Shown: one piece after another, positions 1 through 64,000 of the stretch
Position numbering within the stretch: position 1 is the stretch's first letter
Layout of the letters: every line of letters begins with the position of its first letter
Source: Chlorobiaceae bacterium
GTDB taxonomy: Bacteria; Bacteroidota; Chlorobiia; Chlorobiales; Chlorobiaceae
DNA: 64,000 nt
Direction of reading: 5' to 3'
NCBI GenBank assembly: GCA_013334865.1
Contig: JAAXWS010000005.1
Span: forward strand, 62,001-126,000
Program-made: the position numbers and the translations under genes
The notes under the pieces: generated by a model
The model's input: the letters and a program-made list of their open reading frames with translations, nothing else
The model's database searches: none
Told to the model about the DNA's origin: nothing

Positions 1-320
1 TGGCCGAAAGCGAGCGTGGCGCCCGGTTTCAGGTTCGGCAGGATCTCGTTCTCATAAACGCTCTTCTGGGTCTGGTCCGGCAGGAGCACCATGACGATAT
101 CGGCCCATTTGACCGCATCAGCGACGGTTTCGACCCTGAGGCCGGCCTGGCGCGCCTTGGCGCATGAGGAGCTGTCGGTGCGGAGGCCGACGCAGACGTT
201 CAGGCCGCTGTCTTTCAGGTTCAGCGAGTGGGCATGGCCCTGGCTGCCGTAGCCGAGGACGGCGATATTCTTGTTCTGCAATACCGCGAGGTCGGCATCC
301 TGCTCGTAGTAGACGTTCAT
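1..320 (-). CDS. ilvC: Ketol-acid reductoisomerase, N-terminal part (cut by window edge)
   Basis: Second step of valine/isoleucine synthesis: NADPH-dependent isomerisation and reduction of acetolactate or acetohydroxybutyrate in the cytoplasm. The first ~106 residues are visible, reading [20 protein letters not shown] and then a Rossmann motif GYGSQGHAH, followed by the KARI-typical LLPDQTQ segment. The start ATG is at 320; the 3' part lies left of the window. It is the last visible gene of the ilvD-ilvB-ilvN-ilvC run, about 40 bp behind ilvN, so very probably one operon. Family identity is clear from the N-terminal motif. Confidence 0.95.
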
Positions 321-360
321 TGACATATCTGTTGACTTTTTTACGTACGAAAAATAAAAA

Positions 361-840
361 TCAGCTATCGCCGCGGTGGATGGCAACCGCGCCGGACCGG
401 GCGAGTTCCCGGATCCCGAAAGGCCTGAACATGTCGATGGCCGTGTTGATCTTGTCCGGTGAACCGATGACCTCAATAGTAATGGATTTTTGCTTGATAT
501 CCACGACTTTTCCCTTAAAAACGTTGCTCAGCTCGAAAATCTCGTGCTGCGTGGATTTCGAGAGTTTGAGGCTCATCAGGAGCAGTTCGCGCTCGACGTG
601 CGGCTGGTGGGTGAGGTCGGTCACCTTGATGGTGTCGACCAGCCGGTTGAGCTGCTTGAGCACCTGGCTGATGATCCTGTCCTCGCCCCGGGTGACGATG
701 GTCATGCGGGAGACTTCAGGGTCTTCCGTCTCGCCGATGGAGATGCTCTCGAGGTTGAAGCCGCGCGCGCTGAACATCGCGGCGACCCGGTTCAGGGTGC
801 CGAACTTGTTTTCGACCAGTACAGAGATAAGGTGTTTCAT
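361..840 (-). CDS. ilvN: Acetolactate synthase small (regulatory) subunit
   Basis: Regulatory subunit of acetohydroxyacid synthase; it binds branched-chain amino acids and gives feedback inhibition to the catalytic subunit encoded just upstream. The 159 residues begin [20 protein letters not shown], the N-terminal ACT domain with its ligand-loop pattern, followed by the usual second half (residues ~85-159). Length is normal for the IlvH/IlvN family. It starts 8 bp after ilvB ends, pointing to co-translation with its partner subunit. Confidence 0.95.
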
Positions 841-848
841 AGTATCGG

Positions 849-2600
849 TTAAACCATGGTTTTTGGATTCAGCCGGGCGAGCAGCATGTCCGAGATCGAG
901 CCGCCTGCGGGGACCATCGGGAACACCATGTCCTTCCTGACGACGCGGAAATCGACCAGCATCGGCCCGTCGTTGTAGGCGAGGGCGTCCGAGATCGCCT
1001 TGCGCGCGGCTTCAGGGTTGTCGGCGCTCGTGGCGCGGCAGCCGAACGCTTCGGCGACCTTCACGAAATCGGGGTTGCTCGCCTCCAGGTCGGTGAACGA
1101 GTACTTCTCCTTGTGGAACAGCTCCTGCCACTGGCGGACCATGCCGAGGTAGCTGTTGTTCATCAGGAAGATCTTGATGGGCAGCTTGTGGTAGACGGCC
1201 GTGACCAGCTCCTGGATGTTCATCATCAGGCCGCCGTCGCCGCAGATGGTGATCACCGGCCGGTCGGTCACGCCGAAGGCCGCGCCGATGGTGGCCGGAA
1301 GGCCGAAGCCCATGGTGCCGAGGCCGCCGCTGGTGACGATCGAACGCGGTTCGGTGAACTTGTAGTACTGCGAGGTCCACATCTGGTGCTGGCCGACGTC
1401 GGTGACGATGACGGCGTGCCCTTTGGTCTGCCTGGAGATCTCGTCGATGACGAACTCGGTCTTGAGGCTGTCCTTTTCGACCGTGTAGTCGAGCGGGCAC
1501 TGCCTGCGCCATGCCTCGATCTCGGCGAGCCAGGCGCTGCGGTCCTCCTTTGTTTTCGGCAGTTCGTTCAGGAGCGACTCGACGAAGTCCTTCGAGTCGC
1601 CGACGACCGGAAGGTCGACCTTGACGTTCTTGTCGACGTTGGTCGGGTCGATGTCGTTGTGGATTTTCAGCGCCTGCGTGGCGAAGGTGTCGATCTTGCC
1701 GGTGACCCGGTCGTCGAACCGTGCGCCGACCGCGATCAGGAGGTCGCAGTTGCTGACCGCCTGGTTTGCCCAGAAGGTGCCGTGCATGCCGAGCATGCCC
1801 ATCGACAGCGGATGGTCGCCGGGGAAGGCGCCGAGGCCCTGCAGGGTCATGGTGACCGGGATCTGCTGCTCGGCGGCAAGCTTGAGGAGCGCTTCCGAGG
1901 CGCCGGCCGTGACGACGCCGCCGCCGACGTAGAGCAGCGGGCGCTTGGCCTTCGAGATCATCTTCGCGGCCTTCGAGACCTGGTTTGCGTGGCATTTGAA
2001 GGTCGGCTTGAAGCCGCGGATATCGACGCTCTCCGGCCACTCGAAGACGCACTCGGCGGCAAGCACGTCCTTCGGCATGTCGACCAGGACCGGGCCGGGC
2101 CGGCCGGTGGTGGCGAGGTAGAACGCCTTGCGGATGGTCGAGGCCAGGTCGCGGACATCCTTGACCAGGAAGTTGTGCTTGGTGATCGGGCGCGTGATGC
2201 CGACGATGTCCGCCTCCTGGAAGGCGTCGTTGCCGATCAGGGTGCTGGGCACCTGGCCGGTGAAGACCACCATCGGCGTGGAGTCCATGTAGGCGTTGGC
2301 GATGCCGGTCACGGTGTTGGTCGCTCCGGGGCCGGAGGTGACGAGCACCACGCCGGGCCTTCCTGTGGCACGGGCATAGCCTTCGGCCATGTGGGTCGCA
2401 CCTTGCTCGTGACGCACGAGGATGTGTTTGATGTCTTCGACGTCGTGCAGGGTTTCGTAGACCTTCAGCAGCGACCCGCCGGGGTAGCCGAAGATGTAGT
2501 CGACGTGTTCACGCCGCAGGCACTCGAAGAATATTTCGGATCCGTTCAGTTTCTGTCCGGGTTGATGCATGGTTCCAACGATTTGGTTCAGTATTGACAC
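849..2600 (-). CDS. ilvB: Acetolactate synthase large (catalytic) subunit
   Basis: Thiamine-diphosphate enzyme that condenses pyruvate with pyruvate or 2-ketobutyrate, the first common step of branched-chain amino acid synthesis. The 583 residues carry the catalytic glutamate in [14 protein letters not shown] (Glu65), the FAD-binding middle domain, and the ThDP/Mg motif [10 protein letters not shown] near residue 455. Length is typical. Its start codon lies inside the end of ilvD (13-nt overlap), so translation is probably coupled, and ilvN follows after 8 bp. Confidence 0.96.
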
Positions 2601-4276
2601 TTCGGTTGCAGGATGGCGCCCGTGTTGGCAGATGTCACCATCTGCGCATACCGGGCGAGGTAGCCTTTGGTGATCTTGGGACGGAACGGCGGCAGGGCGG
2701 CGATCCTTTCGGCGATCGTGCTGTCGTCGAGCTCGACCGTCATCGAGCGGTTCGGGATGTCGATGGTGATCGTGTCGCCGTTCTCCAGGGCCGCGATCGG
2801 TCCGCCGTCGGCGGCTTCGGGCGATACGTGGCCGATGCAGGCGCCCCTCGAGCCGCCGGAGAAGCGGCCGTCGGTGATCAGGGCCACCGAGTCGCCGAGC
2901 CCGCGTCCCATGATGGCGCTGGTGGGCGAGAGCATCTCGGGCATGCCGGGGCCGCCGCGCGGTCCTTCGTAGCGGATGACCACGATGTCGCCCGACTTGA
3001 CGTCGCCTCCCATGATGCCGGCGATGGCGTCGTCCTGGCAGTCGTAGACCCTGGCCGGCCCGGTGTGCTTCATCATCGAGGGGCTCACGGCCCCCGTCTT
3101 GACAACAGCGCCGTTCGGCGCGAGGTTCCCGTAGAGCACGCAGAGGCCGCCGGTCGCCGAGTAGGGATCGGAGACCGCCCGGATCACCTTGCGGTCGGCA
3201 ACCTCGGCATCCGCGATGTTCCCGCCGAGCGTTTTTCCCGTAACGGTCGGCGCCGACAGGTCCAGCAGTCCGTCGACGGTCGAGAGCTCCTTGAGGATTG
3301 CCGAAATGCCGCCGGCGCGGTCCACATCCTCGATGTGCACCTCGGTCGTGGCCGGGCTCACCTTGCAGATATAGGGCGTGCGGGCCGACAGGCCGTTCAG
3401 TTCGGAGAAGTCGAACTCCAGTTCCGCCTCGTTGGCGATGGCCAGCGTGTGCAGGATGGTGTTCGTGCTGCCGCCCATGGCGAAGTCGAGCGCGAAGGCG
3501 TTCAGGAGGGCGCGGCGGGTGAGGATGTCCCTCGGGCGGACATCTTCGCGGACCAGGTCCACGATGCGCCTCGAGGCGCTCTTCACCAGCTCAAGCCTCC
3601 TCGGGTCTACGGCCAGGATGGTTCCGTTGCCGGGCAGGGCGAATCCGAGAGCCTCGCAGAGGCAGTTCATGGAGTTGGCCGTGAACATGCCCGAGCAGGA
3701 GCCGCAGCCGGGGCAGCCGTTCTCTTCGATGGTGTCGAGCTCCTCCTGGCCGATCTCGCCGGTGCTGAACCTGCCGACCGCCTCGAAGACCGAGATGAGG
3801 TCGACCTTCTTGCCGGACGGGGTGTGGCCGGCCTGCATCGGCCCGCCAGAGACGAAGATGACCGGCACGTTGGTGCGCAGGGCGCCCATCATCATGCCCG
3901 GGGTGATCTTGTCGCAGTTCGGGATGCAGACCAGGCCGTCGAGGCGGTGGGCTTCCACCATCGTTTCGACCGAGTCGGCAATGATCTCGCGGCTGGCCAG
4001 CGAGTAGCGCATGCCGACATGCCCCATGGCGATGCCGTCGCAGACGCCGATGGTGTTGAACTCGAACGGCACGCCGCCGGCTTCGCGCACGGCCTCCCTG
4101 GCGATCCTGCCCAGCTCCTGCAGGTGTGCGTGGCCGGGAATCAGCTCGTTGAAGGAGTTGCAGATGCCGATGAACGGTTTCGAGAAGTCGCCTTTCGAGC
4201 GGACGGCCCCGGTCGCCTTGAGCAGGCTTCTGTGCGGGGCTTTTTCAAATCCCTTCTTTATGGTGTCAGATCTCAT
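2588..4276 (-). CDS. ilvD: Dihydroxy-acid dehydratase
   Basis: Fe-S dehydratase that makes the 2-keto acids from dihydroxy-isovalerate and dihydroxy-methylvalerate. The 562-residue protein keeps the three cysteines expected to hold the cluster: Cys39 (GICNSFNE), Cys121 ([11 protein letters not shown]) and Cys194 in the run [13 protein letters not shown]-terminal motifs such as [10 protein letters not shown] are intact. It is the first gene of the minus-strand ilv run and overlaps ilvB by 13 nt. No clear Shine-Dalgarno sequence is visible before the ATG. A long leader with a short valine-rich reading frame lies upstream and may regulate the operon. Confidence 0.95.
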
Positions 4277-4851
4277 CGACGTTGGTTGTTTTGGTTAAAA
4301 TCAAAAAAAGAAACCCTGGCCTGCCTGTCCCGAAGCCTTGGAGTCTGAGTATTGTCGTGGAAATACGGAGGACTTGGGAAAGGCCTGACGGGTCAGGATA
4401 CCTGAATGGATACTCGTACGACGGATAGCCCGGAAACGGGAGAAGCCTGACGGATGGTCATGAGGCTGCTGACGGCCATCGACAGGGCAGGGTGCCCGGA
4501 ATCACGGAAGCGATGGATGGTCGAAGTCGTCATTGCAGGATCGGTTGTCGCGCGAATGTGATAAGATGTTTACGTGCAAAATTTACGTTTTCCCGATCAT
4601 TAAGTCAAGGGAACCTCTAAAAACTTGTTCCGGACCCGATTGCCGCGCTGTCCCGACAAGTCGGCATCACGATGCTTTTTCAGCAGGCCCTCAACGGCGC
4701 CCAGAAAAATCATTGCAAACCGGATTGATGGCCCCTACGGACGACCGGACGATTTATCTTGTCACAAGATGGTGTAAAAAGTTAAAAATCTTATTTTTAC
4801 ATAAGTAGATCACTGCAAGATGCTCCTTGCAAACAACCAAATGTCAGTGCC
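4277..4851. promoter_or_regulatory. Divergent intergenic region between ilvD and the phytol-kinase-like gene
   Basis: This 575-bp gap separates two divergent transcription units and must hold both promoters. It contains the small palindrome CCTGACGGGTCAGG at 4384-4397, the possible ilv leader frame, and an AT-rich stretch at about 4775-4810 suited to a plus-strand promoter. A 91-codon plus-strand frame at 4533-4808 shows no recognisable features and is not called. Confidence 0.5.
4393..4479 (-). CDS. Possible ilv operon leader peptide (28 aa)
   Basis: On the ilv-sense strand, about 115 bp before ilvD, an ATG opens a 28-codon frame. Its second half reads LSVVRVSIQVS, and 10 of 28 residues are Val, Leu or Ile. 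The stop codon sits inside a short hairpin (CCTGAC-GG-GTCAGG, 4384-4397), and a T-rich stretch (minus strand of 4306-4317) lies close to the ilvD start. This is the arrangement expected of a ribosome-mediated attenuator sensing branched-chain amino acids. Against it: no convincing ribosome binding site, and only an imperfect terminator stem can be drawn. The call is inference from layout and composition. Confidence 0.35.
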   Translation of the reverse strand: MAVSSLMTIRQASPVSGLSVVRVSIQVS

Positions 4852-6438
4852 ATGTTGAGTCTACAGTCCCCCTTATCGCAGGACCTTCCCCCGTTTCTCC
4901 TTCTTCTCAGCCTTGTAGGATGCTTCCTGCTGCTCGGTGAACTCCTCACGCGGAAATTCAGCGTCAGTCCGCTCGTCGTCAGGAAAGTGCTGCATCTTTG
5001 CATGGGTGTGGTGACCTTCTTCATGCCGGCCTACTTCCATTCGAATTTTTACCCTGCCATCGCGGCGCTCCTGTTCATGGGGCTCGGAGCTTTCAGCCTC
5101 AAGGCCGGACTCCTGAAGGCGCTGCACGGGGAACCTGCCGAATCGACGAACGACGAGGAGGCCGGGCCGGTCGTCAGCTACGGGCCGGTCCTCTTCCCGC
5201 TGGCGTTCCTGCTTCTGGTCCTTGCGCTCTGGGACAGCCACATCTGGATCGTCCAGGTCGCCATGCTGGTCATGGGGGTGGGCGACGCGCTGGCCGCGCT
5301 GGTCGGCAAGGCCTCCGGAAGTTCTCACATCGAACATATGACCCGGAGCCCCAAGACGGTGCCCGGCTCCCTGGCGATGTTCGTTTCCAGCCTCGTGATC
5401 ATCTCCCTCTCCCTGTTCCTTTTCCAGGGGGCCTTCAGCGGCGGCCTGGTCGGCCATCCGCTCTGGGAGATCCTGGCGCTCGCCCTGCTTCTCGCCCTGC
5501 TCGCCACGGCCGTCGAGGCCCTGCTCTCCTCCGGATTCGACAACCTCTTCATCCCGGCTTCGATAGCCTACCCGCTCTACCTCATCGACGTGAACGGGAT
5601 GGTGACGCTCGAGAGTTTCCTGATCGGGGGACTGTTCGCTCTCTTGCTCGCCCTGTTCTCGATCAAGGTGAAGTTCCTGAACAACAGCGGAGCCACGGCA
5701 ACCTTCCTGCTCGGCACGAACATCTTCGGCGTCGGCGGCCTGGTCTGGACCGTGCCGCTCCTGACCTTCTACCTGCTCTCTTCAGTCCTGTCGAAGCTCG
5801 GCCGCAAACGCAAGGCGAAGTTCGACCTGGTGTTCGAGAAGGGTTCGCAGCGTGACGCGGGGCAGGTCTACGCGAACGGCGGGGTCGCCTGGATCATGAT
5901 GGTGGCGTTCTCCCTGACGAAGGATCCCTACATCTTCTTCGCCTACCTCGGAACGCTCGCGGCGGTGCAGGCCGACACCTGGGCGACCGAGATCGGCACC
6001 ATGTGGCCAAACGCCAAGGCCAGGCTGATCACCAACTTCAGGAATGTCCCTGTCGGGACCTCCGGGGGCGTCTCCATTCCCGGTACCTCGGCATCATTCT
6101 TCGGCTCGCTTCTGATCTGTTCGAGTTCGGTGCTCATGAACGTCAAGTGGATCAATCAGGTCGGCATCATCCAGTCGCTTCTCGTCATCGGCATGGCAGG
6201 CCTGATCTCCAGCCTCGTGGATAGTTTCTTTGGCGCGACTTTCCAGGCACAGTATTTCGATCCCATCAGGGAGAAGGTGACCGAACGCACCCACAGCATC
6301 GCACCGGACGGGAGCAAGGTGAAAAATGAGAGAATAAAGGGATATGATTTTGTGAACAACGATCTGGTCAATACATTATGTGCTATATCGGGTTCCGTGG
6401 TGGCCTACTTTGTCGTACAGAACCTGGCAACCTTTTGA
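4852..6438 (+). CDS. Fused phytol kinase-like / DUF92 (phytyl-phosphate kinase-like) membrane protein
   Basis: The 528-residue, strongly hydrophobic protein joins two families. Residues ~1-265 look like the CTP-dependent polyprenol/phytol kinase family (plant VTE5): many membrane segments, the motif GVGDALAALVGK (142-153), KTVPGS (168-173) and VEALLSSGFDNL (221-232). Residues ~275-528 match DUF92/TMEM19 (plant VTE6), with NNSGATATFLLG and SQRDAGQVYANGG. In plants these two activities convert phytol to phytyl phosphate and then phytyl diphosphate. In a chlorophototroph the likely role is salvage of phytol released from chlorophylls; the exact substrate (phytol or farnesol) is inferred. It lies 27 bp before tolQ, possibly co-transcribed without being functionally linked. 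Confidence 0.8.
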   Translation: MLSLQSPLSQDLPPFLLLLSLVGCFLLLGELLTRKFSVSPLVVRKVLHLCMGVVTFFMPAYFHSNFYPAIAALLFMGLGAFSLKAGLLKALHGEPAESTNDEEAGPVVSYGPVLFPLAFLLLVLALWDSHIWIVQVAMLVMGVGDALAALVGKASGSSHIEHMTRSPKTVPGSLAMFVSSLVIISLSLFLFQGAFSGGLVGHPLWEILALALLLALLATAVEALLSSGFDNLFIPASIAYPLYLIDVNGMVTLESFLIGGLFALLLALFSIKVKFLNNSGATATFLLGTNIFGVGGLVWTVPLLTFYLLSSVLSKLGRKRKAKFDLVFEKGSQRDAGQVYANGGVAWIMMVAFSLTKDPYIFFAYLGTLAAVQADTWATEIGTMWPNAKARLITNFRNVPVGTSGGVSIPGTSASFFGSLLICSSSVLMNVKWINQVGIIQSLLVIGMAGLISSLVDSFFGATFQAQYFDPIREKVTERTHSIAPDGSKVKNERIKGYDFVNNDLVNTLCAISGSVVAYFVVQNLATF

Positions 6439-6465
6439 GAAATTTACATTTAGAATGAGCTGAAC

Positions 6466-7125
6466 ATGACTGAAAATGCCGGGGGCGGGATTGTGTCGAT
6501 GCTTACAGGTTCGGGGCCTGTCGTTATCATCGTTCTTTGCGTGCTGATCGCCTTCTCGATCATCTCCTGGGCGATCATTGCCATGAAGTTCCTTTCCATC
6601 AGGAAATCGGTCCGTGAGTCCGGTGATTTCCTCGACTCCTTCTTCGAGGTGCAGAACGTCGACCGCCTGTTCGCTTCGAGCGAGAGTTTCCGCTACGGTT
6701 CGTTGCCGCGTGTCTTCAGGGCAGGCTACATCGAGTACAGCTCGATGCGCGACAAGAGCACCGTTTCGCAGCTCAGGGAGCGCATCGCCCTTGCGGTCAA
6801 GCGGGAGCTGAATGCCGAGAGCAAGCGCCTCACGCACCTGGTTCCGTTTCTCGCCACGGTCGGCAACACAGCACCTTTCATCGGACTTTTCGGCACGGTC
6901 TGGGGCATCATGAGCTCGTTCCAGAGCATCGGCCTCATGAAATCGGCTTCGCTTGCCGCGGTCGCGCCGGGCATCTCCGAGGCCCTCATCGCCACGGCTA
7001 CGGGCCTGGTGGCGGCAATTCCCGCCGTCATGGGATACAACTACCTTACCCAGAAGATCGGTCAGATCGAACGTGACCTGGAGGATTTTACCCCCGACTT
7101 CATCGAATCCTACCTCAACCAGTAA
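6466..7125 (+). CDS. tolQ: TolQ/ExbB-type proton channel subunit
   Basis: Inner-membrane component of the Tol-Pal machine, which uses the proton gradient to keep outer and inner membranes connected during division. The 219 residues show one N-terminal membrane segment (residues ~17-37), a cytoplasmic loop and two C-terminal membrane segments with the typical VGNTAPFIGLFGTVWGIM and ATATGLVAAIPAVMGYNY motifs. ExbB is the close alternative, but the tolR-tolA-tolB-pal genes downstream decide for TolQ. First gene of the tol-pal block. Confidence 0.9.
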   Translation: MTENAGGGIVSMLTGSGPVVIIVLCVLIAFSIISWAIIAMKFLSIRKSVRESGDFLDSFFEVQNVDRLFASSESFRYGSLPRVFRAGYIEYSSMRDKSTVSQLRERIALAVKRELNAESKRLTHLVPFLATVGNTAPFIGLFGTVWGIMSSFQSIGLMKSASLAAVAPGISEALIATATGLVAAIPAVMGYNYLTQKIGQIERDLEDFTPDFIESYLNQ

Positions 7126-7143
7126 CCGGACTGACGCAGAGCG

Positions 7144-7563
7144 ATGATGACCGGACAGAAGAGCAGGCTGATGAGCGAAATCAACGTGACGCCTTTCGTG
7201 GACGTCATGCTGGTGCTGCTCGTCATATTCATGGTGACGGCCCCCATGATGACCAGCGGGGTGAAGGTGGAGGTTCCGCAGACTTCACATGAACGGATGG
7301 ATATCGATTCCAAATCGCTGGTCGTCAGCGTCGACGCATCCCGACGGGTCTCGATCAACGACTTCCAGCTGGCACCTGAAGATATCGCCTCGCAGCTGCC
7401 CCGCCTCCTCGAGTCGAAGCAGGCCGATGAGGTGTACCTGAAGGCCGACAGGTCCCTGCCTTACGGCTTCGTCATGTCGGTCATGGCCTCGATCCGTGAA
7501 GCGGGGGTCGAAAAGATCGGCATGGTCACCGAGCCCGAGGCCGCACCTGTCAAGAAACGTTGA
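7144..7563 (+). CDS. tolR: TolR/ExbD-type protein
   Basis: Partner of TolQ that anchors the proton channel and contacts peptidoglycan in the periplasm. The 139 residues begin with a short cytoplasmic stretch (MSEINVTPFVDVMLVLLVIF), where the single membrane helix contains the aspartate of FVDVMLVLL required for proton passage in the family. A periplasmic domain follows from residue ~40. It is 18 bp behind tolQ and 16 bp before the tolA-like gene. Confidence 0.92.
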   Translation: MMTGQKSRLMSEINVTPFVDVMLVLLVIFMVTAPMMTSGVKVEVPQTSHERMDIDSKSLVVSVDASRRVSINDFQLAPEDIASQLPRLLESKQADEVYLKADRSLPYGFVMSVMASIREAGVEKIGMVTEPEAAPVKKR

Positions 7564-7579
7564 GGCGCCCGGACCATTT

Positions 7580-8422
7580 ATGAGCACGAGGGAAGAACTG
7601 AAGCGGGAGCAACGCAAGTTTGCCGCCTGGGTGGCCGTTGCGGCCGCAGCCCATGCCGCCGTGGTTCTGTTCGCCGTCCTTCTGCAACTCTACTACGTCC
7701 GGACGCATCCCCCCCTGAAGGTCGTCAGCGTCAGCCTGGTCAGCCTGCCCGGTGCACCGGGCCCTGCAGGAGGCCCGCCGGCCTCCGCACCCTCCCCGAA
7801 GCCTGCGCCAGAAACCCCGGCCCCCAAGGCTCCCGAGCCGCCGGCTGCCCCCGCTCCGAAAAAAGCCGTCGTTCCTGTGCCGAAGCCGGTTCCCCCGCCG
7901 GAACCGGCAAGGAAAACCGTGCCGGCGGAAGACGCCAAGGCGGCGCAGCGGCGTTTGGACGAGACGTTCGCAAAACTCAGGCAGAAAACCGAGGCTCGCC
8001 AGCAGCCGGCTTCCGGTGTCGGCAACGCGATCGCCAATCTGCAGAAGAAGGTCTCGTCGCAGGGCAGCGGCCCTGCCCAGGGCGGTGGCAGCGGGGGAGG
8101 AGGCGGCATTTACGGACCTGGTGGCGGAGCCGTCGACCCCTACAAGTCGAAAATCGCCGGCATTATCCAGGACAACTGGAGCTTTTCCCAGCAGCTGGTC
8201 CGGAATGCGAAGGGGATGGAGGTCTATGTGGCCATCAACATCCTGCCCGACGGCACCATCTCGCAGATCCGTTACGACCGGAAGGCGCCGAGCGAATACC
8301 TGAACAATTCCGTGAACGCAGCGCTGCGGAAGTCGAGCCCCCTGCCGCCCCTGCCGGGAGAGTATGGACGCCGGTCAATCTGGGTCGGCTTCGTTTTTAC
8401 GCCCGAGGGGGTTACCCAGTAA
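7580..8422 (+). CDS. tolA: TolA/TonB-like periplasmic-spanning protein
   Basis: Links the TolQR motor to Pal/TolB at the outer membrane. I start it at the ATG beginning MSTREELKRE, 16 bp after tolR, giving 280 residues; a longer frame starting inside tolR is unlikely. It has one membrane helix (~16-38), a long proline/alanine/lysine-rich stretch (~60-120), a glycine-rich linker and a C-terminal domain of the TonB/TolA type (residues ~190-280). Sequence identity to TolA is low in such linkers; the operon position carries the name. Confidence 0.82.
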   Translation: MSTREELKREQRKFAAWVAVAAAAHAAVVLFAVLLQLYYVRTHPPLKVVSVSLVSLPGAPGPAGGPPASAPSPKPAPETPAPKAPEPPAAPAPKKAVVPVPKPVPPPEPARKTVPAEDAKAAQRRLDETFAKLRQKTEARQQPASGVGNAIANLQKKVSSQGSGPAQGGGSGGGGGIYGPGGGAVDPYKSKIAGIIQDNWSFSQQLVRNAKGMEVYVAINILPDGTISQIRYDRKAPSEYLNNSVNAALRKSSPLPPLPGEYGRRSIWVGFVFTPEGVTQ

Positions 8423-8619
8423 GCGGGGCCTTTCCCGGTTCGTCGTGAAATTAAAAGCCGTCATCGTAAGCTGTTATTTTTTATATTTTATCCGTATATC
8501 ATGCTGTACATGGTCGGGATGCATGCCGGTTGCCTGATCAAACTCCATCCGGCAAGGAGCTTCCCGCAAGAATCGATAGCAACCGTAAGAGCACGAACAT
8601 CATACCATCGACAACCGTA

Positions 8620-9921
8620 ATGAGGATCAGGACGATTTCAATAACCGCCGCAGTCACCACGTTACTCTGCCTGCTGCTTCTACCTTTCACGATAAGGGCC
8701 GAAGAGGCGAACGAATATATCGCCATCAGGAAGCAGGGGGCGGGACGCATCGCCATAGCACTCGACAGGACCGCTTCCAAAGGTGGCCGTGAGTCGGAGT
8801 GGGCCGGGAGCATCGACGGCACCATCAGGAGCGGGCTCGATTTCACGGGGCTGTTCAACCTTTTGCAGGCCCCGGCCAACATGCGGAACCCTCAGGGCGG
8901 GGCACTCAACTTCGCCGCCCTCAATTCGGTGGGAGCCGAGATCTACACCGGCGGCACGATGACGAAGCAGTCGGGCAAGGCCGTCCTCGACATGGAGGTC
9001 TACGACGCCCTGAGCGGCAAGCAGCTCATGAAACGGAGCTATTCCGGGGAGGAGGGCCGGCTTCGGGCCATGGGGCTCCAGTTCTGTGCCGACCTCGTCG
9101 AGCTGCTGACCGGCAGGAAGTCGCTGCTGTTCGGCAGCAGGATCGTCTACATATCGAATCGCAACGGCATCAGCATCTGCGATTTCGACGGCCAGAACGT
9201 CGAGCATTTCACCGCTTCAAGGGCCATTTCGATGAACCCCGTGCTCTCGCCGGACGGCAATTACCTCGCATGGACCGATTATTCCAGCGGCAAACCCGAT
9301 CTGTATATCCGGAACCTCGCGACCAGGTCGACGGTGTCTGTCGGCAAGCCGGGAGTCAGCATCGCTCCTGCCTGGCGTAACGGGACCGACGAACTTGCGG
9401 CCACGCTTTCGTTCGAGGGAGACCAGGAGATCTACCTTGTCAAGCCGAACGGGATGATATCGCGACGGCTTACCAACAGCAGGGGGATCGACGTATCGCC
9501 GACCTTCTCTCCTGACGGTTCGAAGATGGCTTTCGTGTCGCAGCGCAGCGGTGCGCCCCAGATCTTCATCCAGGAGCTTCGGGGCGGCGAGGCCCGGCGC
9601 CTGACCTTCAGCGGTTCCTACAATACCCAGCCCTCCTGGTCTCCCTTGGGTGACAGGATTGTGTTTTCTTCTGTACAGAAGGGCGGCGAAATAAATTTAT
9701 TTACCATAAATGCCGACGGTTCCGGTCTTCTACAGCTTACCAGCGGGTCAAGGTACAATGAATCTCCTTCGTGGTCTCCTGATGGAAGCATGATCGTGTT
9801 CATGTCCAACAGGCAGGGGGGGAAGAGGCTGTTCGTGATGAACGCTGATGGCACTAACCAGCGTCCCCTGGTTCTCAAGGATGGTGAACAGCAGCAGCCC
9901 AACTGGTCGAGGGTTAAGTAG
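8620..9921 (+). CDS. tolB: Tol-Pal system periplasmic beta-propeller protein TolB
   Basis: Periplasmic protein that binds Pal and helps release it for peptidoglycan binding. The chosen start (MRIRTISIT) gives a clean Sec signal peptide ending near residue 27 and a 433-residue protein. An N-terminal domain (~30-160) is followed by repeated WD40-like PD40 blades, visible as recurring [27 protein letters not shown] and [16 protein letters not shown]. No strong ribosome binding site is visible. The following pal gene starts 38 bp downstream. Confidence 0.93.
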
Positions 9922-9959
9922 TGCGTGCAGTTTCTCTTCAACATATAACGGAGGTAGAT

Positions 9960-10445
9960 ATGTCTAACACGAAGTATTTCGCGAAAGCTGTTTTTATTCC
10001 GGCACTCTTCACGCTTGGCGCGTGCTGTTGCGACAAGGATGTCGTCGTCGCACCGGTCGCACCGGCACCGAAGACGCAAGGGGATCAGGTGGCGCCGCAA
10101 GCCGTCGCATCTGTGGCTTTGGTAAGCGAAGTCTATTTCGATTTCGACCGTTCTGCTATCACTCCCGAGATCCAGCCGATGCTGAAGACGAATGCGGCAT
10201 GGCTGACGGCAAATCCTGACCGCAAAGCGAGCATTGAAGGACATTGCGATGAGCGCGGGACCAGCGAATACAACATGGCTCTCGGCGACCGGAGGGCTAC
10301 GGCTGTGAAGGGCTACCTCGTGCAACTCGGCGTTGATCCTGCAAGGCTTCAGACGATCAGTTACGGAGAGGAACGGCCGGCCGACCCGGGCCACAACGAG
10401 AAAGCCTGGGCTAAAAACCGACGGGTTCATTTCGTCGAGAAGTGA
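9960..10445 (+). CDS. pal: Peptidoglycan-associated lipoprotein, first copy
   Basis: Outer-membrane lipoprotein that grips peptidoglycan. An excellent ribosome binding site (acggagg) precedes the ATG at 9960. The 161 residues start with a signal peptide ending in the lipobox LGAC, followed by two more cysteines, and end in an OmpA-like domain with YFDFDRSAITPE and [21 protein letters not shown] second complete pal gene follows 83 bp later, so this is the upstream member of a tandem pair. Confidence 0.93.
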   Translation: MSNTKYFAKAVFIPALFTLGACCCDKDVVVAPVAPAPKTQGDQVAPQAVASVALVSEVYFDFDRSAITPEIQPMLKTNAAWLTANPDRKASIEGHCDERGTSEYNMALGDRRATAVKGYLVQLGVDPARLQTISYGEERPADPGHNEKAWAKNRRVHFVEK

Positions 10446-10528
10446 AAAAGATTTACCCAATGCCGGGGATGCCGATAAGTGTTCCCGGTTCCGTTTTATT
10501 TTCTTCCAACATATAAAATAGTTAAAGT

Positions 10529-11032
10529 ATGAAACACAAGATTTCTGGCATTGCATGTGCGGCCATGATCCTTCTGGCCGGATGTTCCTCCAAAAGCACC
10601 ATTTCACCGGTTGGCCAGGCTGGAGCCGGAACCGGTTCTGGTGCGGGGACCGGAGCCGGGGCTGGTGCCGGTGCAGGCGCTGGTGCAGGTGCGGTTTCCG
10701 GACCGGTGCTGGGCGACATTTTCTACGACTTCGACAGTTCCGCATTGAGCAAGGACGCCCAGGAACAGCTCAGGCAGAACGCCGCCTGGCTGAAGAAGAA
10801 CACGGCGCAGCCTGTCACCATCGAGGGGCATTGCGACGAACGCGGGACCGACGAGTACAACATTGCGCTCGGCGAGCGCCGCGCCAACTCGGCGAAAGAG
10901 TACCTGACGACCCTTGGCGTCAGCTCTTCGAAGCTGACCACCGTCAGCTATGGCGAAGAGCGTCCCTTCGACCCCGCCCACAACGAAGAGGCATGGTCGA
11001 AGAACAGAAGGGCGCATTTCGTGACCAAATAA
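10529..11032 (+). CDS. pal: Peptidoglycan-associated lipoprotein, second copy
   Basis: A paralogue of the gene just upstream: signal peptide with lipobox LAGC (Cys19), a linker built almost only of Gly and Ala (residues ~30-58, alternating GAGAGAG), then the OmpA-like domain with [11 protein letters not shown] and [20 protein letters not shown]. 167 residues. The low-complexity linker replaces the valine/proline linker of the first copy, so the two lipoproteins probably reach differently from the membrane to the wall. The linker DNA is repetitive and could vary in length between strains. Confidence 0.92.
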
Positions 11033-11112
11033 CCCAGGATGGCACCCGACGCCGATGGCGGATTCGATCCGTCACCGGCGACGCCTGATGACCAATCATT
11101 AACCGATCAAGG

Positions 11113-11913
11113 ATGAAAGTTCGCAAGATTCTGCTATTTCCCTGCCTGTTGCTTTCGGCCTGCGCGACCCGCTCCGATATGACGTATGTCCAGGGTGAGG
11201 TCTCCAGGCTCAAGCAGGATTCAGAGACGATCAAGACCCAGTCGGCCGGATCCTATTCCGAGATAACGCAATACCGTGAGGAGATCGCTTCGGTGAAAGG
11301 CGGCCTCGAGGAGTTGCGGCACGATTACTCGGCTTCCAGGAAGCGGTTCGACGTCGAGGATTCACTGCTGGTCAGGAAGAGCGACGCCATTGAGGCAAGG
11401 CTTGCCCGGATCGAACAGTACCTCGGCTTGACCGAAGCCCAGGGGACCGAGAAATCACCGAAGGCCATCGCTGCTGCCGACACAACGAAGGGGAAGCCGG
11501 CTGCTGCCGCATCTCCGGCGAAAGAGGTCAAGCCGGCTGCTCCGGCGGCTACAGGCGATGCGCTTCTCGACGAAGGCCTCGCAAAGCTGAAAAAGTCGGA
11601 CAACGCAGGCGCCCGTGACAGCTTCACGGCGTTCATGACGCGGAACCCGAAGTCGCCGAAGGTTGCCGACGCGCAGTTCTTCATCGCCGAAACCTATTTC
11701 AACGAAAAGTGGTACGAGAAGGCCATCCTCGAGTATCAGGTGGTTATCGCCAGGTATACCAAGAGCCCCAGGCGTGCCACTGCCCTCTACAAACAGGCCC
11801 TTGCTTTCGAAAAGATCGGGGACTCAGCCAATGCCAAAGCGAGGTTCAAGGATGTCGTCTCCGTCTACCCGAACGCACCTGAAGCGAAGCTGTCGAAGAA
11901 AAAGCTCCAGTGA
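11113..11913 (+). CDS. ybgF: Tol-Pal system coordinator YbgF/CpoB-like lipoprotein
   Basis: Last gene of the tol-pal block. 266 residues: signal peptide with lipobox LSAC (Cys17), an N-terminal coiled-coil segment (~25-105), an Ala/Lys/Pro-rich linker, and three C-terminal tetratricopeptide repeats (~145-266; pattern DAQFFIAETYFNEKWYEKAI). In enterobacteria CpoB is a soluble periplasmic protein that ties the Tol machine to cell-wall synthesis; here it appears lipid-anchored. It is followed by a clean hairpin terminator at 11945-11968. Confidence 0.85.
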   Translation: MKVRKILLFPCLLLSACATRSDMTYVQGEVSRLKQDSETIKTQSAGSYSEITQYREEIASVKGGLEELRHDYSASRKRFDVEDSLLVRKSDAIEARLARIEQYLGLTEAQGTEKSPKAIAAADTTKGKPAAAASPAKEVKPAAPAATGDALLDEGLAKLKKSDNAGARDSFTAFMTRNPKSPKVADAQFFIAETYFNEKWYEKAILEYQVVIARYTKSPRRATALYKQALAFEKIGDSANAKARFKDVVSVYPNAPEAKLSKKKLQ

Positions 11914-11944
11914 CCAAGCCACCACGAACCCCCCTCTTTCCAGG

Positions 11945-11968
11945 AATGCCGGGCTTCTGCCCGGCATT
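11945..11968 (+). terminator. Hairpin terminator after the tol-pal operon
   Basis: Perfect 10-bp inverted repeat AATGCCGGGC / GCCCGGCATT with a TTCT loop, 31 bp after the ybgF stop. No long T-run follows, so termination may be weak or Rho-assisted. Confidence 0.7.
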
Positions 11969-12159
11969 CTCCTGAACTCCGAGTCTCTCTCCGGAATTAT
12001 CGCTTTAGTCTGCCCATAGATCATTCCTTGAGGCCGTGAGGGATCGATTATCCCAATCCAAATCGAAATCGCTATCGGATCAGGAATTCCCTTTTGTCCA
12101 TCGCGGCCCCGGGTTCGATACGCTTACCCCATGCGATCCTATTGGGGCACCTCCTGCGC

Positions 12160-12195
12160 AAAAAAGGAAAGCCATGCTTTCAGGGCATGGCTTTC
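12160..12195 (-). terminator. Rho-independent terminator for the minus-strand hypothetical gene
   Basis: 11-bp perfect stem (GAAAGCCATGC / GCATGGCTTTC, loop of 7) followed on the minus strand by a run of six T. It lies 43 bp beyond the stop of the gene at 12238-12672. The rest of the gap 11969-12159 shows nothing recognisable. Confidence 0.85.
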
Positions 12196-12237
12196 AATGA
12201 ACAGATCTGTTTGGTAATGCTGCTGAAACAAGCCTGT

Positions 12238-12672
12238 TTATTTGAAGAACTCGTTCAGGGTATAGGTCCTGCGGTCGATCTCGACGCAGAGCTGCTTCCT
12301 GCCGTTGTCGTAGAATACGGGAATATCCCTCATGGTCCATTTGACGCCGCGATTGTCGAAATCGATGACATAGCGGTTTTCGTTGTCAAGGATCAACTTG
12401 TTGAGGTTGATGGCGATATCGGGCTGGGTGGACATGATGAAGATCTCTATCTCGCCCTCGATGAGCCTGCGGATCATCTCTGTGGTAGGGGAGAGCTTCC
12501 TGCGTCCCGATGCAGGAACGATTTCGAGCATGAGGTTGTCGCTACGATCCCTTTTCGCCGAGGTGATAAAATATTTTTCTGCCTTGTGGACCGCATTGCC
12601 GGACCATGGACCTGAAACGCTTTTACGGGTCTGGTTGGCTTCGGTGAAAGGACGGCTGAGCTGACTCTGCAT
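12238..12672 (-). CDS. Conserved-looking hypothetical protein (144 aa)
   Basis: I do not recognise a family. The protein is soluble, with no signal peptide or membrane segment. The N-terminal third is basic and polar; the rest looks folded ([39 protein letters not shown]). Coding is supported by a good terminator directly downstream and by host-like codon use. It stands alone between tol-pal and dnaK, transcribed toward tol-pal. Start could also be further inside; no strong ribosome binding site decides it. Confidence 0.65.
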
Positions 12673-12820
12673 GGTTCTGCTCGGTTTAATTGGCTGAGTT
12701 TACACCGGTTAGGTGCGGACGTTCGACATTTTACAAATTAGTAAAACGACGGCAAATAAAAAAGAGATTAAGGCTGAACACGGGACTGCTTTGGGTGCCG
12801 GTATCGGCAAGATCCCCGGT

Positions 12821-12862
12821 AAAACCGCGAAGCCCCGTTCGGTGACGAGGCTTCGCGGTTTT
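12821..12862 (-). terminator. Strong hairpin terminator after dnaK
   Basis: Perfect 14-bp stem AAAACCGCGAAGCC / GGCTTCGCGGTTTT with a 14-nt loop, 22 bp past the dnaK stop. A/T ends on both sides let it work in both directions. Confidence 0.9.
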
Positions 12863-12883
12863 GCATGTCGGACAGCGCGTGGC

Positions 12884-14800
<1,917 letters not shown>

Positions 14801-14842
14801 GGTGTGCTTTTCCTTGATTTATTGGTTGTTACGTATTCAAGA

Positions 14843-14874
14843 CCGAAGCCTCCCGTCACTCGGGGAGGCTTCGG
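14843..14874 (-). terminator. Hairpin between hsp20 and dnaK
   Basis: Perfect 12-bp stem CCGAAGCCTCCC / GGGAGGCTTCGG with an 8-nt loop, 10 bp after the hsp20 stop and 43 bp before the dnaK start. It has no T-run, so it may attenuate or stabilise the hsp20 message rather than fully end transcription. Confidence 0.65.
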
Positions 14875-14884
14875 TGGACGCTCT

Positions 14885-15283
14885 TCAGTTGATCGAGATC
14901 TCCTTGGTCTTCTTCACGGGAAGCGCCTTGGGGAGGGTTACGTGGAGCACGCCGTTGTCGAATGCCGCCCCGATATGCTCCTGGTCGATCAGTTCGCCGA
15001 TGTTGAAGCTGCGGGAGAAACTGCCGTAGGAGCGTTCGATCCTGTGGTAGTCCTTTTTCTTCTGCTCCTCTTCCTGAACGCGCTCCGCCTTGACGGTCAG
15101 GACGTCATCCTCTATGTTCAGGGCGATGTTCTGCTTGGCGATCCCGGGGAGTTCTGCATCGAGGTGGAACGCATGCTCGTCTTCGGAAATGTCGACCTTG
15201 AATGCCGGTGCTGCTGCCATCTGGGTTCCGCTCCAGATATCGTCGAAGAGCCGCATGGGGTCTTTCGCTATTTTCATCAACAT
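14885..15283 (-). CDS. Small heat-shock protein, Hsp20/alpha-crystallin family
   Basis: ATP-independent holdase that keeps unfolding proteins soluble. 132 residues: a short N-terminal arm ([15 protein letters not shown]), the alpha-crystallin domain (~35-125) with [21 protein letters not shown] and the conserved GVLHVTLPK motif. The start at MLMKIAK is supported by AAGGAGAAGG just before it. A sigma-54-type promoter sequence lies ~82 bp upstream. dnaK follows. Confidence 0.93.
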
Positions 15284-15364
15284 GTCCTTCTCCTTGAAAT
15301 GAAGTTTCGAGATGTTGTCTGCTCAAGTTTTCCGGCGCATCAGGTGCGCCTCTGTTCATTGTTT

Positions 15365-15380
15365 TGCAAAATGCGTGCCA
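15365..15380 (-). promoter_or_regulatory. Sigma-54 (-24/-12) promoter sequence upstream of hsp20
   Basis: On the minus strand this reads TGGCACGCATTTTGCA, an exact match to the sigma-54 consensus TGGCAC-N5-TTGC. Transcription would start near 15353, leaving a ~70-nt leader before hsp20. This is directly seen; function is inferred. The rest of the 389-bp gap 15284-15672 shows no gene I can support. Confidence 0.6.
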
Positions 15381-15672
15381 AACCATATTTCTGCACTCTT
15401 GTGTGACAAAATGGTGCGGCTACTGGTTTGGTATGACAGAATTGAAGTTAAAGGTGTCGTGGTTCGTCATGAGGTCGCAGACAGGGGAGATGAAAAAGCG
15501 GCGGGAATGATGGTGTCGGCATCAGGCGTTGCTGCATGCCTTCCGGTGGTGCTGTCAACGGGGGCGGTCATGTCCACGGGAAGTTTGCACGTCGCTGTTT
15601 CAGCCGGACGGGAGGATTATGGCTGAGCACGTGACTCCTGTTGCGTACTCGGTGCGGGGGGCTGCTGAGGTT

Positions 15673-16062
15673 TCAGGCGGTCAGGCTGCTGTTGACCTTC
15701 TGTATCCAGCTCAGGCGGTCCTGGAGATTTTCGACGACACTTTTCGATATCAGGAAACAGGCGTAGACGATGGTGTCGTCGGAGATGCGGTAATAGCACT
15801 TGAGCCCCTCTTTCCTGCGGTTCACGACTCCGTTGTCGTGCATGAGGGCGAGGTGCTTGGAGATATTTGCCTGGCTTGCACCCACCTCGTTGACGATCTC
15901 CTGCACGGTCCGTTCTCCGTCGCAGAGGGTTCTCAGGATCTTCAGGCGCATGGGTTCGGAAAGCAGCTTGAATCGGTTGGAAACGGCCTCGAGCATTTCA
16001 TCTGGCATATTGAAATGCCACCTGTTGATGTCTTCTTCCGAGATCGTTAAGGTTTTGCTCAT
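15673..16062 (-). CDS. ArsR-family transcriptional regulator
   Basis: Winged-helix repressor of 129 residues. The recognition region reads [29 protein letters not shown] (HTH at ~53-80), followed by the wing [12 protein letters not shown]. The classic metal-binding ELCVCDL motif is absent. Cysteines are at 47, 89 and 102, so a metal or thiol/persulfide sensor is possible, but the spacing does not clearly match BigR/SqrR. It stands alone, with a perfect 10-bp inverted repeat ~50-95 bp upstream that probably is its own operator. Confidence 0.88.
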
Positions 16063-16110
16063 GACAACGCGCCGTTGTTGTTACTGCTTTCTGTCGGCCA
16101 GCCCGATTCT

Positions 16111-16158
16111 GATTTGAATACGTGAAGTATATAGCTATTTAAACATACTATTCAAATC
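16111..16158. promoter_or_regulatory. Candidate operator: long inverted repeat upstream of the ArsR-type gene
   Basis: Perfect 10-bp arms GATTTGAATA (16111-16120) and TATTCAAATC (16149-16158) flank an AT-rich core that itself contains the 8-bp palindrome ATAGCTAT. The position, 49-96 bp before the start codon at 16062, suits autoregulation. Confidence 0.55.
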
Positions 16159-16233
16159 AAAAAAAACAGATTAAATGAATTTCGGCGGATTCTCCGGATT
16201 CGCAAATCCTGTCGGGTTGACTGGAGGAGGGGG

Positions 16234-16461
16234 TCAGGTGGTGACGTTCGTCATCCTGACGATCGATTCTACAAGGTTTTTCGGTGCCTTGACACGAACT
16301 ATCCTTTCCCTGATGATTATTTTCGTGTTTTTGGCCTCCTGAAACTCGGTGCGGCATTCCGGGCACTCTGCAAGGTGTTCGGAAAGCTCCTCGGCTTCTT
16401 TACCGGTAAGTTCACCGTCGATTGCCGCGCTCATCAGCACCGTCGCTTTGTTGCAATTCAT
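16234..16461 (-). CDS. Zinc-binding anti-sigma factor (ZAS type)
   Basis: 75 residues with the H-x3-C-x2-C zinc motif in SEHLAECPECRTEF (residues ~28-41) and an N-terminal MNCNKA cysteine that may complete the site. Such proteins hold their ECF sigma factor inactive until oxidation or another signal releases it. It lies 34 bp behind the sigma gene in the same direction. It lacks any membrane segment, so the signal is probably cytoplasmic, as in RsrA-type redox sensors (inference). Confidence 0.82.
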   Translation of the reverse strand: MNCNKATVLMSAAIDGELTGKEAEELSEHLAECPECRTEFQEAKNTKIIIRERIVRVKAPKNLVESIVRMTNVTT

Positions 16462-16495
16462 GATCTTTTACTGATTTGGTGGGTGATGTGTCAAT

Positions 16496-17125
16496 TCACT
16501 CGTCGGTTTCCGTATTGTACCCGTGCTTCCTGGCGTACTCCTCGAGTTGGGCTCTAAGCAGTTTCCTTCCCCGGTACAATCTCGACCTTACCGTGCCGAT
16601 CGGACTTTCTACCATGTTGGCAATCTCCTCATAGGTGAATCCTTCCATATCACACAACTGGATTACTTCCCTGAACTCGTCCGGCAGTGATTGCAACGCC
16701 TGGTAGACCTCTTCATGCAGCAGGGAGTGGAAAAAATCTGATTCGGCTTCGGTGGTGTCGCTCTGGACATCCTTGATCGTATGGTAGAAGTCCTTGATAA
16801 GGTCGTAATCTACCTTGCCGGGCTCCCTCGCATTTTTACGGAACTTGTTGATGTAGTTGTTTTTCAGGATTTTAAACAGCCACGCCTTGCAGTTTGTTCC
16901 CCGCTCGAATGAATCGAAAAATTTATACGCCTTCAGATAGGTCTCCTGGACCAGGTCCTCGGCGTCGTCCGGGTTCATCGTCAAATGCAGCGCATAGTTG
17001 TAGAGTGAGTTGATATGGGCGACGGCCTCCTTCTGAAACTCTTGCTGCTTCAGTTCCTCGTTAGCCGACAGGGCCTTCTTGTTCTCTTTCATGTTGTATG
17101 CTGACGGATGATTTGATGGCGTCAT
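16496..17125 (-). CDS. ECF-subfamily RNA polymerase sigma factor
   Basis: Alternative sigma factor with region 2 (residues ~35-110; [27 protein letters not shown]) and region 4 (~140-200; [23 protein letters not shown], then [17 protein letters not shown]). 209 residues. The start could instead be the ATG at 17092 (MKENKKALS); no ribosome binding site decides it. The adjacent ZAS anti-sigma gene and the sequence type resemble SigR/RsrA redox-stress pairs. Confidence 0.9.
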
Positions 17126-17270
17126 GTATGGCGGTGGGGCGGATACAGTCGGGGGACAACCGGATTCCTTCCATTCAACAAATATAAAAATATATCTTTA
17201 GAGAATTTAGAGCCAAACGGACAAACATGGCCGGGAGGCATCAGGAAACAATGAACGGAAGGAGTGCATC

Positions 17271-18782
17271 ATGGCTGACAGCCTGGATGTCATTGTCATC
17301 GGGGCCGGCATCGGTGGCCTCACGACGGCGGCCCTGCTCCAGGAGCGTGGCTTTTCGACCGTCGTTTTCGAGAAAAACAGCTTCCCCGGAGGCAGCTGTT
17401 CGGCATTCCGCAAGGGCGGTTACACCTTCGATGCCGGTGCATCGGTGTTCTACGGGTTCTGCGAAGACGATTCGAAGGGCTCGCTGAACCTTCACTCGCG
17501 CATTTTCAGGAAGCTCGGCGTCGAGGTGCCCACCATCCCCGACCCGGTGCAGATCCACTACCACCTGCCGCACGGTTTCGAGGTGCCGGTCCATTACGAC
17601 CGGCGCCGTTTCCTCGAATGCCTCTACCGTCGATTTCCCCATGAGAAGGAGGGTATCCGGCGGTTCTACGCCGAGCTCGAGTCGGTCTACGACATCCTGA
17701 GCTCCCTGCCGGCAGGCTCCCTCGAGGATGCTCTCCATATTGCCGCAGTGGGTGTCCAGCATCCGCTCAAGGCCGCGTCGCTCGGCGTCAAGACCCTCTT
17801 CTCGATGGGCGGGGTGGCCCGGAAGTACATCCAGGATGAAGAGCTGCTCCGGTTCATCGACCTCGAGTCCTACTCATGGGCGGTCCAGGATGCCCTTGCC
17901 ACACCCCTGGTCAATGCCGGAATCTGCCTTGCCGACCGCCATCATGGAGGCATCAACTATCCGGTCGGCGGCTCGGGGGCCATTCCCGACGCCCTGGTCA
18001 GGGGGTTGGAAAAGTTCGGAGGAAAGGTCCGTTATGGTGCCGGCGTCGAGCAGGTGCTGCTCGAGGAGGGCAGGGCGGTCGGCGTCAGGCTTGTGGGTGG
18101 CGAGGAGGTCCGCGCTAAGGTCGTCGTCAGCAATGCCACCGTCTGGGATACCTTCGACCGGCTCGTGCCCGACGATCGGTTAAGGATCCCGGAGGAGCGC
18201 TTCGTCCAGGCCCCGAGCTGGTTCCAGCTTTATCTTGGTGTCGACGCTGCGGTCATTCCCGAGGGGTTCAACGTCCATCACATCCTGGTCGACGACTGGT
18301 CGCGGTACGACGAGCTGGGCGGCACCATCTATTTCTCGGCGCCTTCGGTGCTCGACCCCTCCCTCGCGCCGGAAGGGAAGCATACCGTGCATCTGTTCGT
18401 CACAGACGAGACCTGGCAGTGGGAGCGGTACGATCGCAGGAGTCCCGAGTACCGGAGCCGGAAGGACGCGTATGCGAAATCGCTGCTGTCGAGAACCGAA
18501 CGGATCCTGCCCGGTCTCTCCGATGCGGTCGAGCTCATGGTGACGGCAACCCCGCAGACGCACGAGCGGTACCTGAACCGCTGGCAGGGCTCCTACGGGC
18601 CCTTGCTCCATCCCGGCCAGAACGTGCTGCGCAAGCCGCAGAACCGTACTCCGGTGGAAAACCTTTTTGCCGCAGGTGACAGCACCTTTCCGGGACAGGG
18701 AGTGATCGCCGTGACCTATTCCGGGGTCTCCTGCGCCTCGTACATCGCCCGTCAGCTCGGCAAGCCCCTGGAGTACCTATAA
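17271..18782 (+). CDS. crtH: Carotenoid cis-trans isomerase (CrtH/CrtISO family)
   Basis: FAD-dependent flavoprotein of the phytoene desaturase superfamily that turns poly-cis lycopene precursors into the all-trans form in green sulfur bacteria and cyanobacteria. 503 residues: N-terminal dinucleotide-binding motif VIVIGAGIGGLTTAALLQER (residues 6-25), a substrate domain, and the C-terminal FAD motif LFAAGDSTFPGQGV. The ribosome binding site GGAAGGAG supports the ATG. The close alternative is another CrtI-like desaturase; the LDLESYSWAVQD-type region fits CrtISO as I remember it. Confidence 0.82.
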   Translation: MADSLDVIVIGAGIGGLTTAALLQERGFSTVVFEKNSFPGGSCSAFRKGGYTFDAGASVFYGFCEDDSKGSLNLHSRIFRKLGVEVPTIPDPVQIHYHLPHGFEVPVHYDRRRFLECLYRRFPHEKEGIRRFYAELESVYDILSSLPAGSLEDALHIAAVGVQHPLKAASLGVKTLFSMGGVARKYIQDEELLRFIDLESYSWAVQDALATPLVNAGICLADRHHGGINYPVGGSGAIPDALVRGLEKFGGKVRYGAGVEQVLLEEGRAVGVRLVGGEEVRAKVVVSNATVWDTFDRLVPDDRLRIPEERFVQAPSWFQLYLGVDAAVIPEGFNVHHILVDDWSRYDELGGTIYFSAPSVLDPSLAPEGKHTVHLFVTDETWQWERYDRRSPEYRSRKDAYAKSLLSRTERILPGLSDAVELMVTATPQTHERYLNRWQGSYGPLLHPGQNVLRKPQNRTPVENLFAAGDSTFPGQGVIAVTYSGVSCASYIARQLGKPLEYL

Positions 18783-18850
18783 TGGATAATGGATAATGGA
18801 GGAAGATGGATTTCCAGACGACCAACTATCCACTGTCAACTATCAACTGA
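18781..18850. repeat. Short tandem repeats between crtH and ald
   Basis: Contains ATGGATA repeated three times in tandem (from 18782) and then the phrases ACTATCCACTGTCA and ACTATCAACT. Such motifs look like simple-sequence intergenic repeats and fill the whole gap between the two convergent genes. Confidence 0.55.
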
Positions 18851-20071
18851 TCATGCGGTGGCGAGCAGCATGTCGATCTCGCGATAGGGGAAGTCGGTGA
18901 GTTCGGCCAGGATCTTCTTGGTGACGTATCCCTTGTAAAGGTAGGTGCCCTGCCGCAGGCTGTGGCTCTTCCAGAGGATATCCGGTATGGTTTCGTGCGC
19001 GGTGAGCTTCTGCAGGAAGGGCAGGAGGGTGTTGGTGAGGGCGAACGAGGCCGTCTTGGCCACGGCCGACGGGATGTTCGGCACGCAGTAGTGGGTGACG
19101 CCGTGCTTGACGTAGATCGGGTTGGTGTGCGTCGTGTGGCGGCTGGTTGCGAAACACGCTCCCTGGTCGATCGAGACGTCGATGATGACCGAGCCGGGTT
19201 TCATGGTCTTCACCACCTGTTCGCTCACCAGCGGTTTGCCCAGTTTCTGCCTGGGGCTGAGCGCCCCGATCATCACGTCCGAGATGCGGGCCAGCTGGGC
19301 GATGTAGTGCTCGTTGGCGATGGCCGTCACGAGGTGGCGGTTGAAGAACGCCTCGAACCTCCTCAGCCGGTTGATCTCCTTGTCGATCACCGTGACCTGC
19401 GCCCCGAGCCCGAGGGCGTCCTGCGCGGCGAAGAGTCCGACCGTGCCTGCTCCGATGATGGTGACGTGCGCCGGAGGTACGCCGGCGATGCCGCCAAGCA
19501 GGATGCCGCTGCCTCCGTAGCCGGTTTCGAGGTATTTCGCCGCGGTCTGGATGGCCAGCGACCCGGCGATCTCGCTTAGGGTCCTGACGATCGGCAGTTC
19601 CCCGTCCCTTGTTTCTATGAACTCGAACCCGAGGGCCGTGATGTTCTTCTCGATCAGCGTTTTGATCATCTGGCGGTTCACCGTGCCGAGGTGCAGCGCC
19701 GAAATCAGCATCTGGCCCGGCATGAACATTGCCAGCTCCTCCTGCTGCGGAGGCGAAACCTTCACGATCACGTTGGCCTGGCGATAGAGCTCATCGGGGC
19801 AGGAGGCGATAATCGCCCCGGCTCCGGAGTAGTCCGCATCGGAAAAATTGCAGAAGGTGCCCGCGCCTGTCTCCACGATCACCCTGACCCCCTGTTCGAC
19901 CAGGATCTGCACGCCGGCCGGGGACAGGGCCACGCGCCGCTCGTCCTGTGCCCGTTCCCTGGGCATGGCTATGGCGACGTTCATCTTTTTGTCTGGCTTC
20001 AGCAGCCAGCGTTCGAGCGTCTTGACGCCAAGATCGAACTCGAAGGTACCAAGGTCGGAAGGGTAGGCCAT
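18851..20071 (-). CDS. ald: Alanine dehydrogenase-like protein
   Basis: AlaDH/transhydrogenase-family fold: N-terminal catalytic domain, then a Rossmann domain with VTIIGAGTVGLFAA (~residue 208) and C-terminal VPNIPSAVAKTAS. Canonical AlaDH makes pyruvate and ammonia from alanine. Here a 29-residue N-terminal extension precedes MNVAIAMPRE, and the substrate-binding lysine of the usual KVKEP motif is replaced (KVSPPQQEE), while His of SALHL and Asp of SIDQGACF are kept. This matches an alternative clade I recall in Bacteroidetes/Chlorobi, so the real substrate is uncertain. 406 residues; an alternative start at 19984 would remove the extension. Confidence 0.75.
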   Translation of the reverse strand: MAYPSDLGTFEFDLGVKTLERWLLKPDKKMNVAIAMPRERAQDERRVALSPAGVQILVEQGVRVIVETGAGTFCNFSDADYSGAGAIIASCPDELYRQANVIVKVSPPQQEELAMFMPGQMLISALHLGTVNRQMIKTLIEKNITALGFEFIETRDGELPIVRTLSEIAGSLAIQTAAKYLETGYGGSGILLGGIAGVPPAHVTIIGAGTVGLFAAQDALGLGAQVTVIDKEINRLRRFEAFFNRHLVTAIANEHYIAQLARISDVMIGALSPRQKLGKPLVSEQVVKTMKPGSVIIDVSIDQGACFATSRHTTHTNPIYVKHGVTHYCVPNIPSAVAKTASFALTNTLLPFLQKLTAHETIPDILWKSHSLRQGTYLYKGYVTKKILAELTDFPYREIDMLLATA

Positions 20072-20149
20072 CGTGGATTCAGTTCATCGGTATTACGGCT
20101 GCAATAACATTTTATAAGTCGATGCCGGTATCGATCCGGTAAAGATGGT

Positions 20150-20962
20150 TCAGGGCCTCATCGTGATCGTGACACGTTCGAGGGGCACGACCGGTGCGTC
20201 GTGCGTCGGACAGGTGGATCCGGGCAGGTGCACTTTTCCCCCGCTCACGGTGCAGAGCACTCCCGATGCGGCATCAAGCACTACCCTGAACGGCGCGCCG
20301 GCAAAGCTGAGGAGTCCGCCGGCAACGCTGCCGGCCATGTCGAGGACTCCCTTGATCGGCCCGCCAACGAAGTTCATGATGCCGCCTGCTGCTGCGCCGG
20401 CCATGTCGACGGCTCCTTTCGCAGCGCTGCCGACCAGGCCGACCGGCCCCTGCAGGAAGGAGACGGTTTCAACGATATTGTTGGCGACGAGCAGCGAAGC
20501 CGGGCCGACGGCGTTGGCGATCCTGCCGATCGAATCGACAGGGCTGAGGCGGCCGCCCTGGAACCTCGTGAGCAGCATTGATGCGCCTGAAGGCAACTGG
20601 TTCACGACGTTGTAGCCGATGGTCTGCGCATAGGTGATGAATCCGGGGACGTTGAGGCCGAGGACGATCCTTCTCAGGGTTTCGGCCCTCGTCACGACGC
20701 GGATGCTCCCCTCCCTGATGATGGTGGTGCGGCAGGCGAGCCTGCCACCCTCCTGGAACAGTTTGTCGGAGATGAAGGCTTTCTCCTCCTCGCCGGGCTG
20801 CGAGAGGAATTCGGCTCCTTCGCGGACGTACACGAAACAGCTCTGGCAGATGCCGTTGCCGCCGCAGATGTATCCGATATGGGATTTGTTGTGCTGGGCG
20901 ACGGAGAGGAGCAGGTTGCCGACCTGCGCTTCACAGGGTCTGTCGTTGATGTAGATGATCAT
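20150..20962 (-). CDS. Chlorosome envelope protein with [2Fe-2S] ferredoxin domain (CsmI/J/X family)
   Basis: 270 residues. The N-terminal ~95 residues form a plant-type ferredoxin domain; cluster cysteines are in CGGNGICQSC (C-x5-C-x2-C) plus the distal cysteine of RLACRT. The rest is Gly/Ala/Val-rich with amphipathic repeats (GGIMNFVGGPIKGVLDMAG, GGLLSFAGAPFRVVLDAAS) like the small hydrophobic Csm envelope proteins. In green sulfur bacteria these proteins sit in the chlorosome monolayer and are thought to quench excitation under oxidising conditions. Which of csmI, csmJ or csmX it matches cannot be decided here. A paralogue lies upstream, beyond a terminator. Confidence 0.85.
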   Translation of the reverse strand: MIIYINDRPCEAQVGNLLLSVAQHNKSHIGYICGGNGICQSCFVYVREGAEFLSQPGEEEKAFISDKLFQEGGRLACRTTIIREGSIRVVTRAETLRRIVLGLNVPGFITYAQTIGYNVVNQLPSGASMLLTRFQGGRLSPVDSIGRIANAVGPASLLVANNIVETVSFLQGPVGLVGSAAKGAVDMAGAAAGGIMNFVGGPIKGVLDMAGSVAGGLLSFAGAPFRVVLDAASGVLCTVSGGKVHLPGSTCPTHDAPVVPLERVTITMRP

Positions 20963-21080
20963 GTCGCTGGGATTAGCATTGGCAATCGGGGTGGACTACT
21001 TGAACAACGTTTACGACCATGTATCAAGTTTCAATATAAACAAAAACCCTGTGCGCTCAATCCGCAGCCGCTTTCAGCCC

Positions 21081-21123
21081 AATCCGGCTTTCGATGGAAA
21101 AAGCCGGATTGCTCCGGCTTTTT
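21081..21123 (-). terminator. Overlapping alternative hairpins between the two chlorosome genes
   Basis: Two mutually exclusive stems share one arm: AATCCGGCTT / AAGCCGGATT (21081-21090 with 21101-21110) and AAAAAGCCGG / CCGGCTTTTT (21098-21107 with 21114-21123). The second is a symmetric terminator with a T-run in both directions. It ends the upstream csm-type gene, so the pair is probably not one simple operon. Confidence 0.8.
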
Positions 21124-21151
21124 CGTATGGGCAGTCAGGTACAGTGCCTTG

Positions 21152-21802
21152 TCAGTTGCAGGCGACCGCCTCTGTGGTATGCATTCGGAGTACTTCGGGG
21201 ACTACCTTCAGGACACCATCCGTGGGGCAGCAGGAGGCTGTTTTCGGGGTGGTGCCGTTGCCCTCCGCTGAACAGGGCTTGGCGGTTTCCGGCTGTGGCG
21301 TGAACATCGACTGGACGGCGTCGACCACCAGCTGTATGGCGTCGCCAATGGCTCCGACCACGTCGGTCAGCAACTGCCAAGGGCTCACCTGATGCCCTTC
21401 CGCATCGCGCCGGGCCTGGAAAGCGATCGTATCGGTGAACTTCACGGCAGCCTCACTTCCCATTTTTCCCATGTATGCCGGTATGGCGGCAGGGTTCGTC
21501 AGGGTCATGCGTTTTGCTTCTTCAACCGTCGTGAGCACGGTGACCTTTCCCGGCTTTTCGATGTAGGTTTGGCAGGCCATCCGAGTGCCTTCACTGATGA
21601 GCGTGTCGGAAAGCATCGCTTTCTCGGCACTGGTCATCGGGGAGAGGAGTTCCTGGCCTTCGAGCACCTTGACATAGCAGGTCTGGCAGAGGGCGTTGCC
21701 ACCGCAGAAATAGCCGATATGGCCGTGGTTTGCACGAGCGACGTCAAGCAATCTATCGCCGGTATTCGCACTGCATTCCCGGTCGTTGATCGTGATTGTC
21801 AT
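21152..21802 (-). CDS. Chlorosome envelope protein with [2Fe-2S] ferredoxin domain (CsmX-like)
   Basis: Paralogue of the protein at 20150. The start at [10 protein letters not shown] gives 216 residues and aligns with the other copy's N-terminus; a longer frame starting upstream is rejected. Ferredoxin-type cysteines are in [10 protein letters not shown] plus the distal MACQT. The C-terminal part differs: a short amphipathic segment ([19 protein letters not shown]) followed by a Cys-rich tail ([18 protein letters not shown]). In location and length it resembles C. tepidum CsmX as I recall it. Role: Fe-S protein of the chlorosome surface. Confidence 0.83.
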
Positions 21803-21920
21803 GATGGTATTGATTTGTGTTGGTGAACTTGTTTCCACGAATCCATAACGATTCCTAATCAGGAAAAAGTTGCAGGCAGGGGAGGCGAGCGACCGGGATT
21901 TGTTCCCTGAATCTTTTGTT

Positions 21921-21961
21921 CCCCCGATAAGCCCCAAAGGTCCTATGGGTCTTATCGGGGG
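21921..21961 (-). terminator. Hairpin terminator after mfd
   Basis: 11-bp perfect stem CCCCCGATAAG / CTTATCGGGGG, extended inside by partly complementary GCCCC and GGGT blocks, 27 bp beyond the mfd stop. Confidence 0.8.
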
Positions 21962-21987
21962 AAGAAGTTCAACTTACTCGGTCCCCC

Positions 21988-24900
21988 TCACTGGTTTGCC
22001 AGCCTTCGCAAAAGCGCGGCGTAGCGGTCGATGAGGGCGATGGGGTCGAGGTCGGCGTCGACCGGATGGTTGAAGACGAGCTTCATTTTCTTGTCGTGCC
22101 TGAACTGCGGGCGGTAGGCCTGCAGGGAGGCGTCCTGAAGCGAGGCGATCAGCGTGTTGAAGAAGCTGCCTCCGTAGAACTCCTTGTCGTCGTCAGAAGG
22201 AAGGAAGATCGTTGCGGTCGAGGGCTGGATGTCGATCTTTTCAAGCCCGATAGCCGAGCCGAGGTTCTTCAGGCGCGCCAGAGCGAGCAGGTTCCGGACT
22301 TCGACCGGCATGGGGCCGAAGCGGTCGGCCAGTTCGGTCGCCAGATGCTCCAGGTCGGCATCGCTGGAGGCTTTGGAGATCTTGTCATAACAGGAGAAGC
22401 GCTCCTGCGTCGCCGTCAGGTAGAAGTCGGGGATGAGCGCGTCGAAGAAGAAGATCATGTCGCACGGCTTCGACGGCTTCAGGGCGGCCTTTTCGCTGTC
22501 GCTGAAGATGTGCCCGAATTCGGTCAGCTTCAGTTCTGCCACGGTCTCCTCGATCATCTTCTGGTAGAGGTCGAACCCTATCTCGTGGATGAAGCCCGAC
22601 TGCTCCGCGCCGAGCAGGTTGCCGGCGCCCCGGATGTCGAGGTCCCTGAGTGCCACATTGATGCCGGAGCCGAGCTCGGTGAAGCTCTCGATGACGGCGA
22701 GACGCTGCACGGACTCGCGCTTCAGGGTGTGGAGCGGCGGGGTGATGAGGTAGCAGTAGGCCTTGCGCTCGCTGCGGCCGACCCGGCCCCTGAGCTGGTA
22801 GAGGTCAGACAGGCCGAACATGTCGGCGCGGTTGATGATGATGGTGTTTGCGTTGGAGATGTCGAGCCCCGATCCGATGATCGATGTCGAAATCAGCACG
22901 TCGAGCTCCTTCTGCATGAAATCCATCATCACGTTCTCGAGCTCGCGGGTCGGCATCTGTCCGTGCGCCGTGGCGATCCTTGCCCAGGGGACCAGCTCCC
23001 GGAGCTGCCGTTCGGTCTCCTCGAGGCTGGCGATCCGGTTGTGCAGGAAGAAGACCTGCCCTTCACGCTGGATCTCGTGCCTGATGGCCGCCTGCACCAC
23101 GTCGGCATCGTACTCGGTGATGACCGTTTCTACCGGCTGGCGGTTCTTCGGCGGGGTGGAGACGATCGAGATGTCGCGCGCGCCGAGCATGGAGAACTGC
23201 ATGGTCCTCGGGATCGGGGTCGCGGACATGGTGAGGGTGTCGACGCCGGGGAAGTTCTGGCGGAGCTTCTCCTTGACTTCGACGCCGAAATGCTGCTCCT
23301 CGTCGATGACCAGGAGGCCGAGGTCCTTGAACACCACGTCGTTGGAGACGATCCTGTGGGTGCCGATCACGATGTCCACCAGGCCTGCGGCAATCCGTTC
23401 GATTGTCTCCTGCTGCTGCTTTTTCGGTACGAACCGGCTCAGCACGGCGATGTTCACCGGGAAGTTCTCGAACCGCTTCGAGAAGGACTCCCCGTGCTGG
23501 TGGGCGAGGATGGTGGTCGGGGTAAGCACGGCCACCTGCTTTTTCGACTCGACCGCCTTGAAGGCCGCGCGCATGGCGATCTCGGTCTTGCCGAAGCCTG
23601 CGTCCCCGCAGATGAGGCGGTCCATGGGCGAGGGCGACTGCATGTCCTTCTTGACTTCCCCGATCGCCTTGAGCTGGTCGGGGGTCTCCTCGAACATGAA
23701 CGACGCCTCGAACTCCCGCTGGAAGATCGAGTCGGGCGTGAAGGCGAATCCCGGGGTCATCTTGCGTTCGGCGTAGATGCGGATCAGCTTGGCGGCGATG
23801 TCGCGAAGTTTTTTGCGAACCTTCTCCTTTTTTGCCGACCACTTGGCGCTGCCGAGCTTCGAGAGGTTGGGCATGGAGCCTTCGGCGGCCGTGTACTTCG
23901 AGAGCAGGTTGATGTTCTGCACGTTCACGTAGAGCTGGTCGCCGCCCTCGTACTCCACGAGCACGCACTCCTGCTCGGAATTGCCGACCTGGATCGTTTC
24001 GAGCGACTTGAAGACGCCGATGCCGTAGTCTTCGTGCACCACGTAGTCGCCGACCTTCAGGCGTTGCAGATCCTTGAGCGAGATGCCCCTGACCTTCCGG
24101 CGGCGGTGCGTCCTGCGGGTATGGAACTTGCCGAAGATATCGGACTCGGTGAAGAGGTCGATGCCGCCGAAGACGAACCCGGAGTGCAGGTTTGCCTGGA
24201 CCCAGCCAACTTCGGTCTGGCCGCTTCCTTCACCATGGAGCTCCTCGTTGACAAACTCGCTCAGCTCTTCGATTTCACGTTTCGAGCCGCAGCCGAAGAC
24301 CGTCGAGAGGTTCCTCCCCGCATCGCGCTGCAGGCGGTCGGCCAGGAGGCGGAAGTTGCCCTGGAGCTTCTCCTGGGCTCCGGAGGCGAAGTCGATGCCC
24401 TTTTTTTCGAGCCGGTGGACGATGATGTGCCTGAATTTCGGCAGGGCGGCCTCGATCTGCTCCCTGACATCCGATCCCGCAAGCCCGGTCGCATCGTCGA
24501 CCAGGACGATCGTGGAGGCAGGAAGGAAGTCGAGGATCCCTGCTGACATGGACGAGCCCTGTTCCGTGAAGCTGCCGAAGAGGTCGGCCGAATGGATGGC
24601 GCCCGACGAGAGCTGGCTGTCGACGTCGAAGCTGCGGAGCGAGCTGACCGTATCGCCGAAAAACTCTATCCTTACAGGGTCGGCGGCGCCGTAACCGAAG
24701 ACGTCCACGATCGATCCCCGTACCGAGAATTCCCCTTCGTCCTCCACGAACTCACGTTTCTCGAAGCCGTTCTTCGAGAGGAACTCCATGATGGCTGAGT
24801 AACCGGAATCCTGCCCTGCCTGCAGCGGGAAGATCTTTTCGGAAGAGTCACCGGGGCCGCACACGGTCGTGGCGATGTCGTCGAAATCCGCCACCACGAG

Positions 24901-25263
24901 GATCGCCTTGCCCTGGGCAAGCCGGCCGAGGGTTGGCGACAGTCCGTCGTCGGTGCTGCACACCTCTCCTGAGGACAGGAACGCCGGCAGGTCGTTGTCG
25001 TACAGCTCGATGCCATCGGCGTTGCTGAACAGCACGACCGGGGCGGAGAAGTCACGGAAGAGCCTTGCCGCAAGCAGCGAGGCAAGGGATCCCCTCAGGC
25101 CCGATACAGAGATGCTCTCATGGGTGACGCCCGCCGGCTGAACGGCAAGCACATCGTGCAGCGCACGGTAAGGTGTCGAATAGCCGAGCGATTCAAGCAG
25201 GTAGGCCACCGGCCTTTTTACGATGCTCGCAAACCGGCTGGCAGTCTGGTTGGTTGTGGTCAT
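21988..25263 (-). CDS. mfd: Transcription-repair coupling factor Mfd
   Basis: DNA translocase that removes RNA polymerase stalled at lesions and recruits UvrA. 1091 residues: UvrB-like N-terminal domains (1-~350), the RNA-polymerase-interacting domain starting near [18 protein letters not shown] (~405-470), a superfamily-2 helicase core with Walker [18 protein letters not shown] and the DEEQHFG box, then the TRCF C-terminal domain. Slightly shorter than E. coli Mfd (1148). Monocistronic: terminator on one side, a 367-bp gap on the other. Confidence 0.97.
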
Positions 25264-25630
25264 GGATACGGGATGAAAACGGATACTTCGGATGTGGGCA
25301 AATGCCCATCACAGGGTTCAATATAGCAAAGCATCGCCATAACCATCGACTCGGACTCCCACGGCGTGCGCCAGGAGCGGTTTTCCTGTTTCTCACGGTT
25401 TGCTAATTGTGTAACTTCATCCGGTGTTTCCGCTTGAAATGTCGCAGGAGTCGTGCGCCTTTATCCGCGGATTGTGAATTTTCTGAAAAATCGACCATTC
25501 GGGCCTCGCCGCTGATGGCATTGTCTCCGTCATCCTTCGTAACTTGCCAAAACGGCAGGGAGTCCGGCTGTGGATGTACACGCCAGCTGTGCAGTCCTGA
25601 ACAACATGCCTGCGGGCGCAACGATCATTT
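25264..25630. other. Divergent intergenic gap between mfd and the ABC ATPase gene
   Basis: 367 bp that must carry the promoters of both flanking genes. I see no RNA gene, repeat or supported reading frame; short frames on either strand lack any recognisable protein feature. Confidence 0.5.
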
Positions 25631-26596
<966 letters not shown>

Positions 26597-26623
26597 AGAC
26601 GCCCAAAGCCAAACCAGACAAAC

Positions 26624-27337
26624 ATGTCGGAAGCCAGCCTCCTGATCGTCGAGGATGACCGTAACCTTGCCGGACTCCTGAAATACAACCTCGAGAAGGC
26701 CGGCTATTCCTGCCGGCATGCCGCAAGCGGCGAAGAGGCCATGGAGGCGTTGCAGTCGGGGCGCTTCAGCCTCGTGCTGCTCGACATCATGCTGCCGGGC
26801 ATGGACGGCTTCGAGGTGTGCCGAAGGATCCGCCAGGACCCGCTCCGGGGAGAGCTGCCCATCATCATGCTGACGGCGAAGGGGGAGGAGATCGACAAGG
26901 TGCTCGGCTTCGAACTCGGCATCGACGACTACGTGGTCAAGCCTTTCAGCCCCAGGGAGCTGAACCTCAGGGTCCGGGCCATCCTGAAGCGTGACCGGCG
27001 CAATCGCCACGAAGAGCCGCAGGAGGTGTTGCGGTCGGGGGGCCTCGAGGTCGACATCGGCCGGCACACGGCGGCACTCGACGGCCGGCCCCTGACGCTG
27101 ACGCTCATGGAGTTCAAGCTGCTCTCCCTGCTGCTCCGGCGCAAAGGGCAGGCGCAGAGCCGCGAGGTGCTGCTCAGCGACGTCTGGGATGTGGACAAGG
27201 AGATCAACACCCGAACCATCGACACCCACGTGACCAGGCTCCGCGAAAAGCTCGGGGAGGCCGGGCGGCTGATCCTCACGGTGCGCGGCCTCGGCTACAA
27301 GTTTGACGAAACAGGGGACGAAAGCCATGCGGGGTAG
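26624..27337 (+). CDS. OmpR/PhoB-family response regulator
   Basis: 237 residues: receiver domain with acidic pair Asp11-Asp12, phospho-acceptor Asp54 (LVLLDIMLPGMDGF) and Lys107 (VVKPFSP), then a winged-helix DNA-binding domain (~140-235; NTRTIDTHVTRLREKLGE). Overlaps the start of its kinase gene by 11 bp. PhoB-like by architecture; whether the signal is phosphate cannot be told from this locus. Confidence 0.93.
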   Translation: MSEASLLIVEDDRNLAGLLKYNLEKAGYSCRHAASGEEAMEALQSGRFSLVLLDIMLPGMDGFEVCRRIRQDPLRGELPIIMLTAKGEEIDKVLGFELGIDDYVVKPFSPRELNLRVRAILKRDRRNRHEEPQEVLRSGGLEVDIGRHTAALDGRPLTLTLMEFKLLSLLLRRKGQAQSREVLLSDVWDVDKEINTRTIDTHVTRLREKLGEAGRLILTVRGLGYKFDETGDESHAG

Positions 27338-29096
27338 GCTTTCGATCAGGCTCGGGGCCATCTTCGGCCTCATCGTCTTTTTTTCGCTCGCCTTCAGTTA
27401 CGTGTACCAGGGGCGCCAGCTGCGCGAGCTCTTCATCAGCGGGGTCCGTGCCGACCTGCTCCGCGAGCTCAGGCTCAACAGCGGCATGCTCGACGACAAA
27501 CCTGCGGAGTGGAGTGCTATCGACCTTTCAGACCGGTGGGCCGACCGCGTCGGCGCCGCCCTCGACGTCCGCGTCACGCTGATAGGCCTCGACGGTCAGG
27601 TCATCGGCGACTCCTACGTGCCTCCCGGCCAGATTGCTTTCGTGAAGAACCATGCCGGTCGCTCCGAGGTTAGGGATGCCCTGTCGAAAGGACTGGGCGA
27701 GACGGTCCGCCACAGCGATACCGTCGGCGAAGAGATGCTCTACCTGGCCGTTCCTGTCGGCTCTCCCAAGCGGTGGGGCGTGCTCCGCTTCGCCAAGCCG
27801 CTGCATGACATCCGGCTGCTCGAGGCCCAGGTCCGCAACGGTATCGAAGGCGGCCTGCTTTGGGCGCTCCTGATCTCGCTTGCCGCAGGAACGCTTTCGG
27901 CGTATTTCCTCTCACGTCCACTTGAACTGATCGCCGAGGCCGCGGACCGGTTCCTCCATGGTGAGACTGCGGCCCGGGTGCAGGTCCGGCGCAGGGATGA
28001 AGTGGGCCGGCTCTCGATGGCCTTCAACTACATGGCCGACGAAATTGTCAGGATGAACCGTCAGGAGGAGTGGCTGCGTGAAGTGCTCTCCAGCATCAGG
28101 GAGGCGATCATCGTTACCAATGCCGAAGGGCAGGTCGTGCTGCTCAATCCCGCGGCCTCAAGGCTCTTTCCGATCGATGGCGCGATGAACAGGGCCGTGC
28201 CGGTCGGGCAGATCCCTGACAAGGCCATGCGAGACCTGCTCGAGCGGGTGCAGGCCTCCGGCGACCGGCTGTTCAGGGACGAATTGACCGTCATGACCTC
28301 GAAGGGGGAGCGAGTGCTGACGGTCAGCGCCGTGGCGGTCATGCAGGGGGAGCGGTTCGACGGCACCGTCTTCGTCATCAACGACATTACCCGCCTGAGA
28401 AACCTTGAAAGGATGCGGCGTGATTTCGTCTCGAGCGTCTCGCATGAGCTCAGGACTCCGCTGGCGAGTATCAAAGGCTATACCGAAACCCTGCTCGAAG
28501 GGGCGATGAACGACCCGGACCATGCGGCCGCGTTCCTCCGCATCATCCTTCAGGAGAGCGAACAGCTCACGGCCCTGGTCAATGACGTGCTCGACCTGTC
28601 GAAGATCGAGTCCGGCCGGATCGACTACCACTTCGCCCCGCTCGACGTCAAGCCGCAGATAGCCAGGAGCGTGGCCCTGTTCGAGCAGGCGGCCGTGAGG
28701 AAAGGGGTGAAGATCGAGCTTGATCTGCCGGACGCCCTGCCTCCGGTCATGGCGGACGCCGGCTACTTCGATATCGTCATGCGCAACCTCGTGGACAACG
28801 CGGTCAAGTATGTCGGGGAAAAGAGCGGGCTGGTGAGGGTCAGGGCATTCGAAAAGGAGGATGCCGTGAGCATCGAGGTCGAGGACAACGGGATCGGCAT
28901 TCCGCAGGGGGACCTCGACCGCATCTTCGAGCGGTTCTACCGGGTCGACAGGGCCCGATCACGGCAGCTTGGCGGCACCGGCCTCGGCCTGTCGATCGTC
29001 AAGCATATCGTGCTTGCCCACAAAGGTAACATCCGGGTGCGTTCAAGGGTCAACAGCGGCTCGGTCTTCACCGTAACCCTGCCCGTTGCCCCTTGA
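27327..29096 (+). CDS. PhoR-type membrane sensor histidine kinase
   Basis: 589 residues from the ATG reading MRGRLSIRLG, chosen over a TTG eight codons earlier because GGGGAC sits at ribosome-binding distance. Order: membrane helix (~8-28), periplasmic domain, second helix (~175-195), HAMP, a PAS domain (~235-345), dimerisation domain with phospho-histidine SVSHELRTPLASIKGY, and an ATPase domain with NAVKYV, DNGIGIP and GGTGLGLSIVK. Cognate of the overlapping upstream regulator. Confidence 0.92.
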   Translation: MRGRLSIRLGAIFGLIVFFSLAFSYVYQGRQLRELFISGVRADLLRELRLNSGMLDDKPAEWSAIDLSDRWADRVGAALDVRVTLIGLDGQVIGDSYVPPGQIAFVKNHAGRSEVRDALSKGLGETVRHSDTVGEEMLYLAVPVGSPKRWGVLRFAKPLHDIRLLEAQVRNGIEGGLLWALLISLAAGTLSAYFLSRPLELIAEAADRFLHGETAARVQVRRRDEVGRLSMAFNYMADEIVRMNRQEEWLREVLSSIREAIIVTNAEGQVVLLNPAASRLFPIDGAMNRAVPVGQIPDKAMRDLLERVQASGDRLFRDELTVMTSKGERVLTVSAVAVMQGERFDGTVFVINDITRLRNLERMRRDFVSSVSHELRTPLASIKGYTETLLEGAMNDPDHAAAFLRIILQESEQLTALVNDVLDLSKIESGRIDYHFAPLDVKPQIARSVALFEQAAVRKGVKIELDLPDALPPVMADAGYFDIVMRNLVDNAVKYVGEKSGLVRVRAFEKEDAVSIEVEDNGIGIPQGDLDRIFERFYRVDRARSRQLGGTGLGLSIVKHIVLAHKGNIRVRSRVNSGSVFTVTLPVAP

Positions 29097-29143
29097 TGAT
29101 ATTCAGGATTATCTAAGCGCCTGTCGAAGTGATCCCATACCCA

Positions 29144-29161
29144 GGGGAGCTTCAGCTCCCC
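29144..29161. repeat. TTCA-loop hairpin, first of a pair
   Basis: Perfect 7-bp stem GGGGAGC / GCTCCCC with loop TTCA, 48 bp after the kinase stop. A second hairpin with the same loop follows 29 bp on. Could act as a terminator for the kinase gene or be half of a REP-type element. Confidence 0.6.
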
Positions 29162-29190
29162 GGACATTCAACCTTACATTCTCTTGTGTG

Positions 29191-29212
29191 GCCCCCGGCT
29201 TCAGCCGGGGGC
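29191..29212. repeat. TTCA-loop hairpin overlapping the NUDIX gene end
   Basis: Perfect 9-bp stem GCCCCCGGC / GCCGGGGGC with loop TTCA. The minus-strand stop codon of the NUDIX gene (29201-29203) lies inside the loop, so the hairpin contains the last codons of that gene. Confidence 0.65.
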
Positions 29213-29722
29213 GGCGGGATTCCTTCCGTCGATCCACCGGCTCTCCTCGATGATCTGCCGGTGCAGGGGTATCCTGACCTCTGGAAGCTGGCCGGAGGTG
29301 TAGAAGCCGGCTTCGAACACCTCATGGTTGATGCTGATCTGCTCATGGTTGGCGATGACGCGGTAGGCGACCACCATCAGCGAGCCGTACATCTCCGACT
29401 CGCGGTGATACACTCCGATCAACCCATCCACCGTGCCCTCGAGCGAAGTCTCTTCGTAGAGTTCGCGCAGGCAACCCTCCTCGGGATGCTCCCCGGCCTC
29501 GAGGAACCCGCCGGGAAGTGCCCATTCATTGAACGCCGGTTCGTGGGCGCGACGGATCAGCAGCAGTTCCCCGTTGCGGTTGACCGTGAAGGCCAGGGCC
29601 ACAGGAAGGGGGTTGACGTAATGGATCCAGCCGCATGCGGGGCAGTTCATGCGGTCGCGGCCGTCGACAAATGACTGCTTCAGGGGGGTTGCACAAATCG
29701 GGCAGAAAGTATAGCTCTTCAT
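29201..29722 (-). CDS. NUDIX hydrolase with zinc ribbon
   Basis: 173 residues starting MKSYTFCPICA; a longer frame upstream is rejected because the Zn ribbon is the natural N-terminus. CPIC and CPAC (residues ~7-33) form a zinc ribbon as in NudC-like proteins. The NUDIX box reads GGFLEAGEHPEEGCLRELYE, continuing ETSL (G-x5-E-x7-RE-x2-EE). It probably hydrolyses a nucleoside-diphosphate compound (ADP-ribose or NAD-like); substrate unknown. The 182-bp gap to bcp holds divergent promoters. Confidence 0.88.
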   Translation of the reverse strand: MKSYTFCPICATPLKQSFVDGRDRMNCPACGWIHYVNPLPVALAFTVNRNGELLLIRRAHEPAFNEWALPGGFLEAGEHPEEGCLRELYEETSLEGTVDGLIGVYHRESEMYGSLMVVAYRVIANHEQISINHEVFEAGFYTSGQLPEVRIPLHRQIIEESRWIDGRNPAAPG

Positions 29723-29904
29723 CGAAAAAGAGGCTTGATTGCTTGCCGGTGAAGGTAATAGCGGAAATTCATATCCATAACCGGCACATGGCCTTAATAA
29801 TTCTTCCCCCTTCCCGGGTTGCATGACGGCCGAACGAAACTTTTTGCTCGCGCTTCCGATTGTTTCCGGCAAAAGCATTTCTGTAACACCAACCAGTTGT
29901 AGCC

Positions 29905-30369
29905 ATGGCATTGTTAGAGATCGGACAGAAGGCCCCAGTCTTTTCCGCCAGCGACCAGGACGGAAAGCCCGTCAGCCTTGAATCGTATCGCGGCAGGAAG
30001 GTCCTTATCTACTTCTACCCCAAGGACGACACTCCCGGCTGTACCAGGGAGGCTTGCGCTTTTCGGGACAATTTGCCTAATTTTGAAAAGACGGGGGTAG
30101 AGGTGCTTGGCATAAGCGTCGATGGGGAAAAAGCCCATCGCAAATTCGCCGACAAGTACCAGCTGCCTTTCAGGCTCGTTTCGGACGAGTCGAAATCGAT
30201 AGTTGAAGCGTACGGCGTCTGGGGAAAGAAAAAATTCATGGGAAGGGAGTATATGGGCACGAACCGGGTAACTTACCTGGTCGATGAGCAGGGTAACATC
30301 TCGAAAGTCTGGCCCAAGGTAAAACCGGAAACGCATGCCGCTGAAGTCCTCGAGTGGCTGCAGCAATAA
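29905..30369 (+). CDS. bcp: Thioredoxin-dependent peroxiredoxin BCP
   Basis: Reduces hydrogen peroxide and organic hydroperoxides. 154 residues with peroxidatic Cys46 in DDTPGCTREACAFRD and the resolving Cys51 five residues later, as in E. coli BCP. Useful to an anaerobe meeting traces of oxygen. The AlgH-like gene follows after 9 bp. Confidence 0.93.
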   Translation: MALLEIGQKAPVFSASDQDGKPVSLESYRGRKVLIYFYPKDDTPGCTREACAFRDNLPNFEKTGVEVLGISVDGEKAHRKFADKYQLPFRLVSDESKSIVEAYGVWGKKKFMGREYMGTNRVTYLVDEQGNISKVWPKVKPETHAAEVLEWLQQ

Positions 30370-30378
30370 ACGTAAGCT

Positions 30379-30942
30379 ATGGTAAACGAATTCGAACAGC
30401 TCAAGGCCGGCAAGTTGCTGCTCGCGTCGGCGAACCTGGTTGAATCGAACTTCAAGCGGACCGTGCTGCTCATGTGCGAGCACAACGAGGAGGGCTCGCT
30501 CGGCTTCATCCTCAACCGACCGATGGAGTTCAAGGTATGCGAGGCGATTACCGGTTTCGACGAGATCGGCGAACCGTTGCACATGGGAGGTCCGGTCCAG
30601 GTGGATGCCGTACATTTCCTGCACAGCAGGGGAGACGTCATCGACGATGCCCATGAGATCCTCCCCGGTCTTTTCTGGGGCGGGGACAAGGAGCAGCTCA
30701 GCTACCTCATCAACACCGGCGTCATCAGGCCCTCCGAGGTTCGCTTCTTCCTCGGCTACGCGGGGTGGAGTGCCGGCCAGCTCGAACAGGAGTTCGAAGA
30801 GGGCTCATGGTACACCGCCGATGCATCGGGCGAACTGGTCTTCACCGATGAGTACGAACGCATGTGGAGCCGTACGGTCCGGGCCAAGGGAGGCGAGTAC
30901 TGCTTCGTCGCCAATTCGCCGGAGCTTCCGGGAATGAACTGA
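30379..30942 (+). CDS. YqgE/AlgH family protein (DUF179)
   Basis: 187 residues with the family signatures GKLLLASANLVESNFKRTVL near the N-terminus, GSLGFILNRP, and LGYAGWSAGQLEQE near residue 135. Biochemical role is not established in this family. It is probably co-transcribed with bcp; a 9-bp hairpin ends the unit. Confidence 0.9.
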   Translation: MVNEFEQLKAGKLLLASANLVESNFKRTVLLMCEHNEEGSLGFILNRPMEFKVCEAITGFDEIGEPLHMGGPVQVDAVHFLHSRGDVIDDAHEILPGLFWGGDKEQLSYLINTGVIRPSEVRFFLGYAGWSAGQLEQEFEEGSWYTADASGELVFTDEYERMWSRTVRAKGGEYCFVANSPELPGMN

Positions 30943-30950
30943 TTCCAACA

Positions 30951-30978
30951 AAGGGGTGCGGAACTTACGGCACCCCTT
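30951..30978 (+). terminator. Hairpin terminator after the bcp-algH unit
   Basis: 9-bp perfect stem AAGGGGTGC / GCACCCCTT with a 10-nt loop, 9 bp after the stop codon, followed by a T-rich GTTGTTCTTG. Confidence 0.75.
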
Positions 30979-31054
30979 GAGTTGTTCTTGATAATGTCCG
31001 CACGAATGGTTATCTATGACGCATCGTGCTCGGGCACGGTTCTTTGACTTTACT

Positions 31055-31453
31055 GGGGATGACAGGCTTTCGACAGGATAGGTGTGAGATGTCGTTGCAC
31101 TCCGAGTTTCAGCATGGATGGACTCGTTAAAGAAGTCTATGTAACAATTAGATGCAGACGATTATTCGTATGCAATGGCTGCCTGATTAGCAAAAGTTAA
31201 TTAGACGCCATCGTCCCGCGGTGAATGCGCTTACTCTGCAGCCGCCGGATGGCATAACCCGCGCTTGAGCTTCGGTTCGCGCAAGTAAGCTTCATGCGTT
31301 CAGGCCCACTGGGGCGTATGAATACCTGTGGGGGATAAGGGACCGAACGTTGCCGGCGATGTAAACGGTCCACGAAAAAACAACCACCGGAGATGAGTGT
31401 GGTGACGGCTTCGATCAATGTTCTGGACGCGGGTTCGACTCCCGCCATCTCCA
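31055..31453 (+). ncRNA. ssrA: tmRNA (transfer-messenger RNA)
   Basis: Rescues stalled ribosomes and tags the nascent protein for proteolysis. The 5' end GGGGATGACAGGCTTTCGAC pairs with the 3' end CATCTCC to form the acceptor stem, and the T-arm GGTTCGACTCCCGCC is intact. The tag frame starts with the resume codon GCA at 31154 and reads ADDYSYAMAA, stop at 31184-31186; this is the tag I remember for Chlorobium tepidum. CCA is not encoded. The 3' end doubles as the phage integration site. Confidence 0.95.
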
Positions 31454-31455
31454 CT
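31420..31455. other. Probable prophage attachment site attL in ssrA 3' end
   Basis: A tyrosine integrase gene begins 175 bp after the tmRNA acceptor end in the same direction, and everything beyond is phage-like. The T-arm/acceptor region of tmRNA genes is a classic integrase target, and the gene is kept intact. The exact core cannot be set because the right-hand copy lies outside the window. Confidence 0.75.
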
Positions 31456-31489
31456 AATAAGCGATCCATTAGCTTTCAAAAAAGTCTAT

Positions 31490-31514
31490 AAACCCTTGAG
31501 AAATCAAGGGTTTT
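31490..31514 (+). terminator. Rho-independent terminator downstream of ssrA
   Basis: 10-bp perfect stem AAACCCTTGA / TCAAGGGTTT with tetraloop GAAA and a T-rich tail. It lies on the phage side of the junction, so the prophage may supply the terminator for the tmRNA. Confidence 0.85.
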
Positions 31515-31557
31515 CGCTTTTCTGGTATCTCGTATTGTCTCATGATGTGTTGCTCAA

Positions 31558-31631
31558 TCTACCAATAATAGGTAGATTCATTGGTAGATATACCAATCGG
31601 CGACGCCTTACCACCTTCGAGATATACCAAT
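31558..31631. repeat. Repeated TACCAAT sites before the integrase gene
   Basis: Four copies of the core TACCAAT or its complement: TCTACCAAT (31558-31566), ATTGGTAGA (31580-31588) and AGATATACCAAT at both 31586-31597 and 31620-31631. The last overlaps the integrase start codon. Probable arm-type integrase or Xis binding sites, or an autoregulatory operator. Confidence 0.6.
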
Positions 31632-32916
31632 GGCGAGAAAAATCCTTCCCCTATCAGCTCGGCGAGTTGAAACCATCAAACCCACCGACAAGACGCAAAC
31701 CATTTTCGACGGTGGCGGCCTTTTCCTCTTCATTCCTCCTCTACGGTACGATACATCTGGCAAGCCACTTCCTGCCTCAAAGCTCTGGCGGTTTAAGTAT
31801 ACCTTCAACGGTAAGTCTTGCATGATCTCCTTTGGCCCATATCCTGATGTCAGTTTGGAGGCGGCCCGAGAAAGGCGCTATAAGGCAAGGAACCTGCTTG
31901 CCAATGGTATCAATCCGATTGAGGAGAGAAAGCAGCGTGTCGCTGCCGATGCACGCTCTCAAGAGATTCAGGGGAACACCTTCGAACGGATAGCCCGGCA
32001 ATGGTTTGATATTGCAAAAACCGAATGGGTAGACGGTCATGCACGAACCGTATTGTCACGCATGGAACGAGACATCTTGCCGCCTCTTGGGAATCGATTG
32101 ATTTCCGAGATCACGACGCAGGATGTTCTGGCCGCTCTGAGATTGGTAGAGGCTCGTCAGGCTTATGAATCGGCTCACCGAATCAAGACAATCATCGGGC
32201 AGATTTTCAAGTTCGCCATCATCTCAAATATCCCCGGTGTTGAGAACAACCCAGCGCTCAATCTGAGCAAAGTCCTTAAGCAGCCCCAGAAGAAAAGCAT
32301 GGCGGCCATTCTGGAGCCAGAAAAGCTCGGGCGACTTCTTCGAGATATTGATGCTTATGCCGGCTCTCATATCGCTCGATGTGCTTTGCAGCTCGCTCCT
32401 ATGCTTTTCGTTCGACCAGGGGAGCTCCGGAACGCGAAATGGGAGGACATTGATCTGGACGCTGCAGTCTGGCTACTACCGATCGAGGATACGAAGCTGG
32501 TTCTCAAGGAGAAGGCACGTCGGAAAGGGCAGGTTCACACGGTCCCTCTGGCCCGGCAAGCCGTCGCTATTTTGCAAGAGCTGCAACCGTTCACTGGAAG
32601 AAGCAAGTATGTGTTTCCTGGGCGCGCGGCATCGAGGGTAATGTCGAACAACACGGTGAACCAGGCATTGCGGACGATGGGCTGGGATGCCGAGACCGTC
32701 ACTGGCCATGGTTTCCGCGCTACAGCCCGGACCATGCTTCACGAGACGTTGGGCTTTTCACCTGATGCGATTGAAGCCCAACTGGGGCATCGGGTCCCTG
32801 ACAGGTTGGGCGAGGCCTACAATCGCTCGAAGCACCTTGATGAGCGCCGTCGGATGATGCAAGCCTGGGCGGATTACCTGGATGGGTTGAAGGTTGGCGA
32901 TTATGACACGATATAA
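31630..32916 (+). CDS. int: Tyrosine-type prophage integrase (P4-like)
   Basis: Catalyses site-specific insertion and excision. 428 residues: N-terminal DUF4102-type arm-binding domain (~1-105; DGGGLFLFIPP, FGPYPDVSLEAARE), core-binding domain, and a C-terminal catalytic domain with Arg262 (VRPGELR), His360-x2-Arg363 (TGHGFRATA), His387 (LGHRV) and nucleophile Tyr397 (EAYNRS). All catalytic residues are present, so it looks active. It sits directly beside ssrA and defines the left prophage end. Confidence 0.95.
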   Translation: MARKILPLSARRVETIKPTDKTQTIFDGGGLFLFIPPLRYDTSGKPLPASKLWRFKYTFNGKSCMISFGPYPDVSLEAARERRYKARNLLANGINPIEERKQRVAADARSQEIQGNTFERIARQWFDIAKTEWVDGHARTVLSRMERDILPPLGNRLISEITTQDVLAALRLVEARQAYESAHRIKTIIGQIFKFAIISNIPGVENNPALNLSKVLKQPQKKSMAAILEPEKLGRLLRDIDAYAGSHIARCALQLAPMLFVRPGELRNAKWEDIDLDAAVWLLPIEDTKLVLKEKARRKGQVHTVPLARQAVAILQELQPFTGRSKYVFPGRAASRVMSNNTVNQALRTMGWDAETVTGHGFRATARTMLHETLGFSPDAIEAQLGHRVPDRLGEAYNRSKHLDERRRMMQAWADYLDGLKVGDYDTI

Positions 32917-33319
32917 GATTCGGGAAGGAGAAAAGGGGGCTTATCATGAAGAAATCGCTGGATTTAAAAGCTAATAATGCATATTTTTTCCTCATATCTC
33001 CTTGCTTGCATGATATTTAGCCATACGGTCTTAATGTTAAGTAAATACAGGTAAGGTCTTTCATGATCTGATAATGCATCACGCGGATGCTATTTTAACC
33101 GAGGAAATGGCATCCGCCATTGATGATTTTGAGTCTTGTCTTTTCTATTTTTGGGCTTGATATTCTCTTCTTTAATGGAACATGCATTGAAATAGAGACT
33201 TAGAAGTGAGTTTGTTCGATAATGTTGTGAGAGTAAATGGCCGTAAAAAGCTCTAAGTGCCATTATTTATTGGGTATACGGGGTGCCGTTGTCCTTAATT
33301 AATTTATATCACCATTGCA
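32917..33319. other. AT-rich gene-free stretch after the integrase
   Basis: About 400 bp without a supportable gene. Base composition drops sharply to AT-rich here and stays so until about 42 kb, marking the start of the cargo region. It presumably carries the promoter of the next gene; no clear motif stands out. Confidence 0.5.
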
Positions 33320-35338
33320 ATGACAGAAAAGACATGCACGGTCAAAGTTCAGGGAGATCATATTAAAAAACTGACCTCAGCAAATCCGGAACATGCCTTG
33401 GCTGAGTTAATATGGAATGGTGTCGATGCTGATGCGAGTAATGTTGATGTGATAATTGAGGGGAATGCTCTTAGGGGGATAGAGTTAATAATTATTCGAG
33501 ATAATGGGACGGCATTTTCTTTACAAGATGCTGAAATATTTTTCTCGTCTTTGGGTGGTTCATGGAAATCTAAAAAAAATAAATCGAATAAGGGTAGGTT
33601 TTTACATGGTAAGGAAGGGCAAGGGCGATTTAAAGCGTTTGCTTTGGGGCGATATGTTGAATGGCATGTGAATTATAAGGGTAAAAAAGGAGATGGGAAT
33701 AGTCGTTTTATTATAACGGGCTACAGTGAGGATTTGCAAAGATTTACGATAAAAGAAGTTGAAAGTAATGACGCTAAGGTTCCTGGTGTTGTTGTAAAGA
33801 TTTATGATTTGAATAAGCAATTTAAGGTTTTTAAGTCTGGTAATATTATTGATAAGCTATTGCCTATATTTTGTTTGTATTTACAAAACTATCCTGATGT
33901 TAAAATAACTGTTGCAGGGGACGCTGTTGATGTGGCTAAAGCTGTAAAAAAATCGGTTTCATTTGAGCTTGATGCCGTGAGATATAAAGGCAAGAGTTAT
34001 TCTGTTGTGTTGGATTTAATTGAGTGGGTTGATATAGAGGTAAGGGATTTATGGTATTGTGATCAGGGATTGGTCCCTTTGCTTAAATATGATAAGCAGA
34101 TCAGGGGAATTGGTGATTATGGATTTTCTGCATATTTGAGGTCATCATTAATTGAGAGGATGAATGCTGAAAATGTGCTCGAGCTCGATGGTTTTGATGA
34201 GGTTATAAAGACATTGTCAGACTCGGCTATAAAAAAAATAAAAGAGTATTTTATTGAAAGAGCATTAGAAGATGGGCAGGAGCAGATTCGCAAATGGAAG
34301 ATTGATGAAATATATCCTTATAAGGAGGATGCGACAACACCAATAGAAGTGGCTGAGCGCCAAATGTTTGATATCGTGGCAGTTAAAATTGAAGAGAGTT
34401 TGCCGTCTCAAGATGGAAATAGTAAAAAAGAAAAGGCTTTTCAACTCCGTATGCTACGTCAAGTAGTTGAAAGCAGTCCAGATGCACTTCAAAAAATTAT
34501 TACAGAAGTCCTTAACTTGCCGGCGGATAGTCGCGAGGCGCTATCAGGCCTTCTTCAAGATATCTCTTTAACGGGAATGATAAATGCATCAAAGCTTGTT
34601 GCCGATAGGCTTAGATTTATTGTCGGATTAGAAGGAATATTGTTTGATGGAGATGGAAAAAAGACCTTAAAAGAACGCAGTCAGCTTCATAGAATGATTG
34701 CTGAAAATACGTGGGTATTTGGCCCAGAATTTACCGTCTCTGTTGATGATAAGTCGTTAACAGAAGTATTGCGAAAACATAGGTCATTATTGGGTTTAGA
34801 GCTTATAGTTGATGATGCTGTTAAAACAATAGACGGAAAGGTTGGGATAGTTGATCTAATGCTTTCGAGACAATTGCCGACGACTCGTGAGGATGAGCTT
34901 GAGCATCTTGTGATTGAACTGAAAGCGCCAAAAGTTAAGGTAGGGGAAGATGAGTGTGGGCAAATAAAAAAGTATGCTTATGCAGTTATTGCAGATGAGC
35001 GGTTTGCGTCCCTAAAAGTAAGGTGGAATTTCTGGGTCATTTCAAATGAGATGGATCAGTATGCTATTAATGAGACAACCCAGGAAGGGCGCCCGCAAGG
35101 TCTTTTGTATAAGAATAAGGAGGGGAATGTGATGATATGGGTTAAGACATGGTCCCAAATTATTAGAGAAAATAAGTATAGGCTTGAATTTGTTAGGGAT
35201 AAGCTGAATTATGATGTCGATAAAATAGATGGTGTGCAATATATGAGAAATACATATGCTAAATTTCTAAAAGGTGTTATAGTTGATGATGAAATGTTAG
35301 TCCCGAAAGATTCTGAAGATGTATTGATTGTGGATTAG
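33320..35338 (+). CDS. GHKL ATPase fused to a PD-(D/E)XK nuclease-like domain, candidate anti-phage protein
   Basis: 672 residues. The N-terminus is a GHKL (Hsp90/MutL/MORC-like) ATPase: N-box ELIWNGVDADA (Glu29, Asn33), DNG at 61-63, and a glycine lid with GKEGQGRFKAFALG (97-110). A middle helical region (~240-450) follows. The C-terminal ~190 residues contain a PD-(D/E)XK pattern: Asp512 (GIVDLML), Glu533-x-Lys535 (VIELKAP), then QIKKYAYAV, reminiscent of Shedu/DUF4263 nucleases. No signal peptide. Strongly AT-rich codon use unlike host or phage core genes indicates separate acquisition. The location beside a restriction system suggests phage defence; function is inference and I know no named system with exactly this build. 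Confidence 0.7.
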   Translation: MTEKTCTVKVQGDHIKKLTSANPEHALAELIWNGVDADASNVDVIIEGNALRGIELIIIRDNGTAFSLQDAEIFFSSLGGSWKSKKNKSNKGRFLHGKEGQGRFKAFALGRYVEWHVNYKGKKGDGNSRFIITGYSEDLQRFTIKEVESNDAKVPGVVVKIYDLNKQFKVFKSGNIIDKLLPIFCLYLQNYPDVKITVAGDAVDVAKAVKKSVSFELDAVRYKGKSYSVVLDLIEWVDIEVRDLWYCDQGLVPLLKYDKQIRGIGDYGFSAYLRSSLIERMNAENVLELDGFDEVIKTLSDSAIKKIKEYFIERALEDGQEQIRKWKIDEIYPYKEDATTPIEVAERQMFDIVAVKIEESLPSQDGNSKKEKAFQLRMLRQVVESSPDALQKIITEVLNLPADSREALSGLLQDISLTGMINASKLVADRLRFIVGLEGILFDGDGKKTLKERSQLHRMIAENTWVFGPEFTVSVDDKSLTEVLRKHRSLLGLELIVDDAVKTIDGKVGIVDLMLSRQLPTTREDELEHLVIELKAPKVKVGEDECGQIKKYAYAVIADERFASLKVRWNFWVISNEMDQYAINETTQEGRPQGLLYKNKEGNVMIWVKTWSQIIRENKYRLEFVRDKLNYDVDKIDGVQYMRNTYAKFLKGVIVDDEMLVPKDSEDVLIVD

Positions 35339-35580
35339 GTTGGTGCGTATTTTCATTTTCTCTTCGACTATGGTCTAGTCAGATTACTTGATGCCTCACA
35401 AAGTTCTATTGCTGGAGAGCGCATGAATCCTGATCAAATATCATTAGCATCTGATGTGCCAATGAAACAGTGTAGCATTAATTTCCCAGACCATTACAGT
35501 TCCCCAGCCCGTCCGCCAGGAGTATCTGTTAACCTATGAGTTGGACATATATCGGATAAATAGTTCAACCAGAAAATGAT

Positions 35581-36321
35581 TTATCCTAATCGTGCTGCTT
35601 CTCCAGCAATATGACTTGCCAATGAGGTGACGAAGGTTTTGAGGCTTGTCATATCCGAGAGAACAGAGAACTTGCCACTAGTGACAGCATCTTTGGGGGT
35701 AGCAATGACCGATGCGGAGGTATAGAGCTGTTCTTGAACCAATTTCTGACAAAGCAGATCATACCTCTTTAGATATGAGGCTCCTTTAAACTCCTCGAAC
35801 AGAGGGAAATGTGGTGAGGCATCCCTCACTGGGGATAAGGACTCTGGTGCTTCTTCGACCAGCATTAACCAACCGACAAAAGGGTGAGGTTGCTTTCCGA
35901 AGGCTCCGTATCGATATGCCGTCCAAAAGTCATGGGCGGTTCCAATTGCTTCCTCTGTTCTATTATTAAAGTTGTTCCCAAATGAGGGACCAACCTGGCT
36001 TTTAAGTTCTATGGCAGCGATGAGTTGGCCTTTGGACATGACCAGCAAGTCCCATAGCTTGGTGGGCCGGAAGAAACCTGGCAAAGTTAGGGCTGCACGG
36101 TTTTGATGAATTTCGGCATTTGCAAGACCGTTTGCCTTTATGATGTCAAGAATTAAGGCGAGAAAGCCATCCATATTTTTCCCTGCCGTCACGCTGGCAC
36201 GTTCGCCCTGGTCGGCTTTTCCTGATTCTATCTGCTTTTGCCTTGCGGCTTCCCGGTTACCCCAGAATGCCTGGACGGATTCACAAGCTCTCCGTTCATA
36301 ATCGACGAGATCTAATGCCAC
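35581..36321 (-). CDS. Type II restriction endonuclease, PaeR7I/XhoI family
   Basis: 246 residues resembling R.PaeR7I, which cuts CTCGAG: N-terminal region with [11 protein letters not shown] (~43-53), then Asp91 (KLWDLLVM) and Glu105-x-Lys107 ([16 protein letters not shown]), a PD-(D/E)XK-type active site. It starts with GTG only 2 bp after the methyltransferase stop, so translation is coupled and methylation comes first. The target site is inferred from the family; CTCGAG does occur in this window (for example at 34178). Confidence 0.82.
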
Positions 36322-36323
36322 AG

Positions 36324-38057
36324 TTATTCTCCATTACCGCCAAGAGCGGATCGTTCGTTGTGATTCAAGCCGTACAATCGAAACACAGCCTTATTGCATG
36401 CTTCCAGATCAAGGGCTTGGGCTGCTTTTATCAGCTCAGTGCGTAAGTTCTCAGGAACGTTCTTCCAGTGAGGAATTCTTATGCGACGTAGATATTGCGC
36501 CTGAAATCTCAAGTAGCTACCTCGCATTTTTGTCGAATATGTCGAAACAAAAAGCTTCGATATTCTGGATAGAAGGACTGCCTGTAATGCTCTTAAATCC
36601 CATTCCTGAGCCACCACATAGTAGAGGTTATGGTGAGGATAGAAGATGCCTTCTTCAAAAACCACATGGGCTTCTCCTTTGATGTCAGGGATGAGCAGCT
36701 TAGGAGTCTTTGCTAATGACGGCCAGATCCTGTCAATGGTGCGGTACCATTTCCCGGGTGAATTTCGAACACAATGTCTTCTGGCTATGATATCCTTATG
36801 AGCGGCCAGGTATTTAGCAAGTCTTGGATAACTCTCCAGGGGGACCAACTTACCATCATCCATGAAAGGATTAATAAGCCCCTTGCCCTGCCATTCAATT
36901 TTCCCGGATCGAATATCTCTTGTTTCCACTAAGGGTAAAATCCGATCAGGCTCGATGTCGAATGAATGATGGGTACCAGTGAATATTTTATCAGCTCCCG
37001 TGGCCACGCCGATTCCAACCTTACATCCTGCTTGTTCCAGTGTGGGGAATTCAGACTCAAGGCGACGCAAGAGCTCCAATTGATCGGATGATTCGAGGAT
37101 CCATGGTTCAGCACCATTGGTGACATTGAAAACCTGTTGAATGGCAGAGTCATTATTCTGAAAAGGTTCCGCTGTAAGCCTTGTAGCCAATTGCTCAAGT
37201 ATTGATCGGTCAATTGCTGGTCGATGAGCAATACGTGTCATCTTTCCGGTCCCTTTGCGGATCACAGTGATGGCTGGGTAAGCCGATACTTCTGAATGGA
37301 ATGCATCAGTGCCAGTCATGTCGACATAGATGTTCAGGTGATACCCTCTTGATACCATCTCCCTGAGTGGTCCACCGTATCGATTTTTCATCCAACGATC
37401 GGCACAGATGAAGCCAAGATGACCGTTTGGGCTGAGCAGCTTGAGGGATCTTTCGATAAAGGGGATGTAGAGGTCTGCCCGGTCATAAAGTGTGGTGTAT
37501 AGCTGCCGATATCGGTTCAATACAGCCCCTGAAATAAGCTCCTGTCTTACATAAGGTGGATTGCCGACAACATAGTCAAATGAACCTGGTATGGACGCCA
37601 GAAGAAAGTCCCCTTGGTGTAGCCATGAGTCGACAAGTTTTTGCGCCTCGGTTTCTGCAATGCCTTCGGAGATCAGTTTATCGATCACCGCTTGACGAGT
37701 GGTGCTGAAACTGTGCTTGTGCAGTTCGACAGCAAAAACGGCCTTGCTCAGCTCCTTGATCAAGAGTGATTCTTGGCCGGCATGTTCTCGCCAAGATGAA
37801 ATCAGCCGGGTGATGATTGGAAGCAGGAAATCACCGTGGCCGCAGGATGGCTCCAAAATCCTCTGCTCGAACAGCCTTTTGTCAGTCGTATAGCCAGTCA
37901 GATCAAGAATGAAGTCGACCACCTCTTCACGAGTGAAGATTGCTCCTCGGGCTTCAGAAGAGCCATTTGAGGCTATGCGTTCGACAGCTGTCACAATTTC
38001 ATTTGACGTCTGAAGACTTCGTGGTACAAGAATCTTGTATTGAGAAGTAGTTGGCAT
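36324..38057 (-). CDS. N6-adenine DNA methyltransferase of the PaeR7I-type system
   Basis: Protects DNA against its partner nuclease, probably by methylating adenine in CTCGAG. 577 residues: AdoMet motif [15 protein letters not shown] (67-80), catalytic NPPYV (166-170), and a C-terminal target-recognition region. The gamma-type order of motifs matches M.PaeR7I-like enzymes. It lies upstream of the endonuclease in one transcription unit on the minus strand, against the direction of the neighbouring cargo genes. Confidence 0.87.
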
Positions 38058-38289
38058 TTCTGAGGAGATGGTTGTTCGACGTGGGCATTTGCCTCATTTT
38101 ACGAAAAAACTTAACCACTCAGGAGGTCGAACTTCAAGATTTACTTACTGAGGACACAATTCGTGAATTTCCAGCCTTCCAATCGCTTTAATTTCCGCAA
38201 CCATCTCCGTATCTTTTCCGTAGTAGTATCCGAAGTGCCCTATAGAGTAGTACCCGTTACTGAACCCTCAACCTCTCGGATATGCCCCC

Positions 38290-38535
38290 ATGAAAGTCGG
38301 ATTACGAACACCAGACATCAAAAAGCGCATTGCAGCCAGGGCCTCATGGAAAAGGTAGGCTTGGCATTTGCTTAGCATGAAAGCTCCCAAAGGCTACCGA
38401 TTGATCACCAACCCGAAGAAAGCTATGTATAACCGTCTGTGCAATCGGTCAATGGTTGGATGCTCCGTATTGCTCGCGGTTGTTTTGTCGGGGATTGGGG
38501 AAGTTGTGCGGGGGATGATTGGATTGCCTCTCTAA
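38290..38535 (+). pseudogene. Small phage-like gene interrupted by an in-frame stop
   Basis: An ATG at 38290 opens MKVGLRTPDIKKRIAARASW, stopped by TAG at 38356. The same frame continues with an ATG at 38377 reading MKAPKGYRLITNPKKAMYNRL and ends at 38535 after a hydrophobic tail. From memory, small proteins in Firmicutes and their phages combine a K(I/V)G(L/V)RTPxxKK start with an NPKKAxYNxxYN motif in that order and spacing, so this looks like one ancestral gene broken by a nonsense mutation. The downstream 52-codon half could still be expressed. The remaining parts of the 38058-38597 gap show nothing clear. Confidence 0.42.
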
Positions 38536-38597
38536 TCTCATGAGCGCTTTGTAGTAAATACAGACTATCCTTGTAAATAACAGAAATGGAGCTCTTT

Positions 38598-38852
38598 ATG
38601 ACCAATAAAATCACTGGGCAGAAGGCGGCTAAAAACGCATCAAAGACATTGAAGAGCGCCTCGACAGGAAAAAACTCAAAAAGTGCAGCAGCAAGTGCAT
38701 TGTCACAAGTGGATTCACCCAAGAAACAGACAAGCAGCAAGGCCGCAACAGCAGCCTCAAAGACTTTAAGCGATGGTCGGACTAGTAAGGCCTCAAAATC
38801 AGCAGCTGGTAGTGCGCTTTCTCAAAAGTCAGGAAAGGGAGGGAAAAAATGA
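38598..38852 (+). CDS. Small Lys/Ser/Ala-rich two-repeat protein
   Basis: 84 residues from MTNKITGQKA; GGAG sits 7 nt before this ATG, favouring it over an ATG four codons earlier. The protein is two copies of a ~40-residue unit: KAAKNASKTLKSAS...SKSAAASALSQ and KAATAASKTLSDG...SKSAAGSALSQ. It is highly basic and low in complexity, without membrane segments, and could bind DNA or be disordered. Its stop overlaps the start of the HNH gene (ATGA), so the two are translated together. I recall similar small proteins in bacterial genomes but no known function. Confidence 0.65.
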   Translation: MTNKITGQKAAKNASKTLKSASTGKNSKSAAASALSQVDSPKKQTSSKAATAASKTLSDGRTSKASKSAAGSALSQKSGKGGKK

Positions 38853-39169
38853 GGAGCAGGAATACTAATTCGCATGGTGGGGCTTGGACAACATTACAAA
38901 TTATTTCGGTTTGGCAGAAAGCCGCTATCGTAAATGGGAAAGACCCAGATAAATTGCGAAAAGATTGTTGTGGGGCGTGGATTGAATTTTCAAAGCACGG
39001 CGAAACAATTAACAGTGGTAACGGTTGGGAAATCGATCATATAATACCTGTTGCGAAGGGGGGGACTGATAACTTGGAGAATCTTCACCCTTTGCAATGG
39101 CAAAATAATCGTGAAAAAGGCGATAGTGAGCGGCGTGGAGATTGGTTCTGCGCCGTTTCTTCTAAGTGA
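38849..39169 (+). CDS. HNH endonuclease
   Basis: 106 residues with a full HNH motif: WEIDHIIPVAKGGTDNLENL followed by HPLQWQNNREKGD. A strong ribosome binding site (GGGAGGG) lies within the end of the upstream repeat-protein gene, and the start overlaps its stop by 4 nt. Phage terminase-linked HNH proteins sit next to head genes; this one is instead paired with a small basic repeat protein in the cargo region, pointing to a defence, toxin or mobile role rather than packaging. Confidence 0.82.
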   Translation: MRSRNTNSHGGAWTTLQIISVWQKAAIVNGKDPDKLRKDCCGAWIEFSKHGETINSGNGWEIDHIIPVAKGGTDNLENLHPLQWQNNREKGDSERRGDWFCAVSSK

Positions 39170-39284
39170 TTTGATTGCTATTGTGATATATGTATAATAC
39201 GATTATGGGATGCCGGATGACCAGGAACGTAAAGGGTGATAGTGTTAAAGTTATTGTCAGTATTTTGATATAAATATTATCGAT

Positions 39285-40136
39285 ATGGGAAATTGTAAAT
39301 ATTGTGGTCAGTCAGCTGGATTATTGCGTTCTGAGCATAGAGAGTGTAAAGAAAAACATGAGCAGGAAGTGCGTTTGATTGAAAGCGGGAAGAGTCGGAT
39401 CACTCAAGAAGTCATTCGTGCAATTGAAAATAATGATTCTTATGATGCTTTGAATGACAATATTCTGAGAGTTGAGCGAGCAAGCGGGCTTTCTTCAGGT
39501 GATCGAAAGTGGCTGCTTATTGATGGGTGGGAAAAAGCCATTAATAAATTTCTTGATGATGGAGTGATTGATGATAGAGAAGAAAAGCGTTTGCTCGAAT
39601 TTTGTGATTATTTTGAGTTATCTAAAGATGATATTCAGCAGTGCGCTGGGTATGAAATGTTTGTAAAGGGTATGGTTTTGAGGGAGCTTATGAGCGGGAT
39701 TGTGCCAGATAGGATGATTATTAACGGTGCGTTACCTGTTAATCTTCAAAAAGGTGAGAAAGTGATTTGGTTTTTTAAAAATACTGATTATCTGGAAGAT
39801 AAGACAAAGCGGCAGTATGTTGGCGGGTCAAGTGGCGTAAGTGTTCGGATCATGCAGGGGGTTTATTATAGGGTTGGGGCATTTAAAGGATCGCCTGTCG
39901 AATCAATGGAGAGAGTTTATGTTGATAAGGGATATTTGATTATAACAAATAAGCATGTTTATTTCTCCGGGCAAAATAAAAGTTTTAGGGTGCCTTTTGC
40001 TAAAATTGTTTCTTTTACGCCATATAGTGATGGAATTGGATTGGTGAAGGAGGCGGCAAACCCGAAAATGCAATCATTTGTGACTGGGGATGGGTGGTTT
40101 TGCTATAATTTAGTGGTTAATGCATCTAGGTTATGA
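39285..40136 (+). CDS. Zinc-ribbon protein with PH/GRAM-like C-terminus, unknown function
   Basis: 283 residues. The first ~25 hold a short zinc-binding cluster (CKYCGQ at 4-9, then HRECKEKH). Residues ~30-130 are helical and acidic (GWEKAINKFLDDGVIDDREE), somewhat TerB-like. The C-terminal ~120 residues are beta-rich with VDKGYLIITNKHVYFSGQ and FAKIVSFTPYSDG, the pattern of bacterial PH/GRAM-like domains that bind membranes or proteins. No membrane segment. AT-rich, in the cargo region. Domain readings are by eye and tentative. Confidence 0.65.
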   Translation: MGNCKYCGQSAGLLRSEHRECKEKHEQEVRLIESGKSRITQEVIRAIENNDSYDALNDNILRVERASGLSSGDRKWLLIDGWEKAINKFLDDGVIDDREEKRLLEFCDYFELSKDDIQQCAGYEMFVKGMVLRELMSGIVPDRMIINGALPVNLQKGEKVIWFFKNTDYLEDKTKRQYVGGSSGVSVRIMQGVYYRVGAFKGSPVESMERVYVDKGYLIITNKHVYFSGQNKSFRVPFAKIVSFTPYSDGIGLVKEAANPKMQSFVTGDGWFCYNLVVNASRL

Positions 40137-40329
40137 TTTTCAGATCACCACTTCCAGCGTCCTAAAATTCATTTTTCGGCGTGCTCTGGCTACACGTATC
40201 CTAAGATAAATACATGGTATTTTTTCTTTATAGCTAAGCGTTTTATGGTCTTTTGCTTCCTGTTGGTGCTCCGATAATACGTATTTTATGCTTAGAAGGT
40301 TTTGTCAATTATTAACAAGAAGGTGCAAG

Positions 40330-40959
40330 ATGAAAATAACCAGGATGTTTGGTATAGTCATAATCTTCTTTGCATTGTTTGTGACTATCGCCCGATCGGC
40401 TGTAGCAGAGGATGTCGTTTATACCTATAGCATGAGTAAGGAAAGCGAAGTGATGAGAATTAAGAAAAATGCCATTTTTGAGGCATCTATAACTCCATTA
40501 TGGAATAAGGCTTATAAAAAAGGTGGATTTCTTGGGCTCGGTATAACAGAGACAGGGGGGACTGATGGGTGCAATTCCTTTGTCTTAATGGTGAAGAATA
40601 ATAGCGACAAAGATATTACTATAGTGTGGGATAAAACTTTGTTTATTGATAACTCGCAAACAAGGGGGACGTTCATGTTCGAAGGGGTTAGGTATATAGA
40701 GCGTGATGCCCCAAAGCCTTCAGATCTGGTGCTTTCCGGAGGATCATTATCAAAGGAAATCTATCCTAATATTTTAGTTTATTACGTAAGTGGTCAGTAT
40801 GGTGGATGGAGACATAAGCCTATGAGAGATGGCTATTATGGGGTATATCTTGCTGCCGTTGTGGATGGAAAGCCTATCAATGAAAAATTGATGATCAAGA
40901 TACAAAAGGAAGTCTTGCCTTCTGCCGAGACAAAAAAAAATGATGAGGCTCGGCAATGA
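40330..40959 (+). CDS. Secreted/periplasmic hypothetical protein (209 aa)
   Basis: The ATG at 40330 is chosen because it gives a clean signal peptide (MKITRMFGIVIIFFALFVTI, cleavage near ARSAVAED) with AAGAAGGTG upstream. The mature part looks like a beta-sandwich (SFVLMVKNNSDKDITIVWDK, MFEGVRYIERDAPKPSD). Not recognised. The AT-rich gene lies in the cargo region with another exported protein after it; a role at the cell surface such as altering phage entry is possible but unsupported. Confidence 0.6.
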   Translation: MKITRMFGIVIIFFALFVTIARSAVAEDVVYTYSMSKESEVMRIKKNAIFEASITPLWNKAYKKGGFLGLGITETGGTDGCNSFVLMVKNNSDKDITIVWDKTLFIDNSQTRGTFMFEGVRYIERDAPKPSDLVLSGGSLSKEIYPNILVYYVSGQYGGWRHKPMRDGYYGVYLAAVVDGKPINEKLMIKIQKEVLPSAETKKNDEARQ

Positions 40960-41136
40960 CCAAGCTTTTGTATTTTACACGGTCTTCCTTATTACCCGCA
41001 TGCATACACCAAGCATATTGAGTTTTGCCACGGCGGCCAGTTGTAACCAAAAGGCCGGATTATTGCACGGGCTTTATTTTTTTGGGATGATCGGTAACTT
41101 TGTATGAGTTTCGGAGATGAAACGAAAAACGATTAA

Positions 41137-41976
41137 GTGATGAAAAGGATAACAATCGCAGGTCTTGTGTGCTTATTTGTATCAGCAGCCTCAATGACAT
41201 GTTTTTCCGCAAGCCGCAGGGAAGAGCGTAAGCCAAAAATTCTAGAACAGAGCCAAGCGCTACTTGCCTTTGTCAATAAGTATTCGACCATAAAAATGAA
41301 AAAGGGCGAGTTCGAGACTACAGAGCAATACAAGGAAAGACTTGATAGGTCTGGATTTACAGGAAAACATTTTGCTGTTAATATCTCGCCTAAAGGTGCT
41401 CTTGAGTATCATTATGACGCAGATACAAGGGTATTAAGGATATCAGTAAAAAATGCTCAAGACGTGCCTCTTTACAGTGACGATATTCGGGATATGGACT
41501 ACAATGCGCTTTTTTTAATCAGTAGCGGAAGTAAAAAAACAGGTGGGTATATTGGCCAAAATGCTTACGGAGCAAAAGCGTACGTTGATAAGATCAGAAA
41601 AGACCAAGTATATGTTGTTGCAACAAACATCAAAAAAACGCAACTGAGTGATTGGCAGAATTATGATGAATCGGAAAGGCGAAGGCTGGGAATGCTTGAC
41701 TATGATGTCTCTGCTGATCCTGAAACAGCAAAACAAATAATTGAGAAAGGAATTTGTATCTTGACAATAACGACGGAATTCTATTACGGCCAGCAATCTT
41801 ATATACCGACTAAACGCTGGTATCAAGACGCAACAATATCATCACCAACTGAGCTTACAAAAGAAGCAAAGATACTTCCTGCAAGGGTAAAATGTATTGA
41901 GGTAATAAATCCCGTGACCGGAAGCAGGTGTCAGGTGTTTTCAGATAAAGACGATATGCCGACAATAGAGAAATGA
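41137..41976 (+). CDS. Secreted/periplasmic hypothetical protein (279 aa)
   Basis: Signal peptide at residues 1-25 (ITIAGLVCLFVSAASMTCFSA); the Cys inside is not a good lipobox. The mature protein begins with a charged helix (LLAFVNKYSTIKMKKGEFET) and continues alpha/beta, with one short motif, FETTEQYKERLDR, of the type seen at the start of many small periplasmic proteins. No family recognised. Followed by a bidirectional terminator. Second of two exported proteins in the cargo block. Confidence 0.6.
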   Translation: MMKRITIAGLVCLFVSAASMTCFSASRREERKPKILEQSQALLAFVNKYSTIKMKKGEFETTEQYKERLDRSGFTGKHFAVNISPKGALEYHYDADTRVLRISVKNAQDVPLYSDDIRDMDYNALFLISSGSKKTGGYIGQNAYGAKAYVDKIRKDQVYVVATNIKKTQLSDWQNYDESERRRLGMLDYDVSADPETAKQIIEKGICILTITTEFYYGQQSYIPTKRWYQDATISSPTELTKEAKILPARVKCIEVINPVTGSRCQVFSDKDDMPTIEK

Positions 41977-41985
41977 TTATAAAAA

Positions 41986-42010
41986 AAAGCCCGGTTCATC
42001 GCCGGGCTTT
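41986..42010. terminator. Bidirectional terminator between cargo and lysogeny genes
   Basis: 9-bp stem AAAGCCCGG / CCGGGCTTT with a 7-nt loop. On the minus strand it is followed by a run of T (41981-41985 as A), so it ends the repressor transcript as well as the plus-strand gene before it. Confidence 0.88.
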
Positions 42011-42080
42011 GTCGTTAAATCTTAGCCGATACTATTCGGATGAATTCTGAATGTTGCTCTTTTAATTCTGGATTGTTGAG

Positions 42081-42446
42081 CTACTCATTGTCAATGCAGG
42101 CTTGGCAAACCCGGATCGCATCGGTGTATCTATTTTTTGAGGTATAGATTATACGTAGGCGCTCGTAAGGGTGACTGCCATCAAAAAGATCAGTAATATT
42201 TTGTTCGTAAAGCTTTATGGCTTCTATGTCGTTTCCAGACTTCTCATATTCGATGCCCTGCAAGTTTCGATCAACAAGTATATCCTCGATTGCCTGAGCT
42301 GCTTCAGAAGCGGCCAGCATTTCGTCAAGGTTCTCAGTCTCATTTATTTTAGCTTGTAAGCCGTGCCATGCAACTGATAATGGTATTTGTTTAGACTGTA
42401 AGCTCTGTATTAAATCAGCAGCAGTTTTCATCTCGGGTGTTGCCAT
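42081..42446 (-). CDS. Small helical protein translated with the repressor (121 aa)
   Basis: Starts on the last base of the repressor stop codon (TAATG, 1-nt overlap) and shares its terminator, so it is made in the lysogen. It looks all-helical with a tetratricopeptide-like pair of helices in the second half (NLQGIEYEKSGNDIEAIKLYEQN, then YERLRIIYTSKNRYTDAIRV). No known family; accessory genes in this position often affect superinfection or repressor control, but nothing here proves it. Confidence 0.68.
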   Translation of the reverse strand: MATPEMKTAADLIQSLQSKQIPLSVAWHGLQAKINETENLDEMLAASEAAQAIEDILVDRNLQGIEYEKSGNDIEAIKLYEQNITDLFDGSHPYERLRIIYTSKNRYTDAIRVCQACIDNE

Positions 42447-43231
42447 TATACAGCCCTCCTTATTACCCAGATCACCACGCCAAGTGTCCGGAAGTCCATT
42501 TCCGTTGTGATCTGCGTGATTGGGTAATTGAGGTTCTCAGGAGCAAGGTAGACGGTGTCCTTCTCAATGAGCAACCGCTTCACTGTCTGCTCTCCATTGA
42601 TTGAGGCAATCACGATGCTTCGATTCTCAGGTTCAATTGCATGATCCACAATCAGCACGTCTCCTTCTTCTATCCCTGCTCCGACCATACTATCGCCTGT
42701 TACTGTGAGTACGTAGGTATCTGCCGGGTGCTTCACCAGAAATGCCGGCAAAGCAATTTTGTCGTCCTGGCCCGTTGAATCAGTCGGTAATCCGGCAGCG
42801 ATCCGGTGGGTGTAATGTGGTACCTCGATGTTTTCAATTCCTAATACAAAACTTGCCGGCGCAGCCTTGATTGCTGTCAGCGTTCCAACTTGCGGGATTT
42901 TCACCATACCCTGATCGATCAGGTACTGGATTTTCTCAGCCTCACCCTTCAGCAGTTCAGAGCTTCTTGTCGCCACTTCTTCTGCAGGACGCAAATCCCT
43001 CATCCACATCGGGCCCTCGCCTGTGAGGTACCACCCGATATTTACGCCGAGTGGAACCAATTTAGCAACCAGATTCGCAGCTCTTTTTTTGCTGCTCATG
43101 TTGATGTAGTTGGTTAGTGACTTTGTGTCTATCTGCAATAATTCAGCATACTTATCCTGAGTAAGCCCGGAGTTTTCGACCAGCCGCCGCAAGTTATCGG
43201 CAACCCCTTTATCATCGAGTAGTTGTTTCAT
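42446..43231 (-). CDS. CI-like phage repressor, HTH plus S24 self-cleavage domain
   Basis: Maintains lysogeny. 261 residues: N-terminal helix-turn-helix (LTQDKYAELLQIDTKSLTNY, ~23-42), linker, then a LexA/UmuD-type peptidase domain with nucleophile Ser181 (VTGDSMVGAG), Lys218 (QTVKRL), and a scissile-like Ala146-Gly147 in HRIAAGLPTD. This set predicts RecA-stimulated self-cleavage and SOS induction. It is divergent from the early genes across a 131-bp operator region. Confidence 0.92.
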   Translation of the reverse strand: MKQLLDDKGVADNLRRLVENSGLTQDKYAELLQIDTKSLTNYINMSSKKRAANLVAKLVPLGVNIGWYLTGEGPMWMRDLRPAEEVATRSSELLKGEAEKIQYLIDQGMVKIPQVGTLTAIKAAPASFVLGIENIEVPHYTHRIAAGLPTDSTGQDDKIALPAFLVKHPADTYVLTVTGDSMVGAGIEEGDVLIVDHAIEPENRSIVIASINGEQTVKRLLIEKDTVYLAPENLNYPITQITTEMDFRTLGVVIWVIRRAV

Positions 43232-43286
43232 GGTGCAAAATAATTTACCTAAGGTTGCGAAATAGTTTGCTTTAAGGTTGCAAAAT
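43230..43286. promoter_or_regulatory. Operator repeats between repressor and early genes
   Basis: Three related sites on one strand: ATGGTGCAAAAT (43230-43241), AAGGTTGCGAAAT (43251-43263) and AAGGTTGCAAAAT (43274-43286), spaced 21-23 bp, with TTTGC half-sites in opposite orientation between them. The first overlaps the repressor start codon. Typical place for phage OR-type operators controlling both divergent promoters. Confidence 0.65.
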
Positions 43287-43362
43287 CGCTACCATTGAGT
43301 GAGTACAACGGCAACAAAAAGGCCGCAATTGCCAAACCGGCATAAAACAAAAAGATAACACA

Positions 43363-43617
43363 ATGGCGACAATTGAGACCGAGTTTTCCCGCGGTACAGT
43401 AAGGGAGGCGTTCACGGTGGCGGCGTTTATAGAGTCTTGCCTGACTTACGCCGCCTTCCGAGAACGTGTTCGAAGAGCTCGCCGAGAAGGGGCGAGCAGT
43501 CTGGAGCTTGCGGCACTATCCCTCTGCGTGACTGTAGAGGAGAATCGATCCGCAACAGAAAAAGCCGTCAAAAGCAAGATAGTCAAAATCCGAGAAGCAA
43601 AGAAACAGGAGGCCTGA
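43363..43617 (+). CDS. First early-operon protein (84 aa), unknown
   Basis: First gene on the lytic side of the repressor, where Cro or CII would stand. It is helical and Arg/Glu-rich (AAFRERVRRARREGASSLEL), but I see no clear helix-turn-helix, so the Cro role is not claimed. AlpA-like gene follows after 3 bp. Confidence 0.65.
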   Translation: MATIETEFSRGTVREAFTVAAFIESCLTYAAFRERVRRARREGASSLELAALSLCVTVEENRSATEKAVKSKIVKIREAKKQEA

Positions 43618-43620
43618 GCC

Positions 43621-43857
43621 ATGAACAGAGATTTGAAACTCTATCGTCTGTGCGAAGTGATTGGTGACAGGAAGCGGGGAATTGCTGGAATCATTCCGGT
43701 ATCAAGGGCTGCCTGGTATATCGGAATGAGGGACGGACGTTATCCGAAGCCGGTTAAGCTTTCCGAGCGCAGTGTTGCATGGAGATCCACGGACATTGAA
43801 GCGCTACTCGACCGCCTGACAGGTGCAAACAAGGAAGCGCAAAATGCCTTTCTGTAA
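43621..43857 (+). CDS. AlpA-family phage transcriptional regulator
   Basis: 78 residues with the AlpA/excisionase winged-HTH pattern: IIPVSRAAWYIGMRDGRYPKPVKLSERSVAWRSTDIEALL in outline (P-x-S-...-W-...-G-x-P-x-P-x-K, then W-x3-DI). Such proteins activate excision or early genes. AGGAGG lies just before the ATG. Confidence 0.8.
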   Translation: MNRDLKLYRLCEVIGDRKRGIAGIIPVSRAAWYIGMRDGRYPKPVKLSERSVAWRSTDIEALLDRLTGANKEAQNAFL

Positions 43858-43881
43858 ACAACCATAAACCAAGGAGGCACA

Positions 43882-44001
43882 GTGAGACGATTCTTTGAAA
43901 GCATCAAGCAAGTAGCTCGAAGGCTTCTCCGGAAGAAACGGGCACGGCATTTCGAATGGAGGGTCGACATCAACAACAAAACTGAAGAGGGTGCAGCATG
44001 A
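43882..44001 (+). CDS. Small basic protein (39 aa)
   Basis: GTG start 5 nt after a perfect AAGGAGG; the frame encodes a very basic peptide (RRFFESIKQVARRLLRKKRA near the start) and its TGA overlaps the next ATG (ATGA). Ribosome binding site and overlap make it a credible small gene of the early operon. Function unknown; the charge suggests nucleic-acid or membrane contact. Confidence 0.6.
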   Translation: MRRFFESIKQVARRLLRKKRARHFEWRVDINNKTEEGAA

Positions 44002-44354
44002 TGAACATGATCGCACGGGCTGGCCGGGTGCTCAAGTACCGGATGGTTCAGAGGTCCCAGCGTTATAGCGTCAAGCACGTGAGCGGCTGGATCGAAGTCG
44101 AGCACATCACGGGGGCGTCGGTAGCCGAGGTGGAGAAAAAACTCGACAAGATTCTCGGGCCAGTAATCCACTCCCTGAGCGTTGCCAGGATTGCAGCCGG
44201 CTTTCGCCTGCCAGAGCACTTTGGGGATTACATGAGGGCGTATCTGAAAAGCGAGTACAGAATAATCGACAGGGCGAAGGGGGAGCCGGTACATGGAGGA
44301 AGAGCAATCATCTTCGGCATTACGCCGGCGAGACAGGTTTCAGTCAGGGGATAA
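43998..44354 (+). CDS. Phage hypothetical protein (118 aa)
   Basis: Starts inside the stop of the small basic gene (ATGATG). Mixed alpha/beta, basic N-terminus (RAGRVLKYRMVQRSQRYSVK), no recognisable motif. Part of the tightly packed early operon. Confidence 0.6.
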   Translation: MMNMIARAGRVLKYRMVQRSQRYSVKHVSGWIEVEHITGASVAEVEKKLDKILGPVIHSLSVARIAAGFRLPEHFGDYMRAYLKSEYRIIDRAKGEPVHGGRAIIFGITPARQVSVRG

Positions 44355-44422
44355 AAAAAGCGAGTTCGAGGCTGGTACCCACGAACTCGCGGCAATTCAA
44401 TCAACAAAAACAAGGTACGACA

Positions 44423-44953
44423 ATGGAAGAAACGACACAAACGAAAGGGACTTCGCTGATGGATCTTCTCCATCAGTATCACCAGCTCGAAGAGCGAATC
44501 ATTGAGGCCGGTGGTGTCCTGGACGATGAACTCGAAGCGGCACTGGCTGGCAGCAGCGAAGCGATCGAGAAGAAGCTGGACGGCTACACAGGGTTCATCA
44601 ACTATTGCAAGGGCCAGGCTGAATACCTGAAATCCGAAGCAGAAGCATTCACAGCGAGGGCAAAAACTCTCTTGAATGCGGTCGATGGAATGCGCCAGCG
44701 AATGATCTTCACCCTGCAATCGACCGGCAACGAGAAGCTCAAAACAGAAAAGCACAGCTACAGCCTGAGAACGTCGGCAAGCTGGGTGCTGAAAGATGAT
44801 CTCTCCTCGAGGATCCTCAAGAAGATCGAGAAGGACGGGCTGGGGGCATTCGAGTTCAAGCCGGACATCAAGGCGATCAAGGACCGGTTCAAGGATGACC
44901 ATGCGCCCGAGTACATCGAGATCATTCCCAAAGTTTCAATCAACATCAGGTAA
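44423..44953 (+). CDS. Siphovirus Gp157-family protein
   Basis: 176 residues matching the Sipho_Gp157 pattern: N-terminal acidic helices with long coiled coil (LDGYTGFINYCKGQAEYLKS, AEAFTARAKTLLNAVDGMRQ), then a compact C-terminal part (FEFKPDIKAIKDRFKD). The family is widespread in early regions of siphophages and has been linked to phage resistance when carried by hosts; molecular role unclear. Next gene follows after 12 bp. Confidence 0.82.
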   Translation: MEETTQTKGTSLMDLLHQYHQLEERIIEAGGVLDDELEAALAGSSEAIEKKLDGYTGFINYCKGQAEYLKSEAEAFTARAKTLLNAVDGMRQRMIFTLQSTGNEKLKTEKHSYSLRTSASWVLKDDLSSRILKKIEKDGLGAFEFKPDIKAIKDRFKDDHAPEYIEIIPKVSINIR

Positions 44954-44965
44954 GGAGATACGATC

Positions 44966-45982
44966 ATGTCAGCAGAATCAATGACTCTGGTACAACAGCA
45001 CCCGCAAAGCGGTGCTCTGATGAGCTTCGCACAAACTTCTCTGCAGATCAAGGAGCAGGTAAACCTGATCAAGTCTGTGATGAAGGATGTCATGAAGGAC
45101 GGCGAGCACTATGGCAAGATTCCTGGGTGTGGCGACAAGCCGGCACTCCTGAAGCCAGGCGCCGAAACAATCATGTCAACTTTCAGGCTTGCAAACGATC
45201 TGGATGTCGATGTGATCGACATGCCCGGCGGGCACCGGGAATACCGGATGAAATGCACGCTTTTTTCCCCGAACGGCCAACGGCTGGGAACTGGTGTCGG
45301 ATCATGCTCAACGCTCGAAGGTAAGTACCGGTATCGCACCGGTGCCGGCGAAGTGACAGAACTGGCCGTACCCAAGGCATACTGGGACAAGAAGCGGGAG
45401 GACCCGGCTGCCGCAGCGAAGATTCTCAGGGAAACAGCCAATCAGGCCGGTATTGAAGGTGACAAGTTCAGCACCAAGAAAGATGACACGGGCGTCTGGC
45501 GAATCGCCACCTTCGCCGACAAGATCGAGCACGACAACCCCGCCGACTACTACAACACCTGCATGAAGATGGCCTCGAAGCGTGCTCAGGTCGCGGCAGT
45601 TCTCACCACGACGGCAGCCTCAGACATCTTCACCCAAGACATCGATGACGATCCGGATCTGTATGGAGGAGGGCGGCACAAGAAGCCAGCTCCGGAACCG
45701 AACGGATCGGGATTCTCAAACCACCAGCAGCCAGCGGACAAGAAACCAGCCAACAACAAGCCAAAGCAGGATGCAAACAAACCCCCATCTATCGATTGGG
45801 CCAGCCAGGAGCAGTTAGCGAAGCTGGTTGATCTCTCAGGACATCCGGCATTACCGGATGACAAACGCGAGGCAATCGAGAACTGGATTCGTGGGGGCCG
45901 GATTGCCAGCAAAGATGCTGCCGATATGATTGGCAAGCTCGAGACGATGATCGATGCACTTGAGGCGGCAGTACTGGCCTGA
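44966..45982 (+). CDS. Phage early protein, possibly recombination-related (338 aa)
   Basis: Good ribosome binding site (AAGGAGA). N-terminal two-thirds are a conserved-looking domain with GEHYGKIPGCGDKPALLKPGAE, MKCTLFSPNGQRLGTG and YYNTCMKMASKRAQVAAVL; the last motifs recall Rad52/Sak-like annealing proteins and other DNA-metabolism phage proteins. The C-terminus has a Pro/Lys/Asn-rich linker (~245-275) and a short helical domain. Annealing function is a guess from context. Confidence 0.6.
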   Translation: MSAESMTLVQQHPQSGALMSFAQTSLQIKEQVNLIKSVMKDVMKDGEHYGKIPGCGDKPALLKPGAETIMSTFRLANDLDVDVIDMPGGHREYRMKCTLFSPNGQRLGTGVGSCSTLEGKYRYRTGAGEVTELAVPKAYWDKKREDPAAAAKILRETANQAGIEGDKFSTKKDDTGVWRIATFADKIEHDNPADYYNTCMKMASKRAQVAAVLTTTAASDIFTQDIDDDPDLYGGGRHKKPAPEPNGSGFSNHQQPADKKPANNKPKQDANKPPSIDWASQEQLAKLVDLSGHPALPDDKREAIENWIRGGRIASKDAADMIGKLETMIDALEAAVLA

Positions 45983-46029
45983 GTGCAAGGGTGGTGTGGT
46001 GTAACGAGCACAGAGTGAGAGCCGTTTCG

Positions 46030-46392
46030 ATGACGGCCACCACCTCAATACCGCAGCCGGGCGGTTCCCGGCGAGAAATGAAAAATGGAGAGGCTTTGGG
46101 ACTTCCTGAACTTGACCAGATCAATGAGCGATTGCGGCGTATCGAGGAGCTTCTTGTTGTAAGCAAGAGCGTTCTGAACATGCGAGAGGCATCTATTCTT
46201 ACGGGCATCTCTCTTTCACAACTCTACAAGCTGACCAGCACGGGGGGCATCCCTTGCTACAAACCGACCGGGAAAGCGATCTACTTCAATCGTGAAGAAC
46301 TTGAGGCGTGGATGCTTCGAGGAAGAAAGGCTACGGTTGAAGAGATCGAAGCCGAGGCATCTAATTATGTGGCCATAAACAGGAGGAGGTAG
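46030..46392 (+). CDS. Helix-turn-helix (excisionase-type) DNA-binding protein
   Basis: Contains a MerR/excisionase-like HTH: LNMREASILTGISLSQLYKLTSTGGIPCYKP in outline, followed by the recognition-wing residues AIYFNREELEAWML. Start is uncertain (46030 or 46078, MKNGEALGLP). Stop is followed directly by the next gene, whose ribosome binding site AGGAGG lies within this gene's end. Confidence 0.72.
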   Translation: MTATTSIPQPGGSRREMKNGEALGLPELDQINERLRRIEELLVVSKSVLNMREASILTGISLSQLYKLTSTGGIPCYKPTGKAIYFNREELEAWMLRGRKATVEEIEAEASNYVAINRRR

Positions 46393-46587
46393 ATGATGGG
46401 CGATACAAGCATCATGCCCGGTGACACAGTGACCGTATCTGGATGGGATGACGAGTACCTCGTGCTGAGCATCTACACCGACAAGTCCGGTCATGTTCGG
46501 GCAAACCTCATCATGATCAAGGTCCCTGGTGGTTGGGGTGGAATTGACATCGACAGGTTGACGAAGGTCAACAAGGGCGAACTATGA
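46393..46587 (+). CDS. Small phage protein (64 aa)
   Basis: Beta-rich, SH3-like look (MPGDTVTVSGWDDEYLVLSI, GGWGGIDIDRLTKV). Strong AGGAGG 4-9 nt upstream; its TGA overlaps the next ATG. Unknown function. Confidence 0.6.
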   Translation: MMGDTSIMPGDTVTVSGWDDEYLVLSIYTDKSGHVRANLIMIKVPGGWGGIDIDRLTKVNKGEL

Positions 46588-47072
46588 CCGAAGGAAACAA
46601 TTCACGGCGACGAATCCGGAATAAACTCAACCAGCGTGAAGGCACTGAAGCTCAGGATATCGTCGAGCGGTTCATGCGTGAACAGGGTTTTCAGCGAGTA
46701 GAACGCATTGAAACCGGATTCAGCGTAGTCCGTCGAGGAACGCAAATCGTTGGGGCATACCCGAAGCGAGCAGTCAGCGGCGACATCAAGGCTATCGGCC
46801 CCAAAGGGAAGGCAGTCCACGTCGAGGTAAAGCATCGCCAGGATGTACTCCGGTGGTCACACTTCGAGACTCACCAGATAACTGCACTTGACGAGGTCAC
46901 AGAGGCCGGAGGATGGGCCTTCGTGGCGTGGGTGACCTCTATATACCCAGCAAGGCTATTCTGGCTCCTGTGGCCCATTCCAGGATTCAGAAAAGGTAAG
47001 GGTCTCACCACAGAGACGGCCCGCGACATCGAACCGGGATTTTTCGGATTTCGCAACCACAACCCCATGTAG
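46584..47072 (+). CDS. PD-(D/E)XK nuclease, Holliday-junction-resolvase-like
   Basis: 162 residues: N-terminal helix REGTEAQDIVERFMREQGF, then SGDIKAIGPKGKAVHVEVKHRQD, giving the Asp...Glu-x-Lys active site of the Hjc/RecU-type fold, and a conserved Trp-rich C-terminus. In phages such a protein resolves branched replication or recombination intermediates before packaging. Overlaps the upstream gene by 4 nt. Confidence 0.7.
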   Translation: MTEGNNSRRRIRNKLNQREGTEAQDIVERFMREQGFQRVERIETGFSVVRRGTQIVGAYPKRAVSGDIKAIGPKGKAVHVEVKHRQDVLRWSHFETHQITALDEVTEAGGWAFVAWVTSIYPARLFWLLWPIPGFRKGKGLTTETARDIEPGFFGFRNHNPM

Positions 47073-47075
47073 GCA

Positions 47076-48068
47076 ATGGCGGACTATCGTACCATATCGG
47101 TTGGCTTCTGGAATGACCCATACACAGAGACCCTCTCACCCACGGAGAAGATTTTCTACATCTACCTCTTTACCTGCCCGCACGTAAACAACGCAGGAGT
47201 GTTGCACATCACGCCCAGGAAAATGGCGTTCGAAACAGGAGTACCAGACGTCCAGCCGATCATCGACAAAATGATTACTGATGGGAAGCTCGTCGAGGTC
47301 GACGGGTACTACTGGGTGCGGAACTTCATCAAGCACCAAGCGACCACAAGCCCGAAAATCGTCCAGAGCATTACCAAATCACTCAAGGGAGCCCCGGATC
47401 AGTTAATCGCTACCCTATCAATAGCTTATCCGGAATTAAAGATACCCTATCAATACCCTATCGATACCGTACCCATACCCTACGCTGAATTGGAATTGGA
47501 AGAGGAAAGGGAAGAGGAAGAAGAACCTCTAAGAGAGTGTGTAAATACTTCGGGAGTAAGACGCGCGCGCGAGGAATCGGATTCGCGCACTCAGAAGGTC
47601 GATCGTTCTGATGGCCAGGGAAGAGAGCGGCGTCCTTCTGCACGATCAAGCCCGCTACCTGCCAAGTTTCACGCGTCACCATACCGCGACGAGGCTCAAC
47701 GATTCGCCCAGTGGTTCAGGGACACCCTGAAACCGTCGGATGCCCGATGCACCGACGAGGACCTCGAACATTGGGCGATGGTCTGGTACCACCTGCGAGA
47801 TACCGACGGACGGGATAACTCCGGAGAGATGGCAGTGGCGATCGCATGGGCAAGGGCCGATTCGTTCTGGTGCAAGAATTTCCTCAGCCCAATGAAGCTC
47901 CGGACACGAGACAAAAACGGACTGATGTTCATCGATCGATTCATCGCAGACTATCACCAACAGCGACAAAACGGAGCGAAAAATGGGACACGAAAGCACG
48001 GCATTACGGCTGATCAATTCAGAGGTCTGCTCGACTGGATCGAGACCAACCCCGCGATACCTGCCTAA
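47076..48068 (+). CDS. Phage replication initiator (DnaD/lambda O-like)
   Basis: 330 residues. The N-terminal ~95 residues look like the winged helix of phage replication-organiser proteins (SVGFWNDPYTETLSPTEKIF, KLVEVDGYYWVRNFIKHQ). A Pro/Tyr stretch and a very acidic run (ELELEEEREEEEEPL) lie in the middle; the C-terminal domain (~200-330) is helical with AEEW-like aromatic residues (LEHWAMVWYHL). Direct repeats with 11-bp spacing inside the gene (47411-47484) resemble the lambda-type origin. It overlaps the next gene by 86 bp. Confidence 0.72.
   Translation: MADYRTISVGFWNDPYTETLSPTEKIFYIYLFTCPHVNNAGVLHITPRKMAFETGVPDVQPIIDKMITDGKLVEVDGYYWVRNFIKHQATTSPKIVQSITKSLKGAPDQLIATLSIAYPELKIPYQYPIDTVPIPYAELELEEEREEEEEPLRECVNTSGVRRAREESDSRTQKVDRSDGQGRERRPSARSSPLPAKFHASPYRDEAQRFAQWFRDTLKPSDARCTDEDLEHWAMVWYHLRDTDGRDNSGEMAVAIAWARADSFWCKNFLSPMKLRTRDKNGLMFIDRFIADYHQQRQNGAKNGTRKHGITADQFRGLLDWIETNPAIPA
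47411..47484 (+). repeat. Iteron array, probable phage replication origin
   Basis: TACCCTATCAATA at 47411-47423 and 47443-47455, TACCCTATCGATA at 47454-47466, TACCGTACCCATA at 47465-47477 and TACCCTACG from 47476. The last four start exactly 11 bp apart (47443, 47454, 47465, 47476), one helical turn, which is not a codon multiple. A purine-rich stretch follows at about 47488-47530. Confidence 0.65.
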
Positions 48069-48477
48069 GACCAATGAGCTGACGATCTACTCAGGAAACC
48101 CCCTGGACAAGCGCCAGGCTGCGGAACTCTCCCTGAAGGTCGCCGCAGCATTCCCGGAGATGAGTGAACCAAAGATCCGGCTGCTGATCGAGATGCTGAT
48201 CGACGAAAAGTTCTCAGAGCAGCGAGCCATCGATGCCGTCAAGCACGTCATCAAACAGCACACAGCTTGGGGAAAGGAACCTCCAATCGGTGCCTTCATC
48301 CAGTATGACCGCCGCATCAAAATCCTGACCTACGCTGAGATTACCAAGCAGTCGAACGAAGGATCGCTTTCCTGGGATGACTACTGCGCCGTCGACGTCG
48401 GCCTTGACAAGCCGCGATGGGCGCTGATTGAGGATGTGACGCGGTACGGACTGAAGGCGTGGAAAGCAACAACCTGA
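47983..48477 (+). CDS. Phage replication-associated protein, possible helicase loader partner (164 aa)
   Basis: Starts inside the initiator gene in another frame (86-bp overlap); an internal start after the overlap is possible but no ATG is well placed. Helical middle (KIRLLIEMLIDEKFSEQRAIDAVKHVI) and AWGKEPPIGAFIQYDRRIK. Directly behind the initiator, as helicase-loader genes are, but no ATPase motif exists, so it is not DnaC-like. Function unknown. Confidence 0.62.
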   Translation: MGHESTALRLINSEVCSTGSRPTPRYLPKTNELTIYSGNPLDKRQAAELSLKVAAAFPEMSEPKIRLLIEMLIDEKFSEQRAIDAVKHVIKQHTAWGKEPPIGAFIQYDRRIKILTYAEITKQSNEGSLSWDDYCAVDVGLDKPRWALIEDVTRYGLKAWKATT

Positions 48478-48496
48478 AACCCAGAGATCCCCAAAG

Positions 48497-48961
48497 ATGA
48501 CCGAACGAGTAAGCGAAGTACTTGGAATGAAGTGCAAAATTGTTGAGGGCACGCGATATGTCGAGTTGCATTTACTCGACCGCCACCACGTCGTGAGGGA
48601 AAAAAGCATCGAACGCGCAACGATAGTCCTGGGTCACTGGTTGAGCCGGCGCGGGCACCTGAAAAGTGATGTCGTTGATCGCGAGGTTGTTATCCGCGAA
48701 ATGCTCCGTTCGATACGCCTTCCGGCCAAACCGATCAAGGTCACAGGATCCCGGTGGCGTCGATTTACGGATGGCAGAATACAGGTGCGAATCAAAATCT
48801 GGAATGACGGCATAAGCAAAGCATACATCGCATTTGGTCCTGCATCGAGCGTTCCGGATGCCCGAAAGAAGTCACGCCGGTTATGCGTGATCGTCAACCA
48901 AGAGATTGCACGTCGAAACGCCACAATCTACCCCCCGAAAGTGATGCAGACGGCACGGTAA
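48497..48961 (+). CDS. Phage hypothetical protein (154 aa)
   Basis: Basic protein; residues ~85-120 (VTGSRWRRFTDGRIQVRIKIW, NDGISKAYIAFG) have the three-strand look of an AP2-like DNA-binding domain, but this is weak. Its last 12 codons lie within a 40-bp element repeated at 55428. Confidence 0.55.
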   Translation: MTERVSEVLGMKCKIVEGTRYVELHLLDRHHVVREKSIERATIVLGHWLSRRGHLKSDVVDREVVIREMLRSIRLPAKPIKVTGSRWRRFTDGRIQVRIKIWNDGISKAYIAFGPASSVPDARKKSRRLCVIVNQEIARRNATIYPPKVMQTAR

Positions 48962-48964
48962 GTT
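48925..48964 (+). repeat. Bipartite 40-bp repeat, copy 1
   Basis: AATCTACCCCCCGAAAGT, then an 11-bp spacer, then CACGGTAAGTT. The outer 18 and 11 bp are identical to the copy at 55428-55467 while the spacer is not conserved. Immediately precedes the ParB-methyltransferase start. Confidence 0.75.
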
Positions 48965-50278
48965 GTGGATAAACCCGAAAAAGCAGCCAAGATGAAAATC
49001 ACTGACATCCAGCTCAACCCAGGCAATCCCAGGCTCATCAAAGACGACAAGTTCAAGAAGCTCTGCCAGAGCATCAAGGACTTTCCCAGGATGATGGAAC
49101 TGCGGCCAATTATCATCGATGACGATGGCATCATCCTTGGCGGCAACATGCGATACCAGGCATTAAAACGCCTCGGGTATACCGATGTTCCGGATGAATG
49201 GGTAAAACGCGCCAGCGAGTTGACAGAGGATCAGAAGCGCGAGTTTATCGTCAAGGACAACGTTGGGTTTGGCGAGTGGGATTGGGATATGCTGGCAAAC
49301 GAGTTCGATGCCGACCTCCTCGAGCAGTGGGGCCTTGACGTTCCTGAAATGGAAGGACCCGAAGAACTTCCCGAAGCCAAAGAGGACGACTACGAGATCC
49401 CCAGCAAGATCGATACCGACATCGTACCGGGCGACCTTATCGAGATCGGCCACCACCGATTAATCTGTGGAGACAGCACCAGTACCGACACATACGAAAA
49501 GCTGTTTCAGGGCGAAACTGCAGACTTAATCGTTACCGATCCGCCTTACAACGTCAACTACACCGGCGGCACCGACGAGAAGCTGAAGATCGCCAACGAC
49601 AATATGAACAGCGAAGATTTCTTCAGCTTTCTCCTCGATTCGTTTTCTGCTGCAGCTTCCTTCCTGAAAGCAGGAGGGGCGGTCTACGTCTGGCATGCCG
49701 ATAATGAAGGCATCAGTTTCAGACGTGCCCTGATCGAGAATGGTATCGATCTGAAACAGTGTTTGATCTGGGTGAAAAACTCAATGGTCATCGGGCGCCA
49801 GGACTACCAATGGAGGCACGAGCCATGCCTCTATGGCTGGAAGTCTGGCGCTGCACACTACTTCACCGACGACCGGACAAACACCACGGTGATCGACGAC
49901 AAGGTCGACCTGAAAAAGCTCAGCAAGCCTGAGATGCTGAAGATGCTGCAGGACATATTCTCGGAAAAGACTTCGACATCGATCATCTACTGCGACAAGC
50001 CGAGCAAAAACGATGTGCATCCGACCATGAAACCGGTGCAGCTGATCGCGCATCTTATCGGTAACAGCAGCAAAAAGGGGCAGATCGTCGCCGATGGCTT
50101 CGGCGGATCTGGCACCACCATGGTGGCCGCTCACCAGCTTGGGCGCAAAGCTTACTTGGTCGAGCTGGACCCGAAATACTGTCAGGTGATCGTCGACCGG
50201 ATGATCAACCTGGACCCGTCGATCGAAGTGAAACGCAATGGCCAGCCATGGCGACAGGTGGCAAGGAAGGCCGGATGA
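48965..50278 (+). CDS. DNA methyltransferase with N-terminal ParB-like domain
   Basis: 437 residues. Residues ~10-75 form a ParB/sulfiredoxin-like nuclease-fold domain (IQLNPGNPR, DDDGIILGGNMRYQALKRLG); residues ~155-430 are an N4/N6 methyltransferase with catalytic DPPY (192-195) first and AdoMet motif FGGSGTT last, i.e. beta class. Common in phages, where methylation guards phage DNA against restriction or marks it for packaging. Starts at GTG 48965; an ATG at 48992 is the alternative. It is distinct from the PaeR7I-type methyltransferase. Confidence 0.88.
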   Translation: MDKPEKAAKMKITDIQLNPGNPRLIKDDKFKKLCQSIKDFPRMMELRPIIIDDDGIILGGNMRYQALKRLGYTDVPDEWVKRASELTEDQKREFIVKDNVGFGEWDWDMLANEFDADLLEQWGLDVPEMEGPEELPEAKEDDYEIPSKIDTDIVPGDLIEIGHHRLICGDSTSTDTYEKLFQGETADLIVTDPPYNVNYTGGTDEKLKIANDNMNSEDFFSFLLDSFSAAASFLKAGGAVYVWHADNEGISFRRALIENGIDLKQCLIWVKNSMVIGRQDYQWRHEPCLYGWKSGAAHYFTDDRTNTTVIDDKVDLKKLSKPEMLKMLQDIFSEKTSTSIIYCDKPSKNDVHPTMKPVQLIAHLIGNSSKKGQIVADGFGGSGTTMVAAHQLGRKAYLVELDPKYCQVIVDRMINLDPSIEVKRNGQPWRQVARKAG

Positions 50279-51126
50279 TCGAGCACAACCACATCATCGA
50301 TTACGGTATCGACTTCGGGGATGGGTCGGAATCCGACTTCGACATGGACATGGCCTTCGATGCCGCGTTTCTTGAGGAAACCGAAAACCGGTATCTGAAC
50401 CCGAAGCCATACAAGGGGGTTCCAGCAAGGCTGGTTCGGTACGGCAATGCCCTCGAGGCAGCAGACCATATCGATCTCGCCGAAGGCAGTTGCAGCCACA
50501 TGATCATCGCCGGCACCTTCGAAGCCGGAGACTTCATCGAGGCGCTCCTTGTCCGGAAAAACATCAAAGCAACCCGGATGAGCATATCGACCCTATCCAT
50601 GGGCGAGAACAACGTTGACAGCCTCGTCAATCTCATCGAGGGTGGGTACTTGGACGAGCTCGACCTGATTGTCAGCGACTTCTTTTTTTCGCACGAACGG
50701 AAAGGCCTCGTGCCCTACATCCTGAAGGAACTCGATCGAGCCGACCGGTTCCAGTTCGCGGTCGCCGGGAGCCACACGAAGATCTGTGCATTCGAAACGA
50801 TCGGCGGCCACAAGGTGGTGATCCACGGCAGCGCAAACCTTCGAAGCTCCGGATGCGTCGAGCAGATGACCGTCGAGGAGAACCCGGAGCTGCACGACTT
50901 TTACCGAGAGTACCACGATCGCATCATCGCGGAATACAGCATCATCAACAAATCAATCAGGAATAACCAGCTATGGCAAGCGGTTCAGAAAGCGGAGGGG
51001 GTGGAGGCGGGAAAAGCACCACACCAGGAAAAAACGGAAAGTCAGCAGCCAAGAAAAGGTCGGGGTCGCAGAAATGGCACCTCCATGAAGACTACGCGCC
51101 TTTTTAAAGCACATGAGCTCGACTGA
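50275..51126 (+). CDS. Phospholipase D-like phage protein
   Basis: 283 residues from the ATG overlapping the methyltransferase stop (ATGA). The central part (DLIVSDFFFSHERKG..., VAGSHTKICAFETIGGHKVVIHGSANLRSSGCVEQ in outline) resembles one half of a PLD/HKD fold, with a SANLRSS motif but no canonical H-x-K-x4-D, so it may be inactive. Similar proteins occur just before terminase genes in Mu-like and siphophage genomes, as I recall. The C-terminus is disordered and basic. Confidence 0.6.
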   Translation: MIEHNHIIDYGIDFGDGSESDFDMDMAFDAAFLEETENRYLNPKPYKGVPARLVRYGNALEAADHIDLAEGSCSHMIIAGTFEAGDFIEALLVRKNIKATRMSISTLSMGENNVDSLVNLIEGGYLDELDLIVSDFFFSHERKGLVPYILKELDRADRFQFAVAGSHTKICAFETIGGHKVVIHGSANLRSSGCVEQMTVEENPELHDFYREYHDRIIAEYSIINKSIRNNQLWQAVQKAEGVEAGKAPHQEKTESQQPRKGRGRRNGTSMKTTRLFKAHELD

Positions 51127-51128
51127 TA

Positions 51129-51569
51129 ATGGCCAGGCGCCCAACAAAATCCGACACCAGAAAAAAGGCTCTCCTCGCAGCACTCGAGAAGAGCCTCGGT
51201 GTCGTATCGCCCGCCTGCCAGGCAACAGGTATAAACCGTTCCACGTTTTATGAGTGGTATGACTTGGATGCAGAATTCAAGAAAGCCGTCGACGAGATGG
51301 GAGAACTTGCCCTTGATTTTACCGAAACGAAGCTGCTCAAGCGCATCAAAGACGAGAGCGACACGGCAATCATCTTCTACCTCAAGACGAAGGGTAAACG
51401 CCGCGGGTACATCGAGCGCCAGGAGGTGACCGGCGCCGACGGAAAGGACCTGGGCGGCAGCAGCGGGACTGTGACGATTAGGACCAGAGAGGAGCTTATC
51501 GCAGAGGCGAGAGAATGGGGATTCACGGAACAGGAAATCTTCGGTGACAACAGCAGCAGCACAACATAG
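51129..51569 (+). CDS. Terminase small subunit
   Basis: 146 residues. N-terminal HTH (KSLGVVSPACQATGINRSTFYEWYDLDAEFK, ~22-50) that would recognise the packaging site, a central helical oligomerisation part, and an acidic C-terminus ending TEQEIFGDNSSST. Sits directly before and overlapping the large subunit by 26 bp. Confidence 0.82.
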   Translation: MARRPTKSDTRKKALLAALEKSLGVVSPACQATGINRSTFYEWYDLDAEFKKAVDEMGELALDFTETKLLKRIKDESDTAIIFYLKTKGKRRGYIERQEVTGADGKDLGGSSGTVTIRTREELIAEAREWGFTEQEIFGDNSSSTT

Positions 51570-53058
51570 AGCGGACATTATCGCAAACAGGCGCTTCGAG
51601 CTCAAAAAGAAGGCCAGGATCCTCGAGGCTCGCGAGAATTTCAGCGCCTACCGTCGGCTGATAAACTCGAAGCTCCTCGATGGATGGTTCCGCCAGGCGA
51701 TCGAGGCGGACATGCAGCAGTTCTGGGAAGACTTCAAAGCCGGCCAGCGCCCGCAGCTCATCCTGACAACGCCGCCACAGCATGGTAAGAGCATCCTCAT
51801 CATCGACTTCATAAGCTGGATCGCCGGACAAGACCCATCTCTCCGGAAAATCTTTTCCAGTTTCTCGGAACGGCTGGGCGTTCGGGCAAACCTTCGCCTG
51901 CAGCGCATCTATGACAGCGATCGGTACCGCGAGATATTCCCTGATACGGCGCTATCCGGGAAAGCCGAAGCGCAGGATGGGAAGTACCTCCGAAACAAAG
52001 ACGTCCTCGAGTACGTCGGGCATATGGGATATTTTCGCAACACGACCGTCGGCGGCCCGATTACCGGCGAGAGCCTCGACATCTGCATCATTGACGACCC
52101 CGTAAAAGGTCGCGAAGAGGCCAACTCGCCAACCATGAGGGAAAAGGTATGGCTCTGGTATACCGACGACGTCCTTACGCGTTTCTCGGACAACGGCGCC
52201 CTGCTCATGATCATGACTCGTTGGCACACCGATGACCTCGCCGGCAGGATCATAGAGACGGACGAAGAGGTTGTCGTCAAGGCATACCCAGCGATCGACG
52301 AGACGGACACCCGCAGGGTTTCAGATGGAAGCCTTTTCCCGGAGCTCAAAAGCTACGGATTCCTCATGTCACGGCGCCGTCAGATGCGCATTACAAGCTG
52401 GCAGTCTCTATACCAGTGCACGCCCATCATTGACGAGGGCGATATGTTCCGACCTGACAACATCCGGATCATCGACACCCTGCCGAGCGGTACCAGGATA
52501 AAGCAGCGCATTCGATATTGGGACAAGGCCGGCACCGACGGAGGAGGAGCGTATACCGCAGGCACCCAACTCCTTCTGACCGACGAAGACACAGTCATCA
52601 TCGTCGACGTTGTGCGGGACCAGGTGTCCGCCGGCAGACGGGAAAAGCTCATCAAGCAGACCGCAGAGATTGACGGGACCGTCGTCCACATCTGGATCGA
52701 GCAGGAGCCCGGCAGCGGGGGTAAGGAAAGCGCCGAGAACACGATCAAGAACCTCATAGGCTACACGGCGAAGGCCGAACCCGTCACCGGCAGCAAGGCC
52801 ACCAGAGCCGAGCCGTTCGCGGCATATGTCGAAGCCGGAAACGTCAGCATGCTCAAAGCCCCATGGAACAAGCCATTCCTGGATGAGATGCGCCTGTTTC
52901 CGAACGGGAAATTTAAGGACCAGATCGATGCCGCCAGCGGAGCGTTCAATAAGCTCACCCTGGGCAAGCGCACCGACGGCCTGATCGAATGGTACGAGCG
53001 CAAGGCAGCACAGCGAGAAGCACAAAAAGAAGCGGCCCGAAACGGAGCTGCAGCATGA
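51544..53058 (+). CDS. Terminase large subunit (packaging ATPase-nuclease)
   Basis: Drives DNA into the procapsid and cuts it. 504 residues from a GTG start: Walker A TTPPQHGKS (75-83), Walker B-type CIIDDPV (~178), coupling motif MIMTRWHTDDLAG, and a C-terminal RNase-H-type nuclease beginning RYWDKAGTDGG (~318). All expected motifs are present. Confidence 0.93.
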   Translation: MTTAAAQHRADIIANRRFELKKKARILEARENFSAYRRLINSKLLDGWFRQAIEADMQQFWEDFKAGQRPQLILTTPPQHGKSILIIDFISWIAGQDPSLRKIFSSFSERLGVRANLRLQRIYDSDRYREIFPDTALSGKAEAQDGKYLRNKDVLEYVGHMGYFRNTTVGGPITGESLDICIIDDPVKGREEANSPTMREKVWLWYTDDVLTRFSDNGALLMIMTRWHTDDLAGRIIETDEEVVVKAYPAIDETDTRRVSDGSLFPELKSYGFLMSRRRQMRITSWQSLYQCTPIIDEGDMFRPDNIRIIDTLPSGTRIKQRIRYWDKAGTDGGGAYTAGTQLLLTDEDTVIIVDVVRDQVSAGRREKLIKQTAEIDGTVVHIWIEQEPGSGGKESAENTIKNLIGYTAKAEPVTGSKATRAEPFAAYVEAGNVSMLKAPWNKPFLDEMRLFPNGKFKDQIDAASGAFNKLTLGKRTDGLIEWYERKAAQREAQKEAARNGAAA

Positions 53059-53084
53059 AACACAAAACAATGAACATCTGACCA

Positions 53085-54599
53085 ATGGCAGACATTCGCA
53101 CCCCAATCAGTCCCGACCTTCTGAGCACCCGTATCGTCGGCGGGCGTTTCGTAGACACCAACGCAACCCCAGAACAGCAGGCCGCGTCTTTCTTCGGTCC
53201 GATGGAATCGCTTCAGCCGATAGCGCCGCCAGCAGCTGCAGGGCGCCAGATGGACTACCCGGTCGGTATGAACATGTTCATTCGGCCAAGGCAGCACGAC
53301 GGGCGTGGTGTGGATTACGATCAGCTCCGGGCGCTGTCGTACAACTACGATGTCCTGCGCCTGCTCATCGAGACACGAAAAGATCAGATGGCAAAGATGA
53401 AGTTTCAGTTCCAGATCCGGGGAACCCAGAAGCGTGACGGCAGATGCGAGGAGGCTGAGAACTTCCTCCGGTTTCCTCAGCGCCGTGACGACGACCGGCC
53501 CGATGCACCACGCCCGGAACTTGACTGGTTTGACTGGAGCCGGATGATTGATGAGGATATGCTCGTCATCGACGCGCCAACTATCTGCCCACGAATGACC
53601 AGGGGCGGAAAGCTCTTCTCGCTCGACATCATCGACGGTGCCACGATCAAGCGCAACGTCAACGCATGGGGCAGAACTCCTGCCCCGCCAGCGGTAGCTT
53701 ATCAGCAGATCATCAAAGGGATGCAGGCCACAGACTACACTGCCGACGAGCTGATTTACAGGCCACGAAACCGACTGTCCAGCAAAGTCTATGGATACAG
53801 CCCTGTCGAACAGATCGTCATGAGGATCAATACCGCTTTACGGCGCGACCTGTCAGTGCAGCAGTATTACACGGAAGGCAGCACCCCCGATCTGCTCTTC
53901 GGATGTCCTATCGACTGGCAGCCGGACCAGATTGATCGTTTCGAGATGCGATTCAACGCGTTGCTCAGTGGCGACACAGCACAGCGCCGGCAGGCGAGGT
54001 TCTTGCCTGGCGGAGTGCAGCCGTACAACACGAAGGACATCATTCTCAAGGACGACTTTGATGAGTGGATGGCGAGAATTGCCTGCTTCGCTTTCTCGGT
54101 CAGCCCGACGGCGTTTGTCAAGCAAGTCAACCGCGCCACGGCTGAGACATCGCAAGAGGCTGCGATCACCGAAGGCCTTCAGCCGCTCATGCAGTGGAAA
54201 AAGAGCCTGGTCGACCACATCGTCGCTCACTACGTGGGATTCCCGGACATCGAGCTCGTATGGATGCCGGACACCGACCCGAACCCGCTCGAAGGCTCAC
54301 AGATTCGCTACAACACAGCACAGGCCGAAGCGATCGAGATCAACCAAACCGGCGTCATGGACATCAACGAGGCCCGAATCGCCAGAGGCCTCGAACCGCT
54401 CACCCCGGCACAGATGGCCGAACGCATGGCTTTGCTCGCACCACCTCCGGATCCGGCACCTGTTGACTCGAACCTGCAGCAGGGAACCGGCAAGCCTGCC
54501 AACAATGAACCATCGCAGGTAGGAAAGCGCTACGGTTCGCTGCAAAAAAAAAAGACCTATCCAGTAAGCCTCGACCTCGCAGGGGCGTCGATGCGCTGA
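53085..54599 (+). CDS. Phage portal protein
   Basis: 504 residues of the HK97/SPP1-type portal class: N-terminal wing (YDVLRLLIETRKDQMAKMKF), a central crown/stem part (LIYRPRNRLSSKVYGYSPVEQ), and C-terminal segment TGVMDINEARIARGLEPL. It forms the 12-mer ring through which DNA passes. Near the 3' end is a run of ten A (54544-54553) that can shift ribosomes to the -1 frame, which is open through the next gene. Confidence 0.87.
   Translation: MADIRTPISPDLLSTRIVGGRFVDTNATPEQQAASFFGPMESLQPIAPPAAAGRQMDYPVGMNMFIRPRQHDGRGVDYDQLRALSYNYDVLRLLIETRKDQMAKMKFQFQIRGTQKRDGRCEEAENFLRFPQRRDDDRPDAPRPELDWFDWSRMIDEDMLVIDAPTICPRMTRGGKLFSLDIIDGATIKRNVNAWGRTPAPPAVAYQQIIKGMQATDYTADELIYRPRNRLSSKVYGYSPVEQIVMRINTALRRDLSVQQYYTEGSTPDLLFGCPIDWQPDQIDRFEMRFNALLSGDTAQRRQARFLPGGVQPYNTKDIILKDDFDEWMARIACFAFSVSPTAFVKQVNRATAETSQEAAITEGLQPLMQWKKSLVDHIVAHYVGFPDIELVWMPDTDPNPLEGSQIRYNTAQAEAIEINQTGVMDINEARIARGLEPLTPAQMAERMALLAPPPDPAPVDSNLQQGTGKPANNEPSQVGKRYGSLQKKKTYPVSLDLAGASMR
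54543..54554 (+). other. Slippery A-run: candidate -1 frameshift site in the portal gene
   Basis: Zero-frame codons are CAA AAA AAA AAG, containing the dnaX-type heptamer A AAA AAG. The -1 frame is open from 54509 to 55339 with no stop, so a slip here gives a portal-MuF fusion (…KKKDLSSKPRPRRGVDALRR…). A homopolymer sequencing error would look the same. Confidence 0.55.
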
Positions 54600-54607
54600 G
54601 GCGCGGT

Positions 54608-55339
54608 ATGGATGCGGAGGTGGCCAGCTACCTCGCGGAACAGGCGGGTGGCATTGCTGACGAAGTTGCAAGTCTCTTCGAAGAATGGGAAGCTGGTGAA
54701 GCTGCAGAGCTGATCGCCGAAGTCAGCATCGATTTCACCAGCCTCGCCGATGATGTTGTCAGCTACCTCACCAAAGCAGCAAAGATCGGTGCCAAGGAGG
54801 TGGTAGCACAGATCAGGCTCGACGACAAGGACGCCACTAAGCTGGCCTTCACCGCAGCCGAGGACTACGCGCGAGATCGAGCAGCCGAGATGGTCGGAAT
54901 GAAGTGGGTGGACGGCGAGCTGGTGACCAACCCCAATGCAGAGTGGGCGATTACCGATAGTACCCGCGACGTGCTCGAGGCCTTGGTCCAGGACGCCATA
55001 GATAACGGTATCGGTACAAAAGAGCTTCGAGACAACATCATCGAAAGCACTGCGTTCAGCCCTGAGCGAGCTGAGATGATAGCCCGAACGGAGATCATCA
55101 ATGCATACGAGGGCGGTGGTCGGGCGACAGCAGACCAGGCCAAAGAGATTGGGCTGGACATGGTGAAGGATTGGTTGACGAGTGGGGAAGAGAGCACCTG
55201 CGACATCTGCCAGGAGAACGCGGATGCCGGCACCCTTGAGCTGGATGAAGAGTTCCCAAGTGGAGATCAGCACCCGGCAGCTCATCCGAGATGTGAGTGC
55301 TGTTGCATTTATCACGAGCGAGAAGCTGGGAATGAGTGA
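54608..55339 (+). CDS. Minor head protein, SPP1 gp7/MuF-like
   Basis: 243 residues, starting 8 bp after the portal stop with TGAGG as a modest ribosome binding site. The helical body and the C-terminal motif ARTEIINAYEGG ... STCDICQENADAG ... HPAAHPRCECCC are those of the MuF/gp7 family, which sits in the capsid close to the portal and is often injected with DNA. May also be made as a C-terminal extension of portal by frameshifting. Confidence 0.85.
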   Translation: MDAEVASYLAEQAGGIADEVASLFEEWEAGEAAELIAEVSIDFTSLADDVVSYLTKAAKIGAKEVVAQIRLDDKDATKLAFTAAEDYARDRAAEMVGMKWVDGELVTNPNAEWAITDSTRDVLEALVQDAIDNGIGTKELRDNIIESTAFSPERAEMIARTEIINAYEGGGRATADQAKEIGLDMVKDWLTSGEESTCDICQENADAGTLELDEEFPSGDQHPAAHPRCECCCIYHEREAGNE

Positions 55340-55359
55340 TTGAGGATAAATTCCAACAC

Positions 55360-55388
55360 AGCCCGGACGACCTCCGGGCTTTCTTTTT
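55360..55388 (+). terminator. Rho-independent terminator after the minor head gene
   Basis: 8-bp stem AGCCCGGA / TCCGGGCT, 5-nt loop, then TTCTTTTT. It splits the morphogenesis genes into two transcription units; a new promoter must lie between 55389 and 55511. Confidence 0.9.
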
Positions 55389-55427
55389 CCCCGGAAACCC
55401 GCATCAGCACTATAAATACCTTCGCAA

Positions 55428-55467
55428 AATCTACCCCCCGAAAGTATCTGCATGGTCACGGTAAGTT
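55428..55467 (+). repeat. Bipartite 40-bp repeat, copy 2
   Basis: Same element as at 48925-48964: identical 18-bp and 11-bp blocks with an unconserved 11-bp spacer. It lies between a terminator and the protease gene, where a promoter is needed; TATAAAT at 55411-55417 is just upstream. Confidence 0.75.
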
Positions 55468-55511
55468 ATTCGAAAGAGTAAATCAACCGTTTGAACCAAA
55501 AGGCAGAGACA

Positions 55512-56762
55512 ATGGCAATAGACCTATTCGCAAGACTCAGCAAGATCGACGAAGCCAAGCGTGAAGTATGGGGCATCGCGGTTGCCGAGGTGCCGGACAA
55601 AGCAAAAGAGATATTCGACTACCAGTCCAGCAAACCCAACTTCGAGAAGTGGAGCGCAGACGTATCCGCCGACACTGACGGCGCCTCCCTGGGGAACCTC
55701 CGGGCCATGCATGGCAAAGTTGCTGCCGGCAAACTCACCTCCATTGAGTTCGACGACGAGAACAAACAGATCGAGGTTGTGGCCAAGGTCATCGACGACA
55801 ACGAGTGGCAGAAGGTACTCGAAGGTGTCTATACCGGTTTCTCGATCGGCGGCGATTACATGAAGAAGTGGGCAGACGGAAACCTGACCCGTTACACCGC
55901 AAATCCGAACGAGCTGAGCCTTGTCGATCGCCCGTGCGTTCCGACCGCGAAGTTCTACCAGGTCATAAAGTCCGATGGTACGACCGAGCAGCGAGAACTC
56001 AAGGTCGAGGAAGACGCCCCTGCTGGACAGATCGAGAAGGTCGATGGCGCAGAAGACCACGACCTCAAAAAGTATGCAGGGGAGAGCATTTTCGACGTGC
56101 GCCAGGCCACCGCGTGCCTGAGCGATATCCTCTGGCTTTTCATGGATGAGGTTGGAGAGGCGGAAACGAACCCCGACCAGATCCAGAACCTGAAGGGGGC
56201 GATAGACAACCTCAAGGCATTCATCATTTCTGAGATTCAGGAGCCGGATCCAGACCTCGAGGCAGCTGCTGCTGCAGCGGGTCAGGCAGCTGGTAGCCTC
56301 GCAATGGCAGACCAGACCGGCGAGCTTGCAAAGGCAGGCAAAGAGATCAGCGCCAAGAACGCTGAGAAGGTGCAGCAGATCCACGACCATTCCGTCAGCA
56401 TGGGCGCCGAGTGCGCCAAGTGTGACGGCGCAGATAAAGCGGACGGAGCCGGAAGCCTTGCCAAGGCTGAAGGGCTGGAAAAGTCACTCGGCGACCTTGC
56501 AAAGCGATTCGACGACCTCGAAAAGATGCTCACCAAGAGCACTGTAGAGAACGAGGCACTCACCAAGCGCATCAAGACACTCGAAGAAACCCCGATGCCG
56601 GCCAAGGGCGTCGCCAATGCGGTCGCAGGATTGGCGAAGGCCGATGATAACGGCATAGGCCAGCATGAGATTCGCAAGCAGTATGACGCGAAAGGCGAAG
56701 AGGACGAGGTAGCCACGGCCTTAGCAAAAGTCTTCGATGACGGGCCGATAAGCGTCCGATAA
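55512..56762 (+). CDS. Prohead protease fused to scaffold
   Basis: 416 residues from MAIDLFARLS (AGGCAGAG upstream), preferred to a TTG seven codons earlier. The N-terminal ~165 residues are a herpesvirus/HK97-type protease with His67 (RAMHGKV) and Ser111 (YTGFSIGGDY). The rest is an Ala/Glu/Lys-rich helical scaffold with a CAKC pair and a C-terminal coiled coil (~310-360). Serves as assembly scaffold, then cleaves itself. Confidence 0.85.
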   Translation: MAIDLFARLSKIDEAKREVWGIAVAEVPDKAKEIFDYQSSKPNFEKWSADVSADTDGASLGNLRAMHGKVAAGKLTSIEFDDENKQIEVVAKVIDDNEWQKVLEGVYTGFSIGGDYMKKWADGNLTRYTANPNELSLVDRPCVPTAKFYQVIKSDGTTEQRELKVEEDAPAGQIEKVDGAEDHDLKKYAGESIFDVRQATACLSDILWLFMDEVGEAETNPDQIQNLKGAIDNLKAFIISEIQEPDPDLEAAAAAAGQAAGSLAMADQTGELAKAGKEISAKNAEKVQQIHDHSVSMGAECAKCDGADKADGAGSLAKAEGLEKSLGDLAKRFDDLEKMLTKSTVENEALTKRIKTLEETPMPAKGVANAVAGLAKADDNGIGQHEIRKQYDAKGEEDEVATALAKVFDDGPISVR

Positions 56763-56790
56763 AAAGTTCAACCCAAAACCTACTCGAAAA

Positions 56791-58329
56791 ATGAAAACCG
56801 ACACTACCGATCAGACGCTTGAGCTTATTGCACAGGCACAGGCAAACCCACTTGGCAAGGCATTCTCTCAGCCGGGAAGCGCAACTACCGGTTTGGCCGT
56901 CTATGACCTTGAGCCTGCCATTCGACTCATGTTCCCGGTCAACACCCCTCTCCGTAACAAAATCCCGAGGCTGAATGGGAAAGGCGGTATCCAGGCAAAC
57001 TGGCGCATCTTTACGTCGATGCAGGCCGGCAAGACCCGTTCCGCAATCGAAGAAGGCAAGCGTAACGCAGCCGGTGCATTCACCGAAGTCGATTACCTCT
57101 CAAAATACGTTGGGTGGGGTGAAGACGACAGTGTGACCTGGGAAGCTGGTTATGCGGCACAAGGGTTTGGTACTGACCCGAAAGTGCTCGCCGCAAAAGG
57201 GACCCTACTTCGTTCTTTCATTGGAGAGGAAAAGATGATCATCGGCGGCAACGGGACAGCAGTCGCCCTCGGCACTCCTGACGCCCCGACCTTGGCTCTC
57301 GTCGACAGCAAAGGCACGTTCTCTGACGCGACCACGTATTCTGTCGTTGTCGTCGCCCTGACTTTCCAGGCCTGGCACGACACCGTTGGCCTCAACAACG
57401 GCGCTATTGGTCTCAAGCCGAACCCGGCGACAGCGAAGGTCCCTGGGCTTGTCACCAGGACCAACATCAACGGAACGACGACGACCTACAACGGTGGCAG
57501 CTCGATTCCTTCCGGAAACACGATTCTGACCACCAAGGCAAGCCAGGCTATCGCAGCAACCACGACCGCCATCTCCGGCGCTTTCGGTTACGCATGGTAC
57601 GTCGGCTCTGCAGGTGCTGAGAAGCTGGTCGCCCTTACCACCATTAACAGTGCTGTTATCACCGGCCCCGCAGCCGCTGGCGCACAGCTCGCATCAGCTC
57701 TGCCTGGCACCGATATGTCGAAGTGCTCAATCGAGTTCGATGGCCTCATCTATCAGGCGATCAAGTCCTATGTCAGTGGAGTCGGCGGTTACGTCCATTC
57801 CATGCCTACGGGTACAGCAGGCACAGGAACCGGATTGACCAGTGACGGCGCTGACGGTATCGTCGAGATCAACGACGCATTGCAGACGATGTTCGACGTT
57901 TACGGTGTATCCCCGAGCGTTATGTATGTCTCGAGCCAGGAGGCCAAGAACATCACCAAGAAGGTCGTCACCAATGGCGGCGGTGGTGCCGCATTGCTCC
58001 GTGCTGTTGTGAGCCAGGGTGGAGAAAACGCGATCAACGCAGGTTTTCGCGTCACATCGTACCTCAATCCGTTCACCGGCACACAGATCCGCATCGAGAC
58101 GCACCGAAGCATGCCGGCGGGCACGATCCTCCTTATGGCAGAGACGCTTGACTACCCGCTGGCCGAGTTCGGCGAGTACCCCGCCCGTATGCTTATGCGC
58201 AGGGAGTACCATCAGGTGACCTGGGCAGAGACGGATAGGTCCACTCAGTATGGTACGTATGCGGACGGCGTTCTGCAGCACATCGCTCCGTGGGCGATGG
58301 CAGTCATTACCAACATCGCCAACCAGTAA
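56791..58329 (+). CDS. Major capsid protein
   Basis: 512 residues, HK97-fold class by position and features: N-terminal arm, TWEAGYAAQGFGTDPKVLAA, and a C-terminal P-domain stretch LDYPLAEFGEYPARMLMRREY. Residues ~160-300 form a Gly/Thr/Ala-rich insertion (TPDAPTLALVDSKGTF, AFGYAWYVGSAGAEKLVAL) that looks like an Ig-type surface domain. A hairpin follows the gene. Confidence 0.85.
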   Translation: MKTDTTDQTLELIAQAQANPLGKAFSQPGSATTGLAVYDLEPAIRLMFPVNTPLRNKIPRLNGKGGIQANWRIFTSMQAGKTRSAIEEGKRNAAGAFTEVDYLSKYVGWGEDDSVTWEAGYAAQGFGTDPKVLAAKGTLLRSFIGEEKMIIGGNGTAVALGTPDAPTLALVDSKGTFSDATTYSVVVVALTFQAWHDTVGLNNGAIGLKPNPATAKVPGLVTRTNINGTTTTYNGGSSIPSGNTILTTKASQAIAATTTAISGAFGYAWYVGSAGAEKLVALTTINSAVITGPAAAGAQLASALPGTDMSKCSIEFDGLIYQAIKSYVSGVGGYVHSMPTGTAGTGTGLTSDGADGIVEINDALQTMFDVYGVSPSVMYVSSQEAKNITKKVVTNGGGGAALLRAVVSQGGENAINAGFRVTSYLNPFTGTQIRIETHRSMPAGTILLMAETLDYPLAEFGEYPARMLMRREYHQVTWAETDRSTQYGTYADGVLQHIAPWAMAVITNIANQ

Positions 58330-58355
58330 GCGCAACGCGAAGAACATTACAGAAC

Positions 58356-58382
58356 TGCCCCGGCCCGGTAAAGGTCGGGGCA
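58356..58382 (+). terminator. Hairpin after the major capsid gene
   Basis: Stem TGCCCCG / CGGGGCA extended by three inner pairs (one G-U), followed by a weak TAATTAT tail. Probably a partial terminator or mRNA-stabilising hairpin that keeps capsid expression above that of downstream genes. Confidence 0.6.
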
Positions 58383-58395
58383 TAATTATCGAATC

Positions 58396-58686
58396 ATGAG
58401 CACCATCAACGTAAAGTTTCCTGAAGGCCTATCCGGAGTGTCGGTCGGCAACATTCAGTATGCACCACTCAAAGAGGACCGTATCATAGCCGTCCCTGTG
58501 GAAGTGAAAGACGCATTCTTGGCTTTCGGCTGTCTTGTCGTAGGCGAGAATATCCCTGCCGAAGCTGAAAAACCCCAGGTAGTCGATGTTCCTGTCGATG
58601 CTCCTGCTGACACGGCAACGTTAGAGGACCAGGAAAAAGCAGCCACGACAAAAGGTGGTTCAGCAAAACCAGAAAAGAATAAGTAA
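58396..58686 (+). CDS. Small head-region protein (96 aa)
   Basis: Beta-strand N-terminal half (INVKFPEGLSGVSVGNIQYA) and a disordered acidic/Lys-rich tail ending KPEKNK. Located between capsid and connector genes, the usual place of a small head-decoration or connector-associated protein. Function not recognised. Confidence 0.65.
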   Translation: MSTINVKFPEGLSGVSVGNIQYAPLKEDRIIAVPVEVKDAFLAFGCLVVGENIPAEAEKPQVVDVPVDAPADTATLEDQEKAATTKGGSAKPEKNK

Positions 58687-58689
58687 CAG

Positions 58690-59235
58690 ATGGCGGACCT
58701 GACGACACTCGCAGCAGTGAAGGCCTATCTCGGCCTCACCACAACCGACGATGACACGCTCATTGCATCGCTCGTCGTCGGCGAGAGTGCGTTCATAGAG
58801 TCGTTTTGCTCGAGGTCTTTTTCAGTGCAGTCTTACATGCAGGCATTCGCCGGGAACGGGAAAAGTCAGTGGATGCCGACCTGGTTTCCTGTCGCCAATG
58901 TCAGCTGCCTGAAAATCAATGGGGTCGACATACCCGCAGCGCCAGACATCAATTCCCCTGGCTGGTTTTTGATCAACGAGACGGTTTACCTCAACGGCTA
59001 TGCCTTCGAGTGGTCAAGGACCCCAAACTGCTCATGCACCTACACGGCAGGCATGCTGCCGACTTACGACATCAAGCAGGCCTGCATAGAGCTGGTGGCA
59101 ATAAGGCACAGAGAGCGTGATAGGATCGGGAAGTCGTCAGACGCCTTGGCCGGAGCCACCACCTCATACATCGTCAAGGCGATGCCGGACCATGTTGCAG
59201 CGATTCTCAAGCCGTACCGGAGGGTAACAGCATGA
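58690..59235 (+). CDS. Head-tail connector protein (gp6-like)
   Basis: 181 residues with the gp6-type N-terminus TTLAAVKAYLGLTTTDDDTL and a following helix IASLVVGESAFIESF, then beta-rich domain (MQAFAGNGKSQWMPTWFPVA) as in HK97 gp6/SPP1 gp15 neck proteins. Overlaps the next gene by 4 nt. Confidence 0.82.
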   Translation: MADLTTLAAVKAYLGLTTTDDDTLIASLVVGESAFIESFCSRSFSVQSYMQAFAGNGKSQWMPTWFPVANVSCLKINGVDIPAAPDINSPGWFLINETVYLNGYAFEWSRTPNCSCTYTAGMLPTYDIKQACIELVAIRHRERDRIGKSSDALAGATTSYIVKAMPDHVAAILKPYRRVTA

Positions 59236-59693
59236 TCACTGCCGAGCTCATCAAAGGCCAAGACGCCGTCCAGCGGCTACAGGGCGCAGGGCCTCGCATT
59301 GCATCTGCACTTGAAAAAAGCGTGCTGTCCATGGCGATCAAGCTGAGAAACCACATCAAGGAAAACAAGCTCACTGGTCAGGTACTGCATGTGCGCAGCG
59401 AAACACTTCGCGGCAGCATCCACTACGAGACTGATTTCAGCGGTTCGAAGAAAATGGCCGAAGTCGGCACGAATGTCGTTTATGCACGGATTCACGAGTA
59501 TGGCGGAGAGATCCTCCCGAAGAACGGCAAGTACCTCAAGTTCAAGATCGGCGGGCAGTGGGTGTCGGTTGACAAGGTCGTGCTGCCGAAGCGCTCGTTT
59601 CTCATGTCCGCAGTCAGAGAACTTGTGCCGGAGATCGACGCGGCTCTCAAGGACGCACTCAATACAGAACTCCGCAAACTGAAGCAGGCATGA
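59232..59693 (+). CDS. HK97 gp10-like tail/neck protein
   Basis: 153 residues: helical start, then VRSETLRGSIHYETDF and the family marker VVYARIHEYGGEI, ending LPKRSFLMSAVRELV. Probably a head-tail joining or tail-completion component. ATGA overlaps at both ends link it to its neighbours. Confidence 0.82.
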   Translation: MITAELIKGQDAVQRLQGAGPRIASALEKSVLSMAIKLRNHIKENKLTGQVLHVRSETLRGSIHYETDFSGSKKMAEVGTNVVYARIHEYGGEILPKNGKYLKFKIGGQWVSVDKVVLPKRSFLMSAVRELVPEIDAALKDALNTELRKLKQA

Positions 59694-60124
59694 TCGCCGA
59701 CCGCGAACAGATCCACCTCGCCTTGTTCAACAAGGTCAAGGGGCTTGTAGGAGCCAAGACAGTATCACGCAGGCTCAAGGGTTGGACTGACGTGCCGAAG
59801 TCAGAGCAGCCGGCAGTATTCGTCGTAAAGGGCAATGAGCAGGTCATGAGGCAGACCGGATTGCCGGCACATTACGCGCTTGATTTCGCCATCTGGATAT
59901 ACGTGAAGCATGAGAGCCAGAGCGTTATCCCGTCGTCGATTCTTGACGGGTTTTACGCACAGGTCGAAACAATGCTTGCCTCTCCTGCCGGACTCCAGGA
60001 GGGAAAGCAGACCCTTGGCGGCCTTGTCCATGACTGCCGGGTTGAGGGCACAATAGAGACTGATGAGGGATGGCTTGGAGATCAGGCTGTCGCAAAAATA
60101 CCGATCAAGATTTTAACCACTTAA
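59690..60124 (+). CDS. Tail terminator/completion-type protein (144 aa)
   Basis: Alpha/beta protein in the position of the tail-terminator gene between the gp10-like and tube genes (PAHYALDFAIWIYVKHESQS, GLVHDCRVEGTIETDEGW). The sequence itself is not diagnostic; the assignment rests on gene order. Confidence 0.65.
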   Translation: MIADREQIHLALFNKVKGLVGAKTVSRRLKGWTDVPKSEQPAVFVVKGNEQVMRQTGLPAHYALDFAIWIYVKHESQSVIPSSILDGFYAQVETMLASPAGLQEGKQTLGGLVHDCRVEGTIETDEGWLGDQAVAKIPIKILTT

Positions 60125-60135
60125 CGAATACAACT

Positions 60136-60909
60136 ATGCAACGCTCATTTGGATCAGGATCGCTTTACGCAATCCCGAAGTATGACGCTTACGGCAACGC
60201 CATCACCACGCCGACGCCAGTAAAGTTTGGTACTGTCCAGAACTTTTCACTGGATATTTCAGGAGACCTGAAAGAGCTTTATGGGCAAAGCCAGTTTGCC
60301 GAAGAGATTGCTTCCGGCAAGAAAAAAGTCACTGGAAAGATGCAGTTCGCCGCGATCAACGGGCGGCTGTATAACTCATTGCTGTTCGGCCAGACGCTGG
60401 CGGCTGGTGTTGATATCGCCTACAACGACGTTATCGGATCGGTCATCCCTGCCACTCCATACCAGATCACTCCGACCGTCCCAAATTCTGGCGTATGGGC
60501 GACTGACCTTGGTGTTATCAACCTGGCAACAGGCAGCCCACTTACTCGTGTAGCTGCAGCTGGAACTCCGACAACCGGCCAGTACACGGTTGCAGCTGGC
60601 GTCTATACCTTTGCTTCTGCAGATGCTGGCCAGACGGTGCTTATCAACTTTGAGTATACCGCCACTTCGACAGGGTCAGCGATCATAGACGTCTACAACC
60701 TGCCCATGGGGTACAACCCTACGTTCAGCCTCTATTTTGGTTCTACCTTCAGCGGCCAGAATACGGCCTTTATTATCGACAAATGCGTGTCCACCAAGTT
60801 CAGCTTCTCGACAAAGTTGGACGACTTCACGATTCCGGAAATAGACTTCACGGCGTGCGTCAACCCGCTGACAAACCGGGTGATGAGGATTGCGACGACG
60901 GCAGTTTAA
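60136..60909 (+). CDS. Major tail tube protein
   Basis: 257 residues from MQRSFGSGSL; a longer frame overlapping the previous gene is rejected. Beta-rich with SLDISGDLKELYGQSQFAEE and GKKKVTGKMQFAAINGRLYN typical of tube proteins, and a Thr/Ala/Gly-rich middle insertion (TPTTGQYTVAAGVYTFASAD). Followed by the tail chaperone genes, confirming the order. Confidence 0.8.
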   Translation: MQRSFGSGSLYAIPKYDAYGNAITTPTPVKFGTVQNFSLDISGDLKELYGQSQFAEEIASGKKKVTGKMQFAAINGRLYNSLLFGQTLAAGVDIAYNDVIGSVIPATPYQITPTVPNSGVWATDLGVINLATGSPLTRVAAAGTPTTGQYTVAAGVYTFASADAGQTVLINFEYTATSTGSAIIDVYNLPMGYNPTFSLYFGSTFSGQNTAFIIDKCVSTKFSFSTKLDDFTIPEIDFTACVNPLTNRVMRIATTAV

Positions 60910-60943
60910 CAACGGACAACATCAACCACGAAAAAGAACAGCA

Positions 60944-61273
60944 ATGATCGCAGGAGTTAAGCACACGTTTCCCGGAGGCAGGATATTGATCCTGCCTCCC
61001 TTATCCATTGCAGCCCTCAAGCTGCACAAGGATGATATCAAGGCCATGCGAGAGGATATCGGCAACATCGACAATTTCGAGAAAGCTGTTACGATCATTA
61101 CCGCATCGGCAAAAAGGAATTACCCGGACATCACTGAGGCTGAAATCGAAGACCTCCTTGACGTAAAGTCCGTATGGGCGGTTTTCAGGATCGTCATGGG
61201 TTCGTCGGGCCTCGAAGAAACGATAGACGACAGCGCCCAGGGGGAAGCGGCGCCGGTGCGAAAGAAGAAATAG
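60944..61273 (+). CDS. Tail assembly chaperone (G-like)
   Basis: 109 residues from MIAGVKHTFPGG. Helical, acidic C-terminus ending PVRKKK. Lies between tube and tape-measure genes, exactly where lambda-type phages carry G and GT. The next frame (-1) overlaps its last 100 bp. Confidence 0.75.
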   Translation: MIAGVKHTFPGGRILILPPLSIAALKLHKDDIKAMREDIGNIDNFEKAVTIITASAKRNYPDITEAEIEDLLDVKSVWAVFRIVMGSSGLEETIDDSAQGEAAPVRKKK

Positions 61274-61488
61274 ACCTTGATGAACTGACCATCCACCTCG
61301 TCATGAGCACCGGCATGAGTCTCTTCGAAGTAGATGAGCAGTTTGATATCCCGAGAGTGAAGGCCTTGTACAAGTATTGCGAGCATAGTCCACCGGTACA
61401 CGTTGCGGTAGCACGATACCTGGGCTACAAGATGCCGGACAAGGCAAGCGAGCAAGACCGAGACGAATTTATACGATCCCTTCTATGA
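61174..61488 (+). CDS. Tail assembly chaperone extension (T-like), probably made by -1 frameshift
   Basis: Open in the -1 frame relative to the upstream chaperone from before 61174; the meaningful part begins near KEEIDLDELTIHLVMS and ends FIRSLL. The ATG at the left end is probably not used. A G-GGG-GAA run at about 61240 and the AAG-AAG-AAA before the stop are possible slip sites; neither is a textbook heptamer. Its stop overlaps the tape measure start (ATGA). Confidence 0.6.
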   Translation: MGGFQDRHGFVGPRRNDRRQRPGGSGAGAKEEIDLDELTIHLVMSTGMSLFEVDEQFDIPRVKALYKYCEHSPPVHVAVARYLGYKMPDKASEQDRDEFIRSLL

Positions 61489-64000
61489 GTTTCGACCCAT
61501 CACAAGATACCGTCTGGCGCTTTGGAGCCGATACCGCTGACCTCGAATCCGGAGCGCAGCGGGCGGCCAACGCCATCAAGCAGAGCACTGAACAGTCAAA
61601 GACTGCGTTCAGTGGGGCGGCGAGCCACTCGAAAGATCAGGTGTCATCCATCCTCGACAGCTTCAGCGGCCTCCACGAAGGCATGAAAGGAGGGATTGAA
61701 GGCATATCGGGCGCCTTCGAAGGGCTGTCTGGCGTAATCGGGAAGTTCACGGGCATTCTTGCTGGTGGGGCGGCTTTAGCTGAGTCGGTACATGCTATCA
61801 TCGAAGAGGGCGGGGAGGTCCGCAAGCTCATGAACACCTTCGGCATGGCCAGCGACAAAGCCGCTGAACTCAACACCTCGTTGAAGCTGGTCGGCATGTC
61901 CTCCGACGAGTACGCTGGTATGGCCATGAAGCTCGACCGGCAGCTCAAGATGAACGAGGGTTCGCTGAACAAGCTCGGAGTTGCCACCAGGGACTCAAAC
62001 GGCAATCTGCTCGACCAGCAGACGCTCATGCAGAACGCATCGTCCACCATGATGCAGTATGAGGCGGGCTCGGACCGCAATGCCGTCGCCATGCAGCTGT
62101 TTGGACGCAATGCCGACGCGGCTCAGCAGCTGATGAAGCTCAACAACGATGTAATGGCGCGAGGCACAGAGTTGACCGAAAAGCTCGGCCTGGTTATGAG
62201 CGGGGAAACACTGGAAGCGATCAAACAATACAAGATGGAGTTTTCCGCAGTCAAGATCGTCGGCGAGGCGTTTTTCTCCCATATCGGCGAAGCTATGTTG
62301 CCGGCACTCACCAGCCTTGGGGCAACTTTTGAGGATATAGGCGTGACCGTCATGCCGGCATTTATCCTCGAGGTCGAGCAGCTCGGCGCATGGCTTAAGG
62401 GATTGGCTGATCTTGTAGGCGAAGCATGGAGCGTTATCAAAGATGTGTTCAGCGCCTGGGCGGACGCGATAAAGGACGTTTTCGGAGCCATTTGGCCGGA
62501 AGCGATAGAGCTATACGAAAAGTACATCGTCAAGGGCAAAGCCGCGATCGTCGGGTTTAAGCTGATCATAGAGGAGGTATTCGAGGCGATCCGGCTTGTG
62601 TTGATGGAGGGCGTTAACAACTTTCGCACGCTCGCCGAGGTGGTCAAAGATGCGCTTACAGGGAATTGGGGCGCTATTGGTGATGCTATCAATGCGGGCG
62701 GAGAGCGAGCTCGGGCAATTTTCAACGAGCACCTGAACCGCATGAAGGCCGACGCAATGAAGGCCAAGCACGACATCAATGCGGCTATGAATGGAGAAGA
62801 AGGAGCGCCAGCGACACCAAAGGGTGGCCATAAGCACGTCGGAAATCTTGGAAAAGAAAAGAAGGAGAAAAGTGGCGACACCCGCATGAGCGAGTGGGAA
62901 GCGGAGCTCATGAATCAGCAGATTTATGCCGATGAGTCAGGAACCCTTCACAGGCGGACACTCGAAGAAGACCGGCAGTTCTGGGAAAACAAGCTCAAGA
63001 CCGCAGGATTGACGCAGAAAGAACTGCAGGAGATCCACAAAAAGATCGCGCAGGCCAACAAACAGGAGCTGACCGAGAAGATGAAGGATCAGCAAGCATA
63101 TGCTTTGGAGCAGCTCGACGAAGCGATGGCAGCAGCACAGTCTGAAATCGCTATCGAGGAAGAGAAGCTCAAGACTTTGCACGATCTCGGGCAGGTGAAC
63201 GACACGCAATTCCTCTCTGATTTGCGTGCCTTCGAAGATCTGCGGTACCAGATCGAAATCGAAGCGCAAGAGAAGCGCATAAAGCTCGCAGAGAAAGACC
63301 CGAATCATCCAGAGAACGCTCGCAAGGCCTACGCGCAGCTCCTGAAACTTCAGCAGCAGTACGATCTTGCGCATCTCAAGGCGACCGATGACATGGTCAA
63401 GCAGGAAAAGAAGCTCTGGACTGAGTTGTCAAAGTCGATCAGCGACGGAGTAGGCCAGGCACTTGGCGGATTCATTGTTGGTACAAAGTCCTGGGGCCAG
63501 GCTGTCACCAGCATATTCCAGAGCGTGCAGAACGCTTTCGGGCAGATGATCGGCAAGATGATTGCCGGCTACCTCGAAGAGCAGGGCGCGGCCATTCTCG
63601 GTATCGGCGTTAAGAAAGCAGAGGCAGCCACCACTCAGGGAAGTGCAGCGATGAAGGCTGCTGACTCGCAAGCCGGGATACCAATAATCGGGCCCGCTCT
63701 GGCGATAGCTGCTTTTGCCGGCATCATGGCGCTTACCACGCACTCTGCAGAAGGTGGGTTTGATATTCCCGCAGGACTCAGCCCGGTAACCCAGCTCCAT
63801 CCGAAAGAAATGGTTTTACCAGAACGGTTGGCTGACAATGTCCGCAAAATGACGGGGAATGGAGGCGGAAGCGGAGCACAAGCATTCAATATCAACATCA
63901 CGGCGATGGACGGACAGTCCGTCCGGAGATTCTTTAACCAGCACAAGACGGAGTTGATGAAATCGTTGCGCGACGCGACCCGCAACGGATCCCACCTTTC
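61485..64000 (+). CDS. Tail tape measure protein (cut by window end)
   Basis: At least 838 residues are visible. N-terminal helical region with Ala-rich coiled coils, a hydrophobic stretch around residues 78-100 and again ~285-345, long coiled coil ~465-655, another hydrophobic segment (~720-750), and the near-C-terminal motif SAEGGFDIPAGLSPVTQLHPKEMVLP common to siphophage tape measures. Sets tail length and may help DNA entry. The 3' end lies past 64000. Confidence 0.88.
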   Translation, partial: MSFDPSQDTVWRFGADTADLESGAQRAANAIKQSTEQSKTAFSGAASHSKDQVSSILDSFSGLHEGMKGGIEGISGAFEGLSGVIGKFTGILAGGAALAESVHAIIEEGGEVRKLMNTFGMASDKAAELNTSLKLVGMSSDEYAGMAMKLDRQLKMNEGSLNKLGVATRDSNGNLLDQQTLMQNASSTMMQYEAGSDRNAVAMQLFGRNADAAQQLMKLNNDVMARGTELTEKLGLVMSGETLEAIKQYKMEFSAVKIVGEAFFSHIGEAMLPALTSLGATFEDIGVTVMPAFILEVEQLGAWLKGLADLVGEAWSVIKDVFSAWADAIKDVFGAIWPEAIELYEKYIVKGKAAIVGFKLIIEEVFEAIRLVLMEGVNNFRTLAEVVKDALTGNWGAIGDAINAGGERARAIFNEHLNRMKADAMKAKHDINAAMNGEEGAPATPKGGHKHVGNLGKEKKEKSGDTRMSEWEAELMNQQIYADESGTLHRRTLEEDRQFWENKLKTAGLTQKELQEIHKKIAQANKQELTEKMKDQQAYALEQLDEAMAAAQSEIAIEEEKLKTLHDLGQVNDTQFLSDLRAFEDLRYQIEIEAQEKRIKLAEKDPNHPENARKAYAQLLKLQQQYDLAHLKATDDMVKQEKKLWTELSKSISDGVGQALGGFIVGTKSWGQAVTSIFQSVQNAFGQMIGKMIAGYLEEQGAAILGIGVKKAEAATTQGSAAMKAADSQAGIPIIGPALAIAAFAGIMALTTHSAEGGFDIPAGLSPVTQLHPKEMVLPERLADNVRKMTGNGGGSGAQAFNINITAMDGQSVRRFFNQHKTELMKSLRDATRNGSHL

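Follow-up and report, generated by a model that had tools for sequence, protein, structure and literature searches.

The gene at positions 33,320–35,338 of the analyzed DNA raises the question of whether a prophage carries a previously undescribed kind of defence protein. The DNA, hereafter the window, is the whole stretch of 64,000 nucleotides from a Chlorobiaceae contig, and its host, a green sulfur bacterium, encodes the FMO bacteriochlorophyll protein (PF02327, E 2e-223). The first-pass annotation had read the gene as a GHKL ATPase fused to a PD-(D/E)XK nuclease, carried as AT-rich prophage cargo next to a restriction system. The coding sequence runs uninterrupted from ATG to stop, as read from the ORF, and is organized as follows.

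33320..35338, plus strand: CDS of 672 amino acids, GHKL ATPase – S5/transducer – helical middle region – PD-(D/E)XK nuclease (paraMORC3/VcSduA-like), assigned from the ORF, Pfam, fold and full-length homologues
33377..33700, plus strand: GHKL ATP-binding region (residues about 20–127), with the N-box E29/N33, D61-N-G63 and the lid H96-G-K-E-G-x-G-R103; motif residues invariant in the aligned homologues
33767..34150, plus strand: putative S5-like transducer region (residues about 150–277), from the secondary structure of the model and the length of the Foldseek alignments
34199..34670, plus strand: helical middle region (residues about 294–450), from the model and partly of low confidence
34673..35206, plus strand: PD-(D/E)XK nuclease domain (residues about 452–629), with E452, D512, E533-x-K535, Q548 and W611, from invariant residues, fold and profile comparisons

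The N-terminal ATPase signature is confirmed by a match to the Pfam family HATPase_c_3 over residues 23–124 (E 3.6e-10, above the curated cut-off), and E29, N33, D61/G63 and G97–R103 occupy the places that the motifs require. In the C-terminal part, HSDR_N_2 matches residues 525–557, around E533-x-K535, below the Pfam threshold. The protein also matches PHROG 6203, a family of unknown function, with an E-value of 3e-64. The BbrUII/HgiDII model NF050001 aligns to the ATPase half only (residues 26–205, E 4e-9), and its 35.7 bits stay short of the 550 bits set as the cut-off for a whole-protein match. The Tiamat (TmtA) model gives a weak match that is confined to residues 14–94.

Full-length homologues with 29–47% identity to the window protein were aligned in sets of 20 and 34 members. 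In both alignments the residues E29, W32, N33, D36, D61, G63, H96-G97, G100, G102 and R103 are invariant in the N-terminal part, and E452, D512, E533, K535, Q548, Y552 and W569 in the C-terminal part. The invariance of the catalytic residues across these homologues indicates that the motifs are not a product of chance, and its presence in both parts indicates that both halves of the protein are under strong constraint.

A structural model was computed with AlphaFold2 from an alignment of the window protein with sequences from genome contigs and viral contigs. The mean pLDDT is 78.6, dropping to 42–65 in the middle region at about residues 380–430, and the pTM of 0.55 makes the relative placement of the domains in the whole-protein model unreliable. 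A Foldseek search identifies the N-terminal half as a GHKL domain with a transducer of the MutL/MORC/Hsp90 type. The alignments to MutL, MORC3/4 and TRAP1 extend over about 350–440 columns and thus exceed the ATPase domain alone, which suggests that an S5-fold domain follows the GHKL domain. The C-terminal domain modelled alone has a mean pLDDT of 75.8 and a pTM of 0.72. No PDB structure matches it below an E-value of 0.001 in Foldseek, and a sequence search of the PDB with the profile of the domain matched no solved chain. The top-ranking folds belong almost without exception to PD-(D/E)XK enzymes: the EndoMS-type structure 2vld in first place (E 0.005), MspJI, 8ps5, FokI and Bse634I. The DNA-bound SduA of E. 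coli (8ps5) is fourth by its E-value, a modest 0.011 (probability 0.97), and its query-length TM-score of 0.43 is the highest among the 50 matches listed. Structure prediction thus agrees with the halves originally proposed, and D512, E533 and K535 are found, invariant, at the positions assigned to them in the first-pass annotation.

The prophage setting of the gene is equally supported, with the following features in the window.

31055..31454, plus strand: tmRNA gene, the presumed integration site (gene detection)
31630..32916, plus strand: tyrosine integrase of the prophage (Pfam)
35581..36321, minus strand: XhoI/PaeR7I-type restriction endonuclease (PF04555, E 7e-103; PDLC03540, E 4e-122)
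36324..38057, minus strand: type II N6-adenine DNA methyltransferase, partner of the XhoI-type enzyme (PDLC03313, E 4e-254)
42446–43231: S24-type repressor (Pfam)
51544–63998: terminase, portal, major-head and tape-measure ORFs, identified by eye

The 672-residue gene adjoins the integrase, just inside the element, and has a GC content of 36–39%; the chromosomal part of the window lies mostly at 55–65%. A second att copy of the tmRNA end was sought with a 23-mer, allowing two mismatches, and the tmRNA itself was the sole match. The adjoining restriction system is likewise real, and its endonuclease and methylase form a complete restriction–modification (R-M) system, presumably independent of the 672-residue gene. 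Several other prophage genes were observed. At 38586–39169 lies a small protein rich in Lys, Ser and Ala with a repeated KSAAGSALSQ motif, the stop codon of which overlaps the start of an HNH gene (HNH, E 3e-7). Three AT-rich ORFs at 39285–41976 (283, 223 and 279 residues) match no family above the cut-off and are possible further cargo; the 283-residue ORF matches GRAM weakly and is rich in Cys at its N-terminus. A gene at 48965–50278 appears by eye to fuse a ParB/Spo0J-like N-terminal domain to a DNA N4/N6-methylase.

The proposal that the protein is undescribed, with no system known to share its exact single-protein design, does not survive comparison with the literature. The paraMORC3 proteins, described in 2008, combine GHKL and S5 domains with a C-terminal restriction-fold nuclease bearing E-D-ExK, and their genes are sporadically distributed and partly standalone (Iyer, Abhiman & Aravind 2008, PMC2292703). 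Compared by that description, the window protein displays the intact GHKL motifs, the S5 domain and the C-terminal E452, D512 and E533-x-K535, and no architectural difference was found. In the same work, members of the MORC family proper carry the motif GhXhhpXXRhl in the S5 domain, and paraMORCs are defined as being without it.

The closest characterized relative by architecture is VcSduA, from the VSP-II island of Vibrio cholerae WASA, whose defence activity was shown in 2025. It consists of a GHKL ATPase and a PD-(D/E)xK nuclease (named DUF4263), and was linked to paraMORC3 and to Shedu type I-D (PMC12137116), the definition of the latter being taken here as given in that paper. VcSduA defends E. 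coli from Drexlerviridae and also acts against vibriophage X29, the ATPase mutant E27A and the nuclease mutant K557A each abolish defence, and the robust protection at every tested multiplicity of infection was read as direct restriction with host survival; homologues occur in about 1.2% of genomes (PMC12137116). By its published description, VcSduA resembles the window protein in being a single protein with an N-terminal GHKL domain that contains motifs I–IV, a clamp-like middle region and a C-terminal PD-(D/E)xK domain, and in being carried by a mobile island. The catalytic Glu has nearly the same position (E27 and E29, respectively), and K557 corresponds to K535. The variants E29A and K535A suggested in the first-pass annotation are, by motif, the published loss-of-defence mutants of VcSduA. 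The two proteins differ in the spacing from the catalytic Glu to the Lys, which is 530 in VcSduA but 506 in the window protein and 499–518 in its aligned homologues; from this spacing, the window protein may belong to a neighbouring or sister branch of VcSduA. They also differ in host and carrier, which for the window protein are a green sulfur bacterium and a tmRNA-integrated prophage.

Other known systems are less similar. Canonical Shedu SduA (DUF4263/SduA_C) appears to share the C-terminal nuclease fold and has the residue order E..D..ExK..Q and the single-protein design in common, but its solved full-length chains have about 380–410 residues as against 672, and the window protein differs in its GHKL-S5 N-terminal half and in a C-terminal domain that is negative for PF14082. 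The MORC, MutL and BbrUII-HgiDII GHKL proteins have the ATPase region in common with the window protein but not its nuclease part. The Tiamat model, with a length of 1486, has nothing alike beyond its short N-terminal match. The possibility noted at the outset, that homologues might belong to a characterized system, largely applies as far as architecture and family are concerned. The family, in which a single anti-phage protein joins an ATP-driven clamp to a nuclease domain, is widespread and already described, the window protein is an ordinary though good example of it, and it opens no new mechanism class.

The origin of the nuclease domain is less clear-cut. The Pfam Shedu model (PF14082) matches none of 20 members at E≤0.1, nor the window protein at E≤1, and the PADLOC SduA models match 3 of 34 members (best E 2e-4). 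In hmmscan, by contrast, HSDR_N_2 matches 16 of the 20. In profile–profile comparisons, the C-terminal domain matches HSDR_N_2 with 95.4% over 74 columns, a set of 21 SduA_C members with 88.8% over 136 columns, and Mrr with 28.2%. Neither the reversed profile nor any of 60 column shuffles for each approached the HSDR_N_2, SduA_C or Mrr scores. The solved Shedu chains 8ti8, 8ti9 and 8ps4 are all picked up by the SduA_C profile, which is therefore a fair yardstick. When a second SduA_C alignment was used (20 members, without flanking residues), the match to the C-terminal domain fell to 37% over 66 columns, so that the profile link to Shedu depends on how the alignment is constructed. One alternative that follows is a GHKL/PD-(D/E)XK lineage whose nuclease is nearer to the HsdR-N or EndoMS type, convergent with Shedu rather than a type of it. 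Both the higher scores of HSDR_N_2 in hmmscan and profile comparison and the first rank of 2vld among the fold matches favor this scenario. Against it, the SduA of E. coli has the top query-normalized TM-score listed together with its high probability, the order E..D..ExK..Q is common to the domain and the SduA_C set, and the SduA_C alignment runs from the N-terminal part of the domain through the catalytic to the C-terminal part, whereas that of HSDR_N_2 is limited to the central core. The HSDR_N_2 core is common to many nucleases of the PD-(D/E)XK type. We regard the non-Shedu origin as unlikely, although it is the alternative that survives best; the structure and the less stable profile comparison are supportive of a kinship with the Shedu nuclease but do not settle it. 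It is less probable still that the window lineage is a sister of VcSduA with a nuclease from an HsdR-N/EndoMS-like ancestor, and that single-protein GHKL and PD-(D/E)XK defence arose more than once; if true, the window lineage would deserve a type of its own. Family members are missed by PF14082 and mostly by the PADLOC SduA matches, and a dedicated HMM would recover them; in RefSeq they are named 'ATP-binding protein'.

Homologues of the window protein are sporadic in its relatives and recurrent on mobile elements. Among 61 genomes (its own and 60 relatives) the own genome alone contains a full-length match, and 6 of 395 genomes across the phylum, the own genome included, match at E≤1e-10. 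A single-sequence query of viral and genome contigs gave few or no matches, and an alignment query succeeded, finding homologues on 39 IMG/VR contigs. Further homologues are present in 46 plasmid records, in 11 of 5,426 complete E. coli genomes and in a pair of Pasteurella phages; the one phage examined more closely has it among its tail genes. In the one E. coli genome examined, the homologue belongs to a P4-like satellite located at ssrA, where psu and int flank it; this site is known in such satellites as a reservoir hotspot of anti-phage systems (Rousset et al., PMC9122126). A homologue on a Phaeobacter plasmid overlaps a type ISP R-M gene by 4 bp (L009:3076–9989), and a coupled system of the two may exist in that plasmid lineage. 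Other plasmid homologues neighbor Drt2 and an LlaMI-type R-M system, a DEAD-box helicase and an abortive-infection (Abi) protein, or an N-6 methylase. The defence-type neighbors vary by lineage. When 105 neighbor proteins were scanned for known families, methylases and helicases came up alongside an RT-UG5-type gene, each at few loci; these counts describe occurrence rather than enrichment. Each neighbor family recurs in at most 4 of 34 homologue clusters, the two commonest being phage-regulator-like proteins. The gene therefore behaves as a self-contained cargo unit, and is a single-gene system without a recurring partner gene among the 34 clusters.

Taken with the architecture, these data make it probable that the 672-residue product of this prophage cargo gene is a single-gene anti-phage nuclease of the paraMORC3/VcSduA kind, resembling Shedu type I-D. 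By analogy with VcSduA, which protects with a similar layout, and given that its homologues are cargo of mobile elements, the protein likely defends against phages. Its residues and folds fit the most likely mechanism, an ATP-gated dimeric clamp. The protein would dimerize and, on binding ATP, would shut its GHKL gates together with the clamp formed by the S5 and middle regions, enclosing either incoming DNA or an intermediate of the phage bound to DNA. Turnover of ATP, with E29 as the general base, would then position or license the paired C-terminal PD-(D/E)XK domains, which could cut the clamped DNA through E452, D512, E533, K535 and Q548 and so keep the lysogen safe from other phages. Both the closure of the dimer on DNA and the control of cutting by ATP are steps that we infer; ATP gating of the nuclease is also the hypothesis of the VcSduA authors (PMC12137116).

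The position of the gene, 243 bp from the stop of the XhoI-type endonuclease, allows for a different function, that of an accessory subunit to the adjoining R-M system, an ATP-dependent helper cutting or remodelling DNA in its vicinity. Roles in R-M have been proposed for MORC-like GHKL proteins (Iyer et al. 2008, PMC2292703), and homologues elsewhere lie in or beside R-M sets, as does the one overlapping the type ISP gene. However, the endonuclease and methylase are complete as a pair and lie convergently on the opposite strand, the R-M types beside homologues vary by lineage with no partner family in more than 4 of 34 clusters, and VcSduA acts alone in E. coli (PMC12137116). This reading was rejected on the lack of recurrent neighbors, and we consider it very unlikely; a helper role toward R-M or helicase genes is possible in some lineages, since some homologues touch such genes. 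Slimmer still is the chance that the gene serves the phage as a recombination, superinfection or DNA-processing nuclease rather than defence as such. In favor of this, the gene is frequent in prophages and phages, at times among tail genes; against it, the gene is found equally on plasmids and bacterial contigs, sits in a satellite cargo hotspot in E. coli, and has no full-length match in the 60 other relatives' genomes, as cargo would behave.

With the single-gene anti-phage nuclease as the preferred reading, the locus documents a GHKL-nuclease protein of defence type in the prophage of a green sulfur bacterium; phages, plasmids and a P4-like satellite turn out to carry the family repeatedly. 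Some homologues (L017, L070, L071 and the plasmid copies H3 and H4) are broken by frameshifts or, in H3, by an IS5-type insertion, which points to frequent decay of the cargo gene.

GHKL matches in two relatives (L004 and L005) were discarded as homologues because their full frames (L147 and L146) are C5-methylase-linked GHKL proteins that lack this nuclease domain. The corresponding operons (L146:2793–7762 and L147:3279–8016), one of which is from the genus of the window's host, comprise a C5-methylase, a GHKL/histidine-kinase-like protein and a response-regulator-like protein, with an additional Vsr-like nuclease in L146, and apparently resemble the two-component-like R-M/paraMORC operons of PMC8011034. 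A distant member of the family from Bacteroidota (25% identity; L148:5153–8862) is seemingly carried by an integrative element, and adjoins two genes that by eye resemble an AbiEi/AbiEii pair.
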